Below are positions 1-64,000 of a DNA stretch of 64,000 nucleotides, piece by piece; the stretch's first letter is position 1, and each line of letters begins with the position of its first letter. The stretch covers positions 1 to 64,000 of the forward strand of contig DATGFS010000031.1 of NCBI GenBank assembly GCA_035308905.1. The letters run 5' to 3'. The stretch is from a bacterium. Lineage in GTDB: Bacteria > Sysuimicrobiota > Sysuimicrobiia > Sysuimicrobiales > Segetimicrobiaceae. The position numbers and the translations under genes were made by a program. The notes beneath the pieces were generated by a model that worked only from the letters and a program-made list of their open reading frames with translations, was not told where the DNA came from and did no database searches.

Positions 1-915
1 CATCACCGCCGGCACCGCGGCGACGTCGAGCGCGCCCGCCTCCATTAAACGCGCCGTGACGTGCGGGTACAACTGCGGATTCATGTCATCGATCGACGTC
101 TCCAGCATCACGAGCCGCTCGGTCCGCGCCGCGTCCCCGAACACCCCCGCGCCGTCGCCGATCACGCCCGCACGGCCACCCGCGCCGGGGACGTCCCGGA
201 TCTCCTGCGCTTCGCCGACGAACAGACGCAGCACGTTCGCCCGCTCCGGATCGTCGCGGCCGGCGCCGGCGCCGATTCGCTCGACGCGCATCAACGGCAG
301 CGGCCCCCACGCGGACACGATCTCTCGCAGCAGCGCGGCGCCGGTCGGCGTCAGCCACTCGCCCTCGATCTCACCCGCGGACACCGGCATACCTTCGAGC
401 AGCGCCTGCGTCGCGGGGGCGGGCACCGGCACGACGCCGTGCCGGATGCGCACCCAGCCGCGCCCGATCGTCACAGGAGACGCGACAATGCGGTCGAGGC
501 CGAGCGCCTCCACCCCGGCAAGCACTCCCACCACGTCGACGAGGGTATCGAGGCCGCCCAGTTCGTGCAGATGCACCCGCTCGACCGGCACGCCGTGCAC
601 CTGGGATTCGACCTCGGCCAGACGGCGCAGCACCCCCGCGGCGCGCGCGCGGACCGGCGCCGCTACGCGGCAGCCGTCGAGGATCGCGGCGAGCTGCGGA
701 TAGAGACGCTCGTCGGCCGGATTCTCCTCGATGACCTCGACGCGCAACGCGGGCACTCCGCGACGGGCGCCGGGCGCGACCGAGAGGCGCACCGGCACGC
801 CGAGGTCGGCAACGACCTGCCGCAGCGCCGCTTCCGGCCATCCCGCGCCGACGAGGGCGCCGAGCAGCATGTCCCCGCTCGCGCCGCTCCCGCAGTCAAG
901 GTACCCGAGACGCAT
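1..915 (-). CDS. larC: Nickel-pincer cofactor biosynthesis protein LarC (3' end outside window)
   Basis: LarC inserts nickel, in a CTP-dependent reaction, into the thiolated pyridinium nucleotide made by LarB and LarE. Seen: YLDCGSGASGDMLLGAL at residues 5-21, HLHELGGLDTLVDVVG at 115-130, then PVPAPAT and TPTGAAL segments, all typical of LarC. The start is ATG at 915 with GGGGAGG just upstream; it lies 20 nt inside the larB 3' end, so translation is probably coupled. 305 codons are present and the family is about 400 aa, so the C-terminus lies beyond the left edge. The visible part is one uninterrupted frame, unlike Lactobacillus plantarum, where larC is read through a programmed frameshift. 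Confidence 0.93.
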   Translation of the reverse strand, partial: MRLGYLDCGSGASGDMLLGALVGAGWPEAALRQVVADLGVPVRLSVAPGARRGVPALRVEVIEENPADERLYPQLAAILDGCRVAAPVRARAAGVLRRLAEVESQVHGVPVERVHLHELGGLDTLVDVVGVLAGVEALGLDRIVASPVTIGRGWVRIRHGVVPVPAPATQALLEGMPVSAGEIEGEWLTPTGAALLREIVSAWGPLPLMRVERIGAGAGRDDPERANVLRLFVGEAQEIRDVPGAGGRAGVIGDGAGVFGDAARTERLVMLETSIDDMNPQLYPHVTARLMEAGALDVAAVPAVM

Positions 916-1705
916 GCGCCTCCCCGGAGACCTCCGTCACACCGCCCGCATTCGCGCCGGCCGCATTCCCGTTGATGCACGCGGCGAGGTAGCCCGCGCC
1001 GAAGCCGTTGTCGATGTTCACGACGGCGACCCCCGGGGCGCACGCGTTGAGCATCGTGAGCAGCGGCGCGAGGCCGCCGAGATGCGCGCCGTAGCCGACG
1101 CTCGTCGGCACGCCGATGACCGGCACCCGCGTGAGGCCGGCCACGACCGCGGGCAGCGCCCCATCCATGCCGGCGGCCACGACCAGCACCCGCGCCCGCT
1201 CGAGCAGGTCGCGGTGCGCGCCCAGTCGGTGCAGCCCGCTCACGCCGAGGTCGTACGCGCGTACGACCTCGGCGCCCATCACCTCCGCCGTCCACGCCGC
1301 CTCCTCGGCGACGGACAGGTCACCCGTGCCGCCCGTCAGCACCCCGACGCAGCCGGTGCGGGAGCGCGGCGCTTCACCGAGCACGATGAGGCGCGCGTCC
1401 GCGACGTACGTGGCGCCCGGCAGCGCCTCGGCGACCGCGGCCGCGACGTCGGCCGGCGCGCGGGTCAGGAGCACAGGGCCGCCGCCACGGCGGAGCACGG
1501 TCGCGATCTCTATGATCTGCGCGACGGACTTGCCCGGACAGTACACCGCCTCCGGCGCGCCGCGCCGAAGCGGCCGGTGAGTGTCCGCTTTGGCGAAGCC
1601 GAGATCCGCAAAAGGCAGCCAGCGCAGTGCCGAGAGCGCGTCCGTGATGGAGACCCGCCCGGAGCGGACGTCGTCCAGCAGGCGGATAAGCGCCTCTTCG
1701 TTCAC
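896..1705 (-). CDS. larB: Pyridinium-3,5-biscarboxylic acid mononucleotide synthase LarB
   Basis: LarB carboxylates nicotinic acid adenine dinucleotide at C5 and releases AMP, giving the scaffold of the nickel-pincer cofactor. The 269-residue protein has a small N-terminal domain and a C-terminal PurE (AIR carboxylase)-like half containing GGTGDLSVAEEAAW, VAAGMDGALPAVVAGL, GVPTSVGYGAHLGG and NIDNGFGAG. I chose GTG at 1705: it overlaps the larE stop in the tetranucleotide GTGA, and the protein then starts VNEEALIRLL as expected. The in-frame extension further upstream is low-complexity Arg/Gly and looks like antisense-type noise. Confidence 0.93.
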   Translation of the reverse strand: MNEEALIRLLDDVRSGRVSITDALSALRWLPFADLGFAKADTHRPLRRGAPEAVYCPGKSVAQIIEIATVLRRGGGPVLLTRAPADVAAAVAEALPGATYVADARLIVLGEAPRSRTGCVGVLTGGTGDLSVAEEAAWTAEVMGAEVVRAYDLGVSGLHRLGAHRDLLERARVLVVAAGMDGALPAVVAGLTRVPVIGVPTSVGYGAHLGGLAPLLTMLNACAPGVAVVNIDNGFGAGYLAACINGNAAGANAGGVTEVSGEAHASRVP

Positions 1706-2568
1706 GCGCCCCGTCCGTCCGCGGGTGCGGCCGCGCCCGCCGCCTCCCGGCGGACGCCGCCCGCCGCGGCCAGTCCCGCGGAAAATCGCCCCGATCGCAG
1801 ACCGTCCGGCGCGATCCGCACGGTCGCAAAGCCGATCGCGCGCAGCGCATCGGTCAGCCGGTCCGACAACGCGGTCAGGCGCTCGACCTCCGGCGACGGC
1901 ACCTCGACGCTCGCCGCGGCGCCGTGGTGGCGGACGCGCACGTCGCGAAAACCGAGGCCCCGGACGATCCGCTCCGCCGCCTCGATCCGGCCGAGCGCGG
2001 CGACGGTCACCGGCGATCCGAACGGCAGGCGCGACGCGAGGCACGGCGCGGCGGGCTTGTCCCACACTTCGAGCCCCCGCCGGCGCGCCAGCGCGCGGAT
2101 CTCCGCTTTGCCGAGACCCGCGTCGAGCAGCGGGGCGCGCACGCCGAACTCTCCGGCCGCGCGCATCCCGGGCCGGTAGTCGCCGACGTCGTCGGCGTTG
2201 GCCCCGTAGACGAGCGCCGGCAGACCGAGCTCCGCGGCGAGCGGCGTGAGCTCAGTGAACAGAGCGTGCTTGCAAAAATAGCAGCGGTTCGCGTCGTTGC
2301 GGAGGTAGCGGGCGTCCTCGAACTCACGGGTCTCCACGCGGAGATGCCGCACGCCGAGGGATACGGCAATCCGCTCCGCGACGGCCAGCTCGTCCCGCGC
2401 GAGCGACGGGGAAACCGCGGTCGCGGCCACGCACCGCTCGCCCAGCACGTCGAAGGCGGCCGCGAGAAGATACGCGCTGTCGACGCCGCCGGAAAACGCG
2501 ACCACGGCGCCGCCGAGCTCCCGCAGACCGGCCTCGAGCCGCGCCTGCTTATCGTCGAGCGTGTTCAC
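1702..2568 (-). CDS. larE: ATP-dependent sulfur-transfer protein LarE (three-cysteine type)
   Basis: PP-loop sulfurtransferase that adenylates the LarB product and converts its carboxylates to thiocarboxylates. Counting from GTG 2568 (288 aa), SGGVDS at 26-31 is the PP-loop, RCYFCK puts Cys96 and Cys99 in a CxxC, and PCLASR holds Cys176. Cys176 matches the sacrificial sulfur donor known from L. plantarum LarE; the extra CxxC suggests the type that binds a [4Fe-4S] cluster. The start could also be ATG 2577, but GGAGGGG then lies only about 2 nt away, while it is well spaced for GTG 2568. The stop overlaps the larB start by 4 nt. Confidence 0.93.
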   Translation of the reverse strand: MNTLDDKQARLEAGLRELGGAVVAFSGGVDSAYLLAAAFDVLGERCVAATAVSPSLARDELAVAERIAVSLGVRHLRVETREFEDARYLRNDANRCYFCKHALFTELTPLAAELGLPALVYGANADDVGDYRPGMRAAGEFGVRAPLLDAGLGKAEIRALARRRGLEVWDKPAAPCLASRLPFGSPVTVAALGRIEAAERIVRGLGFRDVRVRHHGAAASVEVPSPEVERLTALSDRLTDALRAIGFATVRIAPDGLRSGRFSAGLAAAGGVRREAAGAAAPADGRGA

Positions 2569-2618
2569 GCCGCGCATCCCCTCCGCGTCCCCTCGACGTC
2601 CTTCGACCGGCGTCCGCA

Positions 2619-3509
2619 CTACGCCTCCGTGACCGCGCCGGCGGGATCGGACGCCAGCCACACGCCCGCAAGCGTGAGCAGCGCGCCCGCCGCCTGCAGA
2701 GGACTCAGCGACTCGCCGAGTACGATGGCCGCGATGACCACCGCCGAGACCGGCTCCAGGTAGACGTACACCATCGTCTGCCGCTGTCCGAACCGGTGCA
2801 GCGACCGGCCCCACAGCGCCATCGCCACCACCATCCCCGCGGTGCCGCCGTACACGAGCCCGGCCCACGCCGGCCACGAGACCGCGCCCCAGGGGTGCCG
2901 CGCGACGTCGGACAGCGCGAGCGGCGCAAAGAGCAACATCGCGATCCCCATCGCCCACCCGGTCGCCTGCCACGTCCCGGCCGCCGCGACGACGGGGCTC
3001 ACCGCGAAGCTGTACCAGCTCCACGCGGCGGCCGCGCCGAGCGCGAGCAGGTCGCCGAGCATCCGCGGCGCGTCGAGCGCGCCCGCCGCTCCCTTGACCA
3101 AGAATGCCACGCCCGCGATGCCGGCCGCGAGCCCCGTCCACCGGCGGCCGTCGAGCGCCTCGCCGCCGCGCAGGGCCAGCCATGCCGCGGTCAGGAGCGG
3201 GGACGCCGCGAGGAGGATCGCGCTCTGTCCGGCCGTCGTCCAGCGGAGGCCGCCCACGAGCAGGATCTGAAACGCCGCCTGGGCGATCCCGGCGAGCAAG
3301 ATGGGCTGCCGGAGTCCGGGCGGCACCGAGCGCCGCCGCGGCAGACATATCGCGGCCAGCACCGCGGTGGCCAGCACGAGGCGAAGAAACGTGAAGTCGA
3401 CGACGGAGATCTCGCGCAGGGCCAAGCGGGCGCCGGGATAGATGCCGCCCCAAAGCACGACGGCCAGCAACGGCTCGACGTGAAACCGGCCGCCGGAGCG
3501 GCGGCTCAT
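2619..3509 (-). CDS. EamA/DMT-family membrane transporter
   Basis: Drug/metabolite transporter-superfamily protein of 296 aa with about ten hydrophobic segments in two EamA repeats, for example LLAVVLWGGIYPGARLAL near the N-terminus and VYVYLEPVSAVVIAAI in the second repeat. The EPVSA segment is the usual motif of the second half. The start ATG at 3509 overlaps the stop of the upstream SDR gene as ATGA. It sits directly before larE, so it may belong to the lar operon and move a substrate, product or cofactor precursor. The substrate cannot be deduced from sequence. Confidence 0.85.
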   Translation of the reverse strand: MSRRSGGRFHVEPLLAVVLWGGIYPGARLALREISVVDFTFLRLVLATAVLAAICLPRRRSVPPGLRQPILLAGIAQAAFQILLVGGLRWTTAGQSAILLAASPLLTAAWLALRGGEALDGRRWTGLAAGIAGVAFLVKGAAGALDAPRMLGDLLALGAAAAWSWYSFAVSPVVAAAGTWQATGWAMGIAMLLFAPLALSDVARHPWGAVSWPAWAGLVYGGTAGMVVAMALWGRSLHRFGQRQTMVYVYLEPVSAVVIAAIVLGESLSPLQAAGALLTLAGVWLASDPAGAVTEA

Positions 3510-4258
3510 ACCATCACGGAGCCGCCGTTCACGTCGAGGCACTGGCCGGTCATGAACCGGCCGTCCTCCGAGGCAAGGTACAGCGCGGCCTTGGCGATGT
3601 CGTCCGGATCGCCCATCCGGCGCACCGGAAGCTCCGCAGCCCGCGTCCGCTGGCGCTCCGGCGGATAGATCGACCGGTTCATGTCGGTCACGATCGCGCC
3701 GGGACAGATCGCGTTCACGGTAATGCCGTGCGGCCCAACCTCTCGCGCCAGCGAACGCGTGAATGCCAGCACGAACCCTTTGGTCCCGGAGTAAACGGCG
3801 AAGTTCTCGGATCCCACGTGGCCGAGCTGGGACGACAGGTTGATGATGCGTCCCGCGCGCCGGCCGGTCATCGAGGGCAGCAGCGCCCGCGTCAGCGTGA
3901 GCATGCCGTAGACGTTCACGTCGATCATCGCCGTCCATGTCGCGGGGTCCTGTGTCGCAAACGGCGCCACGTCCATGATTCCCGCGTTGTTCACGAGGAT
4001 GTCGACGCGCCCAAACGCGCCGAGCGCCTGTTCCGCGAGCGCGGCCGTGTCGCCGGCATGTGCCACGTCGGCCCGCACCGCCAGCGCCTGGCGTCCGGTC
4101 CGTTCGATTTGCGCGACGACGGATGCCGCCTCGGACTCCGCGGCCCGGTAGGCGAGCACGACGTCGGCACCCTCCGCCGCGAAGCATAGCGCGGTCGCGC
4201 GGCCGAAGCCGCGGCTGCCGCCGGTAATCAGCGCAACTCGATCGGCAAGCCTGCCCAT
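3506..4258 (-). CDS. SDR-family NAD(P)-dependent oxidoreductase
   Basis: Classical short-chain dehydrogenase/reductase of 250 aa. TGGSRGFG at residues 12-19 binds the cofactor, NNAG is the fold motif, NLSSQ carries the catalytic serine and YSGTK the Tyr/Lys pair. ATG 4258 has GGAGGGG about 5 nt upstream and gives the standard SDR length; an upstream in-frame GTG (4288) has no good ribosome site. It is the first gene of a five-gene minus-strand run leading into larE-larB-larC. An oxidoreductase acting on a 2-hydroxy acid would fit a racemase operon, but that is inference. Confidence 0.88.
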   Translation of the reverse strand: MGRLADRVALITGGSRGFGRATALCFAAEGADVVLAYRAAESEAASVVAQIERTGRQALAVRADVAHAGDTAALAEQALGAFGRVDILVNNAGIMDVAPFATQDPATWTAMIDVNVYGMLTLTRALLPSMTGRRAGRIINLSSQLGHVGSENFAVYSGTKGFVLAFTRSLAREVGPHGITVNAICPGAIVTDMNRSIYPPERQRTRAAELPVRRMGDPDDIAKAALYLASEDGRFMTGQCLDVNGGSVMV

Positions 4259-4425
4259 GAACCCCTCCACCGCGCCGGATTCGGCCACGATCGCGTGGAT
4301 CGCGCGTGTTGCCGGGAGGTTCGGCGAGCCGGACGGCGCGACCTACGGGAGGAGACGCCAGGTACCACGGCCAACGGCAGAGCGTCTCAACCCAGCACCA
4401 CCCCCGCGGGGAGGTCCGGCCTGCC

Positions 4426-5268
4426 ATGCCGACAATCGCCGAGAAGCGCCGCGCGTTCCGGCAACTCCACGAATCCGGCTGCTTCATCATTCCGAATCCG
4501 TGGGACGCGGGCACCGCGCGCTACCTGCAGCATCTCGGCTTCAAGGCGATCGCGACGACGAGCTCCGGCGCGGCGTGGTCAATGGCGCTGCCCGATGAGG
4601 ACTGGGCGCTCACCCGCGATCCGATGCTGGCGCACATCCGCGCGATCGTCGAGGCGTCGGACCTGCCCGTGAACGCGGATTACGAATCGGGCTACGCGGA
4701 CGATCCCGCGGGCGTCGGCGATAACGTGCGGTTGTGCGTCGAGACCGGCGTGGCCGGCCTGTCGATCGAGGACTCGACCGGTGACGCGTCCCGGCCGCTC
4801 TACGACTTCGACCTGGCCGTCGCCCGCATCCGCGCGGCCCGGGCCGCGATCGATCGCGCCGGCGGCGACGTGCTGTTGGTCGGCCGCTCGGAGGGCTTCA
4901 TCGTGGGACGACCCGACCTCGACGAGACGATCCGGCGCCTACGGGCCTACGCGTCGGCCGGCGCCGACTGCCTCTACGCGCCGGGCATCCGCACCCGCGA
5001 GCAGATCCGCGCGGTCGTCGACGCCGCGGCGCCGAAGCCGGTCAACCTCCTGATCGGGGCGCCGATCGGGCTCACGCTCGCGGACGCGGCCGCGCTCGGT
5101 GTGCGCCGGATCAGCGTCGGCGGCGCGCTCGCGCGAGCCGCCTGGGGCGGATTCATCCGCGCCGCGAAGGGCCTTGTGGCGGGGACCTTCGACGCCTTCG
5201 CGGATGCGGCGCCCGGCAGTGAGCTGAACGCGTTGTTCGCCGAGGACGCCAAGCGGAGGAGGCGGTGA
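4426..5268 (+). CDS. Isocitrate lyase/PEP mutase-family protein
   Basis: A 280-aa TIM-barrel enzyme of the isocitrate lyase/phosphoenolpyruvate mutase superfamily, which makes or breaks C-C or P-C bonds next to a carboxylate. FIIPNPWDAGTARYL, TTSSGAAWSMALPDEDW, the metal-site segment VNADYESGYAD, GLSIEDST and a GRSEGF segment are visible. The KKCGH catalytic cysteine loop of true isocitrate and methylisocitrate lyases is not seen, so an oxaloacetate decarboxylase-like or carboxyPEP mutase-like role is more likely. ATG 4426 follows GGGGAGG. The gene diverges from the SDR/lar operon across a 167-nt gap and its stop overlaps the next gene. Confidence 0.85.
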   Translation: MPTIAEKRRAFRQLHESGCFIIPNPWDAGTARYLQHLGFKAIATTSSGAAWSMALPDEDWALTRDPMLAHIRAIVEASDLPVNADYESGYADDPAGVGDNVRLCVETGVAGLSIEDSTGDASRPLYDFDLAVARIRAARAAIDRAGGDVLLVGRSEGFIVGRPDLDETIRRLRAYASAGADCLYAPGIRTREQIRAVVDAAAPKPVNLLIGAPIGLTLADAAALGVRRISVGGALARAAWGGFIRAAKGLVAGTFDAFADAAPGSELNALFAEDAKRRRR

Positions 5269-5882
5269 TGCCGGCGGACGTGCGATACGCGCGTCTTGCG
5301 ACACCAGTCGGCCCCATCCTCGTCGCGGAGACGGACGACGGCGTGGTGGCCATCCACTTCGAAGAGGGACGCAGGCGCCGCCCCGCTGACGCGGGACTAG
5401 CCGTCGGTATGCGACGGCGTCGCCGGTTCGACCCGGCGTGGCGCCTCGTCGATGAGCGCGAGATCCGCCTCGCCGCCCAGCTTGCGGAGTACTTCGCCGG
5501 CACCCGCCGGACGTTCGAGGTCCGCCTGGCGCCGCAGGGCACGCCGTTTCAGCGGCGCGTCTGGGAGGCGGTGGCCGCGATCCCGTACGGCAAGACTCGC
5601 TCCTATGGAGCGATCGCGGCCGAGATCGGCGCGCCCAGCGCCGTGCGCGCCGTCGGCGCCGCGAACGGCCGGAACCCGTGGCCGATCGTCGTGCCCTGCC
5701 ACCGCGTGATCGGGAGCGACGGGTCGCTCACGGGGTACGGCGGCGGGCTCCCGATCAAACGCGCGCTGCTCGACTTCGAGCGCGGCGCCGGCCGGCTCTT
5801 TGACGACGGAGGACGCTGGGTGACTAGCCCGCGGGATGCGCGGGCGTCGGGATCCACCACTCCTCGCCGCGCGGTGTCGTAA
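5268..5882 (+). CDS. ogt: Methylated-DNA--protein-cysteine S-methyltransferase (Ogt type)
   Basis: Suicide repair protein that moves the O6-alkyl group of guanine to its own cysteine. PCHRV with Cys144 is the acceptor motif. The DNA-binding part is recognisable from TPFQRRVWEAVAAIPYGKT, where the helix-turn-helix begins, and from GAANGRNPWPIVVPCHRV. The 204-aa protein has an N-terminal domain like Ogt/AdaB. The start is ATG 5268 (or GTG 5265), behind GGAGGAGG and overlapping the upstream TGA. Its last 59 nt overlap the opposing M20 hydrolase, and that C-terminal tail (TSPRDARASG onward) lies beyond the conserved domain. Confidence 0.93.
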   Translation: MPADVRYARLATPVGPILVAETDDGVVAIHFEEGRRRRPADAGLAVGMRRRRRFDPAWRLVDEREIRLAAQLAEYFAGTRRTFEVRLAPQGTPFQRRVWEAVAAIPYGKTRSYGAIAAEIGAPSAVRAVGAANGRNPWPIVVPCHRVIGSDGSLTGYGGGLPIKRALLDFERGAGRLFDDGGRWVTSPRDARASGSTTPRRAVS

Positions 5883-7407
5883 CGTATTCCGGCCAGCGCA
5901 GGTCGACCGGCGGAGCGAAGTCCCGCGGCAGGAGCGGCGCGACCCAGCGCGTTCCACCCACGCCGCCGCCGGTTCGCTCTTCGAATTCCGCCCGCGCGTT
6001 CGCGAGTTCGTCCGGGCACGTCAGCAGATCTACGAGGCTCGCCGCGATCGTCTTGCCGGCGGTGAACGTCATCGGATCGATGCACGCCGGCACACCGCCG
6101 ATCGCGTTTGACGTCCACGCCGGATACTCGTAGCCCGGCTGCGCCGGCCGCAGGCGCGGCCGCCCGACGAACAGCCGCGCCGTCGGCGCGTGCCACGTGT
6201 AGTCGACGTAGTCGTCGGACGTGAAGCTCTCCTGCCAGGCGGGAAGCGCCTCCCGGAGTCGCGCTTCGTTCTCGGCCGGCGGCACGAGCCGGCCGCACGA
6301 CTCGATGAATGGATCCTCCATCGGCGCGATCCCGAGGTTTTGCTGGATCTCCCGCCCGAAGCGGCGGGCCTCCTCGCCGAACACCGGGGGCCCGGCCAGT
6401 TCCAGGTTGCGGTACATGAGATCGGCGAGGGCGCGGTTCGGCAGCCCCACGCGGGTCTTGGTGATCCACCGAACGCCGTGCCGGCAGTGCGCGATCGCCG
6501 CCGCGTGGGCCGCGTTCCGCTCGAGCACTCGGGCGATCTGCTCCTGGATGCCGAGGCTCGGCGAGCGCCACGCGTACTGGATCGCGGCGTAGCGCGGCGG
6601 CAGGTTGTCGGACGTGCACTGCCCGCCCACCATCATGAACTCGTTGAGCGTCCACGTGCCGGTGTGCGGAAACATCGCTTCCTTTAAGTACTTGCTGCTC
6701 GTGTACATCAGGCACACCGCGTCCAGCGCCCCCGGGCACCGCGCCGTCGCGTGCGAGTGGCGAACCGGCATCAGCGACTGGTCGATCCACGTCTCCGGCT
6801 CGTCGCACTCGAACGTGTACTGCGCGCTCCAGTAGGCGCCGCACTGCGTGTCCCAGGCGACCGTGTTGTTCGGATTCGGGTGGAACGCGATGTAGGCGTC
6901 CGCGCCGTCGTAGTAGCCCTTGGCCGCGTGGACCGGCTTGGAGCCGCAGACCTTCTCCGCCGGCTCCCCGAAGAAGCGGAGCGTGCCCCGCAGGCGGTGC
7001 GTCTGCATCGCGGCCTTGGCCGCGAGCACGCCGGTCAGTCCAGCGACGCCGAGCGCGGAGTGCGGATCGGTGTGCCCCGCCGCGTACGGATGCAGGCCTT
7101 CGCGCGGCGCCCGGCGGGGCGCCGGCTGCTGCGAGTTCTCCGGCACCGCGTCGTACTCGGCGTACGAGCCGAGCACGGGCCGGCCCTCGCCGAATGTGGC
7201 GAGAAACGCCGTCGGCATCCCGCCGCTGCCCTCCTCGACGTGGAAGCCTTCGGCCCGCAGCAGGTCGCGGTAGGCGCGCGCGGACTTGTACTCTCGCCAC
7301 GCCGGCTCGGCGTAGCGCCAGATCTCCTCGCAGAAGCGCGAGAGCCGCGGCCGGTTCGCCTCCACCCACGCGAGTGCGGTCTGCCTTTCCACCGATACCT
7401 GCGCCAT
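5824..7407 (-). CDS. M20-family amidohydrolase, AbgB-like
   Basis: Metal-dependent hydrolase of the M20 peptidase/aminoacylase clan, 527 aa and closest in layout to AbgB (p-aminobenzoyl-glutamate hydrolase subunit B). Seen: EEIWRYAEPAWREYKSA, GSYAEYDAVPE (metal-site region), the PYAAGHTDPHSALG segment with candidate metal-binding histidines, and a dimerisation segment near FECDEPETWID. No signal peptide, so it acts in the cytoplasm on imported amides. ATG 7407 is preceded by GAGGAGGG. It lies divergent to importer 1 across about 205 nt, so the two may share control. The stop (5824) is inside the 3' end of the methyltransferase gene. Confidence 0.88.
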   Translation of the reverse strand: MAQVSVERQTALAWVEANRPRLSRFCEEIWRYAEPAWREYKSARAYRDLLRAEGFHVEEGSGGMPTAFLATFGEGRPVLGSYAEYDAVPENSQQPAPRRAPREGLHPYAAGHTDPHSALGVAGLTGVLAAKAAMQTHRLRGTLRFFGEPAEKVCGSKPVHAAKGYYDGADAYIAFHPNPNNTVAWDTQCGAYWSAQYTFECDEPETWIDQSLMPVRHSHATARCPGALDAVCLMYTSSKYLKEAMFPHTGTWTLNEFMMVGGQCTSDNLPPRYAAIQYAWRSPSLGIQEQIARVLERNAAHAAAIAHCRHGVRWITKTRVGLPNRALADLMYRNLELAGPPVFGEEARRFGREIQQNLGIAPMEDPFIESCGRLVPPAENEARLREALPAWQESFTSDDYVDYTWHAPTARLFVGRPRLRPAQPGYEYPAWTSNAIGGVPACIDPMTFTAGKTIAASLVDLLTCPDELANARAEFEERTGGGVGGTRWVAPLLPRDFAPPVDLRWPEYVTTPRGEEWWIPTPAHPAG

Positions 7408-7612
7408 CGCGTCCCTCCTCAATCGGTGACTGAGCCCGTCGGGCGGCCCCGTCCGCCGATCGTGGCCGCGCGCCGGCGCCATCTGTGATTCGTGGTTCCA
7501 GCGTTCGAAAAGGATGTCCTACGGTCCGGCGAATGCGACGCGCGGGCGGTGAGGGGGACACGGCCCGCGCGTCGCGAACCGCACACACACCGGCACAACG
7601 GGGGGGACTTCA

Positions 7613-9262
7613 ATGAGGAGCGTGCGTCGGAAAAGCGTGCCACGGGCCCACGGCGGTGCGGATGTTACACGGACAACGCGCAGAACGTTCCTCGACCAAT
7701 CGCTTCGACTGGCCGCTGCCGCCGGCATCGGCGCATCGGCGGCGTGGGACACGGTCCGGTCGGTTGCGTACGCCGCGGCACCGGCGTGTCCCGGAACCGG
7801 GACGCTTGTCGTGGGCATGGAGGCGGAGCCGCCGAACCTGGATCCGGGTCAATACCTCGGCCTTCACAGCTACCGGCCGATGTTCCGCATCTACGAGGGC
7901 CTGACCTGGTTCGACACGGACACCCTCAAGATTACGCCGCGGCTCGCGGAATCGTGGACCATCTCGGGCGACGGCCTCGTCTACACGTTCAAGCTGCGGC
8001 GCGGCGTCAAGTTCCACGACGGCACGGCCTTCGACGCGCAGGCCGTCAAGATGAGTCTCGGCCGCGCCATCGACCCTGACAACCCGTTCCATCAACTGGG
8101 CGCCTGGTCGTTTACGAACTACGTGGCCCCGATCAAGTCCATCGACGTCGTCGACACCTACACCGTCCGGCTCACGCTGAAGGCGCGCGTCGCGCCGTTC
8201 CTGGCGTATCTCGGCACGCTGACGACCGCGATCGTGAGTCCGGCGGCGCAGCAGAAGTACGGCAAGGACTTCGTCCGGAACCCGGTGGGCACGGGGCCGT
8301 TCCGTTTCTCCAAGTGGGAATCCGGGAACCGCATCGTGATCGAGCGGAACGCCGACTACTGGGGCGGCAAGGGCTGCGCCGAAGCGCTTATTTTCCGGTT
8401 CGTCACCGACGATCAGGCGCGGGTCAACGAACTGCTCACCGGCAACGTCGACGTGATCGTCAACGTGCTGCCGGACGCGCTGCCGAAACTGGCGCGAGAT
8501 TCCAGGTTTGCCCTGTTGAAGAAGCAGAGCCTCCACTTCTGGTGGGCCGGCCTGAACGTCAACAAGAAACCGTTGAACGATGCCCGCGTGCGGCGCGCGC
8601 TCAATTACGCGGTCAACCGCCCCGCCCTGGTCCAAGGCATCTTGAAGGGCACCGCAACCGTGGAGCAGGGATACGGCTTCCCCGGAGCGTTCTACCACAC
8701 GGGCGTCGACCGCTACACGTACAACCCGACCACGGCAAAGCAGCTGCTCCGCGACGCCGGGTATCCGAACGGCTTCGAGATGGACTTCTGGGTGCCGGAA
8801 TCGGGGTCCGGTATGCAGCGGCCCCAGGAGATGGCCACGCTCATCCAGGCCAACCTCGCGGCCGTGGGCGTCCGGGCGAAGATCCAGACTTTTGAATGGG
8901 GCGCGTACCTCGTGAAGCTCCGATCCGGCGAGGCCGACATGTACGAGGATTCATGGTTCCCGCGCACGGACGATCCCGACCTGACCCTGTACCCGAACCT
9001 GCACTCCAAGTCCGCGCCGGCGCCCAACTTCAACCGCTACAGCAACGCCGAGGTCGACCGGCTGCTGGACGAGGGGCGCGCGGAGCTCGACCAGGCAAAG
9101 CGCGTGGCGATCTACCGGCGGGTCCAGGAGATTCTGGCGCAGGACGCGCCGTGGATCCCGGTCGACCACGACATTCAGATCGTCGCGACCAAGAAGAACG
9201 TCCAGGGGCTGAAGCTCATCGCCAACTACGACCTGAGGACGGAGACAGCCTACCCCGGATAG
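7613..9262 (+). CDS. Peptide-type ABC transporter substrate-binding protein (importer 1)
   Basis: Extracytoplasmic solute-binding protein family 5 (DppA/OppA-like), 549 aa. A twin-arginine signal is visible near residues 20-45: TTRRTFLDQ followed by a hydrophobic alanine-rich stretch. Family hallmarks are EPPNLDPGQ, FKLRRGVKFHDGT, NPVGTGPFRF and RRALNYAVNR. ATG 7613 lies behind GGGGGGAC. The gene heads an operon with a DppB-like and a DppC-like permease and an amidase, and no ATPase gene follows. The ligand is unknown; the downstream amidase suggests an amide or short peptide. Confidence 0.92.
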   Translation: MRSVRRKSVPRAHGGADVTRTTRRTFLDQSLRLAAAAGIGASAAWDTVRSVAYAAAPACPGTGTLVVGMEAEPPNLDPGQYLGLHSYRPMFRIYEGLTWFDTDTLKITPRLAESWTISGDGLVYTFKLRRGVKFHDGTAFDAQAVKMSLGRAIDPDNPFHQLGAWSFTNYVAPIKSIDVVDTYTVRLTLKARVAPFLAYLGTLTTAIVSPAAQQKYGKDFVRNPVGTGPFRFSKWESGNRIVIERNADYWGGKGCAEALIFRFVTDDQARVNELLTGNVDVIVNVLPDALPKLARDSRFALLKKQSLHFWWAGLNVNKKPLNDARVRRALNYAVNRPALVQGILKGTATVEQGYGFPGAFYHTGVDRYTYNPTTAKQLLRDAGYPNGFEMDFWVPESGSGMQRPQEMATLIQANLAAVGVRAKIQTFEWGAYLVKLRSGEADMYEDSWFPRTDDPDLTLYPNLHSKSAPAPNFNRYSNAEVDRLLDEGRAELDQAKRVAIYRRVQEILAQDAPWIPVDHDIQIVATKKNVQGLKLIANYDLRTETAYPG

Positions 9263-9283
9263 CGGCGTTCGACCGGCGGGCGG

Positions 9284-10234
9284 TTGCAGACTTACATCGC
9301 TCAGCGGCTGTGGATGCTGGTCCCGGTACTCTTCGGGATCACCGTGGTCGTCTTCCTGATCATCCATATCACGCCGGGGGATCCGGCGGCCATCATGCTC
9401 GCCGGATCCCCGGCCACCGATGCGGATGTGGCGCAACTCCGCCATCAACTGGGACTCGACCAGCCGCTGCACGTCCAGTTCGCGACCTGGGTGTGGCGCG
9501 CGCTGCACGGCGACCTCGGCCGCTCGCTTGCGCTGCGGTCGCCCGTGCTGCCCGAGGTCATCCTCAAGATCAAAGCCACCGCGGTTCTGGCGCTCGGCGC
9601 CCTCCTCTTGTCGGTGTTCCTCGGCATTCTCGCCGGCGTCGTCTCTTCGACGAAGCAGTACTCCCTGCTCGACTACCTCGTCATGCTGCTGTCGCTCGCC
9701 GGAGTCAGCCTGCCCGTCTTTTGGCTGGGGCTGATGCTCGTGATGGTGTTTTCCGTCACGCTGGGCTGGCTGCCGGCGTCCGGCATGCATGCTCCGGCCG
9801 GCGGCGGGACCGGCGACCTGCTCAAGCATCTCGCGCTGCCGGCCGTGACCCTGGGAGCTGCGTCGATCGGCGTCGTCGCCAGATTCACGCGCTCGAGCAT
9901 GCTGGAGGTGCTGCGGCAGGATTATGTGCGAACGGCGCAGGCGAAAGGGCTCTCGACCGGCACGATCAATTTTCGCCACGCGCTCAAGAACGCGTTGATC
10001 CCCGTCCTGACGGTCATCGGCGTGCAGGCCGGATACCTGCTGGGGGGCGCGGTCCTGACGGAGACGGTATTCGCCTGGCCGGGCCTCGGCTCGCTCATCT
10101 TGAAAGGCATCCTGGCCAGAGACTATCCCCTGGTGCAGGGCGCCGTCTTGTTTGTCGCGTGCACATTCGTGCTCGTGAATCTGGTCGTCGACGTGCTGTA
10201 CGCGTACCTCGACCCCCGGATCCACTACCAATGA
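9284..10234 (+). CDS. Peptide-type ABC transporter permease, DppB-like (importer 1)
   Basis: Inner-membrane subunit of 316 aa with six hydrophobic segments. The family opening is LWMLVPVLFGITVVVF followed by HITPGDPA, and the EAA coupling loop reads YVRTAQAKGLS, the contact site for an ATPase. It ends with the usual DPRIHYQ-type tail. The start is a TTG at 9284, 21 nt after the binding-protein stop; no ATG fits. The stop overlaps the dppC-like start by 4 nt. Confidence 0.92.
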   Translation: MQTYIAQRLWMLVPVLFGITVVVFLIIHITPGDPAAIMLAGSPATDADVAQLRHQLGLDQPLHVQFATWVWRALHGDLGRSLALRSPVLPEVILKIKATAVLALGALLLSVFLGILAGVVSSTKQYSLLDYLVMLLSLAGVSLPVFWLGLMLVMVFSVTLGWLPASGMHAPAGGGTGDLLKHLALPAVTLGAASIGVVARFTRSSMLEVLRQDYVRTAQAKGLSTGTINFRHALKNALIPVLTVIGVQAGYLLGGAVLTETVFAWPGLGSLILKGILARDYPLVQGAVLFVACTFVLVNLVVDVLYAYLDPRIHYQ

Positions 10235-11088
10235 GCGCGGCGGCCCCCGTCTCGGAGCGGACTCGGGTCTGGCGCCGCTTCCAGCGTCACCGCCTTGCGC
10301 TGATCGGCGCCGCGATGATCGCCGGGTTCATCGGGCTGGGCGCCTGCGCCCCGCTCCTTCCGATCGCCGATCCGTACAGCGTGGACGCCCTGAACACGCT
10401 CCAGCCGCCGTTCTCTCCGCGACACGTGCTCGGCACCGACGAGGTCGGCCGCGACCTGTTGAGCCGTGTGATCTGGGGCGCCCGGATCTCCCTGATCGTC
10501 AGCGCCAGCGCGGCGGTGCTCGCGCTCGCCGCCGGCGTCGTGCTGGGACTGCTGGCTGGCTACCTCGCGGCACGCGCGGACACACTGATCATGCGGACGA
10601 TCGACGTCGTGATGGCGTTCCCGTACATTCTGCTGGCGCTGGCGATCGTCTCCGCGCTGGGCCCAGGACTCGTGAACGCCATGCTTGCCATCGCGCTGGT
10701 GGGCATCCCGCCGTACGCGCGGCTGTCCCGGGCGACCGTGCTGGGGTTGCGGGAGCAGGAGTTCGTCGATGCGGCGCGCGTGGCGGGCGCCACCGACGGC
10801 CGCGTGCTCCGCCGGCACGTGCTGCCGAACGTCCTCGCGCCCACCATCGTCATGTTCAGCCTCGACATCGGCGCGAAGATGATCGCCACCTCGGGACTCA
10901 GCTTCCTGGGGTTGGGTACTCAGCCGCCGGTCGCCGATTGGGGCAACATGCTGGCCAGCGGGCGAAGCTACATCGCGGTCGCGCCGCACCTGGCGACGTT
11001 CCCGGGGCTCGCGATGTTCCTGACCGTGATCGGATTCAACCTGCTGGGGGACGGACTGCGCGACGCGCTCGACCCGCGGTTGCGCTGA
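10231..11088 (+). CDS. Peptide-type ABC transporter permease, DppC-like (importer 1)
   Basis: Second permease of importer 1, 285 aa. The single N-terminal TM segment, the HVLGTDEVGRDLLSRVIWGAR motif region (residues about 60-80), the EAA loop EFVDAARVAGA and the FLGLGTQPP and DALDPRLR tail are diagnostic for DppC/OppC. ATG 10231 overlaps the dppB-like stop as ATGA. The next gene is an amidase, not a dppD/dppF ATPase pair, so ATP hydrolysis must be supplied by subunits encoded elsewhere. Confidence 0.92.
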   Translation: MSAAAPVSERTRVWRRFQRHRLALIGAAMIAGFIGLGACAPLLPIADPYSVDALNTLQPPFSPRHVLGTDEVGRDLLSRVIWGARISLIVSASAAVLALAAGVVLGLLAGYLAARADTLIMRTIDVVMAFPYILLALAIVSALGPGLVNAMLAIALVGIPPYARLSRATVLGLREQEFVDAARVAGATDGRVLRRHVLPNVLAPTIVMFSLDIGAKMIATSGLSFLGLGTQPPVADWGNMLASGRSYIAVAPHLATFPGLAMFLTVIGFNLLGDGLRDALDPRLR

Positions 11089-11127
11089 CGTCAAGACAGG
11101 TATCGCGACAAGGAGGGACGTGACACG

Positions 11128-12543
11128 ATGTCGGTGCGGCACACGGCGCTACCGAGTCTGGCGGACACCGCCCGCGGCCTCGCCCGCCGCGAAATTTCTC
11201 CGGTCGAGCTGGTCCACACCGCGCTGCGGGCCGCGGACCGGCTCAACCCGGTGCTCAACGCCTACATTACGGTCGTACGGGAGGCCGCGCTGGACGCGGC
11301 GCGCGCCGCGGAGCGCGACATCGAAGCCGGCCGCTACCGGGGACCCCTGCACGGCATTCCGGTGTCGGTCAAGGACATCTACTGGACGCGCGGCGTTCGC
11401 ACCACCGCGGGGTCGCGGATCCTGACCGACTTCGTCCCGGCGGAGAACTCGGCCGTGGTGGACCGGCTGGCCGCCGCGGGAGCGATCCTGGTCGCGAAGG
11501 CGAACACGATGGAGTTCGCGTACGCCTCCGTGCATCCCGACTTCGGTCCGCCGAAAAACCCGTGGGACACCACCCGCGCGACCGGCGGCTCGAGCAGCGG
11601 GTCCGCGGCCGCCGTCGCCGCGGGGCTCGACTTCGGCTCCTTCGGCAGCGATACCGGCGGATCGACCCGAATCCCGGCGGCGTTCTGCGGCCTCACCGGA
11701 CTCAAGCCGACGTACGGGCTCGTCTCACGCTTTGGTCTCGTCCCCCTGTCGTGGACGCTGGACCATCCCGGAGTCCTCGGCCGCTCCGCGGCGGACGTCG
11801 CCCTGCTGCTGCAGGGGGTGGCCGGCCGGGACCCGCGCGATGAGAGCACGTCGGCCGCGCCGCCCGTCGATGCTCCGGCTCCCCTCGGCGAGCGCCTCGA
11901 CGGCGTCACCGTCGCCGTCCTGACAAACTTGATGGACGCGGATGCGGCCCCGGAGATCCGGACGGCCGTCCGGCAGAGCGTGGACGTGCTGGCCGGCGCC
12001 GGCGCGCGCATTCGCGAGATCGCCGTGCCGGAGCTCGCAGGGGAGGCGCTCGAGGCGCACATGAGGATCCTGCTGCCTGAAGCGAGTTATTGCCATCGGG
12101 ACTGGCTGGCGACGCGCGCCGCCGACTACACCGATGCGGTCCGCACGCGGTTAGAGGCCGGAACGCGAACGACGGCCGTCGCCTATGTCGCCGCGCTGCG
12201 GATGAGGGAACGTCTGCGCGCGCGGATCCGGGCGCTCCAACAGGAGATCGACCTCTTCGTGCTGCCCACCACGCCGATGCCGGCTCCGCCGCTCGGCGGA
12301 TCCGCGTCCGCGCCGCCCGACGTCGAGGAATTGAAGGCCCGCATGCGCCGCACGGCGCCGTTCAACCTGCTCGGCACACCGGCGCTGTCGGTGCCCTGCG
12401 GCTTCTCATCCGAAGGGCTGCCGATCGCCCTCCAAATCGTGGGACGAGACTTCGAAGACGGCCTCGTGCTTCGGGCCGGACACGCGTTCCAGACGCGGAC
12501 GGACTGGCACCTCCGGCGTCCCCCGGCGTCGGCTGGAGCTTGA
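11128..12543 (+). CDS. Amidase signature-family hydrolase
   Basis: Ser-cisSer-Lys amidase (GatA/AmiE-signature family), 471 aa. Seen: HGIPVSVKD with Lys82, the Gly/Ser loop TGGSSSGSAAAVAAG starting at residue 152 and DTGGSTRIPA with the likely nucleophile Ser179. It cleaves carboxamides or aryl/peptide amides in the cytoplasm. No gatB or gatC neighbour is present, so a role in tRNA amidation is unlikely. The gene starts at ATG 11128, 39 nt after the permease, and is the last of the importer 1 operon, which suggests it hydrolyses the imported solute. Its stop is 1 nt from the stop of the opposing M28 gene. Confidence 0.92.
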   Translation: MSVRHTALPSLADTARGLARREISPVELVHTALRAADRLNPVLNAYITVVREAALDAARAAERDIEAGRYRGPLHGIPVSVKDIYWTRGVRTTAGSRILTDFVPAENSAVVDRLAAAGAILVAKANTMEFAYASVHPDFGPPKNPWDTTRATGGSSSGSAAAVAAGLDFGSFGSDTGGSTRIPAAFCGLTGLKPTYGLVSRFGLVPLSWTLDHPGVLGRSAADVALLLQGVAGRDPRDESTSAAPPVDAPAPLGERLDGVTVAVLTNLMDADAAPEIRTAVRQSVDVLAGAGARIREIAVPELAGEALEAHMRILLPEASYCHRDWLATRAADYTDAVRTRLEAGTRTTAVAYVAALRMRERLRARIRALQQEIDLFVLPTTPMPAPPLGGSASAPPDVEELKARMRRTAPFNLLGTPALSVPCGFSSEGLPIALQIVGRDFEDGLVLRAGHAFQTRTDWHLRRPPASAGA

Positions 12544-12544
12544 A

Positions 12545-14329
12545 TCAGCGCACGGGCAGCGCCGCGAACATCTCCCTCACGAGGTCGCTCGCCTCTTGCA
12601 GCGCGTCCGCGACGCGATTGCGCGCGCGGATCATCGCGACCCACCACACCTGGAACGCTTCGGAATCCCTCGGGTAGGCCGCGAGCGCCGGGTACGGCGC
12701 GAGCGACGGGATCATCTGCGTCTGCCACGCGTGGCCGTACCGGTCCTGTCCATAGGCGCCGACGGCGGTGGACGCGACGGGAACGAGCAGGCGCGAGAGT
12801 CGCAGCATCGTCCGGTTGAGGAGGTCGGCCGCGCCGTCGCCGCCGGAAGCGGCCTGCTCGCGCACCCGGCCGCGGGCCTCGTCGAGCCGCTCCGCGAGAT
12901 GCGCGAACTCGCGGGCGCGCTCCGCGGCGCCCCGCATGTCGATGTCGGGCACGTCGAGAGAGGCGAGCTGCTCCAGCCGCTCGACGAAGCGCGCCGCGAT
13001 CGGCCGGAACTCGTACGGGAGCACCGGCTCGGTCAGCAGGCCCCACATCCAGCGTGCGTACACCCGGAGGTGCAGCGCCAGGCGGTCCTTGTCCACCTTG
13101 TCGAGGGTGTTCTCGATCGAGTGATGCCACCACCCGAGGTTGGCGAGCGCGGTCCGCTTGATCTCGTCGTCCGTAAAGGACATCTCTCCCGCGAGCGAAG
13201 GCAGGCCCACGCCGAAGAACGAGGAATCGCCGTTCTTCTGCTGACGCCGCCAGTGGATCGGCATCTCGCCGGCGATCTCGCGGGTGGCGCCCACGACGTA
13301 GTTCTGGATGTCGTCGGTCGAGTGGAGGTGCCACGTCGACGAGCCGGCCATCGCGGGCTGGTCGATCTGGAGGTACGCGACGCACGCGCGGCGCAGCCGG
13401 TCCCACCCGACGTCGGCGAAACGGGACGACGAGATCATCGTACCCGTCTCATGGCCCATCCAGAAGCCCGTGACCAGGCCGCGGCGCAGCCCGTCGCGGA
13501 CGCGGTGGAACGCCCGCGACAGTTCCAGCATGCAGGCGTCGCCCGCCGCGTTGTCGGTCGCCTGCGGACCCGGCCACGAGTCCATGTGGCCGCCGAGCAG
13601 CAGGAACTGCCGGTCCGCGGAGACTCCGGATTCCGCGGTGGTCATCGTCAGGCGTTTCCACCCGTTCTCAGCGCGGGCGCGCACCCGGACGCGTACCGGT
13701 CCCGCCCCGCACAGCCGCTTGAGGCGCAGGCCCTCCGTGCGGGCGATCCCGACGCACGGCAGATCCGGCATCTCGGAAGCCAGCGTCTGCGGAGTGGGGT
13801 TGCCCCACGCGGACTTCATCGAGCCGAACGGCAGCACCGAGTTCGTCTCGTCGCCCCAGTTCATCATGATCTGCGCGGTGGATCCGCGCTTCCAGGCGAT
13901 GTACGCCTTTTCGTGCCGGGCGGGCGAGTACGACAATTCGGACAGCGTGATCTTCCCGCGCACGTCCCTGCCCTCGTACTCCGAGTCGGCGCCGGAGGCA
14001 ACGTAGACCAGGTCCCCCTCGAGGCCGTCCGTGGAGGCCGAATGGCCAAGGGTGTTGGCGGCGATCGTCCGCGCCTCGGGCGCCAGCACGCGCACTTCAC
14101 CCGGTTCCGGAAACGAGACGAGCCCGGGAAACTCGTGCATCCGGGCTTCAAGTCCCGCGCGGGTGAAGGCCTCATGCGCGTACTCCGCCATCCGCCGCGA
14201 GTTGGGCGATCCGGCCAGCCGCGCGGGAATTTGGCTCGTGATGTGCACGATGTGCGCGTACGCGTTGTCGACCGACAACTCGCGCAGCACGTCGTCGAGC
14301 GAGACCCCATTCTTCCGCGTCCCTGTCAC
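12545..14329 (-). CDS. M28-family metallopeptidase with PA-type insert
   Basis: Zinc aminopeptidase-like protein of 594 aa. Metal-site segments GGHMDSWPGPQATDNAAGDA (His and Asp ligands) and GHETGT are visible in the middle of the protein. The region before them (LEGDLVYVASGADSEYEG, VRGKITL) resembles a PA domain insert. There is no signal peptide. GTG 14329 has GGGGAGG about 8 nt upstream. It follows the importer 2 permeases on the same strand, so it probably trims the imported peptide. The C-terminal 150 residues are helical and not recognisable. Confidence 0.85.
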   Translation of the reverse strand: MTGTRKNGVSLDDVLRELSVDNAYAHIVHITSQIPARLAGSPNSRRMAEYAHEAFTRAGLEARMHEFPGLVSFPEPGEVRVLAPEARTIAANTLGHSASTDGLEGDLVYVASGADSEYEGRDVRGKITLSELSYSPARHEKAYIAWKRGSTAQIMMNWGDETNSVLPFGSMKSAWGNPTPQTLASEMPDLPCVGIARTEGLRLKRLCGAGPVRVRVRARAENGWKRLTMTTAESGVSADRQFLLLGGHMDSWPGPQATDNAAGDACMLELSRAFHRVRDGLRRGLVTGFWMGHETGTMISSSRFADVGWDRLRRACVAYLQIDQPAMAGSSTWHLHSTDDIQNYVVGATREIAGEMPIHWRRQQKNGDSSFFGVGLPSLAGEMSFTDDEIKRTALANLGWWHHSIENTLDKVDKDRLALHLRVYARWMWGLLTEPVLPYEFRPIAARFVERLEQLASLDVPDIDMRGAAERAREFAHLAERLDEARGRVREQAASGGDGAADLLNRTMLRLSRLLVPVASTAVGAYGQDRYGHAWQTQMIPSLAPYPALAAYPRDSEAFQVWWVAMIRARNRVADALQEASDLVREMFAALPVR

Positions 14330-14363
14330 GTCCGTAGCCTCCCCATCATGTTTCCAGCCTCCT

Positions 14364-15215
14364 TCAACCGAGCCGTGACGTCGCGGGATCCAGGCTTTCG
14401 GACAGGCCGTCGCCGGCCACGTTGAACCCGAGCACGACCAGCATCAGCGCGATCCCCGGGATGACCGTTGCGTGCGGCGCCACGCGGATGTAGGCGACCG
14501 AGGACGCGATCATCGCGCCCCACTCTGGCTCGGGCGGCTGCACCCCCAGGCCGAGGAAGCTCAGCGTGGCCGCGGTCAGCACGGCGGTGGCGAGGCGCAG
14601 CGTCCCCTGCACGATGATCGGGGTCAGGATGTTCGGGAGGACGTGCCGGAGCATGATCCGGCGGTTCCGGCCGCCCATCGCGCGGCTTGCCTCCACGTAC
14701 TCCATGTGCGCGACGTCGAGCGTGCTCCCGCGGGCCAGCCACGCCATCGTCGGCACCGAGTACACGCCGATCGCGAGGATCAGCCGGAAGACCCCGAAGC
14801 CAAAGATCGCGACGACGGCGAGGGCGAGCAGGATGCCGGGAAACGCCATCAATACCTCGACCGCGCCGCTGATCAAGCCATCGAGCCGGCCGCCGTAGTA
14901 GCCGGCGGCCAGTCCCAGCGGCACCCCCACCGCCGCCGCAAAGGCGACCGCCCCCAACGAGATCGCCAGCGAGGTGCGGGCGCCCCACACCAAACGGCTG
15001 AGGATGTCGCGCCCCAACTCGTCGTTGCCGAGGAGGTGGCGGAGCGACGGCGGATGCAGCCGCAGCGCCAGGTTGTTCTGGCTCGGATCGTACGCGGCCA
15101 GCCAGGGCGCCCCGACCGCCAGCGCAACGTACGCGGCAATCACAGCAAGACCTGCCAGCGCGGCGCGGTTCCGAAGCAGCCGCCGAAGCAGGCCCACGCG
15201 GGCCGGCTCAGCCAT
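14364..15215 (-). CDS. Peptide-type ABC transporter permease, DppC-like (importer 2)
   Basis: 283-aa DppC-like inner-membrane subunit. HLLGNDELGRDILSRLVWGAR, the EAA loop EYVEASRAMGG, FLGLGVQPPEPEWG and a SLDPATS tail are seen. The start ATG 15215 lies 8 nt inside the dppB-like gene, so the two are translationally coupled. An M28 peptidase gene follows after 34 nt. No ATPase gene is linked. Confidence 0.91.
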   Translation of the reverse strand: MAEPARVGLLRRLLRNRAALAGLAVIAAYVALAVGAPWLAAYDPSQNNLALRLHPPSLRHLLGNDELGRDILSRLVWGARTSLAISLGAVAFAAAVGVPLGLAAGYYGGRLDGLISGAVEVLMAFPGILLALAVVAIFGFGVFRLILAIGVYSVPTMAWLARGSTLDVAHMEYVEASRAMGGRNRRIMLRHVLPNILTPIIVQGTLRLATAVLTAATLSFLGLGVQPPEPEWGAMIASSVAYIRVAPHATVIPGIALMLVVLGFNVAGDGLSESLDPATSRLG

Positions 15216-16128
15216 ACGTAATTCTCGGGTTGGCGAGCGCGTAGGCGAGGTCCATCAACAAATTTACGATCAGAAAGGAAATCGCGAACAGCAGCAGACT
15301 CGCCTGGACGGCGGGATAGTCCCGCGCCAGGATCGCGTCGACGATGTGCCGGCCGAGGCCCGGCCACGCGAACACGGTTTCCGTCGCCACGGCGCCGCCG
15401 AGCGCGTAGCCGAAGCTCAGGCTTGTGATCGTGATGACCGGGATGAGCGCGTTGCGCAGCGCGTGCCGCAGCACCACGGCGCGCTCGGAGGCGCCCTTCG
15501 CGCGGGCCGTCCGCACGTAGTCCGCGTGCATCACTTCCGCGACGCCGGCCCGCGTGATGCGCGCGATGACGCCGAGCGAGAACGATCCGAGCGTGATCGT
15601 CGGCAGCACGAGCGCCTGCCAGGAACCGGCGCCGCCGGCGGGCAGCAGGTCGAGCTTGAGCGCGAACACGATGATGAGCAGGAGGCCGAGCCAGAAGGTG
15701 GGCACGGACACGCCGAGCAGCGCCAGCACCATCACGAGCGCGCTCACGGGCGACCGGGACCGCGCCCCCGCGAGCACCCCGAGCCCGATGCCGGCCAGCC
15801 CGGCGAACACCACGCTCGCCGCCGCGAGCTCGACGGTGTGCTGAAACGACGGCCACGCATCGGCCAGCGCGGAGCGGCCCGTCTTGAACGACGTCCCCAT
15901 GCTGCCGCGCAGGAGACGGCCGAGAAACGCCGCGTACTGCCGGCCGAGCGGCTGGTCGAGGCCGAGCTGATGGCGGAGCGCCGCGACCTCCTGCTGCGTG
16001 GCCGACGGGTCGAGCATCAACTGTGCGGGATCGCCGGGGATCAGGTGCAGCATGAGAAACACCAGCGTCACCACGACCAGCACCACGGGGGCCATGTGCA
16101 GGAGACGGCGGACGACGTAGGCTCCCAA
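15208..16128 (-). CDS. Peptide-type ABC transporter permease, DppB-like (importer 2)
   Basis: 306-aa DppB-like permease: N-terminal VVRRLLHMAPVVLVVVTLVF, HLIPGDPAQLM, EAA loop YVRTARAKGAS, and an ANPRITYG tail. The start codon is TTG 16128 with AGGGA about 9 nt upstream. The gene lies 11 nt downstream of the LLM oxidoreductase, so the two probably share a transcript. Its partner binding protein is probably the divergent gene at 17365. Confidence 0.9.
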   Translation of the reverse strand: MGAYVVRRLLHMAPVVLVVVTLVFLMLHLIPGDPAQLMLDPSATQQEVAALRHQLGLDQPLGRQYAAFLGRLLRGSMGTSFKTGRSALADAWPSFQHTVELAAASVVFAGLAGIGLGVLAGARSRSPVSALVMVLALLGVSVPTFWLGLLLIIVFALKLDLLPAGGAGSWQALVLPTITLGSFSLGVIARITRAGVAEVMHADYVRTARAKGASERAVVLRHALRNALIPVITITSLSFGYALGGAVATETVFAWPGLGRHIVDAILARDYPAVQASLLLFAISFLIVNLLMDLAYALANPRITYG

Positions 16129-16139
16129 TGCGGCCGTCC

Positions 16140-17150
16140 CTACTGCGGCGCGAACAACTCGATCAGCCTGGCCGCCTGACGCCGGGCGGCGGGCCGGAGG
16201 ATCGGCAGTGTAACCCCTGCCTCGCGGTAGCGCGCGACCCGCCGGACGACCTCATCCGGGGTCCCGCTCGCGGTCAGCCCCTCGATCCACGACGCGGGAA
16301 ACGCCCGCGTCACGCCCTCGAGGCCGCCCCGTTCGTACGCCTCACGCAGCAGCGGCAGGTCTTCCTCGTGGATGTGCGGCTCGCCAACCCGCGTGCGCGG
16401 CCCGATCTGCGACGACGGCTTCCCGGGATGGAACTTGCTCGCGACCTCCCACCGGATCGCGTCGATCGCGGCCTCGTGGCCGTCCTCGACCGAGCAGTTG
16501 ACGATCTGCGCAACCTCGAAATCGTCCCACGACCGTCCGGCGGCCCGCACCGCCTCGCGAAGGATCGCGACCGCGTTCGCGGTGTACTCGGGCGACGATA
16601 CGGCGTTGAGCAGCACGCCGTCCCCGATCCGGCCGGCCAGCCGGAGACCGGTCGGGCTCATCGCGGCGATCCAGATCGGCACGCGCCGGCGCACCGGCGT
16701 CCATCCGAGGCGGACGCCATTGAGGCGCACCACCTCACCCGCATAGGTCACCGCGTCGCCCGTCAACAGCAAACGGATCGCTTCGACCCACTCCGCGAGC
16801 GCGCGCGGCGGATCGAGTTCGGGAAGCCCGTGGTGGACGGCCTGGCCGCGCGTGCACGCGCCCGCGCAAAGCACGATCCGTCCGCCGGTCAGCTCGTCGA
16901 GCGTCGCCGCGGACTGCGCCATCACGACAGGACTGCGCAGCCGGACGATCTGGGTGAAGCCGAGGGTCATGCGCCGCGTGGCGAGCGCCATCGCCGCCAT
17001 CGCGCTGACGCCGTCGCGCATCAGGTTGTTGGTTTCCGAGAAGAAGCCTACGTCGTAGCCGCGGTCCTCGGCCCGCCGGACGTCCTCGGCCATGCCGCGG
17101 ACGCCCACCGCTGCCTCGTACCCGGTTGCGAAGCCCACCGGAGCCGCCAT
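16140..17150 (-). CDS. LLM-class flavin-dependent oxidoreductase
   Basis: Luciferase-like (alpha/beta)8-barrel monooxygenase or F420/FMN oxidoreductase of 336 aa. Recognised by GFFSETNNLMRDGVSAMAAM, the LTGGRIVLCAGACTRGQ segment that in relatives reads LSGGRxxLGxGxG, and PIWIAAMSPTGLRLAGRIGDG. Its cofactor (FMN or F420) cannot be decided. It is the first gene of a minus-strand operon with the importer 2 permeases and an M28 peptidase. ATG 17150 is preferred over ATG 17153 because GAGGG is better spaced. It may oxidise the imported compound or a breakdown product. Confidence 0.85.
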   Translation of the reverse strand: MAAPVGFATGYEAAVGVRGMAEDVRRAEDRGYDVGFFSETNNLMRDGVSAMAAMALATRRMTLGFTQIVRLRSPVVMAQSAATLDELTGGRIVLCAGACTRGQAVHHGLPELDPPRALAEWVEAIRLLLTGDAVTYAGEVVRLNGVRLGWTPVRRRVPIWIAAMSPTGLRLAGRIGDGVLLNAVSSPEYTANAVAILREAVRAAGRSWDDFEVAQIVNCSVEDGHEAAIDAIRWEVASKFHPGKPSSQIGPRTRVGEPHIHEEDLPLLREAYERGGLEGVTRAFPASWIEGLTASGTPDEVVRRVARYREAGVTLPILRPAARRQAARLIELFAPQ

Positions 17151-17364
17151 CATACCCTCATCGGACCAGCCGGCATGCCGCGCTCGAGAGCGCGCCCGCA
17201 AAACGCGCCCGGGCGTTCTGCGCGGCCCGGGCACGGCTCCGTTCTCGTCCGAGCGCGCGCGGTTCCTGCCCTGGGAAGGGCCGGCACGGCGGTGCCCCGA
17301 ACCAGCGATCGTCGCCGCGACCTCGCGGCGGCGAACCGTGGCGGGAAAAGGAGACGACCCCACG

Positions 17365-18939
17365 ATGAAGCGGCACGGCACCTTGACGCGGAGAGAGCTC
17401 GCCCAGCTGCTCGGATATGGGGCGGGAGCGACCGCGCTCGGCGGCCTCCTCAGCCGCCTCGATCCCGCCGGCCTCGCGGTGGCGGCGGCGCGGGACACCC
17501 TCACGGTCGCGCAGACGGTCGACGTTCCCACGTTCGACCCGCAGCGCACACTCGGCATCGACGCGATCGTCGCCGTCGCCGACATGTACGACCGCCTCGT
17601 CTACCTCGACTACGACAACAAGATCAAGCCGTGGCTCGCGACGTCCTGGGAGGCGTCACCCGACGGCCGCACGTGGACGTTCCACATGCGGGGCGATGCG
17701 AAGTTCCACGACGGCACGCCGGTCACATCCGAGGCCGTCAAATTCACAATCGAGCGCGCGATCGGTCCGGGGACCGGCGCCTCACTGAGCAAGACCTACC
17801 TCGCCGCGATTTCGGACGTGCAGACCCCGGACGCGCGCACGGTGCGGCTGACCACCAAAGAACCGCTCGGGCCGATGATGCGCAACGTCGGGCACCAGAT
17901 CGCGCTCGCGATCCTCAACCCCAAGGTCGTGCAGGCGCACGGCAACGACCTTTCCAAGCCGGTGGACGCCGGCGGCGGCATGTACCGGCTGGCGGACTGG
18001 AAGCCCGGCGAGGAGCTCGTCCTCGAGCGCAACGAGGCGTGGTGGGGGCCCAAGCCGTACTTCCGGCGGATCGTCTACAAGCCGGTGCCCGACGCGTCCA
18101 CCCGCTCCATCATGCTGGAGAAGGGACAGGCCGACGTGGCCACCGTGCTCCCCCTCGCCGACGTCCCGCGGTTGAAGAAAAACTCCGCCGTGCGCGTCAT
18201 CGAGAGCAACTCGATCCGCTCCACGTTCTTTTGCATCCAGATGGGCCGCCCCGCGATGACCGACGTGCGGGTGCGCCAGGCGCTCAACTACGCGGTTGAC
18301 GTGAACGCCATCATCACGTCGGTGCTGAACGGGTACGGCCGGCGCGAGCGCTCCATCCTCGGCGCGAACATGGAGTTCTACCAGCCGATGTACCGGTTCG
18401 ACTACAACGCCGCCAAGGCCAAACAGCTGCTGACCGAGGCCGGGGTGAAGCCGGGGACGCCCATCGTGATCGAGGGCCCACAGGGACGCTGGCCCGGAGA
18501 CGCCGAGATGGTGCAGGCGGTCGCCGGTTACCTGCAGGCGGTGGGCCTCGCCCCCCAGATCCACCTCTCCGGTGACTGGGCCAAGTACAACACCGTCGTC
18601 GCCCACAGCACGGACTGGGACCTCTACCTGACCGCGTGGGCGCCCGGCAACCTCGATGCCGACGGGACCTTCACCGCGATTACGTGGAGCAAGGGCTTCA
18701 ACAACGCGGGCCGCTACTCGAGCTCCGCGGCCGACGCGCTGATCGTCCAGGGCCGCTCCAGCATCGACCCCAAGGTCCGGGCGAAGACGTACGACGGGCT
18801 GCAGGCGTTGCTCGCGAAGGACGTGCCGTACCTGCTGCTGCAGACCGCGGTCTCGTTCAGCGGCACGCGGGCGGACATCTGCGGCGTAGAGGTCCGAGGA
18901 GACGACGCCAATTTGATCAAGAACGCCAAGGTCTGCTGA
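17365..18939 (+). CDS. Peptide-type ABC transporter substrate-binding protein (importer 2)
   Basis: Family 5 solute-binding protein, 524 aa. The N-terminus LTRRELAQLLGYGAG looks like a twin-arginine signal. VDVPTFDPQRTLG, FHMRGDAKFHDGTPVTSEAVKF, MYRLADWKPGE and VRQALNYAVD are family motifs. ATG 17365 sits behind AAAAGGAG. It is transcribed away from the LLM-dppB-dppC-M28 operon across a 214-nt gap and has no permease of its own, so it is most simply the binding protein of importer 2. The stop is 15 nt from the opposing AroM-like gene. Confidence 0.9.
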   Translation: MKRHGTLTRRELAQLLGYGAGATALGGLLSRLDPAGLAVAAARDTLTVAQTVDVPTFDPQRTLGIDAIVAVADMYDRLVYLDYDNKIKPWLATSWEASPDGRTWTFHMRGDAKFHDGTPVTSEAVKFTIERAIGPGTGASLSKTYLAAISDVQTPDARTVRLTTKEPLGPMMRNVGHQIALAILNPKVVQAHGNDLSKPVDAGGGMYRLADWKPGEELVLERNEAWWGPKPYFRRIVYKPVPDASTRSIMLEKGQADVATVLPLADVPRLKKNSAVRVIESNSIRSTFFCIQMGRPAMTDVRVRQALNYAVDVNAIITSVLNGYGRRERSILGANMEFYQPMYRFDYNAAKAKQLLTEAGVKPGTPIVIEGPQGRWPGDAEMVQAVAGYLQAVGLAPQIHLSGDWAKYNTVVAHSTDWDLYLTAWAPGNLDADGTFTAITWSKGFNNAGRYSSSAADALIVQGRSSIDPKVRAKTYDGLQALLAKDVPYLLLQTAVSFSGTRADICGVEVRGDDANLIKNAKVC

Positions 18940-18954
18940 GCCGCGACGCCGACG

Positions 18955-19659
18955 CTAACGCGCCGCGGCCGGGATGCGCCCCGCGGCCAGCAGCTCGTCG
19001 ACGAGGCGCGCCAGCAGCGACCGTGCGAGCACGACCGGCACCCCCGTTACCTCGCCGACTACCCGCCGCATCGGCTCGTCCATCCCGACGCACGTCATCC
19101 ACACCATCGAGACCTTCGCCGCCTTCAGCTCTTCCGCGGCCCTCCGGACGTCCTCGAGACGGCGCGTGCCGGTGTAGGGCGATGCCGCCGTGACGACCGC
19201 GTCGATACCGCACTCGGCGAACTGGCGGCGGGCGCCGTCAATCTGTCCGGACGATGGCTTGATCACACCGAGGCGCCGTCCGGAACCGAGCGCCGTGATC
19301 AGAGCGGGAAACACGCGCCCGGGATTGACGACCAGCACGTCGGAGCGAATGCCACTCCAGTCTGCCCCGCACAGGATGACCACGAACTCGGCGCCGCCGG
19401 CCCGGACCCCGTCTACGCACCGCTGCACGCTCGGGAAGATCTTGGCGTGGGACAGCAGCCGCTCCGTGCCATCCAGGAGCCGCGCGGCGATCCCGGGCTC
19501 GCCCGGTTCCGGCCCGAACGCACGAATCTCCGCCTCGGCCAGGCCGTCGAGCACACCGGCCTGCAGAATCTCCGCCGGATGCGAGAAGAGTTCCGACATC
19601 GCCGGCACCAGGTCGTCGCGAGGCGCCTGGCCGACCGTCACCATGCCGATCCGTGCCAT
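18955..19659 (-). CDS. AroM-family protein
   Basis: 234-aa protein of the AroM family, whose biochemical role is not established. It begins RIGMVTVGQAPRDDLVPAM, the family signature, and has VILCGADWSG, GVIKPSSGQ and ASPYTGTRR segments in an Asp/Glu racemase-like layout. ATG 19659 follows AGGAGG. It is 28 nt downstream of an amidohydrolase gene on the same strand, so the two likely form a small operon. AroM-family genes are often found with amino-acid or hydantoin catabolism, which would suit this neighbourhood, but this is context only. Confidence 0.85.
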   Translation of the reverse strand: MARIGMVTVGQAPRDDLVPAMSELFSHPAEILQAGVLDGLAEAEIRAFGPEPGEPGIAARLLDGTERLLSHAKIFPSVQRCVDGVRAGGAEFVVILCGADWSGIRSDVLVVNPGRVFPALITALGSGRRLGVIKPSSGQIDGARRQFAECGIDAVVTAASPYTGTRRLEDVRRAAEELKAAKVSMVWMTCVGMDEPMRRVVGEVTGVPVVLARSLLARLVDELLAAGRIPAAAR

Positions 19660-19687
19660 GGGATCCTCCTAGGTGGGGCGTCCGCTA

Positions 19688-20542
19688 TCACTGTAGCAGC
19701 AGGCGCTGCGCGTTGTCGCGCAGCACTTTCGGCCGCACCGCGTCTTTCACCGCGAGCGTCGCAAAGTCGGACATCCAGCGCTCCGGCGTGAGAAACGGCC
19801 AGTCCGAGCCGAAGAGGCACTTGTTCTGGAGCGGGCCGTTCATCTGCTCGACGAGCTCCGCGGGGAAATACTTGGGCGACCAGCCGGACAGATCGATGAA
19901 GACATTGGCTTTGTGGCGCGCCATCGCCAGCTGCTCCGCCTGCCACGGCCAGCCGGGGTGCGCGAGGATGATCTGGAGAGACGGAAAATCCGCGGCCACG
20001 TCGTCCACCAGCATCGGGTTCACGTACTTGAGCTTGTAGCCCCCGCCGCCCGGCTCGCCCGCGCCGCTGCCCATCGTCCCGGAGTGAAAGAGACAGACGA
20101 GGCCCATCTCCGCGGCGGCCGCCCACAGCGGAGAGAACCGCTCGTCGTTCGGTGCGAATTTCTGCAGACCGGGATGCAGTTTCAGCCCACGCAGGCCCAG
20201 CGTTTCGCGGGCCCGCCGCGCTTCGTCGACGGCGGACGCCCCCTTCCACGGATCGACGCCGGCAAAGCCGACAAAGACGTCGGGGTGGGCGCGCACCGCG
20301 GCGGCGATGTGGTCGTTCGGGACGGGCGGCTTCCCCGACGCGGTCGACGTGTCCATCCCGAGCAGCACGGCCATCATCTTGCGCGACCGGTACTGATCCG
20401 CGAGTTCGTCCATCGAGACCGTCGGGATCTCGCGGCTGAAATACTTGGCCATCGACGCGAGTTCGTCGCCGAAGACGCCGCGCGCCTCCGCGCTCATCGG
20501 ATGGACGTGGACGTCGATCGCCAGCAGGTCGGTTGGGATCAT
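19688..20542 (-). CDS. Amidohydrolase-2 family metal-dependent hydrolase/decarboxylase
   Basis: TIM-barrel amidohydrolase of the ACMSD-like group, 284 aa. Metal-site candidates are IDVHVHP at the N-terminus, a GLKLHPGLQ segment, LFHSGT, ILAHPGWPW and GSDWPF (catalytic Asp). Such proteins decarboxylate or hydrolyse ring or lactone substrates. ATG 20542 has GAGGA 6 nt upstream; an upstream in-frame TTG (20578) is less likely. First gene of a pair with the AroM-like gene, divergent from the ALDH7 gene. Confidence 0.86.
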   Translation of the reverse strand: MIPTDLLAIDVHVHPMSAEARGVFGDELASMAKYFSREIPTVSMDELADQYRSRKMMAVLLGMDTSTASGKPPVPNDHIAAAVRAHPDVFVGFAGVDPWKGASAVDEARRARETLGLRGLKLHPGLQKFAPNDERFSPLWAAAAEMGLVCLFHSGTMGSGAGEPGGGGYKLKYVNPMLVDDVAADFPSLQIILAHPGWPWQAEQLAMARHKANVFIDLSGWSPKYFPAELVEQMNGPLQNKCLFGSDWPFLTPERWMSDFATLAVKDAVRPKVLRDNAQRLLLQ

Positions 20543-20610
20543 GGGCGTCCTCGCGGCCGTGGTGAGGAATGGTGACAAATGGTTCGGGGCGCCGCGGCCG
20601 GAGCCTTTCC

Positions 20611-20639
20611 TTGGTGAAGATTAGGATTAGACTGATATC
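20611..20639 (+). promoter_or_regulatory. Possible sigma-70-type promoter for the ALDH7 gene
   Basis: TTGGTG at 20611-20616 and GATATC at 20634-20639 are 17 nt apart in a locally AT-rich stretch of otherwise very GC-rich DNA, 26 nt before the start codon at 20665. This is a match by eye only. Confidence 0.3.
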
Positions 20640-20664
20640 GGCGGCGTCTCCGAGGAGGCAAACC

Positions 20665-22188
20665 ATGAGGGCCTTGCTGGACAAGCTCCACCTCAGCGAC
20701 GTGAACCCCGGTGCGTGCACCGGCCCGGACGGCTGGCTCAACGACCCCCGCGGCAAGGCGCTCGTCTCGTACAACCCGGCCACCGGCGAACCGATCGCCC
20801 AGGTGATCCAGGCCACCGCGGCAACCTACGACGCGGTCGTGCAGTCCGCGGGCGAAACCTTCCGCACCTGGCGCGCGACGCCCGCCCCGGTGCGGGGACA
20901 GATCGTCCGCGACCTCGGCAACGCGCTGCGCGAGGCCAAGGAACCGCTCGGCGAATTGGTGTCGCTCGAGACGGGCAAGATCAAGGTCGAAGGCATGGGC
21001 GAGGTCCAGGAGATGATCGATATCTGCGACTTCGCCGCCGGGCTGTCGCGACAGCTCTACGGGGTGACCACCCAGTCGGAACGCGCCGGGCACCGGATGT
21101 ACGAGCAGTGGCACCCGCTCGGCGTCGTCGGCATCATCACCGCCTTCAACTTCCCGTGCGCGGTGTGGTCGTGGAACTCGGCGATCGCCGCGGCGTGCGG
21201 CGACACCATGGTCTGGAAGCCCGCCTCAGCCGTTCCCCTGACCGCCCTCGCGGTCCAGCAGATCACGAACCGGGTCTCCGCCGACCACGGCGTGCGCGGG
21301 GTGTTCAACGTCGTCGTCGGCAGCGGCGAAGACGTCGGCGAGCGCATGCTCAACGACGCCCGCCTCCCCCTGATCTCGTTTACCGGCTCGGTGAAGATGG
21401 GCCGGCACGCCGCGGAGACCGTGGCCGGGCGCCTCGGACGCACGATCCTGGAACTGGGCGGCAACAACGGCATCATTGTGACCGAGGACGCCGATCTCGA
21501 CCTGGCGGTGCGGGCCATCGTCTTCGGCGCGGTCGGCACCGCGGGCCAGCGGTGCACGTCCACCCGCCGCATCATCATGCAGCGCGGCATCGCCCCCGCC
21601 CTCACGCGCCGGCTGATCAAGGCGTACGAACAGGTGACGATCGGCAATCCGCTCGAGGATGGGATCCTGATGGGGCCGCTGGTGAACGAAGCGGCCGTCG
21701 ACGCCATGATGGCGGCCCTCGACACGGTCAAGGCCCAGGGCGGGGACGTGCTGTTCGGCGGCACTCGCCTGCCGGAGAAGGGCCGCTGCTTCGCCGCCCC
21801 CACGCTCGTGCGGATGCCGCGGCAGACGCCCATCGTACTCGAAGAGACGTTCGCGCCGATTCTCTACCTCATCGAGTACGAGACGCTCGACGAGGCGATC
21901 GCCCTGCACAACGAGGTGCCGCAGGGACTGTCGAGCGCGATCTTCTCCACGAACCTCCTGACGGTCGAGCGGTTCCTCTCGACCGTGGGCTCGGACTGCG
22001 GGATGGCCAACGTCAACGTGGGGACCAGCGGGGCGGAGATCGGCCTCGGGTTCGGCGGCGAGAAGGAGACGGGCGGCGGCCGCGAGGCGGGGTCGGACGC
22101 CTGGAAAGGCTACATGCGGCGGCAGTCCAACGTGATCAACTGGTCGCGGGAGCTGCCGCTGGCGCAAGGCATCAAGTTCGGGGAGTAA
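20665..22188 (+). CDS. ALDH7-family aldehyde dehydrogenase (aminoadipate semialdehyde dehydrogenase-like)
   Basis: NAD-dependent aldehyde dehydrogenase of 507 aa. GQRCTSTRR holds the nucleophile Cys297 and ELGGNN the general base Glu263. The AFNFPCAVWSWNSAIAAACGD segment and the GSDAWKGYMRRQSN C-terminus match the antiquitin/ALDH7 group, which oxidises 2-aminoadipate 6-semialdehyde (piperideine-6-carboxylate) in lysine breakdown. ATG 20665 follows GAGGAGG. It is a lone plus-strand gene between minus-strand operons; its last 17 nt overlap the opposing ThDP enzyme gene. The lysine-pathway role is plausible, but other lysine genes are not seen here. Confidence 0.92.
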   Translation: MRALLDKLHLSDVNPGACTGPDGWLNDPRGKALVSYNPATGEPIAQVIQATAATYDAVVQSAGETFRTWRATPAPVRGQIVRDLGNALREAKEPLGELVSLETGKIKVEGMGEVQEMIDICDFAAGLSRQLYGVTTQSERAGHRMYEQWHPLGVVGIITAFNFPCAVWSWNSAIAAACGDTMVWKPASAVPLTALAVQQITNRVSADHGVRGVFNVVVGSGEDVGERMLNDARLPLISFTGSVKMGRHAAETVAGRLGRTILELGGNNGIIVTEDADLDLAVRAIVFGAVGTAGQRCTSTRRIIMQRGIAPALTRRLIKAYEQVTIGNPLEDGILMGPLVNEAAVDAMMAALDTVKAQGGDVLFGGTRLPEKGRCFAAPTLVRMPRQTPIVLEETFAPILYLIEYETLDEAIALHNEVPQGLSSAIFSTNLLTVERFLSTVGSDCGMANVNVGTSGAEIGLGFGGEKETGGGREAGSDAWKGYMRRQSNVINWSRELPLAQGIKFGE

Positions 22189-23887
22189 GGCCCTCCTCCG
22201 TCCATTCCTTGTTCGGGAAGTTCTTGAACCCGACGTAGTAGTCGAACGTGTCGACGGCAAACTCGACCACCGCCGGCGTGCCGGCGCGATTGGCGTCCAG
22301 CGCCCGCCGCAGCGCCGGCGTGATCTCCTCGGGCCGCTCGACGTGCTCGGCGGCGCAGCCGTGCGCCCGCGCGAGCGCCGGGATGTCGGGCGCCGCGGTG
22401 AAGTCCGTGGCGATGTAGCGCCGTCCGTGCAGCTCCTGGTGCCACTTCGGCCAGCCGAGGCTGCGCGTGTTGAGCACGATCCACGTCACCGGCGCCTTGT
22501 ACTGCACCGCGGTCGAGAGCTCTTGGGGCATCATGAACAGCGCCCCGTCGCCGGCGACGCAGACGACCTTCTTCCCGGGCCGCGCCAGCTTGGCGCCGAT
22601 CGCGCCGGTGATGCCGGCGCCCATGCACGTCTGCTCGCCCATCGCCACGTGGTCGCCGGCGTCGAGCACCCGGTAGTAGGGGTGGAAGTAGCTCCACAAG
22701 TCCTGGCCGCCGTTCTCGTTGATGAGGATCGTATCGCGCCCGAAGACCGCGTTCAGCTCGTGCACGATGCGCTTCGACTTGAGCGGGATCGAGCTCGCCG
22801 CCGCGCACTCCGCGTCGACCTCGCGCGCGAAGGCGTCTTTGTCGCGCACGCGCTCGTCGGCGTGCGCCTTACGGCTCCGGCGCGCCCCGGGAGACTCCGC
22901 CAGCGCCCCGCGCAGCTGCCGGAGGACCACCGACGCGTCGCCGATCACCGCCGCGTCGGGCACCCAGTTGCGGCCGATCTCGAACGGGTCGATGTCGATC
23001 TGCAGAAAACGGGCGCGGTCGGGGAAGATCTTCCAATCGCCGGACTGGAAGCCTTCCATGCGGGACCCGACGGTGATCAACAGATCCGCGCCGTTGAACA
23101 CGTCCCTGCCGGGACGGGTCCGGTAGAGTCCGACGAGGCCGAACGCGAGCGGATGTTCCTCGGAAATCGAGCCGCGGCCTGAGAACGTGGTCATCACCGG
23201 GAGATGCTCCTGCTCCGCCAGCGCCAGGAGGCCGGCGCCCGCGGCCGAGAGCACGACCCCGCCGCCCGCCACGAGCACCGGACGCTCCGCGGCGGCGATC
23301 ATCTCGGCCGCCCGCGTCAAGGCCTCCGGGTCCGCGGCGCAGCGAAGCGGCCTGGGCGACGGCCGGTAGGGTTCCATCTCGACCGACGCGGTGCCGACGT
23401 CGGACGGGATCTCCACGAACACCGGCCCGGGCTTGCCGGTGCCCGCCACCGAGAACGCGCGCCGCATCGTCCACGGAATCCGGTCCGCACGCTCGACCCG
23501 CACGTTCCACTTGGTGATCGGCCGGGCGATGCCGACCGCGTCGTTCTCTTGAAACGCCCCCATGCCGGTCAACCGGCTCGGGGCGCCGGTCGCGATGAAG
23601 ATGACCGGGGCGCACGCCGAGTAGGCCTCGAGCATCCCGGAGACGAGATTGGTCATGCCGGGCCCGGGGCTGCCGTGCGCGACCGTGACGCGGTTCGTCA
23701 GGCGTGCCTCGGCCATCGCCATGAACGCGCCGGAGCCTTCGTGCCGAACCAGAATCGGCGCGATCTCAGGCGCGTCGTAGAGCGCGTCGTACAGGTGGGT
23801 GGGATCGCCGGGCAGTCCGTACACGCGCCGGACGCCCTCCGACCGAAGCGCTTCCACGACGGCCTGCCACCCGGTCATCTTTGGCAT
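22172..23887 (-). CDS. Thiamine diphosphate-dependent enzyme (acetolactate synthase-like)
   Basis: 571-aa ThDP enzyme with the three usual domains: an N-terminal Pyr domain with catalytic Glu50 (RHEGSGAFMA), a central domain (ERPVLVAGGGV), and a PP domain with GDGALFMMPQELSTAV. The second part of the ThDP/Mg motif reads VLNTRSLG where many relatives have NN. The family includes acetolactate synthase, glyoxylate carboligase and benzoylformate decarboxylase; the exact reaction is open, though a decarboxylase or carboligase on a 2-oxo acid is likely. ATG 23887 follows GGAGGG. Last gene of the ten-gene operon starting with importer 3. Confidence 0.87.
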   Translation of the reverse strand: MPKMTGWQAVVEALRSEGVRRVYGLPGDPTHLYDALYDAPEIAPILVRHEGSGAFMAMAEARLTNRVTVAHGSPGPGMTNLVSGMLEAYSACAPVIFIATGAPSRLTGMGAFQENDAVGIARPITKWNVRVERADRIPWTMRRAFSVAGTGKPGPVFVEIPSDVGTASVEMEPYRPSPRPLRCAADPEALTRAAEMIAAAERPVLVAGGGVVLSAAGAGLLALAEQEHLPVMTTFSGRGSISEEHPLAFGLVGLYRTRPGRDVFNGADLLITVGSRMEGFQSGDWKIFPDRARFLQIDIDPFEIGRNWVPDAAVIGDASVVLRQLRGALAESPGARRSRKAHADERVRDKDAFAREVDAECAAASSIPLKSKRIVHELNAVFGRDTILINENGGQDLWSYFHPYYRVLDAGDHVAMGEQTCMGAGITGAIGAKLARPGKKVVCVAGDGALFMMPQELSTAVQYKAPVTWIVLNTRSLGWPKWHQELHGRRYIATDFTAAPDIPALARAHGCAAEHVERPEEITPALRRALDANRAGTPAVVEFAVDTFDYYVGFKNFPNKEWTEEGLTPRT

Positions 23888-23924
23888 GTCCGGTCCCTCC
23901 CGCCGGCGGACCCGGCCGCCGATT

Positions 23925-24326
23925 CTACCTGTCCTGCGTCTCCAGCGTCTCCGCGAATTGAACGAGCACGCCGTGCCCGCTCTTCGGGTGAACGAAGAGC
24001 TCCCGCCACGCCGGGTTGTCGTAGTTTTCGCCCACCACGCGGTATCCGGCGGCGCGCAGCTTCGCCGCCCACGCGCGCAGCCCCGTGACCTTGAACGTGA
24101 TGTGGTGCAGACCCTCGCCGTGGTCGCGCAGGAACCGCAGGAGAAAACTGTCGTCCCCCTTCGGCTCCAGCAGCTCGACAACGCCGCCCGGCAGCACATA
24201 CTGCTGGAACGTGAACCTGTTCCCGGCTCCGCTCTCGCCGGGAGTGGCGCCGAGAAGATCCTGTAAGAACGGCTCCGCGTCCAGGATGCGGCGAACCGCT
24301 ATGGCCACGTGATCGAAAACCACCAT
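23925..24326 (-). CDS. VOC-family (glyoxalase-fold) protein, methylmalonyl-CoA epimerase-like
   Basis: 133-aa vicinal-oxygen-chelate protein with two beta-alpha-beta-beta-beta modules. FDHVAIAV with His6, VVELLEP, GLHHITFKV and FVHPKSGHGVLVQF match methylmalonyl-CoA epimerase-type proteins. The position usually occupied by the final metal ligand Glu (in IEL or VEL) is Gln here. ATG 24326 has GAGGTG 6 nt upstream; the in-frame GTG 24335 is an alternative. It lies between the ornithine cyclodeaminase-family and ThDP genes in the same operon. Confidence 0.8.
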   Translation of the reverse strand: MVVFDHVAIAVRRILDAEPFLQDLLGATPGESGAGNRFTFQQYVLPGGVVELLEPKGDDSFLLRFLRDHGEGLHHITFKVTGLRAWAAKLRAAGYRVVGENYDNPAWRELFVHPKSGHGVLVQFAETLETQDR

Positions 24327-24387
24327 TACGGGCACCTCGCGATCGGGACGGATGCGACGAAGATCGTCGGCGCTTTCCGGAGACGGC

Positions 24388-25377
24388 TCACAGGGTAAGG
24401 GGCGTGCCGCGGCCGAGCGTTCTCGCGCGTTCGTAGACGGCGGCGGCCATCGCGATGTCGCACGCGGCGATGCCCAGATTGAGCACCAGGATCCGCTCGC
24501 GCTCGCTCGCGCGGCCCGCCGCGCGCCCGAGCAGCACCTCGCCGATCTCCGCGGCGAACGAGGGCACGCCCGACGGAAACCGGCCGATCACCTCGGGCGT
24601 GCCGAAGGCGCGGCGGTCGTCGACCAGGACCCGGTCGACCGCATACAGGATGCCGGTCTCCTTGCCGCCGTTGTCGAGCACGACCGTCGTCACGCCGGGC
24701 TTGAGCCACGCAATCTCGAGCAGCGGGGTGGTCGTGTTGGTGGTCACGGTCACGACGACGTCGGCCTCCCGCACCGCCTCTTCGCGGTTCGCCGTCGGGA
24801 CGAGCGCCGGCACGACGCGCGGCGCCATCACGGCGCAGAGCCGCTCCGCGGCCGGCGTCTCGCGGCCGACGACCCAAATCCTGGCAAGCGACGGCAGCAC
24901 GCGCGGCAGCACCTCGAGGTGGGCCCGCGCCTCCACGCCCGCCCCCACCACGGCCGCGACCGCCGTCCCGGACCTCGCGCAGGCTTCGAGCGAGACTCCG
25001 GTCATCGCGGACGTGCGCGCGGCGGTCACCACGGTCCCGTCCATCACGGCGATCGGCATCCCGGTCGGCGGGTCGTTGAGCACAATCAACGCCGGGATCG
25101 TCGGAAGACCGAGGGCCTTGTTCTTCGGATAGTCGCCGAGCCACTTGATCCCGAGACCGCGATTCTCGGGAAGGAGCGCCGGCATCGCGTGCGCGTGGCG
25201 CGCGCCCGGCGGGTGGACGCCGAACTTGGGCGGCATCTCGACCAGACCTTGCGCGTGCCAGACGAGCGCTTCCTTGATGCAGGCGAGGCGCTCCTCGACC
25301 GCAGGCAACGCCGCCGTCACATCGTCGCGGGATAGCCAAAGGACCGGGGCGGCACGACCGCCGGCCCCGTCAGCCAT
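24388..25377 (-). CDS. Ornithine cyclodeaminase/mu-crystallin family protein
   Basis: 329-aa NAD(P)-dependent imine-forming or imine-reducing enzyme. Seen: PPKFGVHPPGARHAHAMPA, GIKWLGDYPKNKALGLP (substrate region), TAARTSAMTG and a Rossmann segment AVVGAGVEARAH. Known family members are ornithine cyclodeaminase, ketimine reductase and the iminosuccinate reductase BhcD. ATG 25377 or GTG 25380 may be the start. It lies 20 nt after the first MmgE/PrpD gene and precedes the VOC gene, so it is part of the importer 3 operon and probably acts on an amino or imino acid. Confidence 0.88.
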   Translation of the reverse strand: MADGAGGRAAPVLWLSRDDVTAALPAVEERLACIKEALVWHAQGLVEMPPKFGVHPPGARHAHAMPALLPENRGLGIKWLGDYPKNKALGLPTIPALIVLNDPPTGMPIAVMDGTVVTAARTSAMTGVSLEACARSGTAVAAVVGAGVEARAHLEVLPRVLPSLARIWVVGRETPAAERLCAVMAPRVVPALVPTANREEAVREADVVVTVTTNTTTPLLEIAWLKPGVTTVVLDNGGKETGILYAVDRVLVDDRRAFGTPEVIGRFPSGVPSFAAEIGEVLLGRAAGRASERERILVLNLGIAACDIAMAAAVYERARTLGRGTPLTL

Positions 25378-25397
25378 CACACGTCAACCGTTACGCC

Positions 25398-26765
25398 TCA
25401 TCCATCGCGACGGAGCAGGCGCGCGAGGTCGGCGACGTCGGCGACCTCTTCGAACCTGCCGACCATCTCACCGATCTCGCCGCGGCGCCGCGCGCTGATC
25501 ACGTCCTCGGTGAGGCGCGCGAACTTGCGGTGCACCTCGTCGCGCGGCAGCGGCCGCTCGGGCGCGCCCTTAGGGTGGGATACGTCGCGGCTGTAGCGGC
25601 CGCGGGATGTCTCGACCTCGACGATCGAACGATACAGATCAGGATACGTCCGGTCGAGCTCTTTGTCGCCGACCACGTCGACCCGCTCGGACAGCGCCCG
25701 AATCCCCGGGTCCGTCCGGCGGTCGTGCAGGATATCTTCGAAATCGACGACCCCCTTGTGCGCGGCGAGCGCCAGCACGTACTGCGCGCAGTGGGATCGC
25801 AGCGGGTTTCCGTCGATCACGTGGTAGCCGCCGGCGGGATAGCGCAGCGTGATGTGGCGGATGTCCGCGGCGCGCACGCCCTCCGTCTGTTGTATGTCGA
25901 GCAGCCCATCGAGACCCGGATGGATGAACGCGCAGCAGGCGTACTGCTTGATCGCGATCTCCATCACCTTGAACGTCGTGCCCAGCCCGTCGAAGAGCGC
26001 CGCCTCGTCCCACCGGCCGGTGAACGCGTGCCCGAGCGGATACTTGCCTTCGAAAATCGCCGGCGGGCCCCCGAACCCGCACGAGGCGAGGTGCGCGGCG
26101 GACACCCCGTGGTGGGACGCCAGGCCCATGTTGAACGGACGGGAGTGTTCGGTGTCGTCGCTCACCCAGGCGAGGAGCCCCGAGGTCTCCGTGCCGGCGA
26201 GCCCGAACGCGTGGCGCAGCGGCGGCCCTTCGAGGCCGTACAGGCGCGCCGCGGCGGCCAGCGACCCGAACGTTCCGGCGACGCAGGTCGGGTGGAACCC
26301 GCGCGCGTACAGCGCCGCGCCGCCGAGCGCGTAGCTGACCCGGCAGGCGCTCTCGATCCCGACGACGATCGCCGCCAGCACGTCCTTGCCCGAGCGGTGC
26401 ATGCGCTCGCCCACGGCGAGCGCCGCCGGTCCGACGACCGCGATCGCGTGCATGATCGCGCCGGCGTGGTGGCTCTCGATGTCGCAGTAGTAGCCGAACG
26501 TGCCGTTGACGAGCGCCGCGGTGGCGCAGTTGGTGCGGAGATCGGTGCCGAAGACCTGGGCCTCCGGCGTCCCCCCCGTCTCCTGCACGAAGCGCCGCAG
26601 CACCGCGCCGATGTCGTAGCGCGGGGACGTCGCGGACAGGAGCGCGCCGAGGCCGTCGTAGAGGATCTCCTTGGTGCGGTCCACGACGTCCGCCGGGATG
26701 CGCTCGTACGGGAACGTCTCGACGAACCGGGCGAAGCGGTCGGTCATGCCGGCGGCTGCGCTCAT
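25398..26765 (-). CDS. MmgE/PrpD-family protein (copy C of three)
   Basis: 455-aa member of the family that includes 2-methylcitrate dehydratase PrpD, cis-aconitate decarboxylase and iminodisuccinate epimerase. Family signs: FGYYCDIESHHAGAIMHAIA, the FHPTCVAGTFGSLAAAARL segment, IKQYACCAFIHPGLDGLL and GNPLRSHCAQYVLALA. ATG 26765 overlaps the stop of the next PrpD gene as ATGA. Third in order of transcription in a block of three PrpD-family genes. It and copy B share the C-terminal KSHCAQY/RSHCAQY pattern, so these two look closest to each other. Confidence 0.9.
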   Translation of the reverse strand: MSAAAGMTDRFARFVETFPYERIPADVVDRTKEILYDGLGALLSATSPRYDIGAVLRRFVQETGGTPEAQVFGTDLRTNCATAALVNGTFGYYCDIESHHAGAIMHAIAVVGPAALAVGERMHRSGKDVLAAIVVGIESACRVSYALGGAALYARGFHPTCVAGTFGSLAAAARLYGLEGPPLRHAFGLAGTETSGLLAWVSDDTEHSRPFNMGLASHHGVSAAHLASCGFGGPPAIFEGKYPLGHAFTGRWDEAALFDGLGTTFKVMEIAIKQYACCAFIHPGLDGLLDIQQTEGVRAADIRHITLRYPAGGYHVIDGNPLRSHCAQYVLALAAHKGVVDFEDILHDRRTDPGIRALSERVDVVGDKELDRTYPDLYRSIVEVETSRGRYSRDVSHPKGAPERPLPRDEVHRKFARLTEDVISARRRGEIGEMVGRFEEVADVADLARLLRRDG

Positions 26766-28144
26766 CGCGCGTGGACCTGTAAGAGGGCCGCGATCTCGCC
26801 GACGTCCGCGACGCGGTCGAGACGGTACACCAGCTCCATCAGGCGCGTCGCGTTGCTCCGGGAGATGCGGGTCGTCGCGAGATCCATGAACTTCTGCTCC
26901 AGCTCGGCCTTCGTCATCGGGTTCTGGCGGCGGCCCTTGGCCTCGTCCACGCGCGCCGTGAGCGTCCGCCCGTCCCGCGTCGTGACCTCGACGACCGCGG
27001 GCGCGTGCGCCGGCCACGCGTCCATGGCGGCGTCGCCCACGAGGCGCACCCGTTTGGACAGCGACTTGATCCGGGGATCGGCACGGCGGTCCTCCAGAAT
27101 GTCGGCCGATTCGATCTTCCCGCGGACGGCCGCCACCGCCATGATGTACTGCGCGCAGTGGGACTTCAACGGATTGTCGTCGATCACGGGCGCGCGGTCC
27201 GCCTTGACCCGGTGGACGACCGCGGCGACGTCGTCCGCGGTGATCCGGTGCTCGTCGAGGATCGCAAGCAGCGCGTCCACGCCCGTATGGATGTCCCCGC
27301 AGCAGGGATGCCGCTTGTACCCGTAGTGCTGGGTGATCCACAGCGTCTCGCCGAGCCCCTCGGTCAGCCGGTCGAGATGCATCTCGCCCGCGTACGCGTC
27401 GTAGATGCTGTACTTGCCGCCGTCGAGGATCGCCGGCGGCCCGCCGAATCCCATCTGCGCGAGCAGCGCCGCGGTGACCCCGCCGCGCGCCGCCATCCCG
27501 ATGACCAGCGGACGCGAGTTCTCGGTCGGATCGTCCACCCAGGTCATCAGGCCCGAGGCGTTGCTGCCGGCGATGCCGAGGGCGTTCGCGAACTTCGGCC
27601 GGTCGAGGCGCAAGAGATGCCCCGCGACGGCCGCGGCGCCGAAGTAGCCGAAGACCGCGGAGGGATGGAACGAATGCGGGTACGAGTGCGCGGTCCGGCA
27701 CGCTTCACCCGCGCGGCTCGCGATCTCGTAGCCCACCGCGAGCGCCGCGAGGAACGCCTTGCCGTCCGACCGCTCGCGCTCCCCGACGGCGAGCGCCACC
27801 GGGACGAGGACGGCCGGCACGTGCTGCCTCGAGACGCTCGCCCCCTCGATGTCGGCGGCGTAGCCCATGGTCCCGTTCGCGAGCGCCGCGCTTTCGCACG
27901 ACGTCTTGAAGTCGCGGCCGATCACCGTGCACTCGGGCATGCCGCCGGCGCGCCGCCCGAGCTCGCCGGTGAGCCACGACGCGGTGTACTGCGGCGCCGA
28001 TCCCAGCAGCAGCGCCCCGAGCGTATCGAGCACGACCGTCTTCGCCTCCGCGACCGCGGCGGCGGGAAGATCGGCGAACGTGAACTGCGTGGCGTATGCG
28101 GTCAGCACCGCGGTGGGCCCGTGCTGCGGATCCTGCGTCGGCAT
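26762..28144 (-). CDS. MmgE/PrpD-family protein (copy B of three)
   Basis: 460-aa MmgE/PrpD protein. Key segments: MGYAADIEGASVSRQH, SFHPSAVFGYFGAAAVAGHLL, HYGYKRHPCCGDIHTGVD and DNPLKSHCAQYIMAVA. ATG 28144 has GAGGAG 8 nt upstream, and the stop overlaps the copy C start. The likely reaction is dehydration or epimerisation of a polycarboxylate or imino-dicarboxylate. It differs from copy C in the cysteine-rich active-site loop (PCCGDIH against CCAFIHP), so the two may have different substrates or form a hetero-oligomer. Confidence 0.9.
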   Translation of the reverse strand: MPTQDPQHGPTAVLTAYATQFTFADLPAAAVAEAKTVVLDTLGALLLGSAPQYTASWLTGELGRRAGGMPECTVIGRDFKTSCESAALANGTMGYAADIEGASVSRQHVPAVLVPVALAVGERERSDGKAFLAALAVGYEIASRAGEACRTAHSYPHSFHPSAVFGYFGAAAVAGHLLRLDRPKFANALGIAGSNASGLMTWVDDPTENSRPLVIGMAARGGVTAALLAQMGFGGPPAILDGGKYSIYDAYAGEMHLDRLTEGLGETLWITQHYGYKRHPCCGDIHTGVDALLAILDEHRITADDVAAVVHRVKADRAPVIDDNPLKSHCAQYIMAVAAVRGKIESADILEDRRADPRIKSLSKRVRLVGDAAMDAWPAHAPAVVEVTTRDGRTLTARVDEAKGRRQNPMTKAELEQKFMDLATTRISRSNATRLMELVYRLDRVADVGEIAALLQVHAR

Positions 28145-28168
28145 CTGCCGGCTCCTCTCAGTGTTCGT

Positions 28169-29530
28169 TCAGCGCCCGGCCGCCAGGCACCGCGCCAGCG
28201 CGGCGCAGTCGTCCAGCGAGTCGAGTCCGGCGACGAGCGTCTCGATCTCGTCGAGCCGCCCGTCCGGCACGACCCCGCGCGACAGCGTGCGGAACTTCGC
28301 CTTCAGATCGGCGGCGCTGAGCGCGTTTTCCGGATCGCCCGTCGGATAGTAGACCGTTTCCGTGAACTCGCGGCCGTCGTTCGTCCGGACCGTCGTGATC
28401 CCGGACCACTGCTCGGGGAACCGCTGCTCCAGCTCGTCGCTGCCGCTGACCCGGACGCGCGCGGACAGCGCGGCGATGCGCGGATCCTCCAGGCGGCGGC
28501 CGTCGAGCTGGTCGACCGCCACCCGCCCGTCGTACGCCGCGACGGCGAGTACGTACTGCGCATTATGCGACGGCAGCTCGTTGTTGTCGATGATGTCCGC
28601 CATCGACGTCGCGACCCGCGTGTGGACCTCGGCGATGTCGTCCGCGGCCACGCCGTGCTCGCGCATGATCGTGAACAGGCCGTCGAGGGGCGCGTGAATC
28701 TGCCGGCACGCCGCGTATTTCTTCAGGCTCGTGCGCATGAGCTCGAACCGCTCCCCGAGCCCGTCGGTCAGTACGGCGGCCTGATCGTCCTCGAGACCGC
28801 TGAAGGCGCGGAACAGGTTGTGCTTGCCTTCGAGGATGTGCGGCGGCCCGGTGAATCCCAGGTGGGCAAGTTGGGCCGCCGTCACTCCGTTCCGAGAGGC
28901 GATCCCGATCTGGAACGCCTTGCTGAGCTGCGACGCTTCGGTCACCCAGGCGAGCAGGCCCGACGCCTGGCACCCCGCCAGCCCGAACGCGTCCACCATC
29001 GCCGCGGGCTGAAGGCGCAGCATGCGGCCGGCCGCGGCCGCGGCCCCGAAGTTGCCGTCGATCGACGACGGGTGAAACGACCGGGCGTACAGGCGGACGG
29101 GATCGAGCGCGATCCCCACCCGGCCCTCCACGTCGTAGGCGGCGACGAGTGATGCGATCAACTCGCGCCCGCCCGCGTGGTCCGCCTCGCCGATCGCGAG
29201 CGCGGCGGGCAGCACGACGTTGGCCACGTGGGCGTTGGCCGGATTGTAGTTGTCGTCCTGTTCGAGACAGTGCGACATCGTCGCGTTCGCAAACGCGGCC
29301 GCGACGGGCGAGACGCGCAGCGCCGAGCCGGCGACCGTGCACGGGCCGGACTCGCCGAGCCCTTCCGTGTAGCGCGTGACGAGCCGGCCGGCCGGGTACC
29401 GCGCGCCGCCGAGCAGGGTGCCGAGCGTGTCCAGGACCAGATCCTTCACCCGCGCCACGACGCCCGCCGGCAGGTCCTCGTAGCGGAGCCCGCCCGCGTA
29501 TGCCGCGAGCCGTTCGGTCACGCCGGTCAT
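28169..29530 (-). CDS. MmgE/PrpD-family protein (copy A of three)
   Basis: 453-aa MmgE/PrpD protein, the first of the three to be transcribed. Family signs: SHCLEQDDNYNPANAHVAN, SFHPSSIDGNFGAAAAAGRML, LKKYAACRQIHAPLDGL and NNELPSHNAQYVLAVA. ATG 29530 follows GGGGGAGG. In the conserved C-terminal motif it has SHNAQY where copies B and C have SHCAQY, so it is the outlier. It follows the M20 peptidase gene by 44 nt. Confidence 0.9.
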   Translation of the reverse strand: MTGVTERLAAYAGGLRYEDLPAGVVARVKDLVLDTLGTLLGGARYPAGRLVTRYTEGLGESGPCTVAGSALRVSPVAAAFANATMSHCLEQDDNYNPANAHVANVVLPAALAIGEADHAGGRELIASLVAAYDVEGRVGIALDPVRLYARSFHPSSIDGNFGAAAAAGRMLRLQPAAMVDAFGLAGCQASGLLAWVTEASQLSKAFQIGIASRNGVTAAQLAHLGFTGPPHILEGKHNLFRAFSGLEDDQAAVLTDGLGERFELMRTSLKKYAACRQIHAPLDGLFTIMREHGVAADDIAEVHTRVATSMADIIDNNELPSHNAQYVLAVAAYDGRVAVDQLDGRRLEDPRIAALSARVRVSGSDELEQRFPEQWSGITTVRTNDGREFTETVYYPTGDPENALSAADLKAKFRTLSRGVVPDGRLDEIETLVAGLDSLDDCAALARCLAAGR

Positions 29531-29574
29531 CGGTGCCTCCCCCTTGTCTTCGTGCGCGTGCTTCGTGCGCGTGC

Positions 29575-30927
29575 TTAGATCGCGCCGGCCAGCTCGCCGA
29601 TGAGGCGCGCCGTGAACTCGACGCCCGCGCAGTAGTCGTCGACTTTGATGCCCTCGTCGGGCGCGTGAAACTGCGACTCGGCCGAGCCCATGCCGGCGTT
29701 GATGAGCGGAATCCCGAGCGGGTCCGCGAGCTCGTGGTACGGCGCCCCGATCCAGGGCGCCACCGGGTAGATCGCCGGCGACGTCCGGTAGAAGTCCCGG
29801 CCGGTCCGGATGATCGCCGCGACCATCGGATGCTCGAGCGGCACCTTGCCCGGATACCGCTCGCTCAGCGGGCGCAGCGTGATGCCGGTGAACCCGTGGG
29901 CGTCGAGGTGCCGTCTTAAGATCCCCTCCATCTTGGCCGGATCCTGGTTGGGGACGAGCCCGAAGCGCACCACACCGACCGCGCGCCGCGGCATGCCCCT
30001 GCTGCCGTCGAAGGTGCGCCCCGCGCCGAGCCCTGAAACTTCGAGCGTCGGCTCGAACAAAAGACGCCGGATCGCGTCGCGGTCGCGCACGTCGAGCGTC
30101 AGTTTCGAGAGTCCGAGGCGCCGCTTGAGCCCCTCGTCGTCGAAGCGCAGGTCGTCCAGCAGTTTCACCTCCGCCTCCGACGGCCGGACGGCGTCGTCGT
30201 AGAACCCGGCGATCGTCACCCGCTCGTCGGGCCCTTTCATGCTCGTGAACGCCCACACGATCTCCCAGGCCGGATTCGGCACCACGGACGTCAGGCTGCT
30301 GTGAAAGGTCTGCCGCGCGCCGGTGCGCTCCATCTCGAAGAGGATGCGGCCCCGGCAGCCGAGGCTGATCGTCGGCCGGCCCAGATCGTCCCGGCCGCCG
30401 CCCTCGCCGAGCGCCCCGTCCGCGCGCAGCAGGTCACGGTTCGCCAGCACCAGCTCGCGCAGGTGCGGGCTGCCGAGCTCTTCCTCGCCGTCGATCACGA
30501 ACTTGATCGTGAGCGGCGGGGTCCCGTGCACCGCCCGCCAGGCGTCGACGGCGCACAACCGCGCGGCCAGCTCGCCCTTGTTGTCGCTCGCGCCCCGCGC
30601 GACGAGGCGCCCGTCGACGATCTCCGCGGCGAACGGCGGCGACGTCCAGGCGTCGAGCGGCTCCGCCGGCACGACGTCGTAGTGGTTGTAGAGGAGCAGC
30701 GTTCTCGCCGACGCGCCGGGGATGGTGCCGACGATCAGGGGCGGCGCGCCCGCGGTCTCGCGCAGGACGACGTCCGCGCCGAGGCCGCGCAGCAGCCCGG
30801 TCAGGAACCCCACCGCCTCCGGCACGGCCTGGTTGGAGACGCTCGGGATGCGGCAGAAGGTCCGCAGCGTCTCCACGTAGCGGTCCCGGTGACCCTCGAC
30901 GTACTCGTGCAGCGCGTTCGCCGTCAC
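29575..30927 (-). CDS. M20-family dipeptidase/deacylase (ArgE/DapE/CPG2 group)
   Basis: 450-aa zinc hydrolase. LLYNHYDVVP (His/Asp), GASDNKGELAA (bridging Asp), DGEEELGS (catalytic and ligand Glu) and FHAPDEGI (last His) are all in order, so the active site looks complete. It cleaves dipeptides or N-acyl amino acids in the cytoplasm. GTG 30927 overlaps the importer 3 dppC-like stop as GTGA, with GAGG 9 nt upstream. Its position between importer 3 and the PrpD block suggests it opens the imported conjugate and feeds the following enzymes. Confidence 0.92.
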   Translation of the reverse strand: MTANALHEYVEGHRDRYVETLRTFCRIPSVSNQAVPEAVGFLTGLLRGLGADVVLRETAGAPPLIVGTIPGASARTLLLYNHYDVVPAEPLDAWTSPPFAAEIVDGRLVARGASDNKGELAARLCAVDAWRAVHGTPPLTIKFVIDGEEELGSPHLRELVLANRDLLRADGALGEGGGRDDLGRPTISLGCRGRILFEMERTGARQTFHSSLTSVVPNPAWEIVWAFTSMKGPDERVTIAGFYDDAVRPSEAEVKLLDDLRFDDEGLKRRLGLSKLTLDVRDRDAIRRLLFEPTLEVSGLGAGRTFDGSRGMPRRAVGVVRFGLVPNQDPAKMEGILRRHLDAHGFTGITLRPLSERYPGKVPLEHPMVAAIIRTGRDFYRTSPAIYPVAPWIGAPYHELADPLGIPLINAGMGSAESQFHAPDEGIKVDDYCAGVEFTARLIGELAGAI

Positions 30928-31835
30928 AGCCGCAGCCTCGGATCCAGCGCGTCGTGCAGCCCGTCCCCGAACAGGTTGACCGCGAGCACCGTCAGCGCGA
31001 TCGCCACGCCGGGGAACGTGCTGATCCACCATGCGTTCTGGAGATAGTCGCGTCCCTGGGCCAAGATCAGACCCCACTCGGGGGTGGGGGGCTGCGCGCC
31101 CATGCCGAGGAAGCTCAGCGTCGCCGCGGTGAGAATGGCCACGCCGACGTTGAGCGTGCCGAGGATCAGCGCCGGCCCGTAGATGTTCGGCAGGATGTGC
31201 CGCACCGCCACCCGCGCCTCGCTGCACCCGCCGGCCCGCGCCGCCTCCACGTACACGTTCTCGCGCGCGGAGATGACGCAGCCGCGCACGAACCGCGTGA
31301 ACCGGGGCACGCTCGCGATGCCCACCGCCAACACGACGTTCGACAGCGCCGAGCCGAGCGCCGCGGCGATGGCGAGCGCGAACAGGAGCGTCGGCACCGC
31401 CAGCATGACGTCGACGGCACGCATGATGACCGTGTCAATCCATCCGCCGCGGTAGCCGCTCAGCAGCCCGAACACCACCCCGGCCGTCAACGTCAAGGCA
31501 CTCGCCGCGAGCCCCGCGACCAGCGAGATGCGCGACCCTGCCAGCACCCGGCTGAACACATCGCGGCCGATCTCATCCGTCCCCATCCAGTGCCGCGGCC
31601 CGGGCGGTGAGAAGATGTCTTCCGGCGACGGCCGCGTCGGCGGATACGGGCTCACGAGCGGCGAGAGGAGCGCCGCGCCCACCATCACGCCGAGCAGCAC
31701 CGCCCCGAGCGCGGCCTTCCGGTTGCGCCAGAACCGCCGTGCGACCTCCGCGGTGCGGGACTCGGACGTCGCGGGCGGGCGCGGCGGCGCGGGCACCGGC
31801 TCGGGGATCGCGTGTGCCGCGAGGACCTCAGCCAT
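30924..31835 (-). CDS. Peptide-type ABC transporter permease, DppC-like (importer 3)
   Basis: 303-aa DppC-like permease with a proline-rich cytoplasmic N-terminus (PEPVPAPPRPPAT). MGTDEIGRDVFSRVLAGSR, the EAA loop VYVEAARAGGC, FLGMGAQPPTPEWG and ALDPRLRL are seen. ATG 31835 lies 8 nt inside the dppB-like gene and the stop overlaps the M20 gene start. No ATPase gene follows. Confidence 0.92.
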   Translation of the reverse strand: MAEVLAAHAIPEPVPAPPRPPATSESRTAEVARRFWRNRKAALGAVLLGVMVGAALLSPLVSPYPPTRPSPEDIFSPPGPRHWMGTDEIGRDVFSRVLAGSRISLVAGLAASALTLTAGVVFGLLSGYRGGWIDTVIMRAVDVMLAVPTLLFALAIAAALGSALSNVVLAVGIASVPRFTRFVRGCVISARENVYVEAARAGGCSEARVAVRHILPNIYGPALILGTLNVGVAILTAATLSFLGMGAQPPTPEWGLILAQGRDYLQNAWWISTFPGVAIALTVLAVNLFGDGLHDALDPRLRL

Positions 31836-32760
31836 AGGCCCCGGCGTCCCGGATCCGCGGATCGAGGTAGCAGTAGGAGACGTCGACCAGCATATTGGCG
31901 AGGACGTAGCCGCAGGCCGCGACCAGGAGCGTCGACTGCAGCGCGGGGTAATCGCGGTAGGTGATCGACTCCACGATCAGCCGGCCGAGCCCGGGACGCG
32001 CGAACACCGTCTCCACGACGACGGTCCCGGACAGCAGGTTGCCGAGCTCGACGCCGACGATCGTCACCACGGGGATGAGCGAGTTCCGCAGCGCGTGCTT
32101 CAAGACGACCGACCGGGGCGGCAGGCCCTTGGCCCGCGCCGTCACGACATACTCCTGATGCAGCGTCTGCACGAGGCTGGAGCGCGCGAGCCGGCTGATG
32201 ACGCCGGTGCTATAGAGGCCGAGCGTGACCGCCGGCATCACGAGCTGCTGCCACCCCGATCCGGTCGTCACCGGCAGCCAGCCGAGCCAGAGCGAGAACA
32301 CGAAGATCAGCATGAGCCCGAGCCAGAAGCTCGGAATGGACACCCCGGACAGCGCGGCGATCGTGCTCACATTGTCGACCCAGCCGTGCGGCCGCAGCGC
32401 GGCCAGCGTGCCGAGCGCGACCCCGAGGGCGACGGCGATGCCGAGCCCCACCAGCGCGAGCTCGAGCGTCGGCGGCAGAAACTGGCCGATCAGGCGGCTC
32501 ACCGGCTCGCCGTAGCGGATGGAGCGGCCGAGGCGGCCGCGCGCGAGCGACCCGAGTTCGTCCGTGTACTGGCGCCAGAGCGGCCGGTCGAGGCCGTATT
32601 CGTGCCGCAGCGATTCCAATTGCGACTTCGACGCGCTGCCCTCGGAGATCAAGAGCGCCGGGTCGGACGGCAGCACGTGCAGCACGACGAACACGAGCGT
32701 GTAGACGCCGAGCAGCGCCGGCAGCGTCGTCAGCACGCGCCGGCCGATGAATTTCAACAC
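31828..32760 (-). CDS. Peptide-type ABC transporter permease, DppB-like (importer 3)
   Basis: 310-aa DppB-like permease: IGRRVLTTLPALLGVYTLVF, HVLPSDPALL, EAA loop YVVTARAKGLPP and a YLDPRIRDAG end. It starts with GTG 32760, 59 nt after the binding-protein stop. The usual GDPA of this family is SDPA here. Confidence 0.91.
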   Translation of the reverse strand: MLKFIGRRVLTTLPALLGVYTLVFVVLHVLPSDPALLISEGSASKSQLESLRHEYGLDRPLWRQYTDELGSLARGRLGRSIRYGEPVSRLIGQFLPPTLELALVGLGIAVALGVALGTLAALRPHGWVDNVSTIAALSGVSIPSFWLGLMLIFVFSLWLGWLPVTTGSGWQQLVMPAVTLGLYSTGVISRLARSSLVQTLHQEYVVTARAKGLPPRSVVLKHALRNSLIPVVTIVGVELGNLLSGTVVVETVFARPGLGRLIVESITYRDYPALQSTLLVAACGYVLANMLVDVSYCYLDPRIRDAGAYG

Positions 32761-32819
32761 GGCGGCGGTCTACGGACGCGGCGCCCGTGCCCGGGCGTCA
32801 CACCTTCGCCTCGCGCCGC

Positions 32820-34484
32820 CTACGACTGGATCCACGCATCCTGGAAGTACGGATACCAGGACCGCGCGTCCATGTGGAAGTTCTTGACGTTCGCGTCCGT
32901 CACCCAGACGAACAGCGTGATGTAGATCGGGACGACATACCCCTGCTCGAGGATACGCCGGGTCGCGCGCGAGACGAGCGCCTGGCGCGCCTTCCGGTCG
33001 ACCGTCAGGTCCTGCTCCGCGAGGACCTGATCGAGTTCGGGGTCCTTGTTCATCGACCAGGCGAAGCTGCCCACGTTCTTCGAGGCGAAGAGGTCGACGA
33101 GGTAGTGCGGGTCGCTGGCCTCGAACTCGCGGTTGACCAGGTGGTAAAGACCCTTGCTGCCGGCCACGGTGCGATCCGCGGGTGTGCCCGCGATCAGCTT
33201 GGTCGAGAAACCGACGTCCTGCAGCATCGTCAGCATGAGCTGCTTGTAGTTCTCCGTCATGAACCCGCTCGTGAACACGTCGAGATGCAGCGGAGTGCCG
33301 TCCTTCACGCGGACGCCGTTCGGGCCCCGCTTCCAGCCGGCCTCTTCGAGCAGCTGTCTCGCCTTCCCCGGATTGAACGCGTACAGATGGTCGAGCGCCG
33401 GATCGTAGCCGAAGCTCGTCGGACCGATGAGGTTCCACGTCGGCCGCGCGAACCCGGGGTAGAAGACTTTGACGATGGTGTCCTTGCTGACCGCGTAGTT
33501 GATCGCCTGCCGCACCGCCAATTCGTTCGTCGGCGGCTTCTGTGTGTTGATGAAATTGAACCACGTGGTGCCCGGCGACACCCCTTCGTACATCGCGAAC
33601 GCCGAGTCGCGCCGCCAGTCCCGCAGGCGCAGCGGCCCCGGCCAGGCCTCGACGCGCAGCTCCTTGCGGCCGTTCATGAGCGCATCCCGCGTGCCCTGCT
33701 CCGGCACGAACTTGAACGTCAGGCGGTCGAGGTACGGCGGCCCCGCGTTGGTCTTGCCGGGGAACGTCGTGCCCCACTTGTAGTTCGGGTTCCGCGCCAG
33801 CGTGATATGCGTGTCGCGCTGCCACTCCACGAACGTAAAGGGCCCCGTCCCGACCAGGTGGTTTTGAAAGTCCTGGCCGTACTTCTTCACCGCGGCGGGC
33901 GACGGAATGCCGAGGTACCCCTGGCTCAGCGAGTCGAAGATCGGCGCAAAGGGCTCCTTGAGGCGCAGCTGCACGGTGTGGTCGTCGATCACGACCGTCG
34001 AGTCGTAGGGCCCCAGCAGCGAGCGCGCGTACTGCGACTTCGTGGCCGGATCGACGCAGCGGTCGAAATGGAACTTGACCGCCTCGGCGTTGAAATCGGT
34101 CCCGTCGTGGAACTTGACGCCCTGCCGCAGCTTGAACGTCAGCTGTGTGCCGTCCTTGGAGGCGGTCCACGAGGTGGCCAGACCCGGATAGATGCTGAGG
34201 TCGTTGCCCAGATAGACGAGCGAGTCGAACACCATCTGGGTCACCATCGTCTCGGGCGGCCCCCAGTAGACGGCCGGATCGAGCTTGTCGAGCGTGCGGT
34301 ACATGCCGATGGTCAGCTCGCCGCCCGGGTGAGGCGGAGCCGCCGCGGCGGCCGCCGCATTCGGGCGCAGCAGCCGGCCGGGACCTCCGAGCGCCGAGAG
34401 CGGAAGCGCCGATCCGGCGCCGGCCGCGAGCAGTTTCACGAACTTGCGGCGGGACAGTGAATGCGCGCTGGTGCGTTTGCCCAT
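32820..34484 (-). CDS. Peptide-type ABC transporter substrate-binding protein (importer 3)
   Basis: 554-aa family 5 binding protein with a textbook twin-arginine signal, SLSRRKFVKLLAAGAGSA, near residues 9-26. TFKLRQGVKFHDGTDFNAEAVK, NHLVGTGPFTFVEW and VRQAINYAVSKD are family motifs. ATG 34484 heads the ten-gene minus-strand run that ends at the ThDP enzyme. It is divergent from the DNA glycosylase gene across about 130 nt of less GC-rich DNA that should hold both promoters. Confidence 0.92.
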   Translation of the reverse strand: MGKRTSAHSLSRRKFVKLLAAGAGSALPLSALGGPGRLLRPNAAAAAAAPPHPGGELTIGMYRTLDKLDPAVYWGPPETMVTQMVFDSLVYLGNDLSIYPGLATSWTASKDGTQLTFKLRQGVKFHDGTDFNAEAVKFHFDRCVDPATKSQYARSLLGPYDSTVVIDDHTVQLRLKEPFAPIFDSLSQGYLGIPSPAAVKKYGQDFQNHLVGTGPFTFVEWQRDTHITLARNPNYKWGTTFPGKTNAGPPYLDRLTFKFVPEQGTRDALMNGRKELRVEAWPGPLRLRDWRRDSAFAMYEGVSPGTTWFNFINTQKPPTNELAVRQAINYAVSKDTIVKVFYPGFARPTWNLIGPTSFGYDPALDHLYAFNPGKARQLLEEAGWKRGPNGVRVKDGTPLHLDVFTSGFMTENYKQLMLTMLQDVGFSTKLIAGTPADRTVAGSKGLYHLVNREFEASDPHYLVDLFASKNVGSFAWSMNKDPELDQVLAEQDLTVDRKARQALVSRATRRILEQGYVVPIYITLFVWVTDANVKNFHMDARSWYPYFQDAWIQS

Positions 34485-34613
34485 CGCCAAGCCACCCCCG
34501 ATTTCTGGAACCTGTTCCCCAATACTGAATTCAACGCCGTGCGAAGACCGCCCTGTCCCCGCGGAACCGTGCGGCCAGGGACGTCCCGAGAATACGGAGA
34601 AGCGAGGCTCGTG

Positions 34614-35246
34614 GTGACGGCCGCCGATCGCTCTCCGTTCCGCACGCTGCCGGACTATCTCGGGCCGGGCCTTCGAATCGTGTTCGTGGGCATCAACCCG
34701 GGAGTCTATTCGGTGGAGCGCGGGCATTATTTCGCGCGGACGACGAGCCGGTTTTGGCCGGCGTTCTCGCGCTCCGTCCTCTCCGCGCCGATCCGCGGGG
34801 CGCTGGGCCTGGACGTGCTGGGGCCGGAACACGACGGCGCCCTCCTCCGGTTCGGCATCGGGTTCACGGACGTGGTCAAAGTCCCGAGCCGGAACGCGGC
34901 CGAACTCTCGCCGCGCATGTTCCGCGAGTGGGCGCCGCGGCTGCTGCGGCGCCTCGAGAAATACCAGCCGCGCGTGGCCTGCTTCCACGGGCTCACGGGG
35001 TTCCGCCCGTTCGTCCAGTTTGCGCTCGGCGGAGATCCGAAGGGCATCGTCTTGGGACCGCAGCGGCTGACCGTCGGACGCTCTCGGTTGTTTGTCGCAC
35101 CAAACCCGAGCCCGGCAAACGCGCACTTCACGGTCGCGGACCAGATCCGATGGTACGATCGGTTGGCGAAGTTCTCAGGCGACGGACCTCGTGTGAGCAC
35201 CGCTACGTCAATCCCGGGAGAGCGATGTGCGCGGTCTAAGAGGTAA
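34614..35246 (+). CDS. mug: Mismatch-specific uracil/thymine DNA glycosylase (MUG/TDG family)
   Basis: 210-aa base-excision repair enzyme that removes uracil or thymine from G:U or G:T pairs. GINPG at residues 26-30 is the family 2 UDG active-site motif (Asn28), and APNPSPANAHF near the C-terminus corresponds to the intercalation loop. No ATG fits; GTG 34614 has GCGAGG 6 nt upstream and GTG 34611 is the alternative. The last 20 nt overlap the next SDR gene. A useful enzyme in high-GC DNA, where cytosine deamination is frequent. Confidence 0.88.
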   Translation: MTAADRSPFRTLPDYLGPGLRIVFVGINPGVYSVERGHYFARTTSRFWPAFSRSVLSAPIRGALGLDVLGPEHDGALLRFGIGFTDVVKVPSRNAAELSPRMFREWAPRLLRRLEKYQPRVACFHGLTGFRPFVQFALGGDPKGIVLGPQRLTVGRSRLFVAPNPSPANAHFTVADQIRWYDRLAKFSGDGPRVSTATSIPGERCARSKR

Positions 35247-36006
35247 GGTGGCAATCGTGACCGGCGGCGGCCAAGGGATCGGCCGCGCGATCGTGCTGCG
35301 CCTGGCGCAGGAAGGCACGGACCTCGTGATTGGGGATCTGAACTCCGCGACGGCGTCCGCGGTGGCGGATGAAGTGCAGGCCGTCGGGGGCAGGGCCCTC
35401 GTCGTGCGCACCGACGTCGCCCGGGACAAGGACCGCCGCGCGCTCGTCGACGCCGCGCTCGCGAAGTTCGGGAAGATCGACGTCCTCGTCAACAACGCCG
35501 GGATCGTCCGAGTCAGCGATCCGCTCAAGATTACCGAGGAAGAGTGGGACCTCATCCAGGCGGTCAACGTGAAAGGGACCTACTTCACCTGCCAGGCCGT
35601 CCTGCCGCACATGCTCGAGCGAGGCGCCGGCAGAATCGTGAACCTCGCCAGCATCGCGGCCAAAGCGGGCAGCACCGCGTTCATCCACTACAACGTCAGC
35701 AAGGCCGGCGTGGTCGCGCTCACGCGCAATCTGGCCGTGGCCTATGGCAAGCGCGGCATCACCGTGAACTGCGTGTGCCCGGGGATTGTGGACACCGAGA
35801 TGTGGGCGAAGATCGATCGCGAGGCCGCTCCCTTGATGGGACTGCAGGCGGGAGAGTTCACGCGGAATCGCGTCAGCACGATTGCGCTCGGACGGATGGA
35901 AAAGCCCGAAGAGGTCGGGGATGCCGTCGCGTTTCTCTGCTCGGACGACGCACGGTACATCACCGGGCAGGCCATCAACGTGGAAGGCGGACTGATCTTC
36001 CACTAA
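35227..36006 (+). CDS. SDR-family NAD(P)-dependent oxidoreductase
   Basis: 259-aa classical SDR. TGGGQGIG at residues 12-19, NNAGIV, the catalytic serine in NLASIA, YNVSK and the ITGQAINVEGG C-terminus are complete. It resembles FabG-like and 3-hydroxyacyl or polyol dehydrogenases; substrate unknown. The start is GTG 35227 behind GGGAGAG and overlaps the glycosylase gene by 20 nt. The two functions have no obvious link, so the overlap may just be compact packing. Confidence 0.9.
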   Translation: MRGLRGKVAIVTGGGQGIGRAIVLRLAQEGTDLVIGDLNSATASAVADEVQAVGGRALVVRTDVARDKDRRALVDAALAKFGKIDVLVNNAGIVRVSDPLKITEEEWDLIQAVNVKGTYFTCQAVLPHMLERGAGRIVNLASIAAKAGSTAFIHYNVSKAGVVALTRNLAVAYGKRGITVNCVCPGIVDTEMWAKIDREAAPLMGLQAGEFTRNRVSTIALGRMEKPEEVGDAVAFLCSDDARYITGQAINVEGGLIFH

Positions 36007-36158
36007 GACTCCGGGAACACTCTCCCGCGCGGGCAACTGCTACTCGACCGCGTGTCATGATCCGCCTCGGCGATGTGCATGATACCGATTCAGGTTTGCA
36101 ACTCATGCGCGACGGAACAGGCAGGCGAACCTACGTTCCCGGGCTCCGGGGGAGTCCG

Positions 36159-36875
36159 ATGCCCTGCGCGGCGCTGTTTGCGCCGGCGGGCATGCTGCTG
36201 GTCGTCATCCTCGGCGTCCTTCCTCTCACGCTGTCGGCGACCAGCGCCGGGAGCGCCGCACCTGCCGCCGCCCGGCCGGACCCCGATCGGGCCCGGCTGC
36301 GTCAGATCAACCTTTCACTCGATGTCGCTCCGGATGCGTTGACAGGTGCGCGGCCGCCGCACCACGCGGCGGCCGCGCCCACGGCGGGAGCCGTTGTGTC
36401 CCGGCAGGGACCCTCGCCCATCGGAGCGGCACGGGCGGCGGCCTCAACCACCGCGACGCGCGCGGCCGGGCTCGGGCACGTGGGAACACGGCTGCGGCTG
36501 GTGTGGCCCACGCGCGGGATCGTGACGTCGCCCTTCGGGTGGCGAATCCATCCGATCTTCGGGACGCGCGAATTTCACACCGGGATAGACATCGCCGGCC
36601 CATTGGGGGCACCCGTGGCGGCGGCGTATCCGGGAACCGTGCGGTTCGTTGGATGGAAGGGCGGGTACGGCCAACTGGTCATCGTGTATCACGGCAATGG
36701 GCTCGAGACCGCCTACTCTCACCTCTCCGCGGCGTCCGTGCAGCCGGGGGCGCGGGTGGAGCAAGGGCAGGAAATCGGCCGCATCGGCAGCACCGGATGG
36801 AGCACCGGGCCCCACCTGCTCTTCGAAATCTTCGAGAACGGCGTCGCGCGGGATCCGGCCGGCTATTTGAACTGA
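36159..36875 (+). CDS. M23-family (LytM-domain) protein with one zinc ligand replaced
   Basis: 238-aa exported protein. A hydrophobic N-terminus (residues about 8-30) acts as signal peptide or anchor, then comes a low-complexity Ala/Pro linker and a LytM/peptidase M23 domain from about residue 115. FHTGID supplies His140 and Asp144 and YSH supplies His188, but the final HxH motif is HLL: His219 is present and Leu221 (codon CTC, 36819-36821) replaces the usual zinc ligand His. Like EnvC or NlpD it may therefore regulate wall hydrolysis rather than cut peptidoglycan. ATG 36159 has GGGGGAG 5 nt upstream; ATG 36057 and 36105 lack this. Confidence 0.86.
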   Translation: MPCAALFAPAGMLLVVILGVLPLTLSATSAGSAAPAAARPDPDRARLRQINLSLDVAPDALTGARPPHHAAAAPTAGAVVSRQGPSPIGAARAAASTTATRAAGLGHVGTRLRLVWPTRGIVTSPFGWRIHPIFGTREFHTGIDIAGPLGAPVAAAYPGTVRFVGWKGGYGQLVIVYHGNGLETAYSHLSAASVQPGARVEQGQEIGRIGSTGWSTGPHLLFEIFENGVARDPAGYLN

Positions 36876-36902
36876 GGATGCGGGGCCAAAGGAGGAGAGC
36901 AG

Positions 36903-37301
36903 ATGGCCGTGGAGCCGCAAATCAACGGCGAATTGACGTCGAAAGTCCACCCGCACTTTCCGGAGCGCACGTCGGTGGGAGACGTCACCATCGTGCCGGT
37001 TTCACGTGTCATTGAGATGTACAGCGTCAGCGAGCACGAACTGGAACAACTCGGCCGGGCGTCGGGCTCGCTCGCGGTCCACCTCGTCTTCTTTGGGATC
37101 GCGTTCGGGGCGTCGCTGGCATTTCTCATTTCACTATTGACTCAGGAGCTCAGCAACAAGACGGTCGCGCTTGTGTGGGCGCTGTTTGCGCTCACCCTCG
37201 GGACCGTCTATTTCGGCATCCAGGCCATCCGCCATTTCCACGACGCCCGGCGGGGCGTGCGGACCATCAAAACAGAGAGCGTGCGGCCCTCGTCGGATTA
37301 A
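36903..37301 (+). CDS. Hypothetical membrane protein with two TM segments
   Basis: 132-aa protein of unknown function. A soluble N-terminal half (residues 1-55), rich in charged residues, is followed by two TM helices, roughly LAVHLVFFGIAFGASLAFLI and TVALVWALFALTLGTVYFGI, and a basic tail. ATG 36903 follows GGAGGAG. It lies 27 nt after the M23 gene and may work with it at the envelope. The stop codon shares a TTAA palindrome with the stop of the opposing SDR gene. Confidence 0.78.
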   Translation: MAVEPQINGELTSKVHPHFPERTSVGDVTIVPVSRVIEMYSVSEHELEQLGRASGSLAVHLVFFGIAFGASLAFLISLLTQELSNKTVALVWALFALTLGTVYFGIQAIRHFHDARRGVRTIKTESVRPSSD

Positions 37302-38134
37302 TCACCCTCGCCCGCGGATGGTCCCTGGTTGACGCGCATCAGATACCGGTACGGATCGCTGGTGACGACCGCGCCTCCCGACACCAACAAGACCGCGCCG
37401 GACACCCAGGCGGCTTCGTCCGACGCGAAATAGACGGCGGCCGCGGCCACGTCCTGCGGCCGGCCGACCCGGCGCAGAGGATACAGGGCCGCGCGCGAAC
37501 GGCGGTCTTCTTCGGTCGCCAGCCAGGGCGCGGTGAGCGGCGTCTCGACGACCGCCGGCGCGATCGCGTTGACGCGAATCCGGTACTGCCCCAACTCCAC
37601 CGCCATCGTCTGAGTGATGTTGTTGAGCGCGGCCTTGCAGGCGCCGTAGATTCCCTCGCCCCCCGGCGCCGCGTAGAGGCCGTCGATCGACGACATGAAG
37701 AGAATGACGCCGCCGGCGGGCTGTCCGCGCATGACCCGCGCCGCGGCCTGCGCGCCGAACACCTGCGCCGTCAGGTTCAGCCGGAGCATCTGCTCCCACC
37801 CGGCGTGGGTAACATCCAGCCACTCCGACGTGCTGCCCGGCTCCGCGGTGAATCCGCCCGCGTTGTTGACCCAGACGTCGATCGTGCCGAACTCCCGGAC
37901 CGCCGCCGCGGCGGCGGCGGAGAGCTGCGCCATGTCCGTCACGTCGGTCGGCTGCGCCACCGCGCGCCCTCCGGCCGCCGCGATCTCGCCCTTGACCGTC
38001 TCCAAGTCCGCGCGGCTCCGGGCCGCCAGCAGCACGCTCGCCCCCTGCTGGGCGAAGGCCAGCGCGATCGCGCGGCCGAGCCCCCGGCTCGCGCCGGTCA
38101 CGACGCACGCTTTCCCGGCCAGCGAAAACATCAT
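37298..38134 (-). CDS. SDR-family NAD(P)-dependent oxidoreductase
   Basis: 278-aa classical SDR: TGASRGLG at 13-20, NNAGG, catalytic serine in FMSSIDG, YGACK for Tyr/Lys, and a C-terminal SGAVLLVSGGA. About 25 residues longer at the C-terminus than the common length. ATG 38134 overlaps the upstream deacetylase stop as ATGA. Last gene of the minus-strand run that begins with the FAD oxidoreductase at 46376. Confidence 0.9.
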   Translation of the reverse strand: MMFSLAGKACVVTGASRGLGRAIALAFAQQGASVLLAARSRADLETVKGEIAAAGGRAVAQPTDVTDMAQLSAAAAAAVREFGTIDVWVNNAGGFTAEPGSTSEWLDVTHAGWEQMLRLNLTAQVFGAQAAARVMRGQPAGGVILFMSSIDGLYAAPGGEGIYGACKAALNNITQTMAVELGQYRIRVNAIAPAVVETPLTAPWLATEEDRRSRAALYPLRRVGRPQDVAAAAVYFASDEAAWVSGAVLLVSGGAVVTSDPYRYLMRVNQGPSAGEGD

Positions 38135-39105
38135 CCATCCCCCCGGTCAAACGACGTGGGCGCCTCGGCGCGCACGCGGCCGCGAGCGTCGGGCGGATAG
38201 CGCTGCAGCCAGTGCCGCGCGATCTCGTCGCGCCGGGCAAACCAGACGTCGCCGCGCTTCTTCGCGTATTCGATGAACCGGTCGAGCGCCGTCGCGCGGC
38301 CGGCCCGTCCCGAGATCCGGCAGTGCAGGCCGATCGACATCATCTTCGGCGTGCGGGCCCCCTCGTCGTGGAGGCGGTCGAGCGAGACGGTCAGGTACTG
38401 ATAGAAATCGTCGGGCGTGCCAAATCCCGGCGCCGTGAAGTAGCGCGCGTCGTTGGTGTCCGTGGCGTACGGCACCACCAGCCACGGGCGTCCGAACACC
38501 GGCACATAATATGGAAGCTCGTCGTTGTAGGCGTCCGAGTCGTAGATGAAACCGCCCTCCTGCGCGAGCAATCCTCGGGTCCGCTCGCTCGGGCCGTACC
38601 GGCAGTACCAGCCCACCGGCCGCTCGCCGGTACAGCGCTCGATCGCGGAGACGGCGTTCTGAATCTCCTGCCGCTCCTCCACTTCGCTCATCCGGAAGTG
38701 ATCGTCCCACCGGTAGCCGTGGCTGCACGGCTCGTGACCGAGTTCACGGAGCGACGGACCCAGCTCCGGATTGCGCTCCAACGCCCGTCCGGACGCGAAG
38801 AACGTGGTCCGCACGCCGTGCTTCGCGAAGACGTCCAGCAGGCGCCAGACCCCGACGCGGCTGCCGTACTCGTAGTTCGATTCGGCCGCGAGGTCGCGGA
38901 CGCCGTCCGGCACCGGATACCGGATGTCGCCGAAGCCTTCCGATGCCTTGTCCCCGTCCGGAATGCTGCGCTCCGCGCCCTCTTCGTAGTTGACGACGAT
39001 GTTGACGGCCACACGCGCCCGGTCCGGCCACTCGATCGTGGGCGGGACCCGCCCGTAGCCGACGAAATTGCGCGTGCGCCCGGCACCCGCCAGCGATTCG
39101 GTCAC
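38131..39105 (-). CDS. Polysaccharide deacetylase-fold protein, PuuE allantoinase-like
   Basis: 324-aa NodB-fold protein. The N-terminus RVAVNIVVNYEEGAERSIPDGD is typical of PuuE, the metal-independent allantoinase branch of the polysaccharide deacetylase family. Further on, TTFFASGRALERNPELG, EPCSHGYRWDDHF, YRYGPSERTRGLLAQEGG and MMSIGLHCRISGRAGR are seen. The reaction is probably opening of a cyclic amide or deacylation of a small molecule, not chitin deacetylation. GTG 39105 has GAGGGG 7 nt upstream. It follows importer 4's binding protein by 33 nt. Confidence 0.87.
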   Translation of the reverse strand: MTESLAGAGRTRNFVGYGRVPPTIEWPDRARVAVNIVVNYEEGAERSIPDGDKASEGFGDIRYPVPDGVRDLAAESNYEYGSRVGVWRLLDVFAKHGVRTTFFASGRALERNPELGPSLRELGHEPCSHGYRWDDHFRMSEVEERQEIQNAVSAIERCTGERPVGWYCRYGPSERTRGLLAQEGGFIYDSDAYNDELPYYVPVFGRPWLVVPYATDTNDARYFTAPGFGTPDDFYQYLTVSLDRLHDEGARTPKMMSIGLHCRISGRAGRATALDRFIEYAKKRGDVWFARRDEIARHWLQRYPPDARGRVRAEAPTSFDRGDG

Positions 39106-39138
39106 GGGCGGCCCCTCGTCGGGACCGCCCGCGCGCGC

Positions 39139-40785
39139 CTAGGACTTGAAGCGGACATCGTACCACTCGGGATAGTAATGGTAGACGTCGTACCGCACGC
39201 CGGTCAGCGACGCCTTCGCGCCGTCGACCGCGATCAGATTGTAGAGCGGCAGCGTCGCGGCCTGGTCCATGATCGTCATCTGTACCTTCTGGTAGAGCGG
39301 CAGCCGCTGCTTCGGGTCCACGAGCGCCCGGCCGTCGTCGAGCATCCGGTCCACCGCGGCGTTTCGAAAGTGCCCCATGTTCCAGCCGCCGATGTTCTTC
39401 GAGTGGAACTGCACGGTGAGAATGTCCGGATCGATCCCGCGCCACTCCATGAACGTCATGTTGCTCTTGCCCTGGCGCGCGAGCTCCTCGGACGCCGGGA
39501 GCGCCATCGTCTGGATCTCGAGGTCGATCCCGACGGCCTGCAACATCCCCTGGATCGCCGTCAGCATCGAGACCGTAACCGGGTCCGACTTGACCGCGCA
39601 GACCATCTTGCAGGCCTGCCCGTTCTTCGCGCGGACGCCGCCGGCGCCGGCCTTCCAGCCGGCCTCCTCGAGGACCTGGCGCGCCTTCGGCGGATCATAC
39701 CGGTACATCTTCTCGACCTCGGCGTTGTAGCCCCACACGACGGGCTTGAGCGGACCGTACGCGACCGGCGAGATGCCGCCCGTGGCGATGCGGGTGACCA
39801 CTTCCTTGTTGACGGCGAACTGCATCGCCCGCGCCACGGCGACGTCGTCCGTGGGGAACTTGGACCGGTTGATCAGAAACATGACCGGCTCCCCGGCGTA
39901 CATGTTCTTGTACACCTGGAACCGGGGGTCGCTCTGCACGCTGTCAACGTTGATGCCCGGGACGCGATAGATGAAGTCCGCTTCGCCGCTGCGGAGCGCG
40001 TTGAGCCGCGTCGCGTCTTCCATGATGATTCGGAACGTGAGCGTGTCCAGGTACGGCGGGGTCTTGTGGGAGACGAGGTCGGACGTGTTCACGTACTTGT
40101 CGTTTCGGACGAGCGTGACGTGGTCGCCGCGCACCCACTCCTGGAGCCGGTACGGGCCGGTGCCGACGGGGTTCGACCCGAAGTCCGCGCCGTACTTCTT
40201 CACGGCCGTCGGCGACACGACGCCGAGGACGACGTCGTGCAGGTTGTTGAAAAACGGGGCGTACGGTTCCTTGAAGGTCATCTTGATCGTCCTGGAGTCG
40301 AGGACCTGGCTCGACTGGTAGGTGCCGATCTCAGACAGCCCGGTCTGGGACTTCGTCGCGGGATCCAGGATACGGTCGAAACTGAACTTGACCGCCTCGG
40401 CGTCGAACGGCGTTCCGTCGTGAAACGCGATGCCCGTGCGCAGCTTGAACGTCCACTCGCGTCCGTCCTTGGACACCTGCCAGTTGGTCGCCAGGCGCGG
40501 ATGCGCCCGTCCCTGCGTGTCGAGCTCGATGAGGGCTTCGATGACATTCTTGAGCACCACGATACCGGGGATGTAGGTCGCCGCCGCCGGGTCGAGACTG
40601 TTCGGCTCGAGGAACATGCACGCGGTCAGCTTTCCGCCTCGGTAGTCCGCCGCTCTGACGGGCAACGGCACGGCGCTCAACGCTCCGGCGCCGGCGGCCG
40701 CCAATCCGAACGCCGTGGCCCCGCGAATCGCCGCGCGCCGGGTCAACCGCCGACCGGTTCCTATCCTCGATGATGCATCGCTCAC
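39139..40785 (-). CDS. Peptide-type ABC transporter substrate-binding protein (importer 4)
   Basis: 548-aa family 5 binding protein with a twin-arginine-like signal (RRLTRRAAIRGATAFGLAAAG). EPNSLDPAAATYIPG, TFKLRTGIAFHDGTPFDAEAVKF, SNPVGTGPYRLQEW and VARAMQFAVNKE are family motifs. GTG 40785 lies 5 nt behind GGGGAGGGA; the upstream ATG 40809 has no ribosome site. Unlike importers 1, 3 and 5 it is transcribed after its permeases (dppB-dppC-dppA order). Confidence 0.91.
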   Translation of the reverse strand: MSDASSRIGTGRRLTRRAAIRGATAFGLAAAGAGALSAVPLPVRAADYRGGKLTACMFLEPNSLDPAAATYIPGIVVLKNVIEALIELDTQGRAHPRLATNWQVSKDGREWTFKLRTGIAFHDGTPFDAEAVKFSFDRILDPATKSQTGLSEIGTYQSSQVLDSRTIKMTFKEPYAPFFNNLHDVVLGVVSPTAVKKYGADFGSNPVGTGPYRLQEWVRGDHVTLVRNDKYVNTSDLVSHKTPPYLDTLTFRIIMEDATRLNALRSGEADFIYRVPGINVDSVQSDPRFQVYKNMYAGEPVMFLINRSKFPTDDVAVARAMQFAVNKEVVTRIATGGISPVAYGPLKPVVWGYNAEVEKMYRYDPPKARQVLEEAGWKAGAGGVRAKNGQACKMVCAVKSDPVTVSMLTAIQGMLQAVGIDLEIQTMALPASEELARQGKSNMTFMEWRGIDPDILTVQFHSKNIGGWNMGHFRNAAVDRMLDDGRALVDPKQRLPLYQKVQMTIMDQAATLPLYNLIAVDGAKASLTGVRYDVYHYYPEWYDVRFKS

Positions 40786-40802
40786 TCGAGTCCCTCCCCG
40801 TG

Positions 40803-40825
40803 GGGCCATCCCGGGCCCGTTTTTT
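40803..40825 (+). terminator. Terminator-like hairpin, antisense to the importer 4 operon
   Basis: GGGCC (40803-40807) and GGCCC (40814-40818) can pair around a 6-nt loop and are followed by G and six T residues on the plus strand. Both flanking genes are on the minus strand, so if real it would stop antisense transcription. The stem is only 5 bp. Confidence 0.25.
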
Positions 40826-40828
40826 GAC

Positions 40829-41725
40829 CTACTTGAGCCGTGGATCCAACGCGTCGCGCAGGCCGTCGCCGAACAGGTTGATCGACATCACCGTCGCCAT
40901 GATCGCGAGCCCCGGAAACACCATCATCCAGGGCGCCTTCTCCATATACACCCGGCCGTTGCTGAGCATGCTGCCCCATTCGGGCGTCGGCGGCTGCGCT
41001 CCCAGGCCGAGGAACGACAGCGCCGCGCCGGTGATGATCGCCGCCGCGACGCCCGTCGTGGCGAGCACCATGATGGGGGCGAAGATGTTCGGCAGGATGT
41101 GCCGGACGAGAATCTGCGCCGGCGAGCAGCCCACCACCCGGGCGGCCTGGACGTAGTCCAATTCCTTCGTCGAGAGCACGCTCGCCTGCGCCACCCGCGT
41201 AAACTGCGGGATCGACGCGATCCCCACGGCGACCATCAACGGTGTGATCCCGGAGCCCAGCACGGAGACGATCGCCAGCGCCAGCAGGATGCTGGGGAAG
41301 GCGAGCATCACGTCCATCCACCGCATGATGAAGGTGCCGGTCCAGCCTTCGTAATAACCGGCGATCAGGCCCAGCGCGACGCCCGACGCCATCGCGATCG
41401 ACACGGCGATGAACCCGATACGCAGGGAGATGCGGCCGCCGTAAATGACCCGCGAGAGCACGTCGCGCCCCTGCTCGTCGGTGCCGAAGAGGTGCGCGAC
41501 TCCGGGCGGGGTCAGATACGCGGCAAAGTCCAGGCCGTTCGGCGCGTAGGGCGAGACTACCGGCGCGCAGATCGCGGAGAGAAAGACCGCGAGCACGATG
41601 ATACCGCCGGCCAGGCCGGCCCGGTTGCGCCGCAGCCGGCGGACAAACATCGAAAGGCGTCCCGCCGGCGCGCGGGCCGGCCGCGATGCCGTGGGGATTC
41701 CCGAGGCCGTCACATCGGTGCTCAT
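40829..41725 (-). CDS. Peptide-type ABC transporter permease, DppC-like (importer 4)
   Basis: 298-aa DppC-like permease. HLFGTDEQGRDVLSRVIYGGR, EAA loop DYVQAARVVGC, FLGLGAQPPTPEWG and DALDPRLK are present. ATG 41725 is 7 nt downstream of the dppB-like stop. The next gene is the binding protein at 40785, and no ATPase gene is linked. Confidence 0.92.
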   Translation of the reverse strand: MSTDVTASGIPTASRPARAPAGRLSMFVRRLRRNRAGLAGGIIVLAVFLSAICAPVVSPYAPNGLDFAAYLTPPGVAHLFGTDEQGRDVLSRVIYGGRISLRIGFIAVSIAMASGVALGLIAGYYEGWTGTFIMRWMDVMLAFPSILLALAIVSVLGSGITPLMVAVGIASIPQFTRVAQASVLSTKELDYVQAARVVGCSPAQILVRHILPNIFAPIMVLATTGVAAAIITGAALSFLGLGAQPPTPEWGSMLSNGRVYMEKAPWMMVFPGLAIMATVMSINLFGDGLRDALDPRLK

Positions 41726-41732
41726 CGCGCGG

Positions 41733-42662
41733 CTACTGGTAGTGGATGCGTGGATCGAACCACGCGTACGAGACGTCGATCGCCAGGTTGAGCAGCACGT
41801 AGGTCAATGCCGCCAGCAGCACGATCCCCTGAACGAGGAAATAGTCCTTGTACAACACCGCGTCGACCGCGAGCCGGCCGATGCCCTGGCGGGCGAACAC
41901 GGTCTCGACGACCACCGCGCCGCCGAGCAGCCGGCCGGCGTGGAGCCCGATCAGCGTCACGATCGGAATCATCGCGGCCTTGAGCACGTGCCGGAAAATG
42001 ACGGTGCGCTCGCTGAGGCCTTTAGCGTGCGCGATCAGCACGTACTCGCGGCGCAGCACCTCGAGCACGCTCGAACGCACCATCCGCGCGATGAAGGCCG
42101 CCGCGTCGTAGCCAAGCGTGACCGCCGGCAGAACAAGCGCTTTCCATCCGAGGCCGCCGACGATCGGCACCCACCGAAGCTGCACGGCGAACAGGTAGAT
42201 CAGCAAGAGGCCCGACCAGAAGATGGGGATCGAGAGGCCGCCGAGCGAGAACACCATGGCGGCGTTGTCGATCCAGGTGTTGTGGCGCACCGCCGCCGCG
42301 AGCCCGAGGCCGCCGCCGACCACCACCGCGAACACCAGCGCCGCGCCGGCGAGCTCCAGCGTCGCGGGGTACTGCTCGAGGACGGACTTGGCAACGGGCC
42401 GGTTGGTGTAGAACGAGCGCCCAAGATCTCCCACGGCCGCGCGGCCGAGGAATCCGGCGTACTGCACGGCCAGCGGACGATCGAGCCCCAGCTGATGGCG
42501 GATGCGCGCTTCCTGCGCCGGCGTGATCGCGGCGGATTCGCGCACCGCGATCAGCCGCACGAGATCGCCCGGCACAGCGTGCAGGATCCCGAAGACCAGC
42601 ACCGACACGCCGAGCAGGATCGGCACCGTCGCCACCAGCCGCCGGACGATGTATGCTCCCAT
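41733..42662 (-). CDS. Peptide-type ABC transporter permease, DppB-like (importer 4)
   Basis: 309-aa DppB-like permease. It begins VRRLVATVPILLGVSVLVFG, then HAVPGDLVRL, EAA loop YVLIAHAKGLSE and the FDPRIHYQ end. ATG 42662 lies 24 nt after the Gfo/Idh/MocA gene. The EAA loop has an His (AHAKG) in place of the usual Arg, a small deviation at the ATPase contact. Confidence 0.91.
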   Translation of the reverse strand: MGAYIVRRLVATVPILLGVSVLVFGILHAVPGDLVRLIAVRESAAITPAQEARIRHQLGLDRPLAVQYAGFLGRAAVGDLGRSFYTNRPVAKSVLEQYPATLELAGAALVFAVVVGGGLGLAAAVRHNTWIDNAAMVFSLGGLSIPIFWSGLLLIYLFAVQLRWVPIVGGLGWKALVLPAVTLGYDAAAFIARMVRSSVLEVLRREYVLIAHAKGLSERTVIFRHVLKAAMIPIVTLIGLHAGRLLGGAVVVETVFARQGIGRLAVDAVLYKDYFLVQGIVLLAALTYVLLNLAIDVSYAWFDPRIHYQ

Positions 42663-42686
42663 CTCGCGCGCCGATCCGCCGGGCCG

Positions 42687-43793
42687 TCAGGCCGCGCCGA
42701 CGTCGACCCAGCGGCCTTCGTCGAGGGAGGTGCGGATCGCCGCGACCACCCGCTGCGCCGCCAGGCCGTCGTCGAAGGTCGGGCCGGTTGCCCGCCCGCT
42801 CCGGATGTCGCCGATGAACCCCGCGTCGAGACGGGCGTTGTAGTAAGCCAGCAGCCCCAGCGGCGCCCACCCCGTCTCGTCCTCCGGGACCGGCGGCGCG
42901 TCGAACTCCAGCAGCACCCGCGGCTCGGGCTCGGCCACCGTCGAGACGAGAAGCCGTTCCGTGCGGCGGGTCGTGGGATCGAGGTGCCAGGCGAGCGAGC
43001 CCGTCCGGCCGTATACGCGTAGGCCGCCGCCGCCGACGGGAAGCGACGCCCAGCCGGCCTTGAACAGCGCCTGTCCGCCGTTCCGATAGACGGCGATCCA
43101 CGCCGAGATGTCGTCCACGTCGACGACGGAGTGTCCGTCGGTCGCGGGACGCTTCGGTACCGTGGTCAGCCCGTGGGCCACCACGCGGGTCATGGGACCG
43201 CCCAGCCACAGCGCCAGGTCGATGCTGTGCACGCCGTACTCCATGAAGACGCCGCCGTTGGCGCGCTCGCGGCGCATCTTCCAGTGCAGCGGTTTTTCCG
43301 GGTCGACAAACTGCGCGTTCACGACCGAACTCTCGAACGCCACGACGCCGCCGATGTAGCCCTCGTCGACGAGCTGCTTCATCCGCGACACCACCGGCGA
43401 GCACCGGAACAGAAAACCCATCTTGCCGATGCGTCCGCGGGCGCGGAGCGAGCCCACCATTTCCTCGGCCTGCGCCACGGTGTACGCGAGCGGCTTCTCG
43501 CACAACACGTGCGCGCCCGCGTCGAGCAGCCGCATCACGACGGCGTGGTGCGCGTCCGTCGGGACGGCCACGACCGCGGCGTCGAGCGACTCCACCTGGC
43601 GCAGCATCGCGTCGACATCGCGGAAGGTCCCGGGCACGCGATACCGCGCCGCCGCCTCGCCGAGGAGATCCGTGCGCGGGTCCACCAGCGCCACCACCTC
43701 GACCCCGTCGGACGCGGCGAGCGCGGGGAGATGCGCCCGCACGCCCCATGATCCCGCGCCGACGATGGCAACGCGAAGCCGTGAGTTCGAGAT
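42687..43793 (-). CDS. Gfo/Idh/MocA-family oxidoreductase, apparent ATC start codon
   Basis: NAD(P)-dependent dehydrogenase of about 368 aa acting typically on sugars, inositols or amino-sugar acids. VAIVGAGSWGVRAHLPAL is the Rossmann motif, CEKPLAYTVAQAEEMV the family EKP motif, and GGVFMEYGVHSIDLALWLGG contains the substrate-site His and Asp. No ATG, GTG or TTG exists in frame at the right place. The frame stays open far upstream but into the aldo/keto reductase gene. AAGGGGGG lies 7 nt before an ATC at 43793, which gives ISNSRLRVAIVG as the N-terminus. The start is therefore either a rare ATC or a sequence error. Confidence 0.85.
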   Translation of the reverse strand: MSNSRLRVAIVGAGSWGVRAHLPALAASDGVEVVALVDPRTDLLGEAAARYRVPGTFRDVDAMLRQVESLDAAVVAVPTDAHHAVVMRLLDAGAHVLCEKPLAYTVAQAEEMVGSLRARGRIGKMGFLFRCSPVVSRMKQLVDEGYIGGVVAFESSVVNAQFVDPEKPLHWKMRRERANGGVFMEYGVHSIDLALWLGGPMTRVVAHGLTTVPKRPATDGHSVVDVDDISAWIAVYRNGGQALFKAGWASLPVGGGGLRVYGRTGSLAWHLDPTTRRTERLLVSTVAEPEPRVLLEFDAPPVPEDETGWAPLGLLAYYNARLDAGFIGDIRSGRATGPTFDDGLAAQRVVAAIRTSLDEGRWVDVGAA

Positions 43794-43822
43794 GTCCGTA
43801 CCCCCCTTCTCAGTCCCGAGCG

Positions 43823-44809
43823 CTAGATCCCAGAACGGCTGATGACGGCGTCGATCTCCGCCAAGTCCGCGTCGCTCAACGGGAGGCCCGCGGCCGGGAG
43901 CCAGCCGTCCACCTGATCCGGCCGCCGCGCACCGCAGATCGCCCCGGTGACGCCGGGTCTGGAGACCACCCAGGCGACCGCCAGCGGCGGCAGGCCGGCG
44001 CGAAGCCGGCGCGCCGTCTCCCGCAGCGACTCGACGAACGCGAGATTCGCCGACAGCGCCGGTTCTTGGAAGCGGGGCAGACTCCGGCGCCGGTCGTCCT
44101 CGGTGAGATCGCCGATCCGGCTCCGGTCCAGCGTACCGGTGAGGAGACCCGTCGCGAGCGGCCCGTAGGTAATGACGCCCGTGCCGTGCGCCGCGCACCA
44201 CGGGATCGTCTGCGCGAGCGCGGCGCGGTTGATCAGGTTGAGCGGCACCTGATTGGAGTCGACGTGGCGGATTGCCTCGCACCGTTCCAGCAGCACGGCG
44301 TCGAAGTTCGACACGCCGCCCCACCGGACTTTACCTTCGCCGATCAGCTCCGCCATGACGCCCCATGAGTCCTCGACAGCCGTTCCCGTCGCGTCGTCGG
44401 GCCAGTGGAACTGGTAGAGGTCGATCCGCTCGATGCCGAGGCGCCGGAGGCTCTGCTCGCACTCCGCGCGGATCGACGCGGGACGCAGGTCGCGCTTGAC
44501 CGCGGCGAGCGCGGCCGGACCACCGCCGGCCGGCCAGGTCAGGCCGCACTTGGTGAAGATGTAGACGTCCTCGCGCGCCTTCCAGGAACGGAGGGCGCGG
44601 CCGGTGACCTCTTCGGAATGCCCCATTCCGTAGATGGGCGCGGTGTCGATCCAGTTGATACCGGACCCGAGCGCATGGTGCACCGTGCGGATCGACTCTT
44701 GATCGTCGGCCGGCCCCAGCCCAAGCCCGCCGGCGCCGCTGAACACCCAGGATCCTAAGCCGAGAACCGTGATCTCCGGCCCTTCCTTGCCGAGCCGCCG
44801 CGTTTGCAC
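43823..44809 (-). CDS. Aldo/keto reductase
   Basis: 328-aa NADPH-dependent TIM-barrel reductase. The catalytic tetrad is complete: Asp55 and Tyr60 in WIDTAPIYGMGHSE, Lys87 in IFTKCG, and the His in QFHWPD. VSNFDAV and the C-terminal GVTGAICGARRPDQV phosphate-binding segment fit the group. GTG 44809 follows AGGAGG. It lies 29 nt upstream of the Gfo/Idh/MocA gene, a pairing often seen in sugar or polyol catabolism, so importer 4 may carry a sugar-like or amino-sugar solute. Confidence 0.92.
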   Translation of the reverse strand: MQTRRLGKEGPEITVLGLGSWVFSGAGGLGLGPADDQESIRTVHHALGSGINWIDTAPIYGMGHSEEVTGRALRSWKAREDVYIFTKCGLTWPAGGGPAALAAVKRDLRPASIRAECEQSLRRLGIERIDLYQFHWPDDATGTAVEDSWGVMAELIGEGKVRWGGVSNFDAVLLERCEAIRHVDSNQVPLNLINRAALAQTIPWCAAHGTGVITYGPLATGLLTGTLDRSRIGDLTEDDRRRSLPRFQEPALSANLAFVESLRETARRLRAGLPPLAVAWVVSRPGVTGAICGARRPDQVDGWLPAAGLPLSDADLAEIDAVISRSGI

Positions 44810-44822
44810 GAAATGCTGCCTC

Positions 44823-46376
44823 CTAGTGTGCCGCTTTGCGCGTGTGATCCACGAGGATCATCCGCGCCGCGTTGTGACCGGGCGCGCCCGTGACTTCTCC
44901 GCCCGGGTGCGTGCCTGCGCCGCAGAGATATAGGTGCTTGATCGGCGTCCGGTAGTGCGCCCAGCCGGGTATCGGACGGGCGGCCAGAAACTGGCTGGGC
45001 ACGATGTCGAGATGCCGGATGTTGCCGTCGGTGAGACCGACGCGCGCTTCGATGTCCGGCGGCGTGAAAAGCTGCCAATCGACGAGGCAGTCCCGGATGT
45101 CCGGCGCGTAGCCCGCCAGCGTGTCGATGAAGTGCTCGCCGATCTCACCGCGCCGCTCGTCCCACGTCCCTTCCGCCAGGTGCACCGGCGCGTAGGAAGC
45201 CCAGATCGACATCACGTGTTTGCCGGTGGGCGCCATCGTCGGGTCGTAGCCCGATGGGATCTGGATATCCATCACCGGTCCCCGCGGGGGCCGGCCGTGA
45301 TTGGCGTCATCCCATGCCCGCTTGAAGTACTCGATCGAGGGCGAGATCTTCGTGTAGGCGAGGGAGCGCACATCGAAGTCGCCGCCGAAGTATCGCGACA
45401 GGTCGGGCAGGCGGCTGAGCGCCGCGTGGAACTTGAAGTAGGCCGTGTTGGTCTTGAGCCGCCCGACGCTTCGCCGAAAGTCCGCGGGCAGATGGTCCTG
45501 GTCCACGAACTGCTGGAACGTGCGCTTGGGGTCGGCGTTTGACGCCACGGCCCGCGCGCGGATCTCCGTGCCGTCCGCCAGACGGACGCCGGCCGCGGCG
45601 CCGTCTTCGACGAGGATCTTCGAAATGGCGGCGCCCGTCTTGATGGTCACGCCGTAAGACCGCGCCGCCGCCGCCATCGCCTGCGTGATGGTGCCCATCC
45701 CGCCCAGGACGATGCCGGTGTTCTCCCGCGGGGTGAACGCGCTCGATCGGATGTACGTGAAGCACCAGGCGCTGCCGGGCGCGGCCGCGTCGCCCGCGTC
45801 GTGCGCGTGGATGAACGCGCCGCGAATCGCTTCGTCTTCGAAGAACTCGGTGACCACGTCCTCGACGCTCGCCGTCAGCAGCCGGTCAAGAAACGCCCGA
45901 TCGTCCGGCGTGCGCAGCCCGGCCGCCAGCTCGGCGAGCGTCGGAGGCGGCGCGAGAAAATATGGGTGAATCAGGCTCGCGGCGCGCTCCCAGAACGCCA
46001 CCCAGCGCGGATAGGCCTCCGCGTCGCGCTTGGAAAAGCGCCCGATCGCGTCCTGCGTCCGCTCGACGCTGTCCCACGTCATCAGCGCGCGGCCGTCCGG
46101 ATAGAGGCAGCACTTCAACGGATCGAGCGGCGACACCCGAAACCCGTGCCGGCGCAGCTCGAGGTCTTCGATCACCTTGGTCTGCAGCAGGTAGCAGTAG
46201 TAGGAGCACGCCGAGAACCGGAAGCCTGGAAACAGCTCCTCCGTGATGCAGGCACCGCCCACGATGTCCCGGCGCTCCAGGACGAGCACATTGAGCCCGG
46301 CCTTCGCGAGATACGCCGCACACACCAGGCCGTTGTGCCCCGCGCCGACGATGATCGCGTCATACGCATCGGTCAT
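44823..46376 (-). CDS. FAD-dependent oxidoreductase, phytoene desaturase/PYROXD2-like
   Basis: 517-aa flavoprotein with an N-terminal FAD motif GAGHNG (residues 11-16) and ERRDIVGGACITEE. The C-terminus LYLCGAGTHPGGEVTGAPGHNAA is the second FAD-binding segment of carotenoid desaturase-type proteins. No crt genes are nearby, so it is probably a PYROXD2-like oxidoreductase rather than a carotenoid enzyme. ATG 46376 has GGAGGG about 10 nt upstream. First gene of an eight-gene minus-strand run with AKR, Gfo/Idh/MocA and importer 4. Confidence 0.88.
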   Translation of the reverse strand: MTDAYDAIIVGAGHNGLVCAAYLAKAGLNVLVLERRDIVGGACITEELFPGFRFSACSYYCYLLQTKVIEDLELRRHGFRVSPLDPLKCCLYPDGRALMTWDSVERTQDAIGRFSKRDAEAYPRWVAFWERAASLIHPYFLAPPPTLAELAAGLRTPDDRAFLDRLLTASVEDVVTEFFEDEAIRGAFIHAHDAGDAAAPGSAWCFTYIRSSAFTPRENTGIVLGGMGTITQAMAAAARSYGVTIKTGAAISKILVEDGAAAGVRLADGTEIRARAVASNADPKRTFQQFVDQDHLPADFRRSVGRLKTNTAYFKFHAALSRLPDLSRYFGGDFDVRSLAYTKISPSIEYFKRAWDDANHGRPPRGPVMDIQIPSGYDPTMAPTGKHVMSIWASYAPVHLAEGTWDERRGEIGEHFIDTLAGYAPDIRDCLVDWQLFTPPDIEARVGLTDGNIRHLDIVPSQFLAARPIPGWAHYRTPIKHLYLCGAGTHPGGEVTGAPGHNAARMILVDHTRKAAH

Positions 46377-46683
46377 CGTCCGCCCGCCCTCCGACGCCAA
46401 GGAGTCCACTCGTAAGTTCTGACGCGGTTCGCGCACGGATCGGCGGTCCCCTTGCCCCCGCCCCACAGCATTCTGTAGATATTTCTGACATTCTGGAGGC
46501 AACTCGGGGCGGCGCGTCGGCGCAGAGGCAACAGAGGGGCCGCCATGGAACCATATCCGGACCCCTCGGCCATCTCTCAAGGAGCGTCGCAACGGGCCGC
46601 CATACTTCGGTCGCGCGAAGCCGTGGACGTGCGCGGCGCGATCGCCGCGGGTTTCGCAGCCGGTCGACCATCGGAGGACATGC
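46377..46683. other. Gene-free stretch with an AT-rich TTCTG-repeat segment
   Basis: About 300 nt between the divergent FAD oxidoreductase and the amidohydrolase remnant. Open frames here have no recognisable domain. Around 46469-46496 the DNA turns AT-rich and TTCTG occurs three times (46471, 46483, 46491). On the minus strand TTGCCT (46502-46497) and TATCTA (46481-46476) could be a weak promoter for the FAD oxidoreductase operon, but the spacing is only 15 nt. Confidence 0.35.
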
Positions 46684-47191
46684 GTGAGCGCAACGGCCAT
46701 CGACCAGGACTCGGGCATCCCTGCTCCTCGCGCGCGGCGCGTACATCGTCCCGACGTTCGCCGCGTACTGGAAGCTGTCTCGCGAAGGGCGCGAAATCGG
46801 CCTCGACCAGGGGCTCGTCGACCTCGCCGGGCGGGTGTGGGACAGGAAGATGGAGTATTTCATGCGGGCGGCGAAGGCCGGCGTCAAGTTCGCGACGGGG
46901 ACCGACACGGGCGCGCCGCGGGTCTTCCACCACGAGCTGGCGCTCGAGCTCGAACTGATGGTGCAGGTCGGGCTGACGCCCGAGCAGACCTTGCGGGCCG
47001 CGACGGTGAGCTGCGCCGACCTGCTGGGGTGGTCGGACCGGCTCGGCACGCTGACCCCCGGCAAGGAGGCCGACGTCGTCCTGCTGGACGGGAATCCGCT
47101 CGACGATATCAGCGCGACGCGGCGGATCCGTCACGTCTTCAAAGCCGGCGTGCACTACGTTCCCGAACCGCCCGTCCCGCCGCTGCCCTAG
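46684..47191 (+). pseudogene. Amidohydrolase remnant (start region plus C-terminal third)
   Basis: From about 46721 a frame reads ARGAYIVPTFAAYWKLSREG, then AGVKFATGTDTGAP with the conserved metal-site Asp, GLTPEQTLRAAT and LGTLTPGKEADVVLLDGNPL, the C-terminal part of imidazolonepropionase-like amidohydrolases, ending with TAG at 47191. The N-terminal two thirds, with the HxH metal motif, is missing. A GTG at 46684 behind GGAGG starts VSATAIDQDSG in a different frame, which looks like the original 5' end; a large internal deletion with a frame change would explain both pieces. A GTG at 46835 could still give a 118-aa peptide without activity. Confidence 0.72.
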
Positions 47192-47272
47192 GCCTACAGG
47201 AGAACCACCGGCGTCTCCCAATCCCATAGGCGGGACGTCCGCAGATTGCACTAGCTGAAGGGGGAGAACACG

Positions 47273-47464
47273 ATGGATTGGATCGAGAGGCTCTTTCACG
47301 TTGCGCCGGACGGAGGCAACGGCTCGGTGGAGGTCGGCATTGTCGCCGGCGTCGCGATCGCGGCGGCGATGGTCGTCGCCGGCGCGCTCAAGCTCGGTGC
47401 CCGGCTGCGTCGCCGGGCCGCCGCCCAGCAGTCGCGCCCGCGCAGCGCTCAACCCAGCCGTTGA
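47273..47464 (+). CDS. Small single-TM protein
   Basis: 63-aa protein of unknown function. An amphipathic N-terminus (MDWIERLFHVAP) is followed by one TM helix, VGIVAGVAIAAAMVVAGAL, and an Arg/Gln-rich cytoplasmic tail. ATG 47273 follows AAGGGGGAG. Its stop overlaps the start of the aspartoacylase-family gene (TTGA), so the two appear to be translated together. Could anchor or assist the transporter encoded downstream. Confidence 0.7.
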   Translation: MDWIERLFHVAPDGGNGSVEVGIVAGVAIAAAMVVAGALKLGARLRRRAAAQQSRPRSAQPSR

Positions 47465-48450
47465 GCACGGCGGCCGTCACGTCCAGGTTCGATCCCGGCG
47501 GCGCCGTTCGAGGCGGGGTCGTCTGGAAGAATTGGCACCCGCTCGCCGGCGATCCCACGAGCGAGGTCGCGGTCGCGATCGTCGCCGGCAGCCGGCCCGG
47601 CCCCACGCTGTGGCTGGAAGGCGCCATCCACGGCAATGAGATCGACTCGGCCATCTTTGTGCAGAAGCTCATCCAGGCGATCGACCCCGCGCGGCTGCGC
47701 GGGACCCTCATCGCCGTCCCGGTGGTCAACAACGCCGCCTTTGTGGCCTGTCAGCGCGACAGCCCGGCCGACCGCAAGGACTCAAATCGTCAATTTCCAG
47801 GCCGGGCCGACGGCTCGTACAGCGAGCAGCTCGCGGACGCGATCCGGTCGTCGATCGAGGCGCACGCCGACTACGTGATCGACGTCCACTCGTCGACGGA
47901 GACGTTTCTTGCCCTGTCGCACGCGCTCTACTTCGCGGCGGACACCGAGGTGTCGCGGCGCTCCCAGGCGCTCGCGCGCCGTGCGTGCGTCGACGTGATC
48001 TGGGAGAGCTCCGGGGACTACATGGCCAACGCGCTGTACTGTTGGACCGTCCAGCACGGCGTCCCGACCGCGCTGCTGGACGTCGGGGACCTGGACGTCG
48101 CGCCGGGTCTCGAGGGGTCGGTCGCCGGCGGACTCAACATGCTGGCCTTCGCCGAGATGCTGCCCGTTCCGGCCCTCGAGGCGCGCGAGCCCTACACCGT
48201 GCTCGATCCGCGCTGGGTGGTGGCGGAGCGCGGCGGCGTCGTGGTCCAGTATGTGACGCCCGGCTCCCGCGTGAACCGCGGCGCGAAGCTGTTCGACGTG
48301 CTCGACGCCAAAGGCGGGACGCTCCACACGGGCGTGAGCCCCGTGGACAACGCCTTGGTGCTGACGACGCGTCGGCTCAAGCGCGTCGCCCAGGGGGAGT
48401 GGGTCATCTCGCTCGGCGCGATCACGCACGACCCGGCGCGTCGCTCCTGA
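47461..48450 (+). CDS. Succinylglutamate desuccinylase/aspartoacylase-family protein
   Basis: 329-aa zinc carboxypeptidase-fold deacylase. GAIHGNE gives His57 and Glu60, DVHSS gives the third ligand His, and DSNRQFPGRADG is the substrate-carboxylate loop. Such enzymes cleave N-acyl amino acids; members close to polyamine-type importers may act on N-acylated amines. The start TTG 47461 overlaps the preceding TGA. It is followed by a polyamine-type ABC importer, so it probably handles the imported solute. A second family member is at 62298. Confidence 0.85.
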   Translation: MSTAAVTSRFDPGGAVRGGVVWKNWHPLAGDPTSEVAVAIVAGSRPGPTLWLEGAIHGNEIDSAIFVQKLIQAIDPARLRGTLIAVPVVNNAAFVACQRDSPADRKDSNRQFPGRADGSYSEQLADAIRSSIEAHADYVIDVHSSTETFLALSHALYFAADTEVSRRSQALARRACVDVIWESSGDYMANALYCWTVQHGVPTALLDVGDLDVAPGLEGSVAGGLNMLAFAEMLPVPALEAREPYTVLDPRWVVAERGGVVVQYVTPGSRVNRGAKLFDVLDAKGGTLHTGVSPVDNALVLTTRRLKRVAQGEWVISLGAITHDPARRS

Positions 48451-48490
48451 AGCACCCGGCATTTTGAAGAAAAGCGGAGGTGGAGCCGAC

Positions 48491-49582
48491 ATGCGGCACA
48501 TCGTAACCGAAACATTACTGCGCCCGCTCGCACTGGCGGTGCTGGCGGGATTGGCGATCGCGGCCTTCGGCGGAGGGACGCTGTCGCAGGCCGCGGACGC
48601 GGTGCACCTGAACTTCCTCATTCCGGAGGGGCCCGGCCAGGACGTCGCGGCGAGGGCGGCCGTGGCCGTGTACCAAAAAGAACACCCCAACGTGAGCGTG
48701 ACGATCGTCGCGGGCAGCAACGCCAACTACTACCCCAAGATGCTCGCGGCGATGCAGACGACCCCCGACCAGCCGCTGTTCAACATGGCCTACATCAACG
48801 CGCCGACGTGGCCGAAAGGGTACACCGCGGACATGTGGCTGCCGCTCGACACGGCGCGCGTGCCGAACGCGCTGCACGTGATCAAGCAGTACCGGCGGGC
48901 CCAAGATAAAGGCGTCGGCGTCGGCATCGTCCTGATCGGGCTCTTGTACAATGAGAAGTACGTCAAGACGCCGCCGACGTCGTGGACCGATCTGTGGGCC
49001 AACGCCGCCTTTAAGCACAAGGTCGTCCTGTTCGACTATCTATGGGAGTACAACGGCCTGGTCATGGCGGCCAGATTGAACGGCGGCAGCGAAACGAACA
49101 TTGAGCCGGGCATCAAGGTGTGGAGCCAGCACGCCGACCAGATCCGGGCGCTGATCACCTCGACGGACCAGATGCAGAACCTGCTCCAGACCGGCGACGC
49201 GTGGCTGACGGCGTGGCCCAAGGCCAACCAGGCTGTCTGGGCCAAGCAGGGCCTGCCGTTTGCCTTCGCCGTCCCCAAGGAGGGCGCCGTCGCCTTCCCG
49301 CTCTTCCTGACGGTTGTCAAAGGATCGTCCCCGGCGCAGGTGCGGGCGGCCCAGGACATCATCAACCTGCTGCTGAGCTCGTATTACCAGGGCCTCTACG
49401 CGGCCAGCAGCTACACCTCGCCCGTCTCGGACGAAGTGCGGATTCCGGCCGCGCTGGCCAACGACCCGGCTTTCAGCCAGCGGGTCCTGAGCAAGGCGAT
49501 CCTGCTCGACGAGGCGGCGATCGCCGCGAACAGCCCGAACTACACGAAGCTGTGGAACGCCGAGGTGAAGTCCAAGCTGTAG
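48491..49582 (+). CDS. Polyamine-type ABC transporter substrate-binding protein (PotD/IdiB-like)
   Basis: 363-aa family 1/13-type binding protein with a Sec-type signal peptide (residues 1-35, ending near SQAAD). LNFLIPEGPGQDVAARAAV, NYYPKMLAAMQ, LIGLLYNEKYVKTPPTSWTDLW and the VPKEGAVAFPLFLTVVKGS segment resemble spermidine/putrescine and iron(III) group binding proteins. ATG 48491 follows GGAGGTGGAG. First gene of a complete importer: binding protein, ATPase, fused permease. Confidence 0.87.
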   Translation: MRHIVTETLLRPLALAVLAGLAIAAFGGGTLSQAADAVHLNFLIPEGPGQDVAARAAVAVYQKEHPNVSVTIVAGSNANYYPKMLAAMQTTPDQPLFNMAYINAPTWPKGYTADMWLPLDTARVPNALHVIKQYRRAQDKGVGVGIVLIGLLYNEKYVKTPPTSWTDLWANAAFKHKVVLFDYLWEYNGLVMAARLNGGSETNIEPGIKVWSQHADQIRALITSTDQMQNLLQTGDAWLTAWPKANQAVWAKQGLPFAFAVPKEGAVAFPLFLTVVKGSSPAQVRAAQDIINLLLSSYYQGLYAASSYTSPVSDEVRIPAALANDPAFSQRVLSKAILLDEAAIAANSPNYTKLWNAEVKSKL

Positions 49583-49595
49583 GCGGCGCATCCAG

Positions 49596-50687
49596 GTGGC
49601 AGCACGGACGGACGGCGGGGCGGCCGTCGTCACAGGCCGCCCCGCCGTCGTGACACTCGACCGCGTCACGAAGCGTTACGGCGCTACGGTGGCCGTCGCC
49701 GATCTCTCGCTGGAGATCCGGCAGGGCGAGTTCTTTTCGCTCCTCGGGCCGAGCGGGTGCGGCAAGTCCACGACGCTTCGCATGATCGGCGGCTTCGAGC
49801 GTCCGTCGGCCGGCACCATCTCGATCCGCGGCACGCCGTCGAACGACGTGCCGCCATACAAGCGCGATACGAACATGGTCTTTCAGCAGCTCGCGCTCTT
49901 CCCGCACCTCGACGTCTACGAGAACGTCGCCTTCGGGCTACGGGCGAAGCGTGCGCCCGCGCACGAGATCGGGCCGCGCGTCGAGCGCGCGCTCGACCTC
50001 GTCGCGCTCGGGCCGTTCAAGCGGCGCGCCGTCCGGTCGCTGTCCGGCGGCCAGCAGCAGCGCGTCGCGATCGCCCGCGCCCTCGTCAACGAGCCCGCAG
50101 TCCTGCTGCTGGACGAGCCGCTCGGGGCCCTCGACCTGAAGCTGCGCCTGCAGATGCAGCTGGAGTTGAAGAATCTGCAGCGGCGCGTCGGCACGACGTT
50201 CATCTACGTCACGCACGATCAGATCGAAGCGCTGACCATGTCCGACCGGATCGCGGTGATGAACGACGGCCGGCTCGAACAGACCGGCACCGGCCGCGAG
50301 ATCTACGAGCATCCGAAGACGCCGTTCGTGGCGGGTTTCATCGGAGACACCAACCTGATCGAGGTCGTCCGGCGCGAGCCGGGGCGGTACGCCACGCCGG
50401 ACGGCGCGCTCGCGTTCGCGCTCCGGGAGTCCGGCGATCGCGCCGTCGTGTCCCTGCGGCCGGAGCGGATCCGCGCCGGCGCGGCCGCGAAAGCGTGCGC
50501 GCAGCGCGCGGCGGGACGCGTAATCGACGCCGTCTACGTCGGCGCGGACGTGCAGTACGTGGTGGCCGCGGGCAACACGCGCCTGACCGTCAAGACCCGC
50601 GGCGACCAGGTCTTCGCGGCCGGAGAAGAGGTCGAATTGGGCTGGCAGCCGTCGGACCCCGTGGCCGTCGGAGCGGCCGGCCGGTGA
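49596..50687 (+). CDS. Polyamine-type ABC transporter ATPase (PotA-like)
   Basis: 363-aa ATPase. Walker A GPSGCGKST at residues 51-59, the signature SLSGGQQQRVAIARA, Walker B LLLDEPLGALD and the switch His in YVTHDQ are complete. A TOBE-type domain follows from about residue 280. It is the only ABC ATPase encoded in the window, and its sequence is of the PotA/CysA group, not DppD/DppF. Start GTG 49596 is 13 nt after the binding-protein stop; the stop overlaps the permease start as GTGA. Confidence 0.93.
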   Translation: MAARTDGGAAVVTGRPAVVTLDRVTKRYGATVAVADLSLEIRQGEFFSLLGPSGCGKSTTLRMIGGFERPSAGTISIRGTPSNDVPPYKRDTNMVFQQLALFPHLDVYENVAFGLRAKRAPAHEIGPRVERALDLVALGPFKRRAVRSLSGGQQQRVAIARALVNEPAVLLLDEPLGALDLKLRLQMQLELKNLQRRVGTTFIYVTHDQIEALTMSDRIAVMNDGRLEQTGTGREIYEHPKTPFVAGFIGDTNLIEVVRREPGRYATPDGALAFALRESGDRAVVSLRPERIRAGAAAKACAQRAAGRVIDAVYVGADVQYVVAAGNTRLTVKTRGDQVFAAGEEVELGWQPSDPVAVGAAGR

Positions 50688-52408
50688 GCGCCGCGCCGCC
50701 CGCCCACGACGGGCCCGCGTCCGTATGGCGGGACCTCGGCCGACGGCTCCCGGCCGCCGCCCTGCTGCTGCCCTCCACCGTGCTGATGTTGGTCTTCCTG
50801 ACGGCGCTGGGCATCCTGCTCTCGTACACGGTCCGCCCGTCGGTCACCGTCGCCCACCCGCTGACGCTGAGCGCCTACGCGCGGTTTTTCACCGACCCCT
50901 ACGCCCGGCTCCTCACCCGGAACACGCTGGTGCTCGGCGCGGTCGTCACCCTCGGCACGCTGATCGTGGGGTATCCGACCGCCTACGCGCTGGCGCGGCT
51001 GCGGAATCCGCTGCTGGTGCTGGCGGTCTCCCTCGCGCTCTTCGCCCCCCTCCTCGTCAGCGTGGTGATCCGGGCCTACGGCTGGCTGGTGCTGTTTTCC
51101 AGCAAGGGGCTCATCAACTTCGCGCTCGAGCGGGCGGGGCTCATCCGGGAGCCGCTCCGGCTGCTGTACACGCCCTGGAGCGTCGAGGTCTCGCTGATCC
51201 ACATCCTGATGCCGTTCATGGTCTTTCCGCTCTTCAGCGTGCTGCGCCAGATCGACGTGTCGCTCGAGGAGGCGGCGCACGACCTGGGCAGTGGACCGTG
51301 GCAGACCTTCCGGCGCGTGACCGTGCCGCTGAGCCTGCCCGGCGTGATCGCCGGCATCCAGATCGTCTTCAGCCTGTGCATCAGCGCCTACGTCTCCCCG
51401 GCCCTCCTGGGCGGCGGCCACGTGCTCGTGCTCGCGCCGGCCATCTATCAGGCGACGATCGACATCGACTGGCCGCTCGCCGGCGTGATGACGCTCGTGC
51501 TGCTGGTGCTGTCGCTCGTGGTCCTGCTCGCCGTCAACGTCCTCAGCCGCCGCATCTTCGCCCACGAGCAGACCGGCCGCGCCGGCACGGCGCCGGCCTC
51601 GTCGCGCCACCCCGCGATGTACGCGTGGCTCGCGCTCGTGGCCGCGTTCATGGTCCTGCCGATTGCCATCGTGATCGTCGACTCGTTCAACTCCGTCGCC
51701 TACAGCGTCTTTCCGCCGCCGGGCTTCTCGCTGCGCTGGTACGAGCATCTGTTCAGCGCGCTCGATTGGCGGCCGGCGCTGCGGAATTCGCTGATCATCG
51801 CGTGCTCCGCGAGCACGATCGCGGTCGCCGCCGGCACGCTCGCGGCGTACGCGATGGCCCGCTACGTGGCCTCGGGCCGGGAGTTCGTGCGGGCGATCTT
51901 CTTCGGGCCGTTCCTGATGCCGCGGATCGGCATCGGGCTGGCCTTCTTCATCCTGATGCTGCGGCTCCATCTCTACGGCAGCCTCGCGAGCCTCATCGTC
52001 GCGCACGCGGTGATCACGCTCCCGTTCGCCGCCGCGATCATGTCGGCCGCGTTCGTGGCGGTGCCGCGCGTCTTCGAAGAGTCGGCGATGGATCTCGGCG
52101 CCGGGCCCGTCCGAACGTTCCTGTCGGTCGTCGTCCCGCAGGTGGCCCCGGCGGTGCTCGTCAGCCTGGTGTTTGCGTTCGTCACGTCGTTGGACGAATT
52201 GGAGACGTCGCTGTTTCTCGTCCGCCCCGGCAATCAGACGATCCCCATCGCCATGCTGACCTACATGTTCCAGTATCAGGATCCGACGATCGCGGCGCTG
52301 GCGTCGCTGCTGGTCGGGATCTCGGTCCTCGCGGTCGCGGCCGTTGTGGTTTTGATCCGGCGGGGCCGTTTCGCGAATACGCTCGCGGCATCGGTGACGG
52401 GGACGTGA
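50684..52408 (+). CDS. Fused polyamine-type ABC permease (PotB-PotC in one chain)
   Basis: 574-aa integral membrane protein in which a PotB-like and a PotC-like permease are joined. Half one has about six TM helices and the EAA loop EEAAHDLGSGPWQTFRRV. A short polar linker (SRRIFAHEQTGRAGTAPASS, about residue 290) follows, and half two has six more helices and the EAA loop EESAMDLGAGPVRTFLSV. Normally these are two proteins of about 280 aa. There is no stop or internal start signal between the halves that I can see. GTG 50684 overlaps the ATPase stop; its own stop overlaps the M24 gene start, also as GTGA. Confidence 0.9.
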   Translation: MSAAPPAHDGPASVWRDLGRRLPAAALLLPSTVLMLVFLTALGILLSYTVRPSVTVAHPLTLSAYARFFTDPYARLLTRNTLVLGAVVTLGTLIVGYPTAYALARLRNPLLVLAVSLALFAPLLVSVVIRAYGWLVLFSSKGLINFALERAGLIREPLRLLYTPWSVEVSLIHILMPFMVFPLFSVLRQIDVSLEEAAHDLGSGPWQTFRRVTVPLSLPGVIAGIQIVFSLCISAYVSPALLGGGHVLVLAPAIYQATIDIDWPLAGVMTLVLLVLSLVVLLAVNVLSRRIFAHEQTGRAGTAPASSRHPAMYAWLALVAAFMVLPIAIVIVDSFNSVAYSVFPPPGFSLRWYEHLFSALDWRPALRNSLIIACSASTIAVAAGTLAAYAMARYVASGREFVRAIFFGPFLMPRIGIGLAFFILMLRLHLYGSLASLIVAHAVITLPFAAAIMSAAFVAVPRVFEESAMDLGAGPVRTFLSVVVPQVAPAVLVSLVFAFVTSLDELETSLFLVRPGNQTIPIAMLTYMFQYQDPTIAALASLLVGISVLAVAAVVVLIRRGRFANTLAASVTGT

Positions 52409-53511
52409 ACGACGTCCTGGGACGCGCGATGCGCGAAGAGCGGTGGGACGCCGTGCTGTTGTCGTCGCCCGAGAACGTGCTCTACGCGTCGGGCGCGCAC
52501 GTGCACACGCAGAGCCTGATCCGGCGCCGGCAGGCCATGGTCGTCCTGGGCGCCGCGGGCGACGGCGCCCTCATCGTCGCGGAAGTCGAGCGCGGCCTCG
52601 CGGCGAGGCACAACCGCCTGTCCCAGCTGCTCGCCTACCGGGAGTTCGAGCAGACGGCGATCGATCTCGCGCTGCCGCTGCTCGCGCCGCTGCTGAAAGC
52701 GGGCGGCACCCTCGGCCTGGAAATGGAGCACCTGCCGGCGGGCGACTACGATCGGCTGCGCGCGGCGCTCGGTTCCGTGCGGGTCGCCGCGGTGGACGAG
52801 CGCCTGCGCACGCTGCGGTCGGTCAAGTCCGCCGCGGAGCTGGAACTGTACGCTCGAGGGGCGCGCGCTTTGGACCAGGCGATCTGCAACGCGGTCGCGG
52901 GCTGCGCCCCCGGCACCCCCGAGGCGCAGCTCGCCGCCTCCATCGTCTCGAACCTCTACGAGATCGCGGGGGCGGACGTGAGGACGGCGGTCGGCCTCGT
53001 CGCGAGCGGCCGGAATCTATTGACGACACACCACGTGGCCGACGGCACGCCGATCGAAGGCGGCGCCGTCGCCCGCGTCGGCTGCCGCGCCATGCTCGGC
53101 GCCCATCACGCGCTGGTGGCACGCACGGCGCTCGCGGCGCCGCCGCGACCGGGGCTGCCCGATCTTTACGCACGGTTGGTGTCGGCCCGCGAGGACCTGG
53201 TCGCGTCGCTGCGGCCGGGCGTCACGGGCGACGAAGTGTACACGCGGGCCGCGCGCTTCCGGACGTCGGTGGGGCTGGAGCTTCGAACCGCCCACGTCGG
53301 CCACGGCATCGGCCTCGAATACCAGGAGCCGCCGCGGCTCCGGCCGGGCTCCATGGACGAGGTGGCCGCCGGCATGGTCTTGATCCTGGTGACGGTCGCG
53401 CCGGTCCCGAATGTCGGCAATCTCTACTTGGAGGACATCGCCGCGGTCGGGACGTCCGGCGCGACGCTGCTCAGCAACCATGCGCCCGACGCACCGCTGA
53501 TCATAGCGTAG
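52405..53511 (+). CDS. M24-fold (Xaa-Pro peptidase/creatinase-like) protein lacking metal ligands
   Basis: 368-aa pita-bread-fold protein with an N-terminal creatinase-type domain (LLSSPENVLYASGAHVHTQS) and a C-terminal M24 domain. GHGIGLEYQEPP (His near residue 302) and LEDIAAVG remain. Where active metallopeptidases have two Asp ligands it reads ARVGCRAMLGAHHALVARTA, and the Glu usually found in the FTxEP strand is replaced (ILVTVAP). It is thus probably metal-free like creatinase, or inactive. GTG 52405 overlaps the permease stop. Position in a polyamine-type importer operon suggests action on a guanidino or amine compound. Confidence 0.83.
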   Translation: MNDVLGRAMREERWDAVLLSSPENVLYASGAHVHTQSLIRRRQAMVVLGAAGDGALIVAEVERGLAARHNRLSQLLAYREFEQTAIDLALPLLAPLLKAGGTLGLEMEHLPAGDYDRLRAALGSVRVAAVDERLRTLRSVKSAAELELYARGARALDQAICNAVAGCAPGTPEAQLAASIVSNLYEIAGADVRTAVGLVASGRNLLTTHHVADGTPIEGGAVARVGCRAMLGAHHALVARTALAAPPRPGLPDLYARLVSAREDLVASLRPGVTGDEVYTRAARFRTSVGLELRTAHVGHGIGLEYQEPPRLRPGSMDEVAAGMVLILVTVAPVPNVGNLYLEDIAAVGTSGATLLSNHAPDAPLIIA

Positions 53512-53597
53512 CGTCCACGACTGCCGGCCCGCTGCGGCGTCGAGCGCGTCCCCCGCACCCACGGTTCAAGGGCCGGCACGTGATGACCGTGCCATAC

Positions 53598-53669
53598 TCC
53601 GAAGTCCGCGCCGAAGCCCATGTGATCGATCCCGGCAACGGAGGCGAGGTGGTCTACGTGGTCGAGCAG
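53598..53669 (-). pseudogene. Fossil of an M19 membrane dipeptidase gene
   Basis: On the minus strand, LLDHVDHLASVAGIDHMGFG plus ADFG matches the conserved core of M19 (renal/membrane) dipeptidases, which reads like HIDHxxxxxGxDHVGxGSDFDG. Only about 24 residues remain; there is no N- or C-terminal part and no start signal. It lies in the 174-nt gap between the M24 gene and the cyclase gene, and the rest of that gap holds nothing recognisable. Confidence 0.6.
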
Positions 53670-53685
53670 ACTACCTGATTGCCGG

Positions 53686-54366
53686 CTACCCCTCGTCAAG
53701 CAACGCGCACGCGGCGACCGGGGAGCCGTCGCCGCCGACGATGCGCAGCGGCAGCACGGCGAGCGTCAGCCGCCGTCCCAGCACTTCCTTGAGGCCCGGA
53801 CCGAGGTTTTCCACGATCAGCACGTCGTGCCCGAGCAGGCGCCGGTGGATCGGATGGTCGAACCCCGGCGGCCGGGTGACGACCGGCAGATCGGGCGTGA
53901 TCGTGTCCGTGCCCACGATGCTCACGCCGCGCTCGATGAGAAACTCGGCCGCGTCGACCGACAGATACGGGTGCGTGCGGTAGTCGTCCCGCCCGAAGCG
54001 CTCCGCGTACCCGAAATAGACGAACACGATGTCGCCCCGCCGGATCTCCGGGCGCATCTCGCGCAGCTCCGGCGCGGTCAGCGGCACGGGCCCCTCGCGC
54101 GTCGCGTCGAGGACCACCCCCGGCCCCACGAAGCGCCCGGTCGGATAGGCGTCGATCGCCGGCCCGTCGGGGAAGAAGTGGCGCGCCGCGTCGATGTGCG
54201 TGCCGACGTGCGCCGCGGTCCGGATCTCCGTGATCGACACGTGAGCGGATCCGCCGGGAAATGTGATCGTGTGCGGCTTCGGCTCGAACACGGGCACATC
54301 GTGGTGTTTGCCGTGCGGCATCCCGGAGTACCAGGGCTGAGCGAGGTTCACGCAGCGCGTCGCCAT
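53686..54366 (-). CDS. Cyclase-family metal-dependent hydrolase (kynurenine formamidase-like)
   Basis: 226-aa member of the cyclase/KynB family. The family motif is complete: HVGTHIDAARH at residues 53-63, a His/Asp metal site. DIVFVYFGYAERFG and SIVGTDTITPD are further family segments. Members hydrolyse formamides, isatin or cyclic amides. ATG 54366 is 4 nt after the aldolase stop, so it is the last gene of the importer 5 operon. Confidence 0.91.
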   Translation of the reverse strand: MATRCVNLAQPWYSGMPHGKHHDVPVFEPKPHTITFPGGSAHVSITEIRTAAHVGTHIDAARHFFPDGPAIDAYPTGRFVGPGVVLDATREGPVPLTAPELREMRPEIRRGDIVFVYFGYAERFGRDDYRTHPYLSVDAAEFLIERGVSIVGTDTITPDLPVVTRPPGFDHPIHRRLLGHDVLIVENLGPGLKEVLGRRLTLAVLPLRIVGGDGSPVAACALLDEG

Positions 54367-54370
54367 CCGC

Positions 54371-55174
54371 TCAGCTCTGCCGCTCGCCCGAGGCCGCCGG
54401 CGCCACCGCGGCGAGCAGCCGCCGGTACACGTGAACGAAGTCGGCGTCGAGGCCCAGCGCCACGCTGTGGATGCCGCGCGCGACCCAGTCGCGCACCGGC
54501 TCGACCTGGGCGGGATCGCGCACCGGAAGATACGTCACGGAGATGATCTTGCCGGCCTGCCGGGCGCGCTCCATCAGCCGTGCCTCGGCCTCCAGCACCT
54601 TCGGGTGGTCGCGCTGTCCGGGTACGCCGAGATGGGAGGCCAGCGTGCCGCGGCCGCCCAGCACCATGTCGAGCCCCGGCATCGCGAGAATCGCGTCCAT
54701 GTCCCGAAGGGCGCCGGGAGTTTCCATCTGGACTCCGAGCAGCACGTGCTCGGACGCCCACGCCGCGTATTCGTCCGGTGCGACGCGTCCATGTCCGTCG
54801 AGGCCGGTGAGCCCGACCCGCCGCGCGCCGTGCGGCGGCAGCTTGGCCGCGCGCACCGCGGCTGCGACGTCGGCGGCGCTCTCCACTTCGGGCACGATCA
54901 CGCCCGAGGCGCCGAGATCCAGCACCATCCGGATCGCCTGCGGGTCCACCGCCGGCACGCGGACAAACGGGGTGATGCCCTCGGCGTGGGCGGTCTGAAT
55001 CATGGCACGGAGCATCTCCGGACCGATGTGGTTTTCCAGGAGATCGATCCGAACGAAGTCGAGCCCCGCGTGCGCCAGCAGCTCGATCGTGGCCGTCGAC
55101 GGGATGCGCGCGTAGACGCCGAACGACGGCCGTCCTTCCCGGAACGCGGCGCGAACGCGGTTCGGCTTCAGCAT
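54371..55174 (-). CDS. HpcH/HpaI-family aldolase
   Basis: 267-aa class II aldolase of the HpaI type, which splits 4-hydroxy-2-oxo acids to pyruvate and an aldehyde. FGVYARIPSTATIELLAHAG, VRIDLLENHIG, VIVPEVESA and LGVQMETPGAL (metal ligand Glu) are seen, followed by PGLDMVLGGRGTLASHLG where relatives have a GPxDLSxSLG loop, so the phosphate/carboxylate loop is altered. ATG 55174 follows GGAGG and overlaps the CapA gene by 7 nt. Confidence 0.88.
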   Translation of the reverse strand: MLKPNRVRAAFREGRPSFGVYARIPSTATIELLAHAGLDFVRIDLLENHIGPEMLRAMIQTAHAEGITPFVRVPAVDPQAIRMVLDLGASGVIVPEVESAADVAAAVRAAKLPPHGARRVGLTGLDGHGRVAPDEYAAWASEHVLLGVQMETPGALRDMDAILAMPGLDMVLGGRGTLASHLGVPGQRDHPKVLEAEARLMERARQAGKIISVTYLPVRDPAQVEPVRDWVARGIHSVALGLDADFVHVYRRLLAAVAPAASGERQS

Positions 55175-56304
55175 GCCTCCGCCTCCACCAGCACTCCTCG
55201 CCCGCCGTCGCGCCGGAGCCGCGCGCCGAGCGGCGCGCTCTGCTCGTCGAGGAAATTGAGGACGGCCTCTGCGCGATCGCCGCGGACCACTTCCGGCTCC
55301 CCCAACGCGTTCAGCACGACCGGCACGACCTCGACCCGCGCGATGCCCGCGGCGCCGGCAAGCAGCCGGACGGCGCACGTGAGCTTCGTCACCGGGGCGT
55401 GGAGCGGCGCGGTGTTGTACGGCGGAAACGTCCGGCGAAGGACGATCGTGCGGCCCTCGGCGTGCGTGTGGAACACGAAGTCGCCGATCGAGTACAGGAT
55501 CGGACGGCCGCGGTAGAGCTCCATGCCGTGCAGCATGTGGGCGTTGTGACCGACGATCGCGTCGGCGCCCGCATCGATGAGCGCGCGGCCGAGCGGGCGC
55601 TGGTAGGCCGCCAGCGGGCCTTGGTGGGCGGCGATCCAGCCGTTCGGGATTCCCCAGTGCATCGCCACGACGACGAGATCGGCGTCTTCGCGCGCCGACC
55701 GGATGGCCCCGCAGGCGCGCTCGACGTCGTCGGGATTGGCTTCCGTCTGCACGTACGGCGACATCCCCGGCACCTCGTCCAGCGTCTCGCTGTCGTACAG
55801 GTAGCTCGTCCTGATCCTGATCGGCGCGATCCCGGGGGCGCCGGGACGGGCCGCGAATCCGTGCGGCAGCGTCGTAGCGAAGGACAGGACCGCCACGCGC
55901 CTGCCGCCCGCGCGCGCCATCGCCGGAGCCATCGCCGCGTCGAGGTCCCGGCCGCCGCCCGCCGCGGCGATCCCCGCCTCCGCCAGGACGTCGAGCGTCC
56001 GCAACAGACCGTCCGCGCCGTAGTCGAGCGCGTGGTTGTTGGCCACGGTGGCGACGCGGCAGCCGATTCGCGACAGCTCGCTCGCGAGATTCGGATCGGC
56101 GCGCATCGTAACCAGCTTGCTGGCCGGGGTGCCGCGATCGGTCAGCGCGACCTCGAGATTGATCACGCCGAGATCCGCCTGCTGGAGCAGCGCGTAGGCT
56201 TCGAGGGTCGCGGGCCCCGTCGCATCGGCGCCGCTGCGCAGCAGCGGGTGCTCCAACATCAGGTCGCCGGTGAAGCAGAGCGAAACGTGGTCGCCGTCCG
56301 GCAC
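55168..56304 (-). CDS. CapA-family metallophosphatase-fold protein
   Basis: 378-aa CapA/PgsA-type protein. LCFTGDLML, GVINLEVALTDRG, VATVANNHALDYG, VVAMHWGIPNG and VGHNAHMLHGMELYRGRPILYSIGDFVF give the metal-site pattern of the family. CapA is needed for poly-gamma-glutamate synthesis or export in Bacillus, but many family members are uncharacterised. No TM anchor or signal peptide is seen. GTG 56304 has GAGGAG upstream; GTG 56316, which overlaps the previous stop as GTGA, is the alternative. The neighbour upstream is a gamma-glutamyltransferase. Confidence 0.88.
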   Translation of the reverse strand: MPDGDHVSLCFTGDLMLEHPLLRSGADATGPATLEAYALLQQADLGVINLEVALTDRGTPASKLVTMRADPNLASELSRIGCRVATVANNHALDYGADGLLRTLDVLAEAGIAAAGGGRDLDAAMAPAMARAGGRRVAVLSFATTLPHGFAARPGAPGIAPIRIRTSYLYDSETLDEVPGMSPYVQTEANPDDVERACGAIRSAREDADLVVVAMHWGIPNGWIAAHQGPLAAYQRPLGRALIDAGADAIVGHNAHMLHGMELYRGRPILYSIGDFVFHTHAEGRTIVLRRTFPPYNTAPLHAPVTKLTCAVRLLAGAAGIARVEVVPVVLNALGEPEVVRGDRAEAVLNFLDEQSAPLGARLRRDGGRGVLVEAEAC

Positions 56305-56312
56305 GCGGTGTG

Positions 56313-57923
56313 TCACTCCTCGCGCGGCCACCGGCCGATGCCGGCGCCGCCGCGCGGATCCGACGCGGCGGCCGGACCGTTCGGCGTGAACTCGACCGCC
56401 TGATTGCAGCCCATATAGATCGTCGCTTCGATCTCGTATCCCCGGCGGCGAAGCGGCTCGGCGACCGTTTCCGCAAGGGCCGGCTCCACGTAGATCTTCC
56501 GTCCGGCTTCGCTGTGGATCCGCGGCGCCGCGAGGGCCGCGGCGAGCGGCATCCGGAAGAGCACCATGTTGAGCAGCGTCTGAAACACCGCGCTGATCAG
56601 CCGGCTTCCGCCGGAGGACCCGATCGCGATCCACGGCGCGCCGTCCCGGTAGACGATGGTCGGACAGCCGCCGCCCATGCGCTTCCGGGGCGCGATCGAA
56701 TTATGATAGCCGCGCAGCGGATTGAAGTGCCCCAGGAAATTGTTGTGGAGGAACCCGAGTCCCGGCGTCGCAACACCGGCGCCCGCGATCGAGCCGATCG
56801 AATGCGTGATGCTGACCACGTCGCCGTCGGTGTCGAGCGCCGACACGTGCGTCGTATGGCCGTCGGCCGGGATCCCGCCGGCGTGCCCCGTCTCCAGCGC
56901 GAAGTCGCGCCGGATGCCGCGAAGGCGCTCCTTCGACACGAGCCACCCCACCGGGACGCTGACGAAGGCTGGGTCCGACAGGTACGGCATGCAGTCGGCG
57001 AAGGCCGCGCGGGTCGCCCAAGCCACCGCCTCCACGTAGTCGGGGCTGTTCCACTCGAGCCGGCCGAGATCCATCTCCTCCGCCAGGTTCAGCATCGTCA
57101 CCAGCACCGCCCCGTGGGCGGGCGGCGGAGCGGAGTACAGGGTGAGACCACGGAAGGTGCCCTGCACCGGCTCGACAACCTGCACCTGGTACGTCTCGAG
57201 ATCGTCGGCCGTCACGAATCCGCCCCGCGCGGCGAAATCGGCGGCCATCTCGCGGCCGACGGCGCCGCGATAGAATTCGTCCGGTCCGCCGCCGGCGACG
57301 CGCGCGAGCGTCCGGCCGTACTCCGGCTGCCGCATCGTCTCACCGGTACGCATCGGGCGTCCGCCTGGCAGATACCGGTCCCGGGCCGCGGCGTCCGGGC
57401 CGAGCTTCCTGAAGACGTCCGGGTAGCCGGGCCGGTCGCCGCCCTCGAACGTGTAATAGGTCTCGAGATACGGATAGACCGGAAATCCGTCCGCGGCGAT
57501 GCCGGCGGCCGGCTCGAGCAGCGCCGGCCACCGCAGGCGGCCGTCCCCCAGGCCCAGCAGCGCGTCCATCCCGCGCACGAACCCGGGCGTCATGATCGAC
57601 TCGTAGCCCAGCTGGTTGCGGTCGTCCGCGATCAGATAGCGGCCCGCGCGCTCGCTGCGCCCCATGAACGCCTCTTCAAAGACGCCCGGCTCAGCCCGCG
57701 AGCCCACCGCGACGGAGGCGTTGAGAAATCGCGGCGCGGGCCAGCCACGACGCGCGACCATGATGTGCGCCATGCCGCCGAGGCCGCAGCCAAGCGGATT
57801 GGTCACGCCCTGCACCGCGGCTGCGGCGACGGCCGCCTCGAGGGCGGTTCCGCCCTGAGCGAAGATCCCCTCACCGGTCTCCGCGGCCGGCGGTTCCGGA
57901 CAGGCGATCGCTCCTGCTCGCAT
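56313..57923 (-). CDS. ggt: Gamma-glutamyltransferase-family protein (Ntn hydrolase)
   Basis: 536-aa GGT-family protein that self-cleaves before a threonine to form two subunits. GHTTHVSALDTDG contains the expected nucleophile Thr357; upstream, GLGGMAHIMV and MRQPEYGRTLARVA, downstream GSSGGSRLISAVFQTLLN, are family segments. There is no signal peptide (it begins MRAGAIACPEPPAAETGEG), so, unlike the common periplasmic GGT, it seems cytoplasmic and would act on imported gamma-glutamyl compounds. ATG 57923 follows TAGGAG. It comes 11 nt after the importer 5 permease. Confidence 0.92.
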   Translation of the reverse strand: MRAGAIACPEPPAAETGEGIFAQGGTALEAAVAAAAVQGVTNPLGCGLGGMAHIMVARRGWPAPRFLNASVAVGSRAEPGVFEEAFMGRSERAGRYLIADDRNQLGYESIMTPGFVRGMDALLGLGDGRLRWPALLEPAAGIAADGFPVYPYLETYYTFEGGDRPGYPDVFRKLGPDAAARDRYLPGGRPMRTGETMRQPEYGRTLARVAGGGPDEFYRGAVGREMAADFAARGGFVTADDLETYQVQVVEPVQGTFRGLTLYSAPPPAHGAVLVTMLNLAEEMDLGRLEWNSPDYVEAVAWATRAAFADCMPYLSDPAFVSVPVGWLVSKERLRGIRRDFALETGHAGGIPADGHTTHVSALDTDGDVVSITHSIGSIAGAGVATPGLGFLHNNFLGHFNPLRGYHNSIAPRKRMGGGCPTIVYRDGAPWIAIGSSGGSRLISAVFQTLLNMVLFRMPLAAALAAPRIHSEAGRKIYVEPALAETVAEPLRRRGYEIEATIYMGCNQAVEFTPNGPAAASDPRGGAGIGRWPREE

Positions 57924-57934
57924 CGGGTCCGCTC

Positions 57935-58816
57935 CTAGTCGAGCCTGAGGCTCGGATCGAGTATGTCCCGCAGTTGATCGCCGACGACGTTCACGCTCAG
58001 CAGCGTCGCGCCGAGGACGATGCCCGGCAGCACGCCGACCCACCAGTCGCTCTGCAGGTATCCCCGGGCGGTCTCGAGCATGCTGCCCCATTCGGGCGTC
58101 GGCGGCTGCGCGCCCAGCCCGAGAAAGCTCAACGACGCGCCCACCAGGATCGCGGCGCCGTATCCCAGCGTCGCCAGCACGAGCACGACGTGCCGGATAT
58201 TGGGGAGCAGGTGCCGCCACATGATCCAGGCGCCGGATCCGCCCACGGCCCGCGACGCTTCGATATACAGGTTGCTCTTCGCGCCGAGCGTGGCGCTCCG
58301 GACGACGCGCCCGACCCCGGGGGTCTGGCCGATGCCGACCGCCACCATCGCGTGGGTCAATCCGGGGCCGAGCAGCGTCACCACGATCAGCGCGAGCAGA
58401 ATGCCCGGGAACGCCATCAACACATCGACGGCGCGCATGACGACGTTGTCGTACGCGCCCGCATAGTAGGCCGCCGTCACGCCGATCAGCGTTCCGGCCG
58501 CGGTGCTGATCACCGTCGCGAGGACCGCGTAGCCGAGCGACGTGCGGGCGCCGTACACGACGCGGCTCGCGATGTCGCGCCCGAACTCGTCGGTCCCGAG
58601 CGGATGCACCGGCGAGGGAGGCGCGAGCACCGCCTCGGGACCCATCTGGACGGGGTCATATCGAGCCACGAGTTCGGGGGCGATCGCCACCGCCGCGATC
58701 AAGCCGAGGAACAGAAACGCCGCGCGGCTCGCGCCGTTGGAACGCCGCACAAACTGGCCCCACCGCAGGGCGCCGCGGGAGCGCGGCCGCCGCGCGGCCG
58801 GGGCGGCTACGGCCAT
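57935..58816 (-). CDS. Peptide-type ABC transporter permease, DppC-like (importer 5)
   Basis: 293-aa DppC-like permease with HPLGTDEFGRDIASRVVYGAR, EAA loop LYIEASRAVGG, FLGLGAQPPTPEWG and a DPSLRLD tail. ATG 58816 is chosen because GGGTGG lies 8 nt upstream; the in-frame GTG 58828 is possible. It is followed by the gamma-glutamyltransferase gene. Confidence 0.91.
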   Translation of the reverse strand: MAVAAPAARRPRSRGALRWGQFVRRSNGASRAAFLFLGLIAAVAIAPELVARYDPVQMGPEAVLAPPSPVHPLGTDEFGRDIASRVVYGARTSLGYAVLATVISTAAGTLIGVTAAYYAGAYDNVVMRAVDVLMAFPGILLALIVVTLLGPGLTHAMVAVGIGQTPGVGRVVRSATLGAKSNLYIEASRAVGGSGAWIMWRHLLPNIRHVVLVLATLGYGAAILVGASLSFLGLGAQPPTPEWGSMLETARGYLQSDWWVGVLPGIVLGATLLSVNVVGDQLRDILDPSLRLD

Positions 58817-58850
58817 GTCGGGAACCACCCGCGCGGCGTCGCCCCGGCCG

Positions 58851-59774
58851 TCACGAATACCGGATGCGCGGATCGAGCCACGCGTACATGATGTCTGTGA
58901 CGAGATTCACGAGCGTGTAGATCACCGCGATCAGCAGCACCACCCCCTGCACGACCGGAAAATCCCGCTGCAGAATCCCGTCGACCACGAGGCGCCCGAT
59001 GCCGTCGCGCGCGAACACGGTCTCGGTGACGATCGCGCCGCTGAGGAGCGTCCCGAACTGCACCGATCCCAGCGTGACGGTCGGCAGCAGCGCGTTGCGG
59101 AGGGCGTGGCGGACGACGACGACCCGCTCCCTCAGGCCCTTCGCACGCGCCACGCCGACGTAATCCTTCCGCAGCACTTCGAGCATCGAGCTGCGGAGCA
59201 GCCGCGCGAGCGCCCCCGCCGGATACCATCCGAGCGTCAGCGCGGGAAGGACCAGCGCCCGCCACCCGGCCTGCCCGCTCGTCGGGAACCAGCCGAGCTG
59301 GACCGCGAACACCACGATCAACAGGATGCCCGTCCAGAACGACGGCAGCGAGATGCCGACGACGGCGAACGCGGTGACGGCCGTGTCGATCCACCCGCCC
59401 CGGCGGACGGAGGCCAGCACGCCTGCGGGCACGCCGACGAGCAAGCCAAAGGCCATGGCCGCGAGCGCGAGCGACAGGGTCGACGGAAGCGCGGCGCGGA
59501 GGTCATCCAGAATCGGCCGGCCCGAGCGCAGGGAGCGGCCCAGGTTGCCCACGGCGAACCGCCGCGCGTCGTCCGCGAGCTGCCGGTAGAGCGGCCGGTC
59601 GAGACCGAGACTGTGCCGGATCATCTGCAGCTGGGCCGCCGACACCGGCGCGTCCCCCACCATGAGCTGCGCCGGGTCGCCGGGCACGAGATGGATCATC
59701 AGCGACACCAGCACGAGCACGCCGGCGACGACGATCGCGCTGTGCAGCAGGCGGTAGCCGATGAACGACCCCAT
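58851..59774 (-). CDS. Peptide-type ABC transporter permease, DppB-like (importer 5)
   Basis: 307-aa DppB-like permease: YRLLHSAIVVAGVLVLVSLM, HLVPGDPAQLM, EAA loop YVGVARAKGLRE and the WLDPRIRYS end. ATG 59774 lies 44 nt after the binding protein stop. The order dppA-dppB-dppC matches importers 1 and 3. Confidence 0.92.
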   Translation of the reverse strand: MGSFIGYRLLHSAIVVAGVLVLVSLMIHLVPGDPAQLMVGDAPVSAAQLQMIRHSLGLDRPLYRQLADDARRFAVGNLGRSLRSGRPILDDLRAALPSTLSLALAAMAFGLLVGVPAGVLASVRRGGWIDTAVTAFAVVGISLPSFWTGILLIVVFAVQLGWFPTSGQAGWRALVLPALTLGWYPAGALARLLRSSMLEVLRKDYVGVARAKGLRERVVVVRHALRNALLPTVTLGSVQFGTLLSGAIVTETVFARDGIGRLVVDGILQRDFPVVQGVVLLIAVIYTLVNLVTDIMYAWLDPRIRYS

Positions 59775-59818
59775 GCGGGCCGGCTAGGCGGGCCGCGCGC
59801 GGGCCGCGGGCGCCGGGC

Positions 59819-61411
59819 TCACGGCGCGAGCGACGTGTCGTAGAGAAACGGGAAGAACCCGGTCGCGTCGAAGCGCAGGCCCTGGACCTTGGCGGATTCG
59901 AGCGACACGTTGTCCCGCGTGGTGATGGGCAGCATATAGGCCTTGTCCATCGCGTAGCGCGCGGCTTCCGCGTAGATCAGCTTGCGCTTCGCGATGTTGA
60001 CCTCGGTCGCGCCCTCGTCGAACAGCCGGTCCAGCGCCGGGTCCTTGGTGAACGAGAAGTTGAAGCCGCCGCCCCCGACGTTGCGCGAGTGCAGGAACGC
60101 GGACAGCACGTCGGGATCCGTGCGCGCGCCCGGCAGCGGCGAGAGATTGGACTGGCCCTTGCGCTGATTCTCGTTCACCGTCAGCGCGTCGTAGATGCCG
60201 ATCTTGACGTCCATCCCGATGCTCCGGAGCTCGGACTGCACGAGCTCCGGGATGCCGTGTTCCCAGGCGTTGAACACGATCACGAGCCGCTGGCCGGCCT
60301 TGGTCCGGACACCGTCCGGACCGGCCTTCCAGCCCGCCGCGTCGAGCAGCTCTTTGGCCTTCGCGGGATCGTAATGATAGATCTCGGAGCCCTTGTCGTA
60401 CCCCCATGTCACCGGGCTCAGCAGCGTGTAGGCGGGGCGGTACGCGCCGTACGACTGGAACGACCCGTAGACTACCCGCGCGATGAGGTCGCGGTTGATG
60501 CCCCACTCCATCGCCTGCCGGACCGCGAGGTCGTCCGTCGGCGCCTTTGTCACGTTGATCGCCCAATTGTACGGCGATCCGGGCGCGAGGCCGACGATCG
60601 GGCGGAACCGCGAATCGTGCGCCAGCCGCTGGAAGTCCTGCGGCGACACCGCGGTGGTCACCTGCAGCTCGCCGCTCTGCAGCGCGCCCACGCGGGTCGA
60701 GGGCTCCGGGATGATGCGGAAGGTCACGCGGTCGAGGTAGGCGGGCCCTTGATGCGTGAACAACGACGGCGCCCAATTGTAGCCGGGGTTGCGCTCCAGC
60801 GTCACGTGATCGTTGGGCGCCCACTCGACGAACCGGAACGGTCCGGTCCCGACCGGATTGCGGCCGAAGTCCTGATCGCCGACCTTGCGGACCCCGGCCG
60901 GCGAGACCATCCGGTAGAAGAGGCTCGCCGCGTCGAGAAACGGCGCCCACGGCGACTTCAGGTGGATCCGCACCGTCGTCGGGTTCACGACGTCGGCCGA
61001 CTCGTAGAAGCCGACGGCGCAGCCGCCGCAGCGGGCGCCGAGCGCCGGATTGTGCGTACGGTCGAAGTTGAACTTGACCGCGGCCGCGTCGAACGGCGTA
61101 CCGTCGTGGAACCGGACGCCCGGGCGCAGCCGGAAGGTGTAGGTCTTGCCGTCCGGTGAGACCGTCCACGACGCCGCCAGCCACGGCTTGATGGTATTGT
61201 CCTTCGGATCGCGCACGACGAGCGGATCGAAGATCTGGAAGAACACGATCTGAGCCGGCCGCAGCCCGGACAGATTCGGATCGAGCCGGTCCGGACTTCC
61301 GTCGAGCGAGTAGACGAGCGAGCCGCCCCGCTGCGGCGCCGCCGCTGTGAAGCCGAGCTGAGGAAGACCCAAGACCGCCACCAGGACGAGCAGAAGCAAA
61401 AGTCGCCGCAT
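59819..61411 (-). CDS. Peptide-type ABC transporter substrate-binding protein (importer 5)
   Basis: 530-aa family 5 binding protein. Its N-terminus RRLLLLLVLVAVLGLPQLGF is a plain Sec signal with only one Arg pair, unlike the twin-arginine-like signals of importers 1-4. DRLDPNLSGL, TFRLRPGVRFHDGTPFDAAAVKF, RNPVGTGPFRFVEW and VRQAMEWGINRD are family motifs. AAGGGGGAG is 4 nt before ATG 61411 and directly abuts ATG 61414, so 61411 is preferred. It heads the operon with gamma-glutamyltransferase, CapA, aldolase and cyclase. Confidence 0.91.
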   Translation of the reverse strand: MRRLLLLLVLVAVLGLPQLGFTAAAPQRGGSLVYSLDGSPDRLDPNLSGLRPAQIVFFQIFDPLVVRDPKDNTIKPWLAASWTVSPDGKTYTFRLRPGVRFHDGTPFDAAAVKFNFDRTHNPALGARCGGCAVGFYESADVVNPTTVRIHLKSPWAPFLDAASLFYRMVSPAGVRKVGDQDFGRNPVGTGPFRFVEWAPNDHVTLERNPGYNWAPSLFTHQGPAYLDRVTFRIIPEPSTRVGALQSGELQVTTAVSPQDFQRLAHDSRFRPIVGLAPGSPYNWAINVTKAPTDDLAVRQAMEWGINRDLIARVVYGSFQSYGAYRPAYTLLSPVTWGYDKGSEIYHYDPAKAKELLDAAGWKAGPDGVRTKAGQRLVIVFNAWEHGIPELVQSELRSIGMDVKIGIYDALTVNENQRKGQSNLSPLPGARTDPDVLSAFLHSRNVGGGGFNFSFTKDPALDRLFDEGATEVNIAKRKLIYAEAARYAMDKAYMLPITTRDNVSLESAKVQGLRFDATGFFPFLYDTSLAP

Positions 61412-61518
61412 CATCTCCCCCTTGTGTCCCCCTGTCTGATCGTGCCGACCGTCCTACCTACCGTTCCTCGTTGGCGTAGCCGTGGTGCGAGGTTTTCCAG
61501 GACTCCCATCGGGTCAGA

Positions 61519-61548
61519 TTGTATCTCAAATCTCACAGTCCTGATATT
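61519..61548 (+). promoter_or_regulatory. Possible sigma-70-type promoter for the RraA-family gene
   Basis: TTGTAT at 61519-61524 and GATATT at 61543-61548 are 18 nt apart in an AT-rich stretch, 21 nt upstream of the start codon at 61570 in the divergent intergenic region. Match by eye only. Confidence 0.3.
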
Positions 61549-61569
61549 CGCGCCGCGCCGGAGGCTCAC

Positions 61570-62274
61570 ATGGCGGTAGAACAGCTTGGTTTTCGAGGAT
61601 TTCAGACGATCCGTCGTCCGTCGCCGGAACTGATCGGCCGGCTCGCGCGGTTCGCCCCGCCGGACCTCTCCGACGTCATGAATGGATCCTATACGGTCCA
61701 TCCGGGCATCCACCCCATCTACCCGGTCACGCGCCGAATCGCCGGACCGGCCGTGACCGTGGCCGTGCCCCGCGGGGCCTTCAACGTCATCAAGTTCGGC
61801 ATGCAGCAGACGCAACCCGGCGACGTCATGGTGGTCAACGCGTGGGGGATCGACGCCTTCGCCGTGTGGGGCGGCAACGTCAGCAAAGGGATGCAGCGCC
61901 GCGGGATCGCCGGCGTCGTGATCGACGGCGCGGCGCGCGATCCGGAAGAGGCCGAGGCCGTCGATTTCCCCGTGTTCGCGCGACATCAGGCGACGGCAAC
62001 GCCCCCGCTCGACGGGCCGGGAGAAGTGAATGTACCGGTCGCGTGCGGCGGCGTGGTGGTCCATCCCGGAGACATCGTCGTCGCGGACACCAACGGCATC
62101 GTCGTCATCCCGCCGGCCGCGGCGGACTGGGTGCTGCGGCAGGCCGAAGGCTTGAAGGAGCGCCACGCCCGCGTCCAGCCGGTGCTCGAGCGCGGCGAGG
62201 TCACCGCCATCGACGGCATCGTCGACTCGCTGCGGAAACAGGGCTTCGCCATTGACGGTGAGGCACCGGGCTAA
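61570..62274 (+). CDS. RraA-family aldolase/decarboxylase
   Basis: 234-aa protein of the RraA/HMG aldolase family, which includes 4-hydroxy-4-methyl-2-oxoglutarate aldolase and oxaloacetate decarboxylase. FAPPDLSDVMNGSYTV, GPAVTVAVPRG, PGDVMVVNAWGIDAFAVWGGN and GVVIDGAARDPEEAEAVDFPVFAR (Arg/Asp metal and substrate site) are seen. ATG 61570 has GGAGG 6 nt upstream. It stands alone on the plus strand beside the importer 5 operon, which also contains an HpaI-type aldolase, so both may feed pyruvate formation. Confidence 0.88.
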   Translation: MAVEQLGFRGFQTIRRPSPELIGRLARFAPPDLSDVMNGSYTVHPGIHPIYPVTRRIAGPAVTVAVPRGAFNVIKFGMQQTQPGDVMVVNAWGIDAFAVWGGNVSKGMQRRGIAGVVIDGAARDPEEAEAVDFPVFARHQATATPPLDGPGEVNVPVACGGVVVHPGDIVVADTNGIVVIPPAAADWVLRQAEGLKERHARVQPVLERGEVTAIDGIVDSLRKQGFAIDGEAPG

Positions 62275-62297
62275 CCGAGCCGCACCGGCGCTCGCCG

Positions 62298-63263
62298 CTA
62301 CCGGCGCGGATACAGCGCGAAGACGATGTCGCCGGGATTCACAGAGACAAATCTGCGGACCGCGGCAACCAACCCTGCGTAGGGAGCGCGCATCTCCGCC
62401 ACCTGCTCGCCGTGAAGGTTCGTGATCGACGCCAGAACGCTTCCCGCTTCCACGTAGTCACCCAACCGGACGTTGAGCCGCAGCATCCCGCCCACCGGGG
62501 CGTGGACGAGTCCCCGGCCGAGCGCCTCGATATTCGGGCTGGGCGTCGCTTCGCCGTCCATGATGCCGAGGTGCCGCAGGAGACGGGTGAGGTGCTCGAC
62601 GTAAGCGCTGCGGTTCTCCGGAGTGGACATTCCCTGGCCGCCGATCTCCGCCTCGAGCACCGGAATGCCGCGCGCAGCGGCCGCCAGGCCGAGAACGCCC
62701 GCCGGCCAGTCTCCTCTGCGAATGCGCGTGAAACCGGCCGCCCCCGCCGCCTCCCAACTCCGCCCGGACACGGCGTCGTCGCCGCCCGGCACCTCCACGT
62801 GCGGCACGACCATCCCGGTCGCGTACCAGCTGTGCAACGTGAAGACGAGATCCGCACCGGCCAGGATGTCGCTGACAAGACGGTAGGCCAGCCGTTCCGA
62901 CGGCGTCCCATCGGATCTACCCGGAAAGGTTCGATTGAGGTCGAGATCGTCCAGCGGGCTGCGCCGTTGGTGGGCCGCAAACGCGGGCGGGTTGGCGACG
63001 GGCACCAGCACGACCGAACCGCGGAGCGCGGCCGGGTCGGTCTGCCGGGCAAAGTCCAGCAGCGCCAGCATGCCGTCGGGCTCGTCGCCGTGCACGCCGG
63101 CGATGGCCACGAGACGAGGGGTCGGGCGCGATCCGACGATGACCTCCACCGGGACCGTGAGCCACGACCCGCCGGCCAGCGGCGCCACCGCCAGGTCGAA
63201 CGAATGACGGGACGCCGGCGGCAAACTCGCGACGTCGATCCACTCGGCCAGGCGCGTCGTCAT
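62298..63263 (-). CDS. Succinylglutamate desuccinylase/aspartoacylase-family protein
   Basis: 321-aa zinc deacylase. AGVHGDE gives His58 and Glu61, TLHSW the third ligand, and DLNRTFPGRSDG the substrate loop. The C-terminus (VHAPVGGMLRLNVRLGDYV, NLHGEQVAEMRAPYAGLV) is a lipoyl/biotinyl-like beta domain typical of this family. Likely cleaves an N-acyl amino acid. It follows the ketopantoate reductase-family gene on the same strand and is a paralog of the gene at 47461. Confidence 0.87.
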   Translation of the reverse strand: MTTRLAEWIDVASLPPASRHSFDLAVAPLAGGSWLTVPVEVIVGSRPTPRLVAIAGVHGDEPDGMLALLDFARQTDPAALRGSVVLVPVANPPAFAAHQRRSPLDDLDLNRTFPGRSDGTPSERLAYRLVSDILAGADLVFTLHSWYATGMVVPHVEVPGGDDAVSGRSWEAAGAAGFTRIRRGDWPAGVLGLAAAARGIPVLEAEIGGQGMSTPENRSAYVEHLTRLLRHLGIMDGEATPSPNIEALGRGLVHAPVGGMLRLNVRLGDYVEAGSVLASITNLHGEQVAEMRAPYAGLVAAVRRFVSVNPGDIVFALYPRR

Positions 63264-63351
63264 CAGCCGCGGCCGAACCCGGGAGGCCTGCCGACCTCTT
63301 GCAGTGCCCGGCTAAACGGTGCGGGGACGGCCTGGGCGCCGCCCCCGCGGC

Positions 63352-64000
63352 TCATGGAAGCGCGACACCTATCTCCTGGGCGTACGCATTCCCTTCGTCG
63401 ATGTTGTGCCAGCCCATCTTCCGCGTGCCCGCCTCCAGCTCGTTGATCATCTGGATGACTTTGCGGTTGAGCGGGACCTCCACCCCGTAGCGGTCCGCGA
63501 CGCACGTCACCAGGAGGTGGTCCGCCTCGCTCTTGCGCCTGCGGTAGGCGATGTCCCAGTGAATGCCGCTCGCCTTTTTTACGTACTGGTAGCCGCCGGG
63601 CGGGGTCGTCAATTTGTGGCCGGAGAGGTGCTGGACGAGCCGGTCGTAGGCCGCGAACAGCCGCGCGGTTCCCTCGGGCGTCGTCGGACGGTAGAGCTCC
63701 GGATGGAACCACTCGTCTTCGTGCAGCCGGATGCCCGCGGCGTCCGAGACCTTCATCGCCTCGCGCACGGCCGCGCCCGCGAGCCGCTGCACGCGGCGGT
63801 CGGCCAGCACCGCCTTCTCGTCGATGAGCGCGGTCGGGACGATCTGCGAATTGTAGACCTGCTTGGTCCACACGCGCCCCACGATGTCGGTCAGCAGCTC
63901 GCACTTGTTGGGACCGATGCCGAGGAGACGCGCCGCCTCGCGCACCCTCGGCGTGATGCGCCCGTCGAGCTCGCCCACGTACACCACGCCGGCGTGGACC
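63352..64000 (-). CDS. Ketopantoate reductase-family protein, C-terminal part (5' end outside window)
   Basis: About 216 residues of the C-terminal domain of a PanE/ApbA-type NADPH-dependent 2-oxo acid reductase: GELDGRITPRVREAARLL, DIVGRVWTKQVYNSQIVPTAL (Lys and Asn of the active site region) and NRKVIQMINELEAGTRKMG. The N-terminal NADPH-binding domain lies beyond the right edge. Many such paralogs are not involved in pantothenate synthesis, and the neighbours here give no pantothenate link. Confidence 0.85.
   Translation of the reverse strand, partial: VHAGVVYVGELDGRITPRVREAARLLGIGPNKCELLTDIVGRVWTKQVYNSQIVPTALIDEKAVLADRRVQRLAGAAVREAMKVSDAAGIRLHEDEWFHPELYRPTTPEGTARLFAAYDRLVQHLSGHKLTTPPGGYQYVKKASGIHWDIAYRRRKSEADHLLVTCVADRYGVEVPLNRKVIQMINELEAGTRKMGWHNIDEGNAYAQEIGVALP

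Follow-up and report, generated by a model that had tools for sequence, protein, structure and literature searches.

Three genes of the MmgE/PrpD family lie in a row on the minus strand of the window, by which we mean the whole 64,000-nucleotide stretch (contig DATGFS010000031.1) that was analysed. The genome to which it belongs (G000; ~4.0 Mb, 81 contigs, 97% complete) contains only seven MmgE/PrpD genes recognised by PF03972, including these three, and with so small a total the arrangement is not a matter of chance. The three, here called A, B and C, are each an intact full-length ORF; 24 nt separate A from B, while B and C share 4 nt (ATGA), C starting before B has ended. They form part of a run of genes with short or overlapping gaps, which in the direction of reading comprises:

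32820..34304, minus strand: Dpp/Opp-type solute-binding protein (SBP); the true start is probably further upstream
31828..32760, minus strand: Dpp/Opp-type ABC permease (DppB-like), in conserved order
30924..31835, minus strand: Dpp/Opp-type ABC permease (DppC-like), overlapping the M20 gene by 4 nt, in conserved order
29575..30927, minus strand: M20-family dipeptidase/amidohydrolase (PF01546), with metal-site motifs HYD and EE recognised by eye
28169..29530, minus strand: MmgE/PrpD protein A, 453 aa, with the active-site set H-E-H-Y-H-K-K, as in methylsuccinate isomerase
26762..28144, minus strand: MmgE/PrpD protein B, 460 aa, B subfamily, a His85 to Tyr and Lys198 to Arg variant
25398..26765, minus strand: MmgE/PrpD protein C, 455 aa, C subfamily, a His85 to Tyr and Lys198 to Arg variant
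24388..25380, minus strand: OCD/mu-crystallin-family (PF02423) imino-acid reductase or amino-acid dehydrogenase, partner of C
23925..24335, minus strand: VOC protein, weakly linked and missing from the sister-species locus
22172..23893, minus strand: ThDP enzyme (acetolactate-synthase-like), weakly linked

The SBP and permeases were named from their similarity to other transporter genes of the window rather than by a family search. Sets of Dpp/Opp-type transporter genes occur in the window at 7817-16095, 30924-34304, 39139-42662 and 57935-61414, and the presence of several within 64 kb suggests a genome rich in peptide and organic-acid uptake. Beyond the ThDP gene, and convergent with it (17 nt end overlap), lies an aldehyde dehydrogenase gene (20665-22188, plus strand) which scores above the NCBIfam cut-off for L-piperidine-6-carboxylate dehydrogenase.

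Conservation was assessed in 43 genomes of the phylum (G000 and 42 others). Four genomes from three genera (G000, G023, G026, G033) keep the order SBP-permease-permease-M20-A-B, with identities of 63-93%, the M20 gene adjoining A in the last three also. In the sister species G023 (L038) the entire order A-B-C-OCD is found again, as in G000, at 74-88% identity. These two genomes are the only ones in which C directly follows B; in G033 it is located upstream of the SBP, and in G025, G026 and G032 it occupies a separate site beside a 2-hydroxyacid-dehydrogenase-like gene. Since the first order is conserved in four genomes and the placement of C is variable, the stable core consists of transporter-M20-A-B, and C, with or without OCD, makes up a second module. 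A preliminary description of this DNA had recognised the direct tandem, the 4 nt overlap of B and C and the M20 gene as an upstream operon partner; the ORFs lie at exactly the positions it gave, and across related genomes the M20 gene shows tight linkage to both A and B.

Family assignment and phylogeny

MmgE/PrpD proteins abound in genomes, and a frequent annotation for them is 2-methylcitrate dehydratase-like. A, B and C belong to this superfamily on the basis of their two-domain fold and of matches to PF03972 (183-220 bits) and PF19305 (112-131 bits), the Pfam cut-off being 32.1. With the NCBIfam models for PrpD (TIGR02330/NF006943; cut-offs 458-950) A and B gave 26-46 bits and C gave no match. 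No protein of the genome exceeded the cut-off for PrpD or PrpB, and the methylcitrate cycle was not found in it. When the PDB was searched with phmmer the first matches, at ~1e-30, were to iminodisuccinate (IDS) epimerase, cis-aconitate decarboxylase (CAD) and IRG1, with CAD giving the best score for A; PrpD was matched at 1e-5 to 1e-9 or not at all. Structures predicted with AlphaFold for A and C (pLDDT 95 in both cases) superimposed on IDS epimerase with TM values of 0.90 and 0.88, respectively; against full-length PrpD/MmgE chains the values were lower (0.73-0.84). With 2-methylcitrate dehydratase they share the superfamily and the overall fold.

In a maximum-likelihood tree (quick search with SH-aLRT support only, and some long branches) A, B and C group together (100), separately from PrpD, CAD, IDS epimerase, IRG1 and methylsuccinate isomerase, and inside this clade A is sister to B+C (99). 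Proteins from Chloroflexota and Poribacteria fall in the B clade (100), and the C clade (96) takes in Pseudomonadota, Chloroflexota, Methylomirabilota, Myxococcota-labelled Deltaproteobacteria, Bathyarchaeota and Nitrososphaerota, as well as Bacillota- and Acidobacteria-labelled MAGs. The identity of the three as 2-methylcitrate dehydratases is rejected by the sub-cut-off scores, the lack of PrpD and PrpB in the genome and the position in the tree: A, B and C are MmgE/PrpD proteins of the IDS epimerase type rather than the PrpD type. The outcome that had been named beforehand as fatal to the preliminary interpretation, all three being PrpD-type with methylcitrate genes elsewhere, did not occur.

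The copies had also been described as differing at the HCAQY/HNAQY motif and the cysteine-rich loop and as being of no recent origin, and both observations hold. The motifs are SHNAQY and AACRQIH in A, SHCAQY and PCCGDIH in B, and SHCAQY and ACCAFIH in C, and pairwise identity among the three is ~39-43%. Recent tandem duplication is ruled out by this low identity and by the reach of the B and C clades into other phyla; as judged from their sequences, the three are old, separate paralogous subfamilies. In 20 other genomes searched outside the window's family nothing exceeded ~42% identity to A, although the contig scan for relatives employed B and C motifs and so sampled A-type genes to a limited extent. 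C-type genes occur in many genomes which have neither A nor B.

Active-site residues

The catalytic residues of IDS epimerase are His85, Asp88, His99, Tyr145, His150, Lys198 and Lys266 (PMC12290011, PMC7347537), and the carboxylate-binding residues have been described as conserved throughout the family (PMC12290011). We aligned 120 proteins, 88 of the A, B and C types (13 B, 70 C) and 32 other members. In A these seven positions are filled by His, Glu, His, Tyr, His, Lys and Lys, the set found in methylsuccinate isomerase. The catalytic His99 is kept in all 88 A, B and C proteins and the Tyr145 equivalent, five residues before His150, in 87; this pair, expected of a two-base epimerase, is present in the A, B and C of the window. 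The carboxylate ligands His85 and Lys198 are found in A and are replaced by Tyr85 and Arg198 in every one of the 13 B and 70 C proteins (83/83), all of which retain His99, His150 and Lys266, with the tyrosine in 82. Of the 32 remaining proteins, 24 carry His at position 85 and not one carries Tyr there; 29 have Lys at position 198, the exceptions at 198 looking by eye like alignment slips. One of the two motifs by which B and C relatives were collected includes Tyr85, and Arg198 is in neither; Tyr85 was nevertheless present in 12/12 loci recovered solely through the motif lacking that residue. Since the substitutions remove two residues described as binding the dicarboxylate throughout the family, the substrate or the reaction of B and C may be different. 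In the same alignment CAD lacks the Tyr145 equivalent, and E. coli PrpD lacks the equivalents of both Tyr145 and His150, which A, B and C keep. Neither the Tyr145-less site of CAD nor a place in the CAD clade is found for any of the three.

Genomic partners

Downstream of C, the OCD gene has a counterpart in G023 (74% identical) and another beside the C orthologue of an Acidobacteria MAG (L058), where the order is ThDP-C-OCD and the C, OCD and ThDP proteins are 71%, 57% and 26% identical, respectively, to those of the window. Within the window's family it is confined to G000 and G023, that is, two species of one genus. BhcD, an iminosuccinate reductase, had been offered as its precedent; this identity is rejected, since the protein gives 77 bits with NF045643, whose cut-off is 500, and it lies nearer to archaeal alanine dehydrogenase and SbnB. 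The VOC and ThDP genes are both absent from the syntenic locus of G023, and a search of the 42 related genomes gave no close homologue of the ThDP enzyme (E <= 1e-120); their candidacy as conserved members of a pathway is accordingly dropped. Where other C-type genes have a ThDP enzyme nearby, it is only 26-37% identical to that of the window, and the association may therefore be generic. A VOC gene lies directly downstream of the B-type gene in four of eight loci (L107, L113 and L125 typed by Pfam, L128 by sequence).

Up to 10 kb of flank was inspected at 65 C-type loci. An aspartate-dehydrogenase-like (AspDH-like) gene (PF01958) is present in 37 of these and directly adjacent in 31; by a rough estimate, assuming 1-3 copies per genome, ~1% of flanks of this size around a random gene would include one. 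The one AspDH-like protein tested scored 244 bits, just under the NF009825 cut-off of 253. The large subunit of aconitase X (AcnX) was found in 25/65 loci and the swivel subunit in 22/65, mostly alongside AspDH. Genes for ThDP enzymes (24), TctA (18), Asp/Glu-racemase-like (15) and DadA-like (14) proteins were also encountered. The surroundings of a C-like gene in the window's family (G027) include an M81 peptidase on the upstream side and, two genes further downstream, an AspDH-like gene. With OCD beside C here and in L058, and AspDH-like enzymes elsewhere, the two look interchangeable, and the amino- or imino-acid dehydrogenase partner suggested by the preliminary description is borne out for C. 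The multi-step pathway proposed there is a composite, in which M20 belongs with A and B and the dehydrogenase with C, and from which VOC and ThDP fall away.

The window operon contains no AcnX. The C-associated AcnX scores far under the cut-off for the C3LHyp (hydroxyproline) dehydratase (249 bits, cut-off 700), and types IIc-IIf of AcnX have been left without an assigned function (PMC8184944). A conserved Paracoccaceae cluster (L101, L109, L112, L116, L121, L122, L124) consists of AcnX (both subunits or the large one alone), AspDH-like, C-type MmgE/PrpD, GntR, SDR and ThDP genes, with TctA/TctC nearby. No description of an AcnX, MmgE/PrpD and AspDH cluster was found in the open-access literature.

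Elsewhere in the genome two MmgE/PrpD genes adjoin a lyase of the ASL superfamily (L048:8708-11611 on contig C26 and L047:9618-12502 on C31), in both cases near a Dpp-type transporter. Among solved structures both lyases come closest to 6G3D-6G3I/6RX8, entries that bear the name argininosuccinate lyase and of which 6G3H is EDDS lyase (PMC12363623); the true ArgH is encoded at another site (C72, 589 bits). An additional ASL-superfamily paralogue (C24:45529-46800; 266 bits, ArgH cut-off 279.5) lies on a contig without an MmgE/PrpD gene. The tricarballylate-utilisation genes TcuA and TcuB, above their NCBIfam cut-offs, are located upstream of the MmgE/PrpD gene on C26 (L048:2505-5079). The combination of epimerase, C-N lyase and transporter at C26 and C31 is an IDS/EDDS-type layout, from which it follows that the organism probably handles N-substituted aspartates. 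The amino-polycarboxylate chemistry originally proposed for the trio gains support from these two loci, although they lie apart from it; for the trio itself it is a plausible idea.

Proposed function and its alternatives

Our preferred reading, in which we place moderate confidence, is that A, B and C are cofactor-free two-base epimerases or isomerases, on the IDS epimerase/methylsuccinate isomerase side of the family, with succinate-like substrates. At the carbon next to a carboxylate, the equivalents of His99 and Tyr145 would abstract a proton from one face and deliver it back to the opposite face, and the Lys266 equivalent would hold the enolate. What the Dpp-type ABC transporter imports would be a chiral amino-dicarboxylate in amide or peptide linkage; the amide would be hydrolysed by the M20 enzyme, and A and B would then set the stereocentres. 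C, with its altered carboxylate pocket, would supply the product to the dehydrogenase or reductase that acts on amino or imino acids (OCD here, AspDH-like elsewhere), giving an overall order of uptake, hydrolysis, epimerisation and reduction or deamination. We infer the reaction, the class of substrate and the order of steps from the genes, synteny, fold, residues and partner statistics; the trio probably prepares a chiral succinate-like nutrient for breakdown. Against this reading of the operon, the M20 and Dpp families are broad, the genome has many Dpp operons, and in some genomes C is found away from A and B.

Among known systems, IDS epimerase (PDB 2HP0/2HP3, Agrobacterium) resembles the trio in fold (TM 0.88-0.90) and in His99/Tyr145, His150 and Lys266, to which A adds His85 and Lys198. 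It differs in sequence (22-23% identity in the structural alignment), in having EEAKF where the trio has SH-x-AQY, and in the residues which are Tyr85 and Arg198 in B and C; moreover, unlike the textbook IDS pathway, the trio operon includes no C-N lyase of the fumarase/ASL type. B. subtilis IRG1 (PDB 7BRA), the top fold match, is only 20-24% identical, and YxeK/YxeL-type genes are lacking from the trio operon. We take 7BRA to be YxeQ of the S-(2-succino)cysteine operon. The yxe operon likewise brings together an ABC transporter, the deacetylase YxeP and YxeQ, to which no function is assigned (PMC9706529). For the (S)-(R)-methylsuccinate isomerase (PMC12290011) the same chemistry has been proposed, A has its identical H-E-H-Y-H-K-K set, and a VOC gene adjoins the P. 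aeruginosa isomerase gene (L056); it belongs to a separate clade, and no itaconate or methylsuccinate genes surround A, B and C.

That the trio might itself have such an isomerase activity, or a CAD-like decarboxylase activity, both known in the family, is suggested by A sharing all seven active-site residues with the P. aeruginosa enzyme and by CAD being the top-scoring sequence match of A. We regard this as highly improbable, because the operon, unlike L055 and L056, has no CoA transferase, citramalyl-CoA lyase or acyl-CoA dehydrogenase, the single clade of A, B and C (100) stands apart from both references, and CAD is without the Tyr145 equivalent. It is less improbable, but still unlikely, that one or more of the three act as dehydratases or isomerases of hydroxy-tricarboxylates or hydroxy-dicarboxylates, by PrpD-like chemistry in a citrate-like catabolic route. 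The superfamily is common, the SH-x-AQY motif is closer to PrpD and CAD than to IDS epimerase, and another paralogue of the genome sits with TcuA/TcuB at L048; however, nothing in the genome reaches the PrpD or PrpB cut-off, Tyr145 and His150 equivalents missing from E. coli PrpD are present in A, B and C, and the AspDH/OCD partners point to nitrogen-containing substrates.

The loss of His85 and Lys198, limited to B and C and fixed across many phyla, suggests an altered role, and A could be the working epimerase while B and C have been neofunctionalised (e.g. for C-N elimination or decarboxylation) or serve as non-catalytic partners in a mixed oligomer. Such a division of labour seems doubtful to us, given that the catalytic His99, His150 and Lys266 (and, with one exception, the tyrosine) persist in B and C, that the fold of C is intact at high model confidence, and that C does not need A and B, C-type genes being present in many genomes that lack both.

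More tentatively, the Tyr85/Arg198 clade of B and C may possibly be an undescribed MmgE/PrpD class, widespread in bacteria and archaea, acting on an amino- or hydroxyamino-dicarboxylate, in a hitherto undescribed catabolic pathway with AspDH-like or OCD enzymes and an uncharacterised AcnX, of which the trio would be a multi-stereocentre version.

Only four reactions are known for the MmgE/PrpD family (PMC12290011). The trio is a lineage-specific assembly of known folds, and the fixed change in the active site together with the repeated partners makes it more than a family curiosity. It delineates a sharp, testable MmgE/PrpD subclass, with an altered active site and recurrent AspDH-like/OCD and AcnX partners, and assays on this subclass could annotate many genes across phyla, as well as an uncharacterised type of AcnX.
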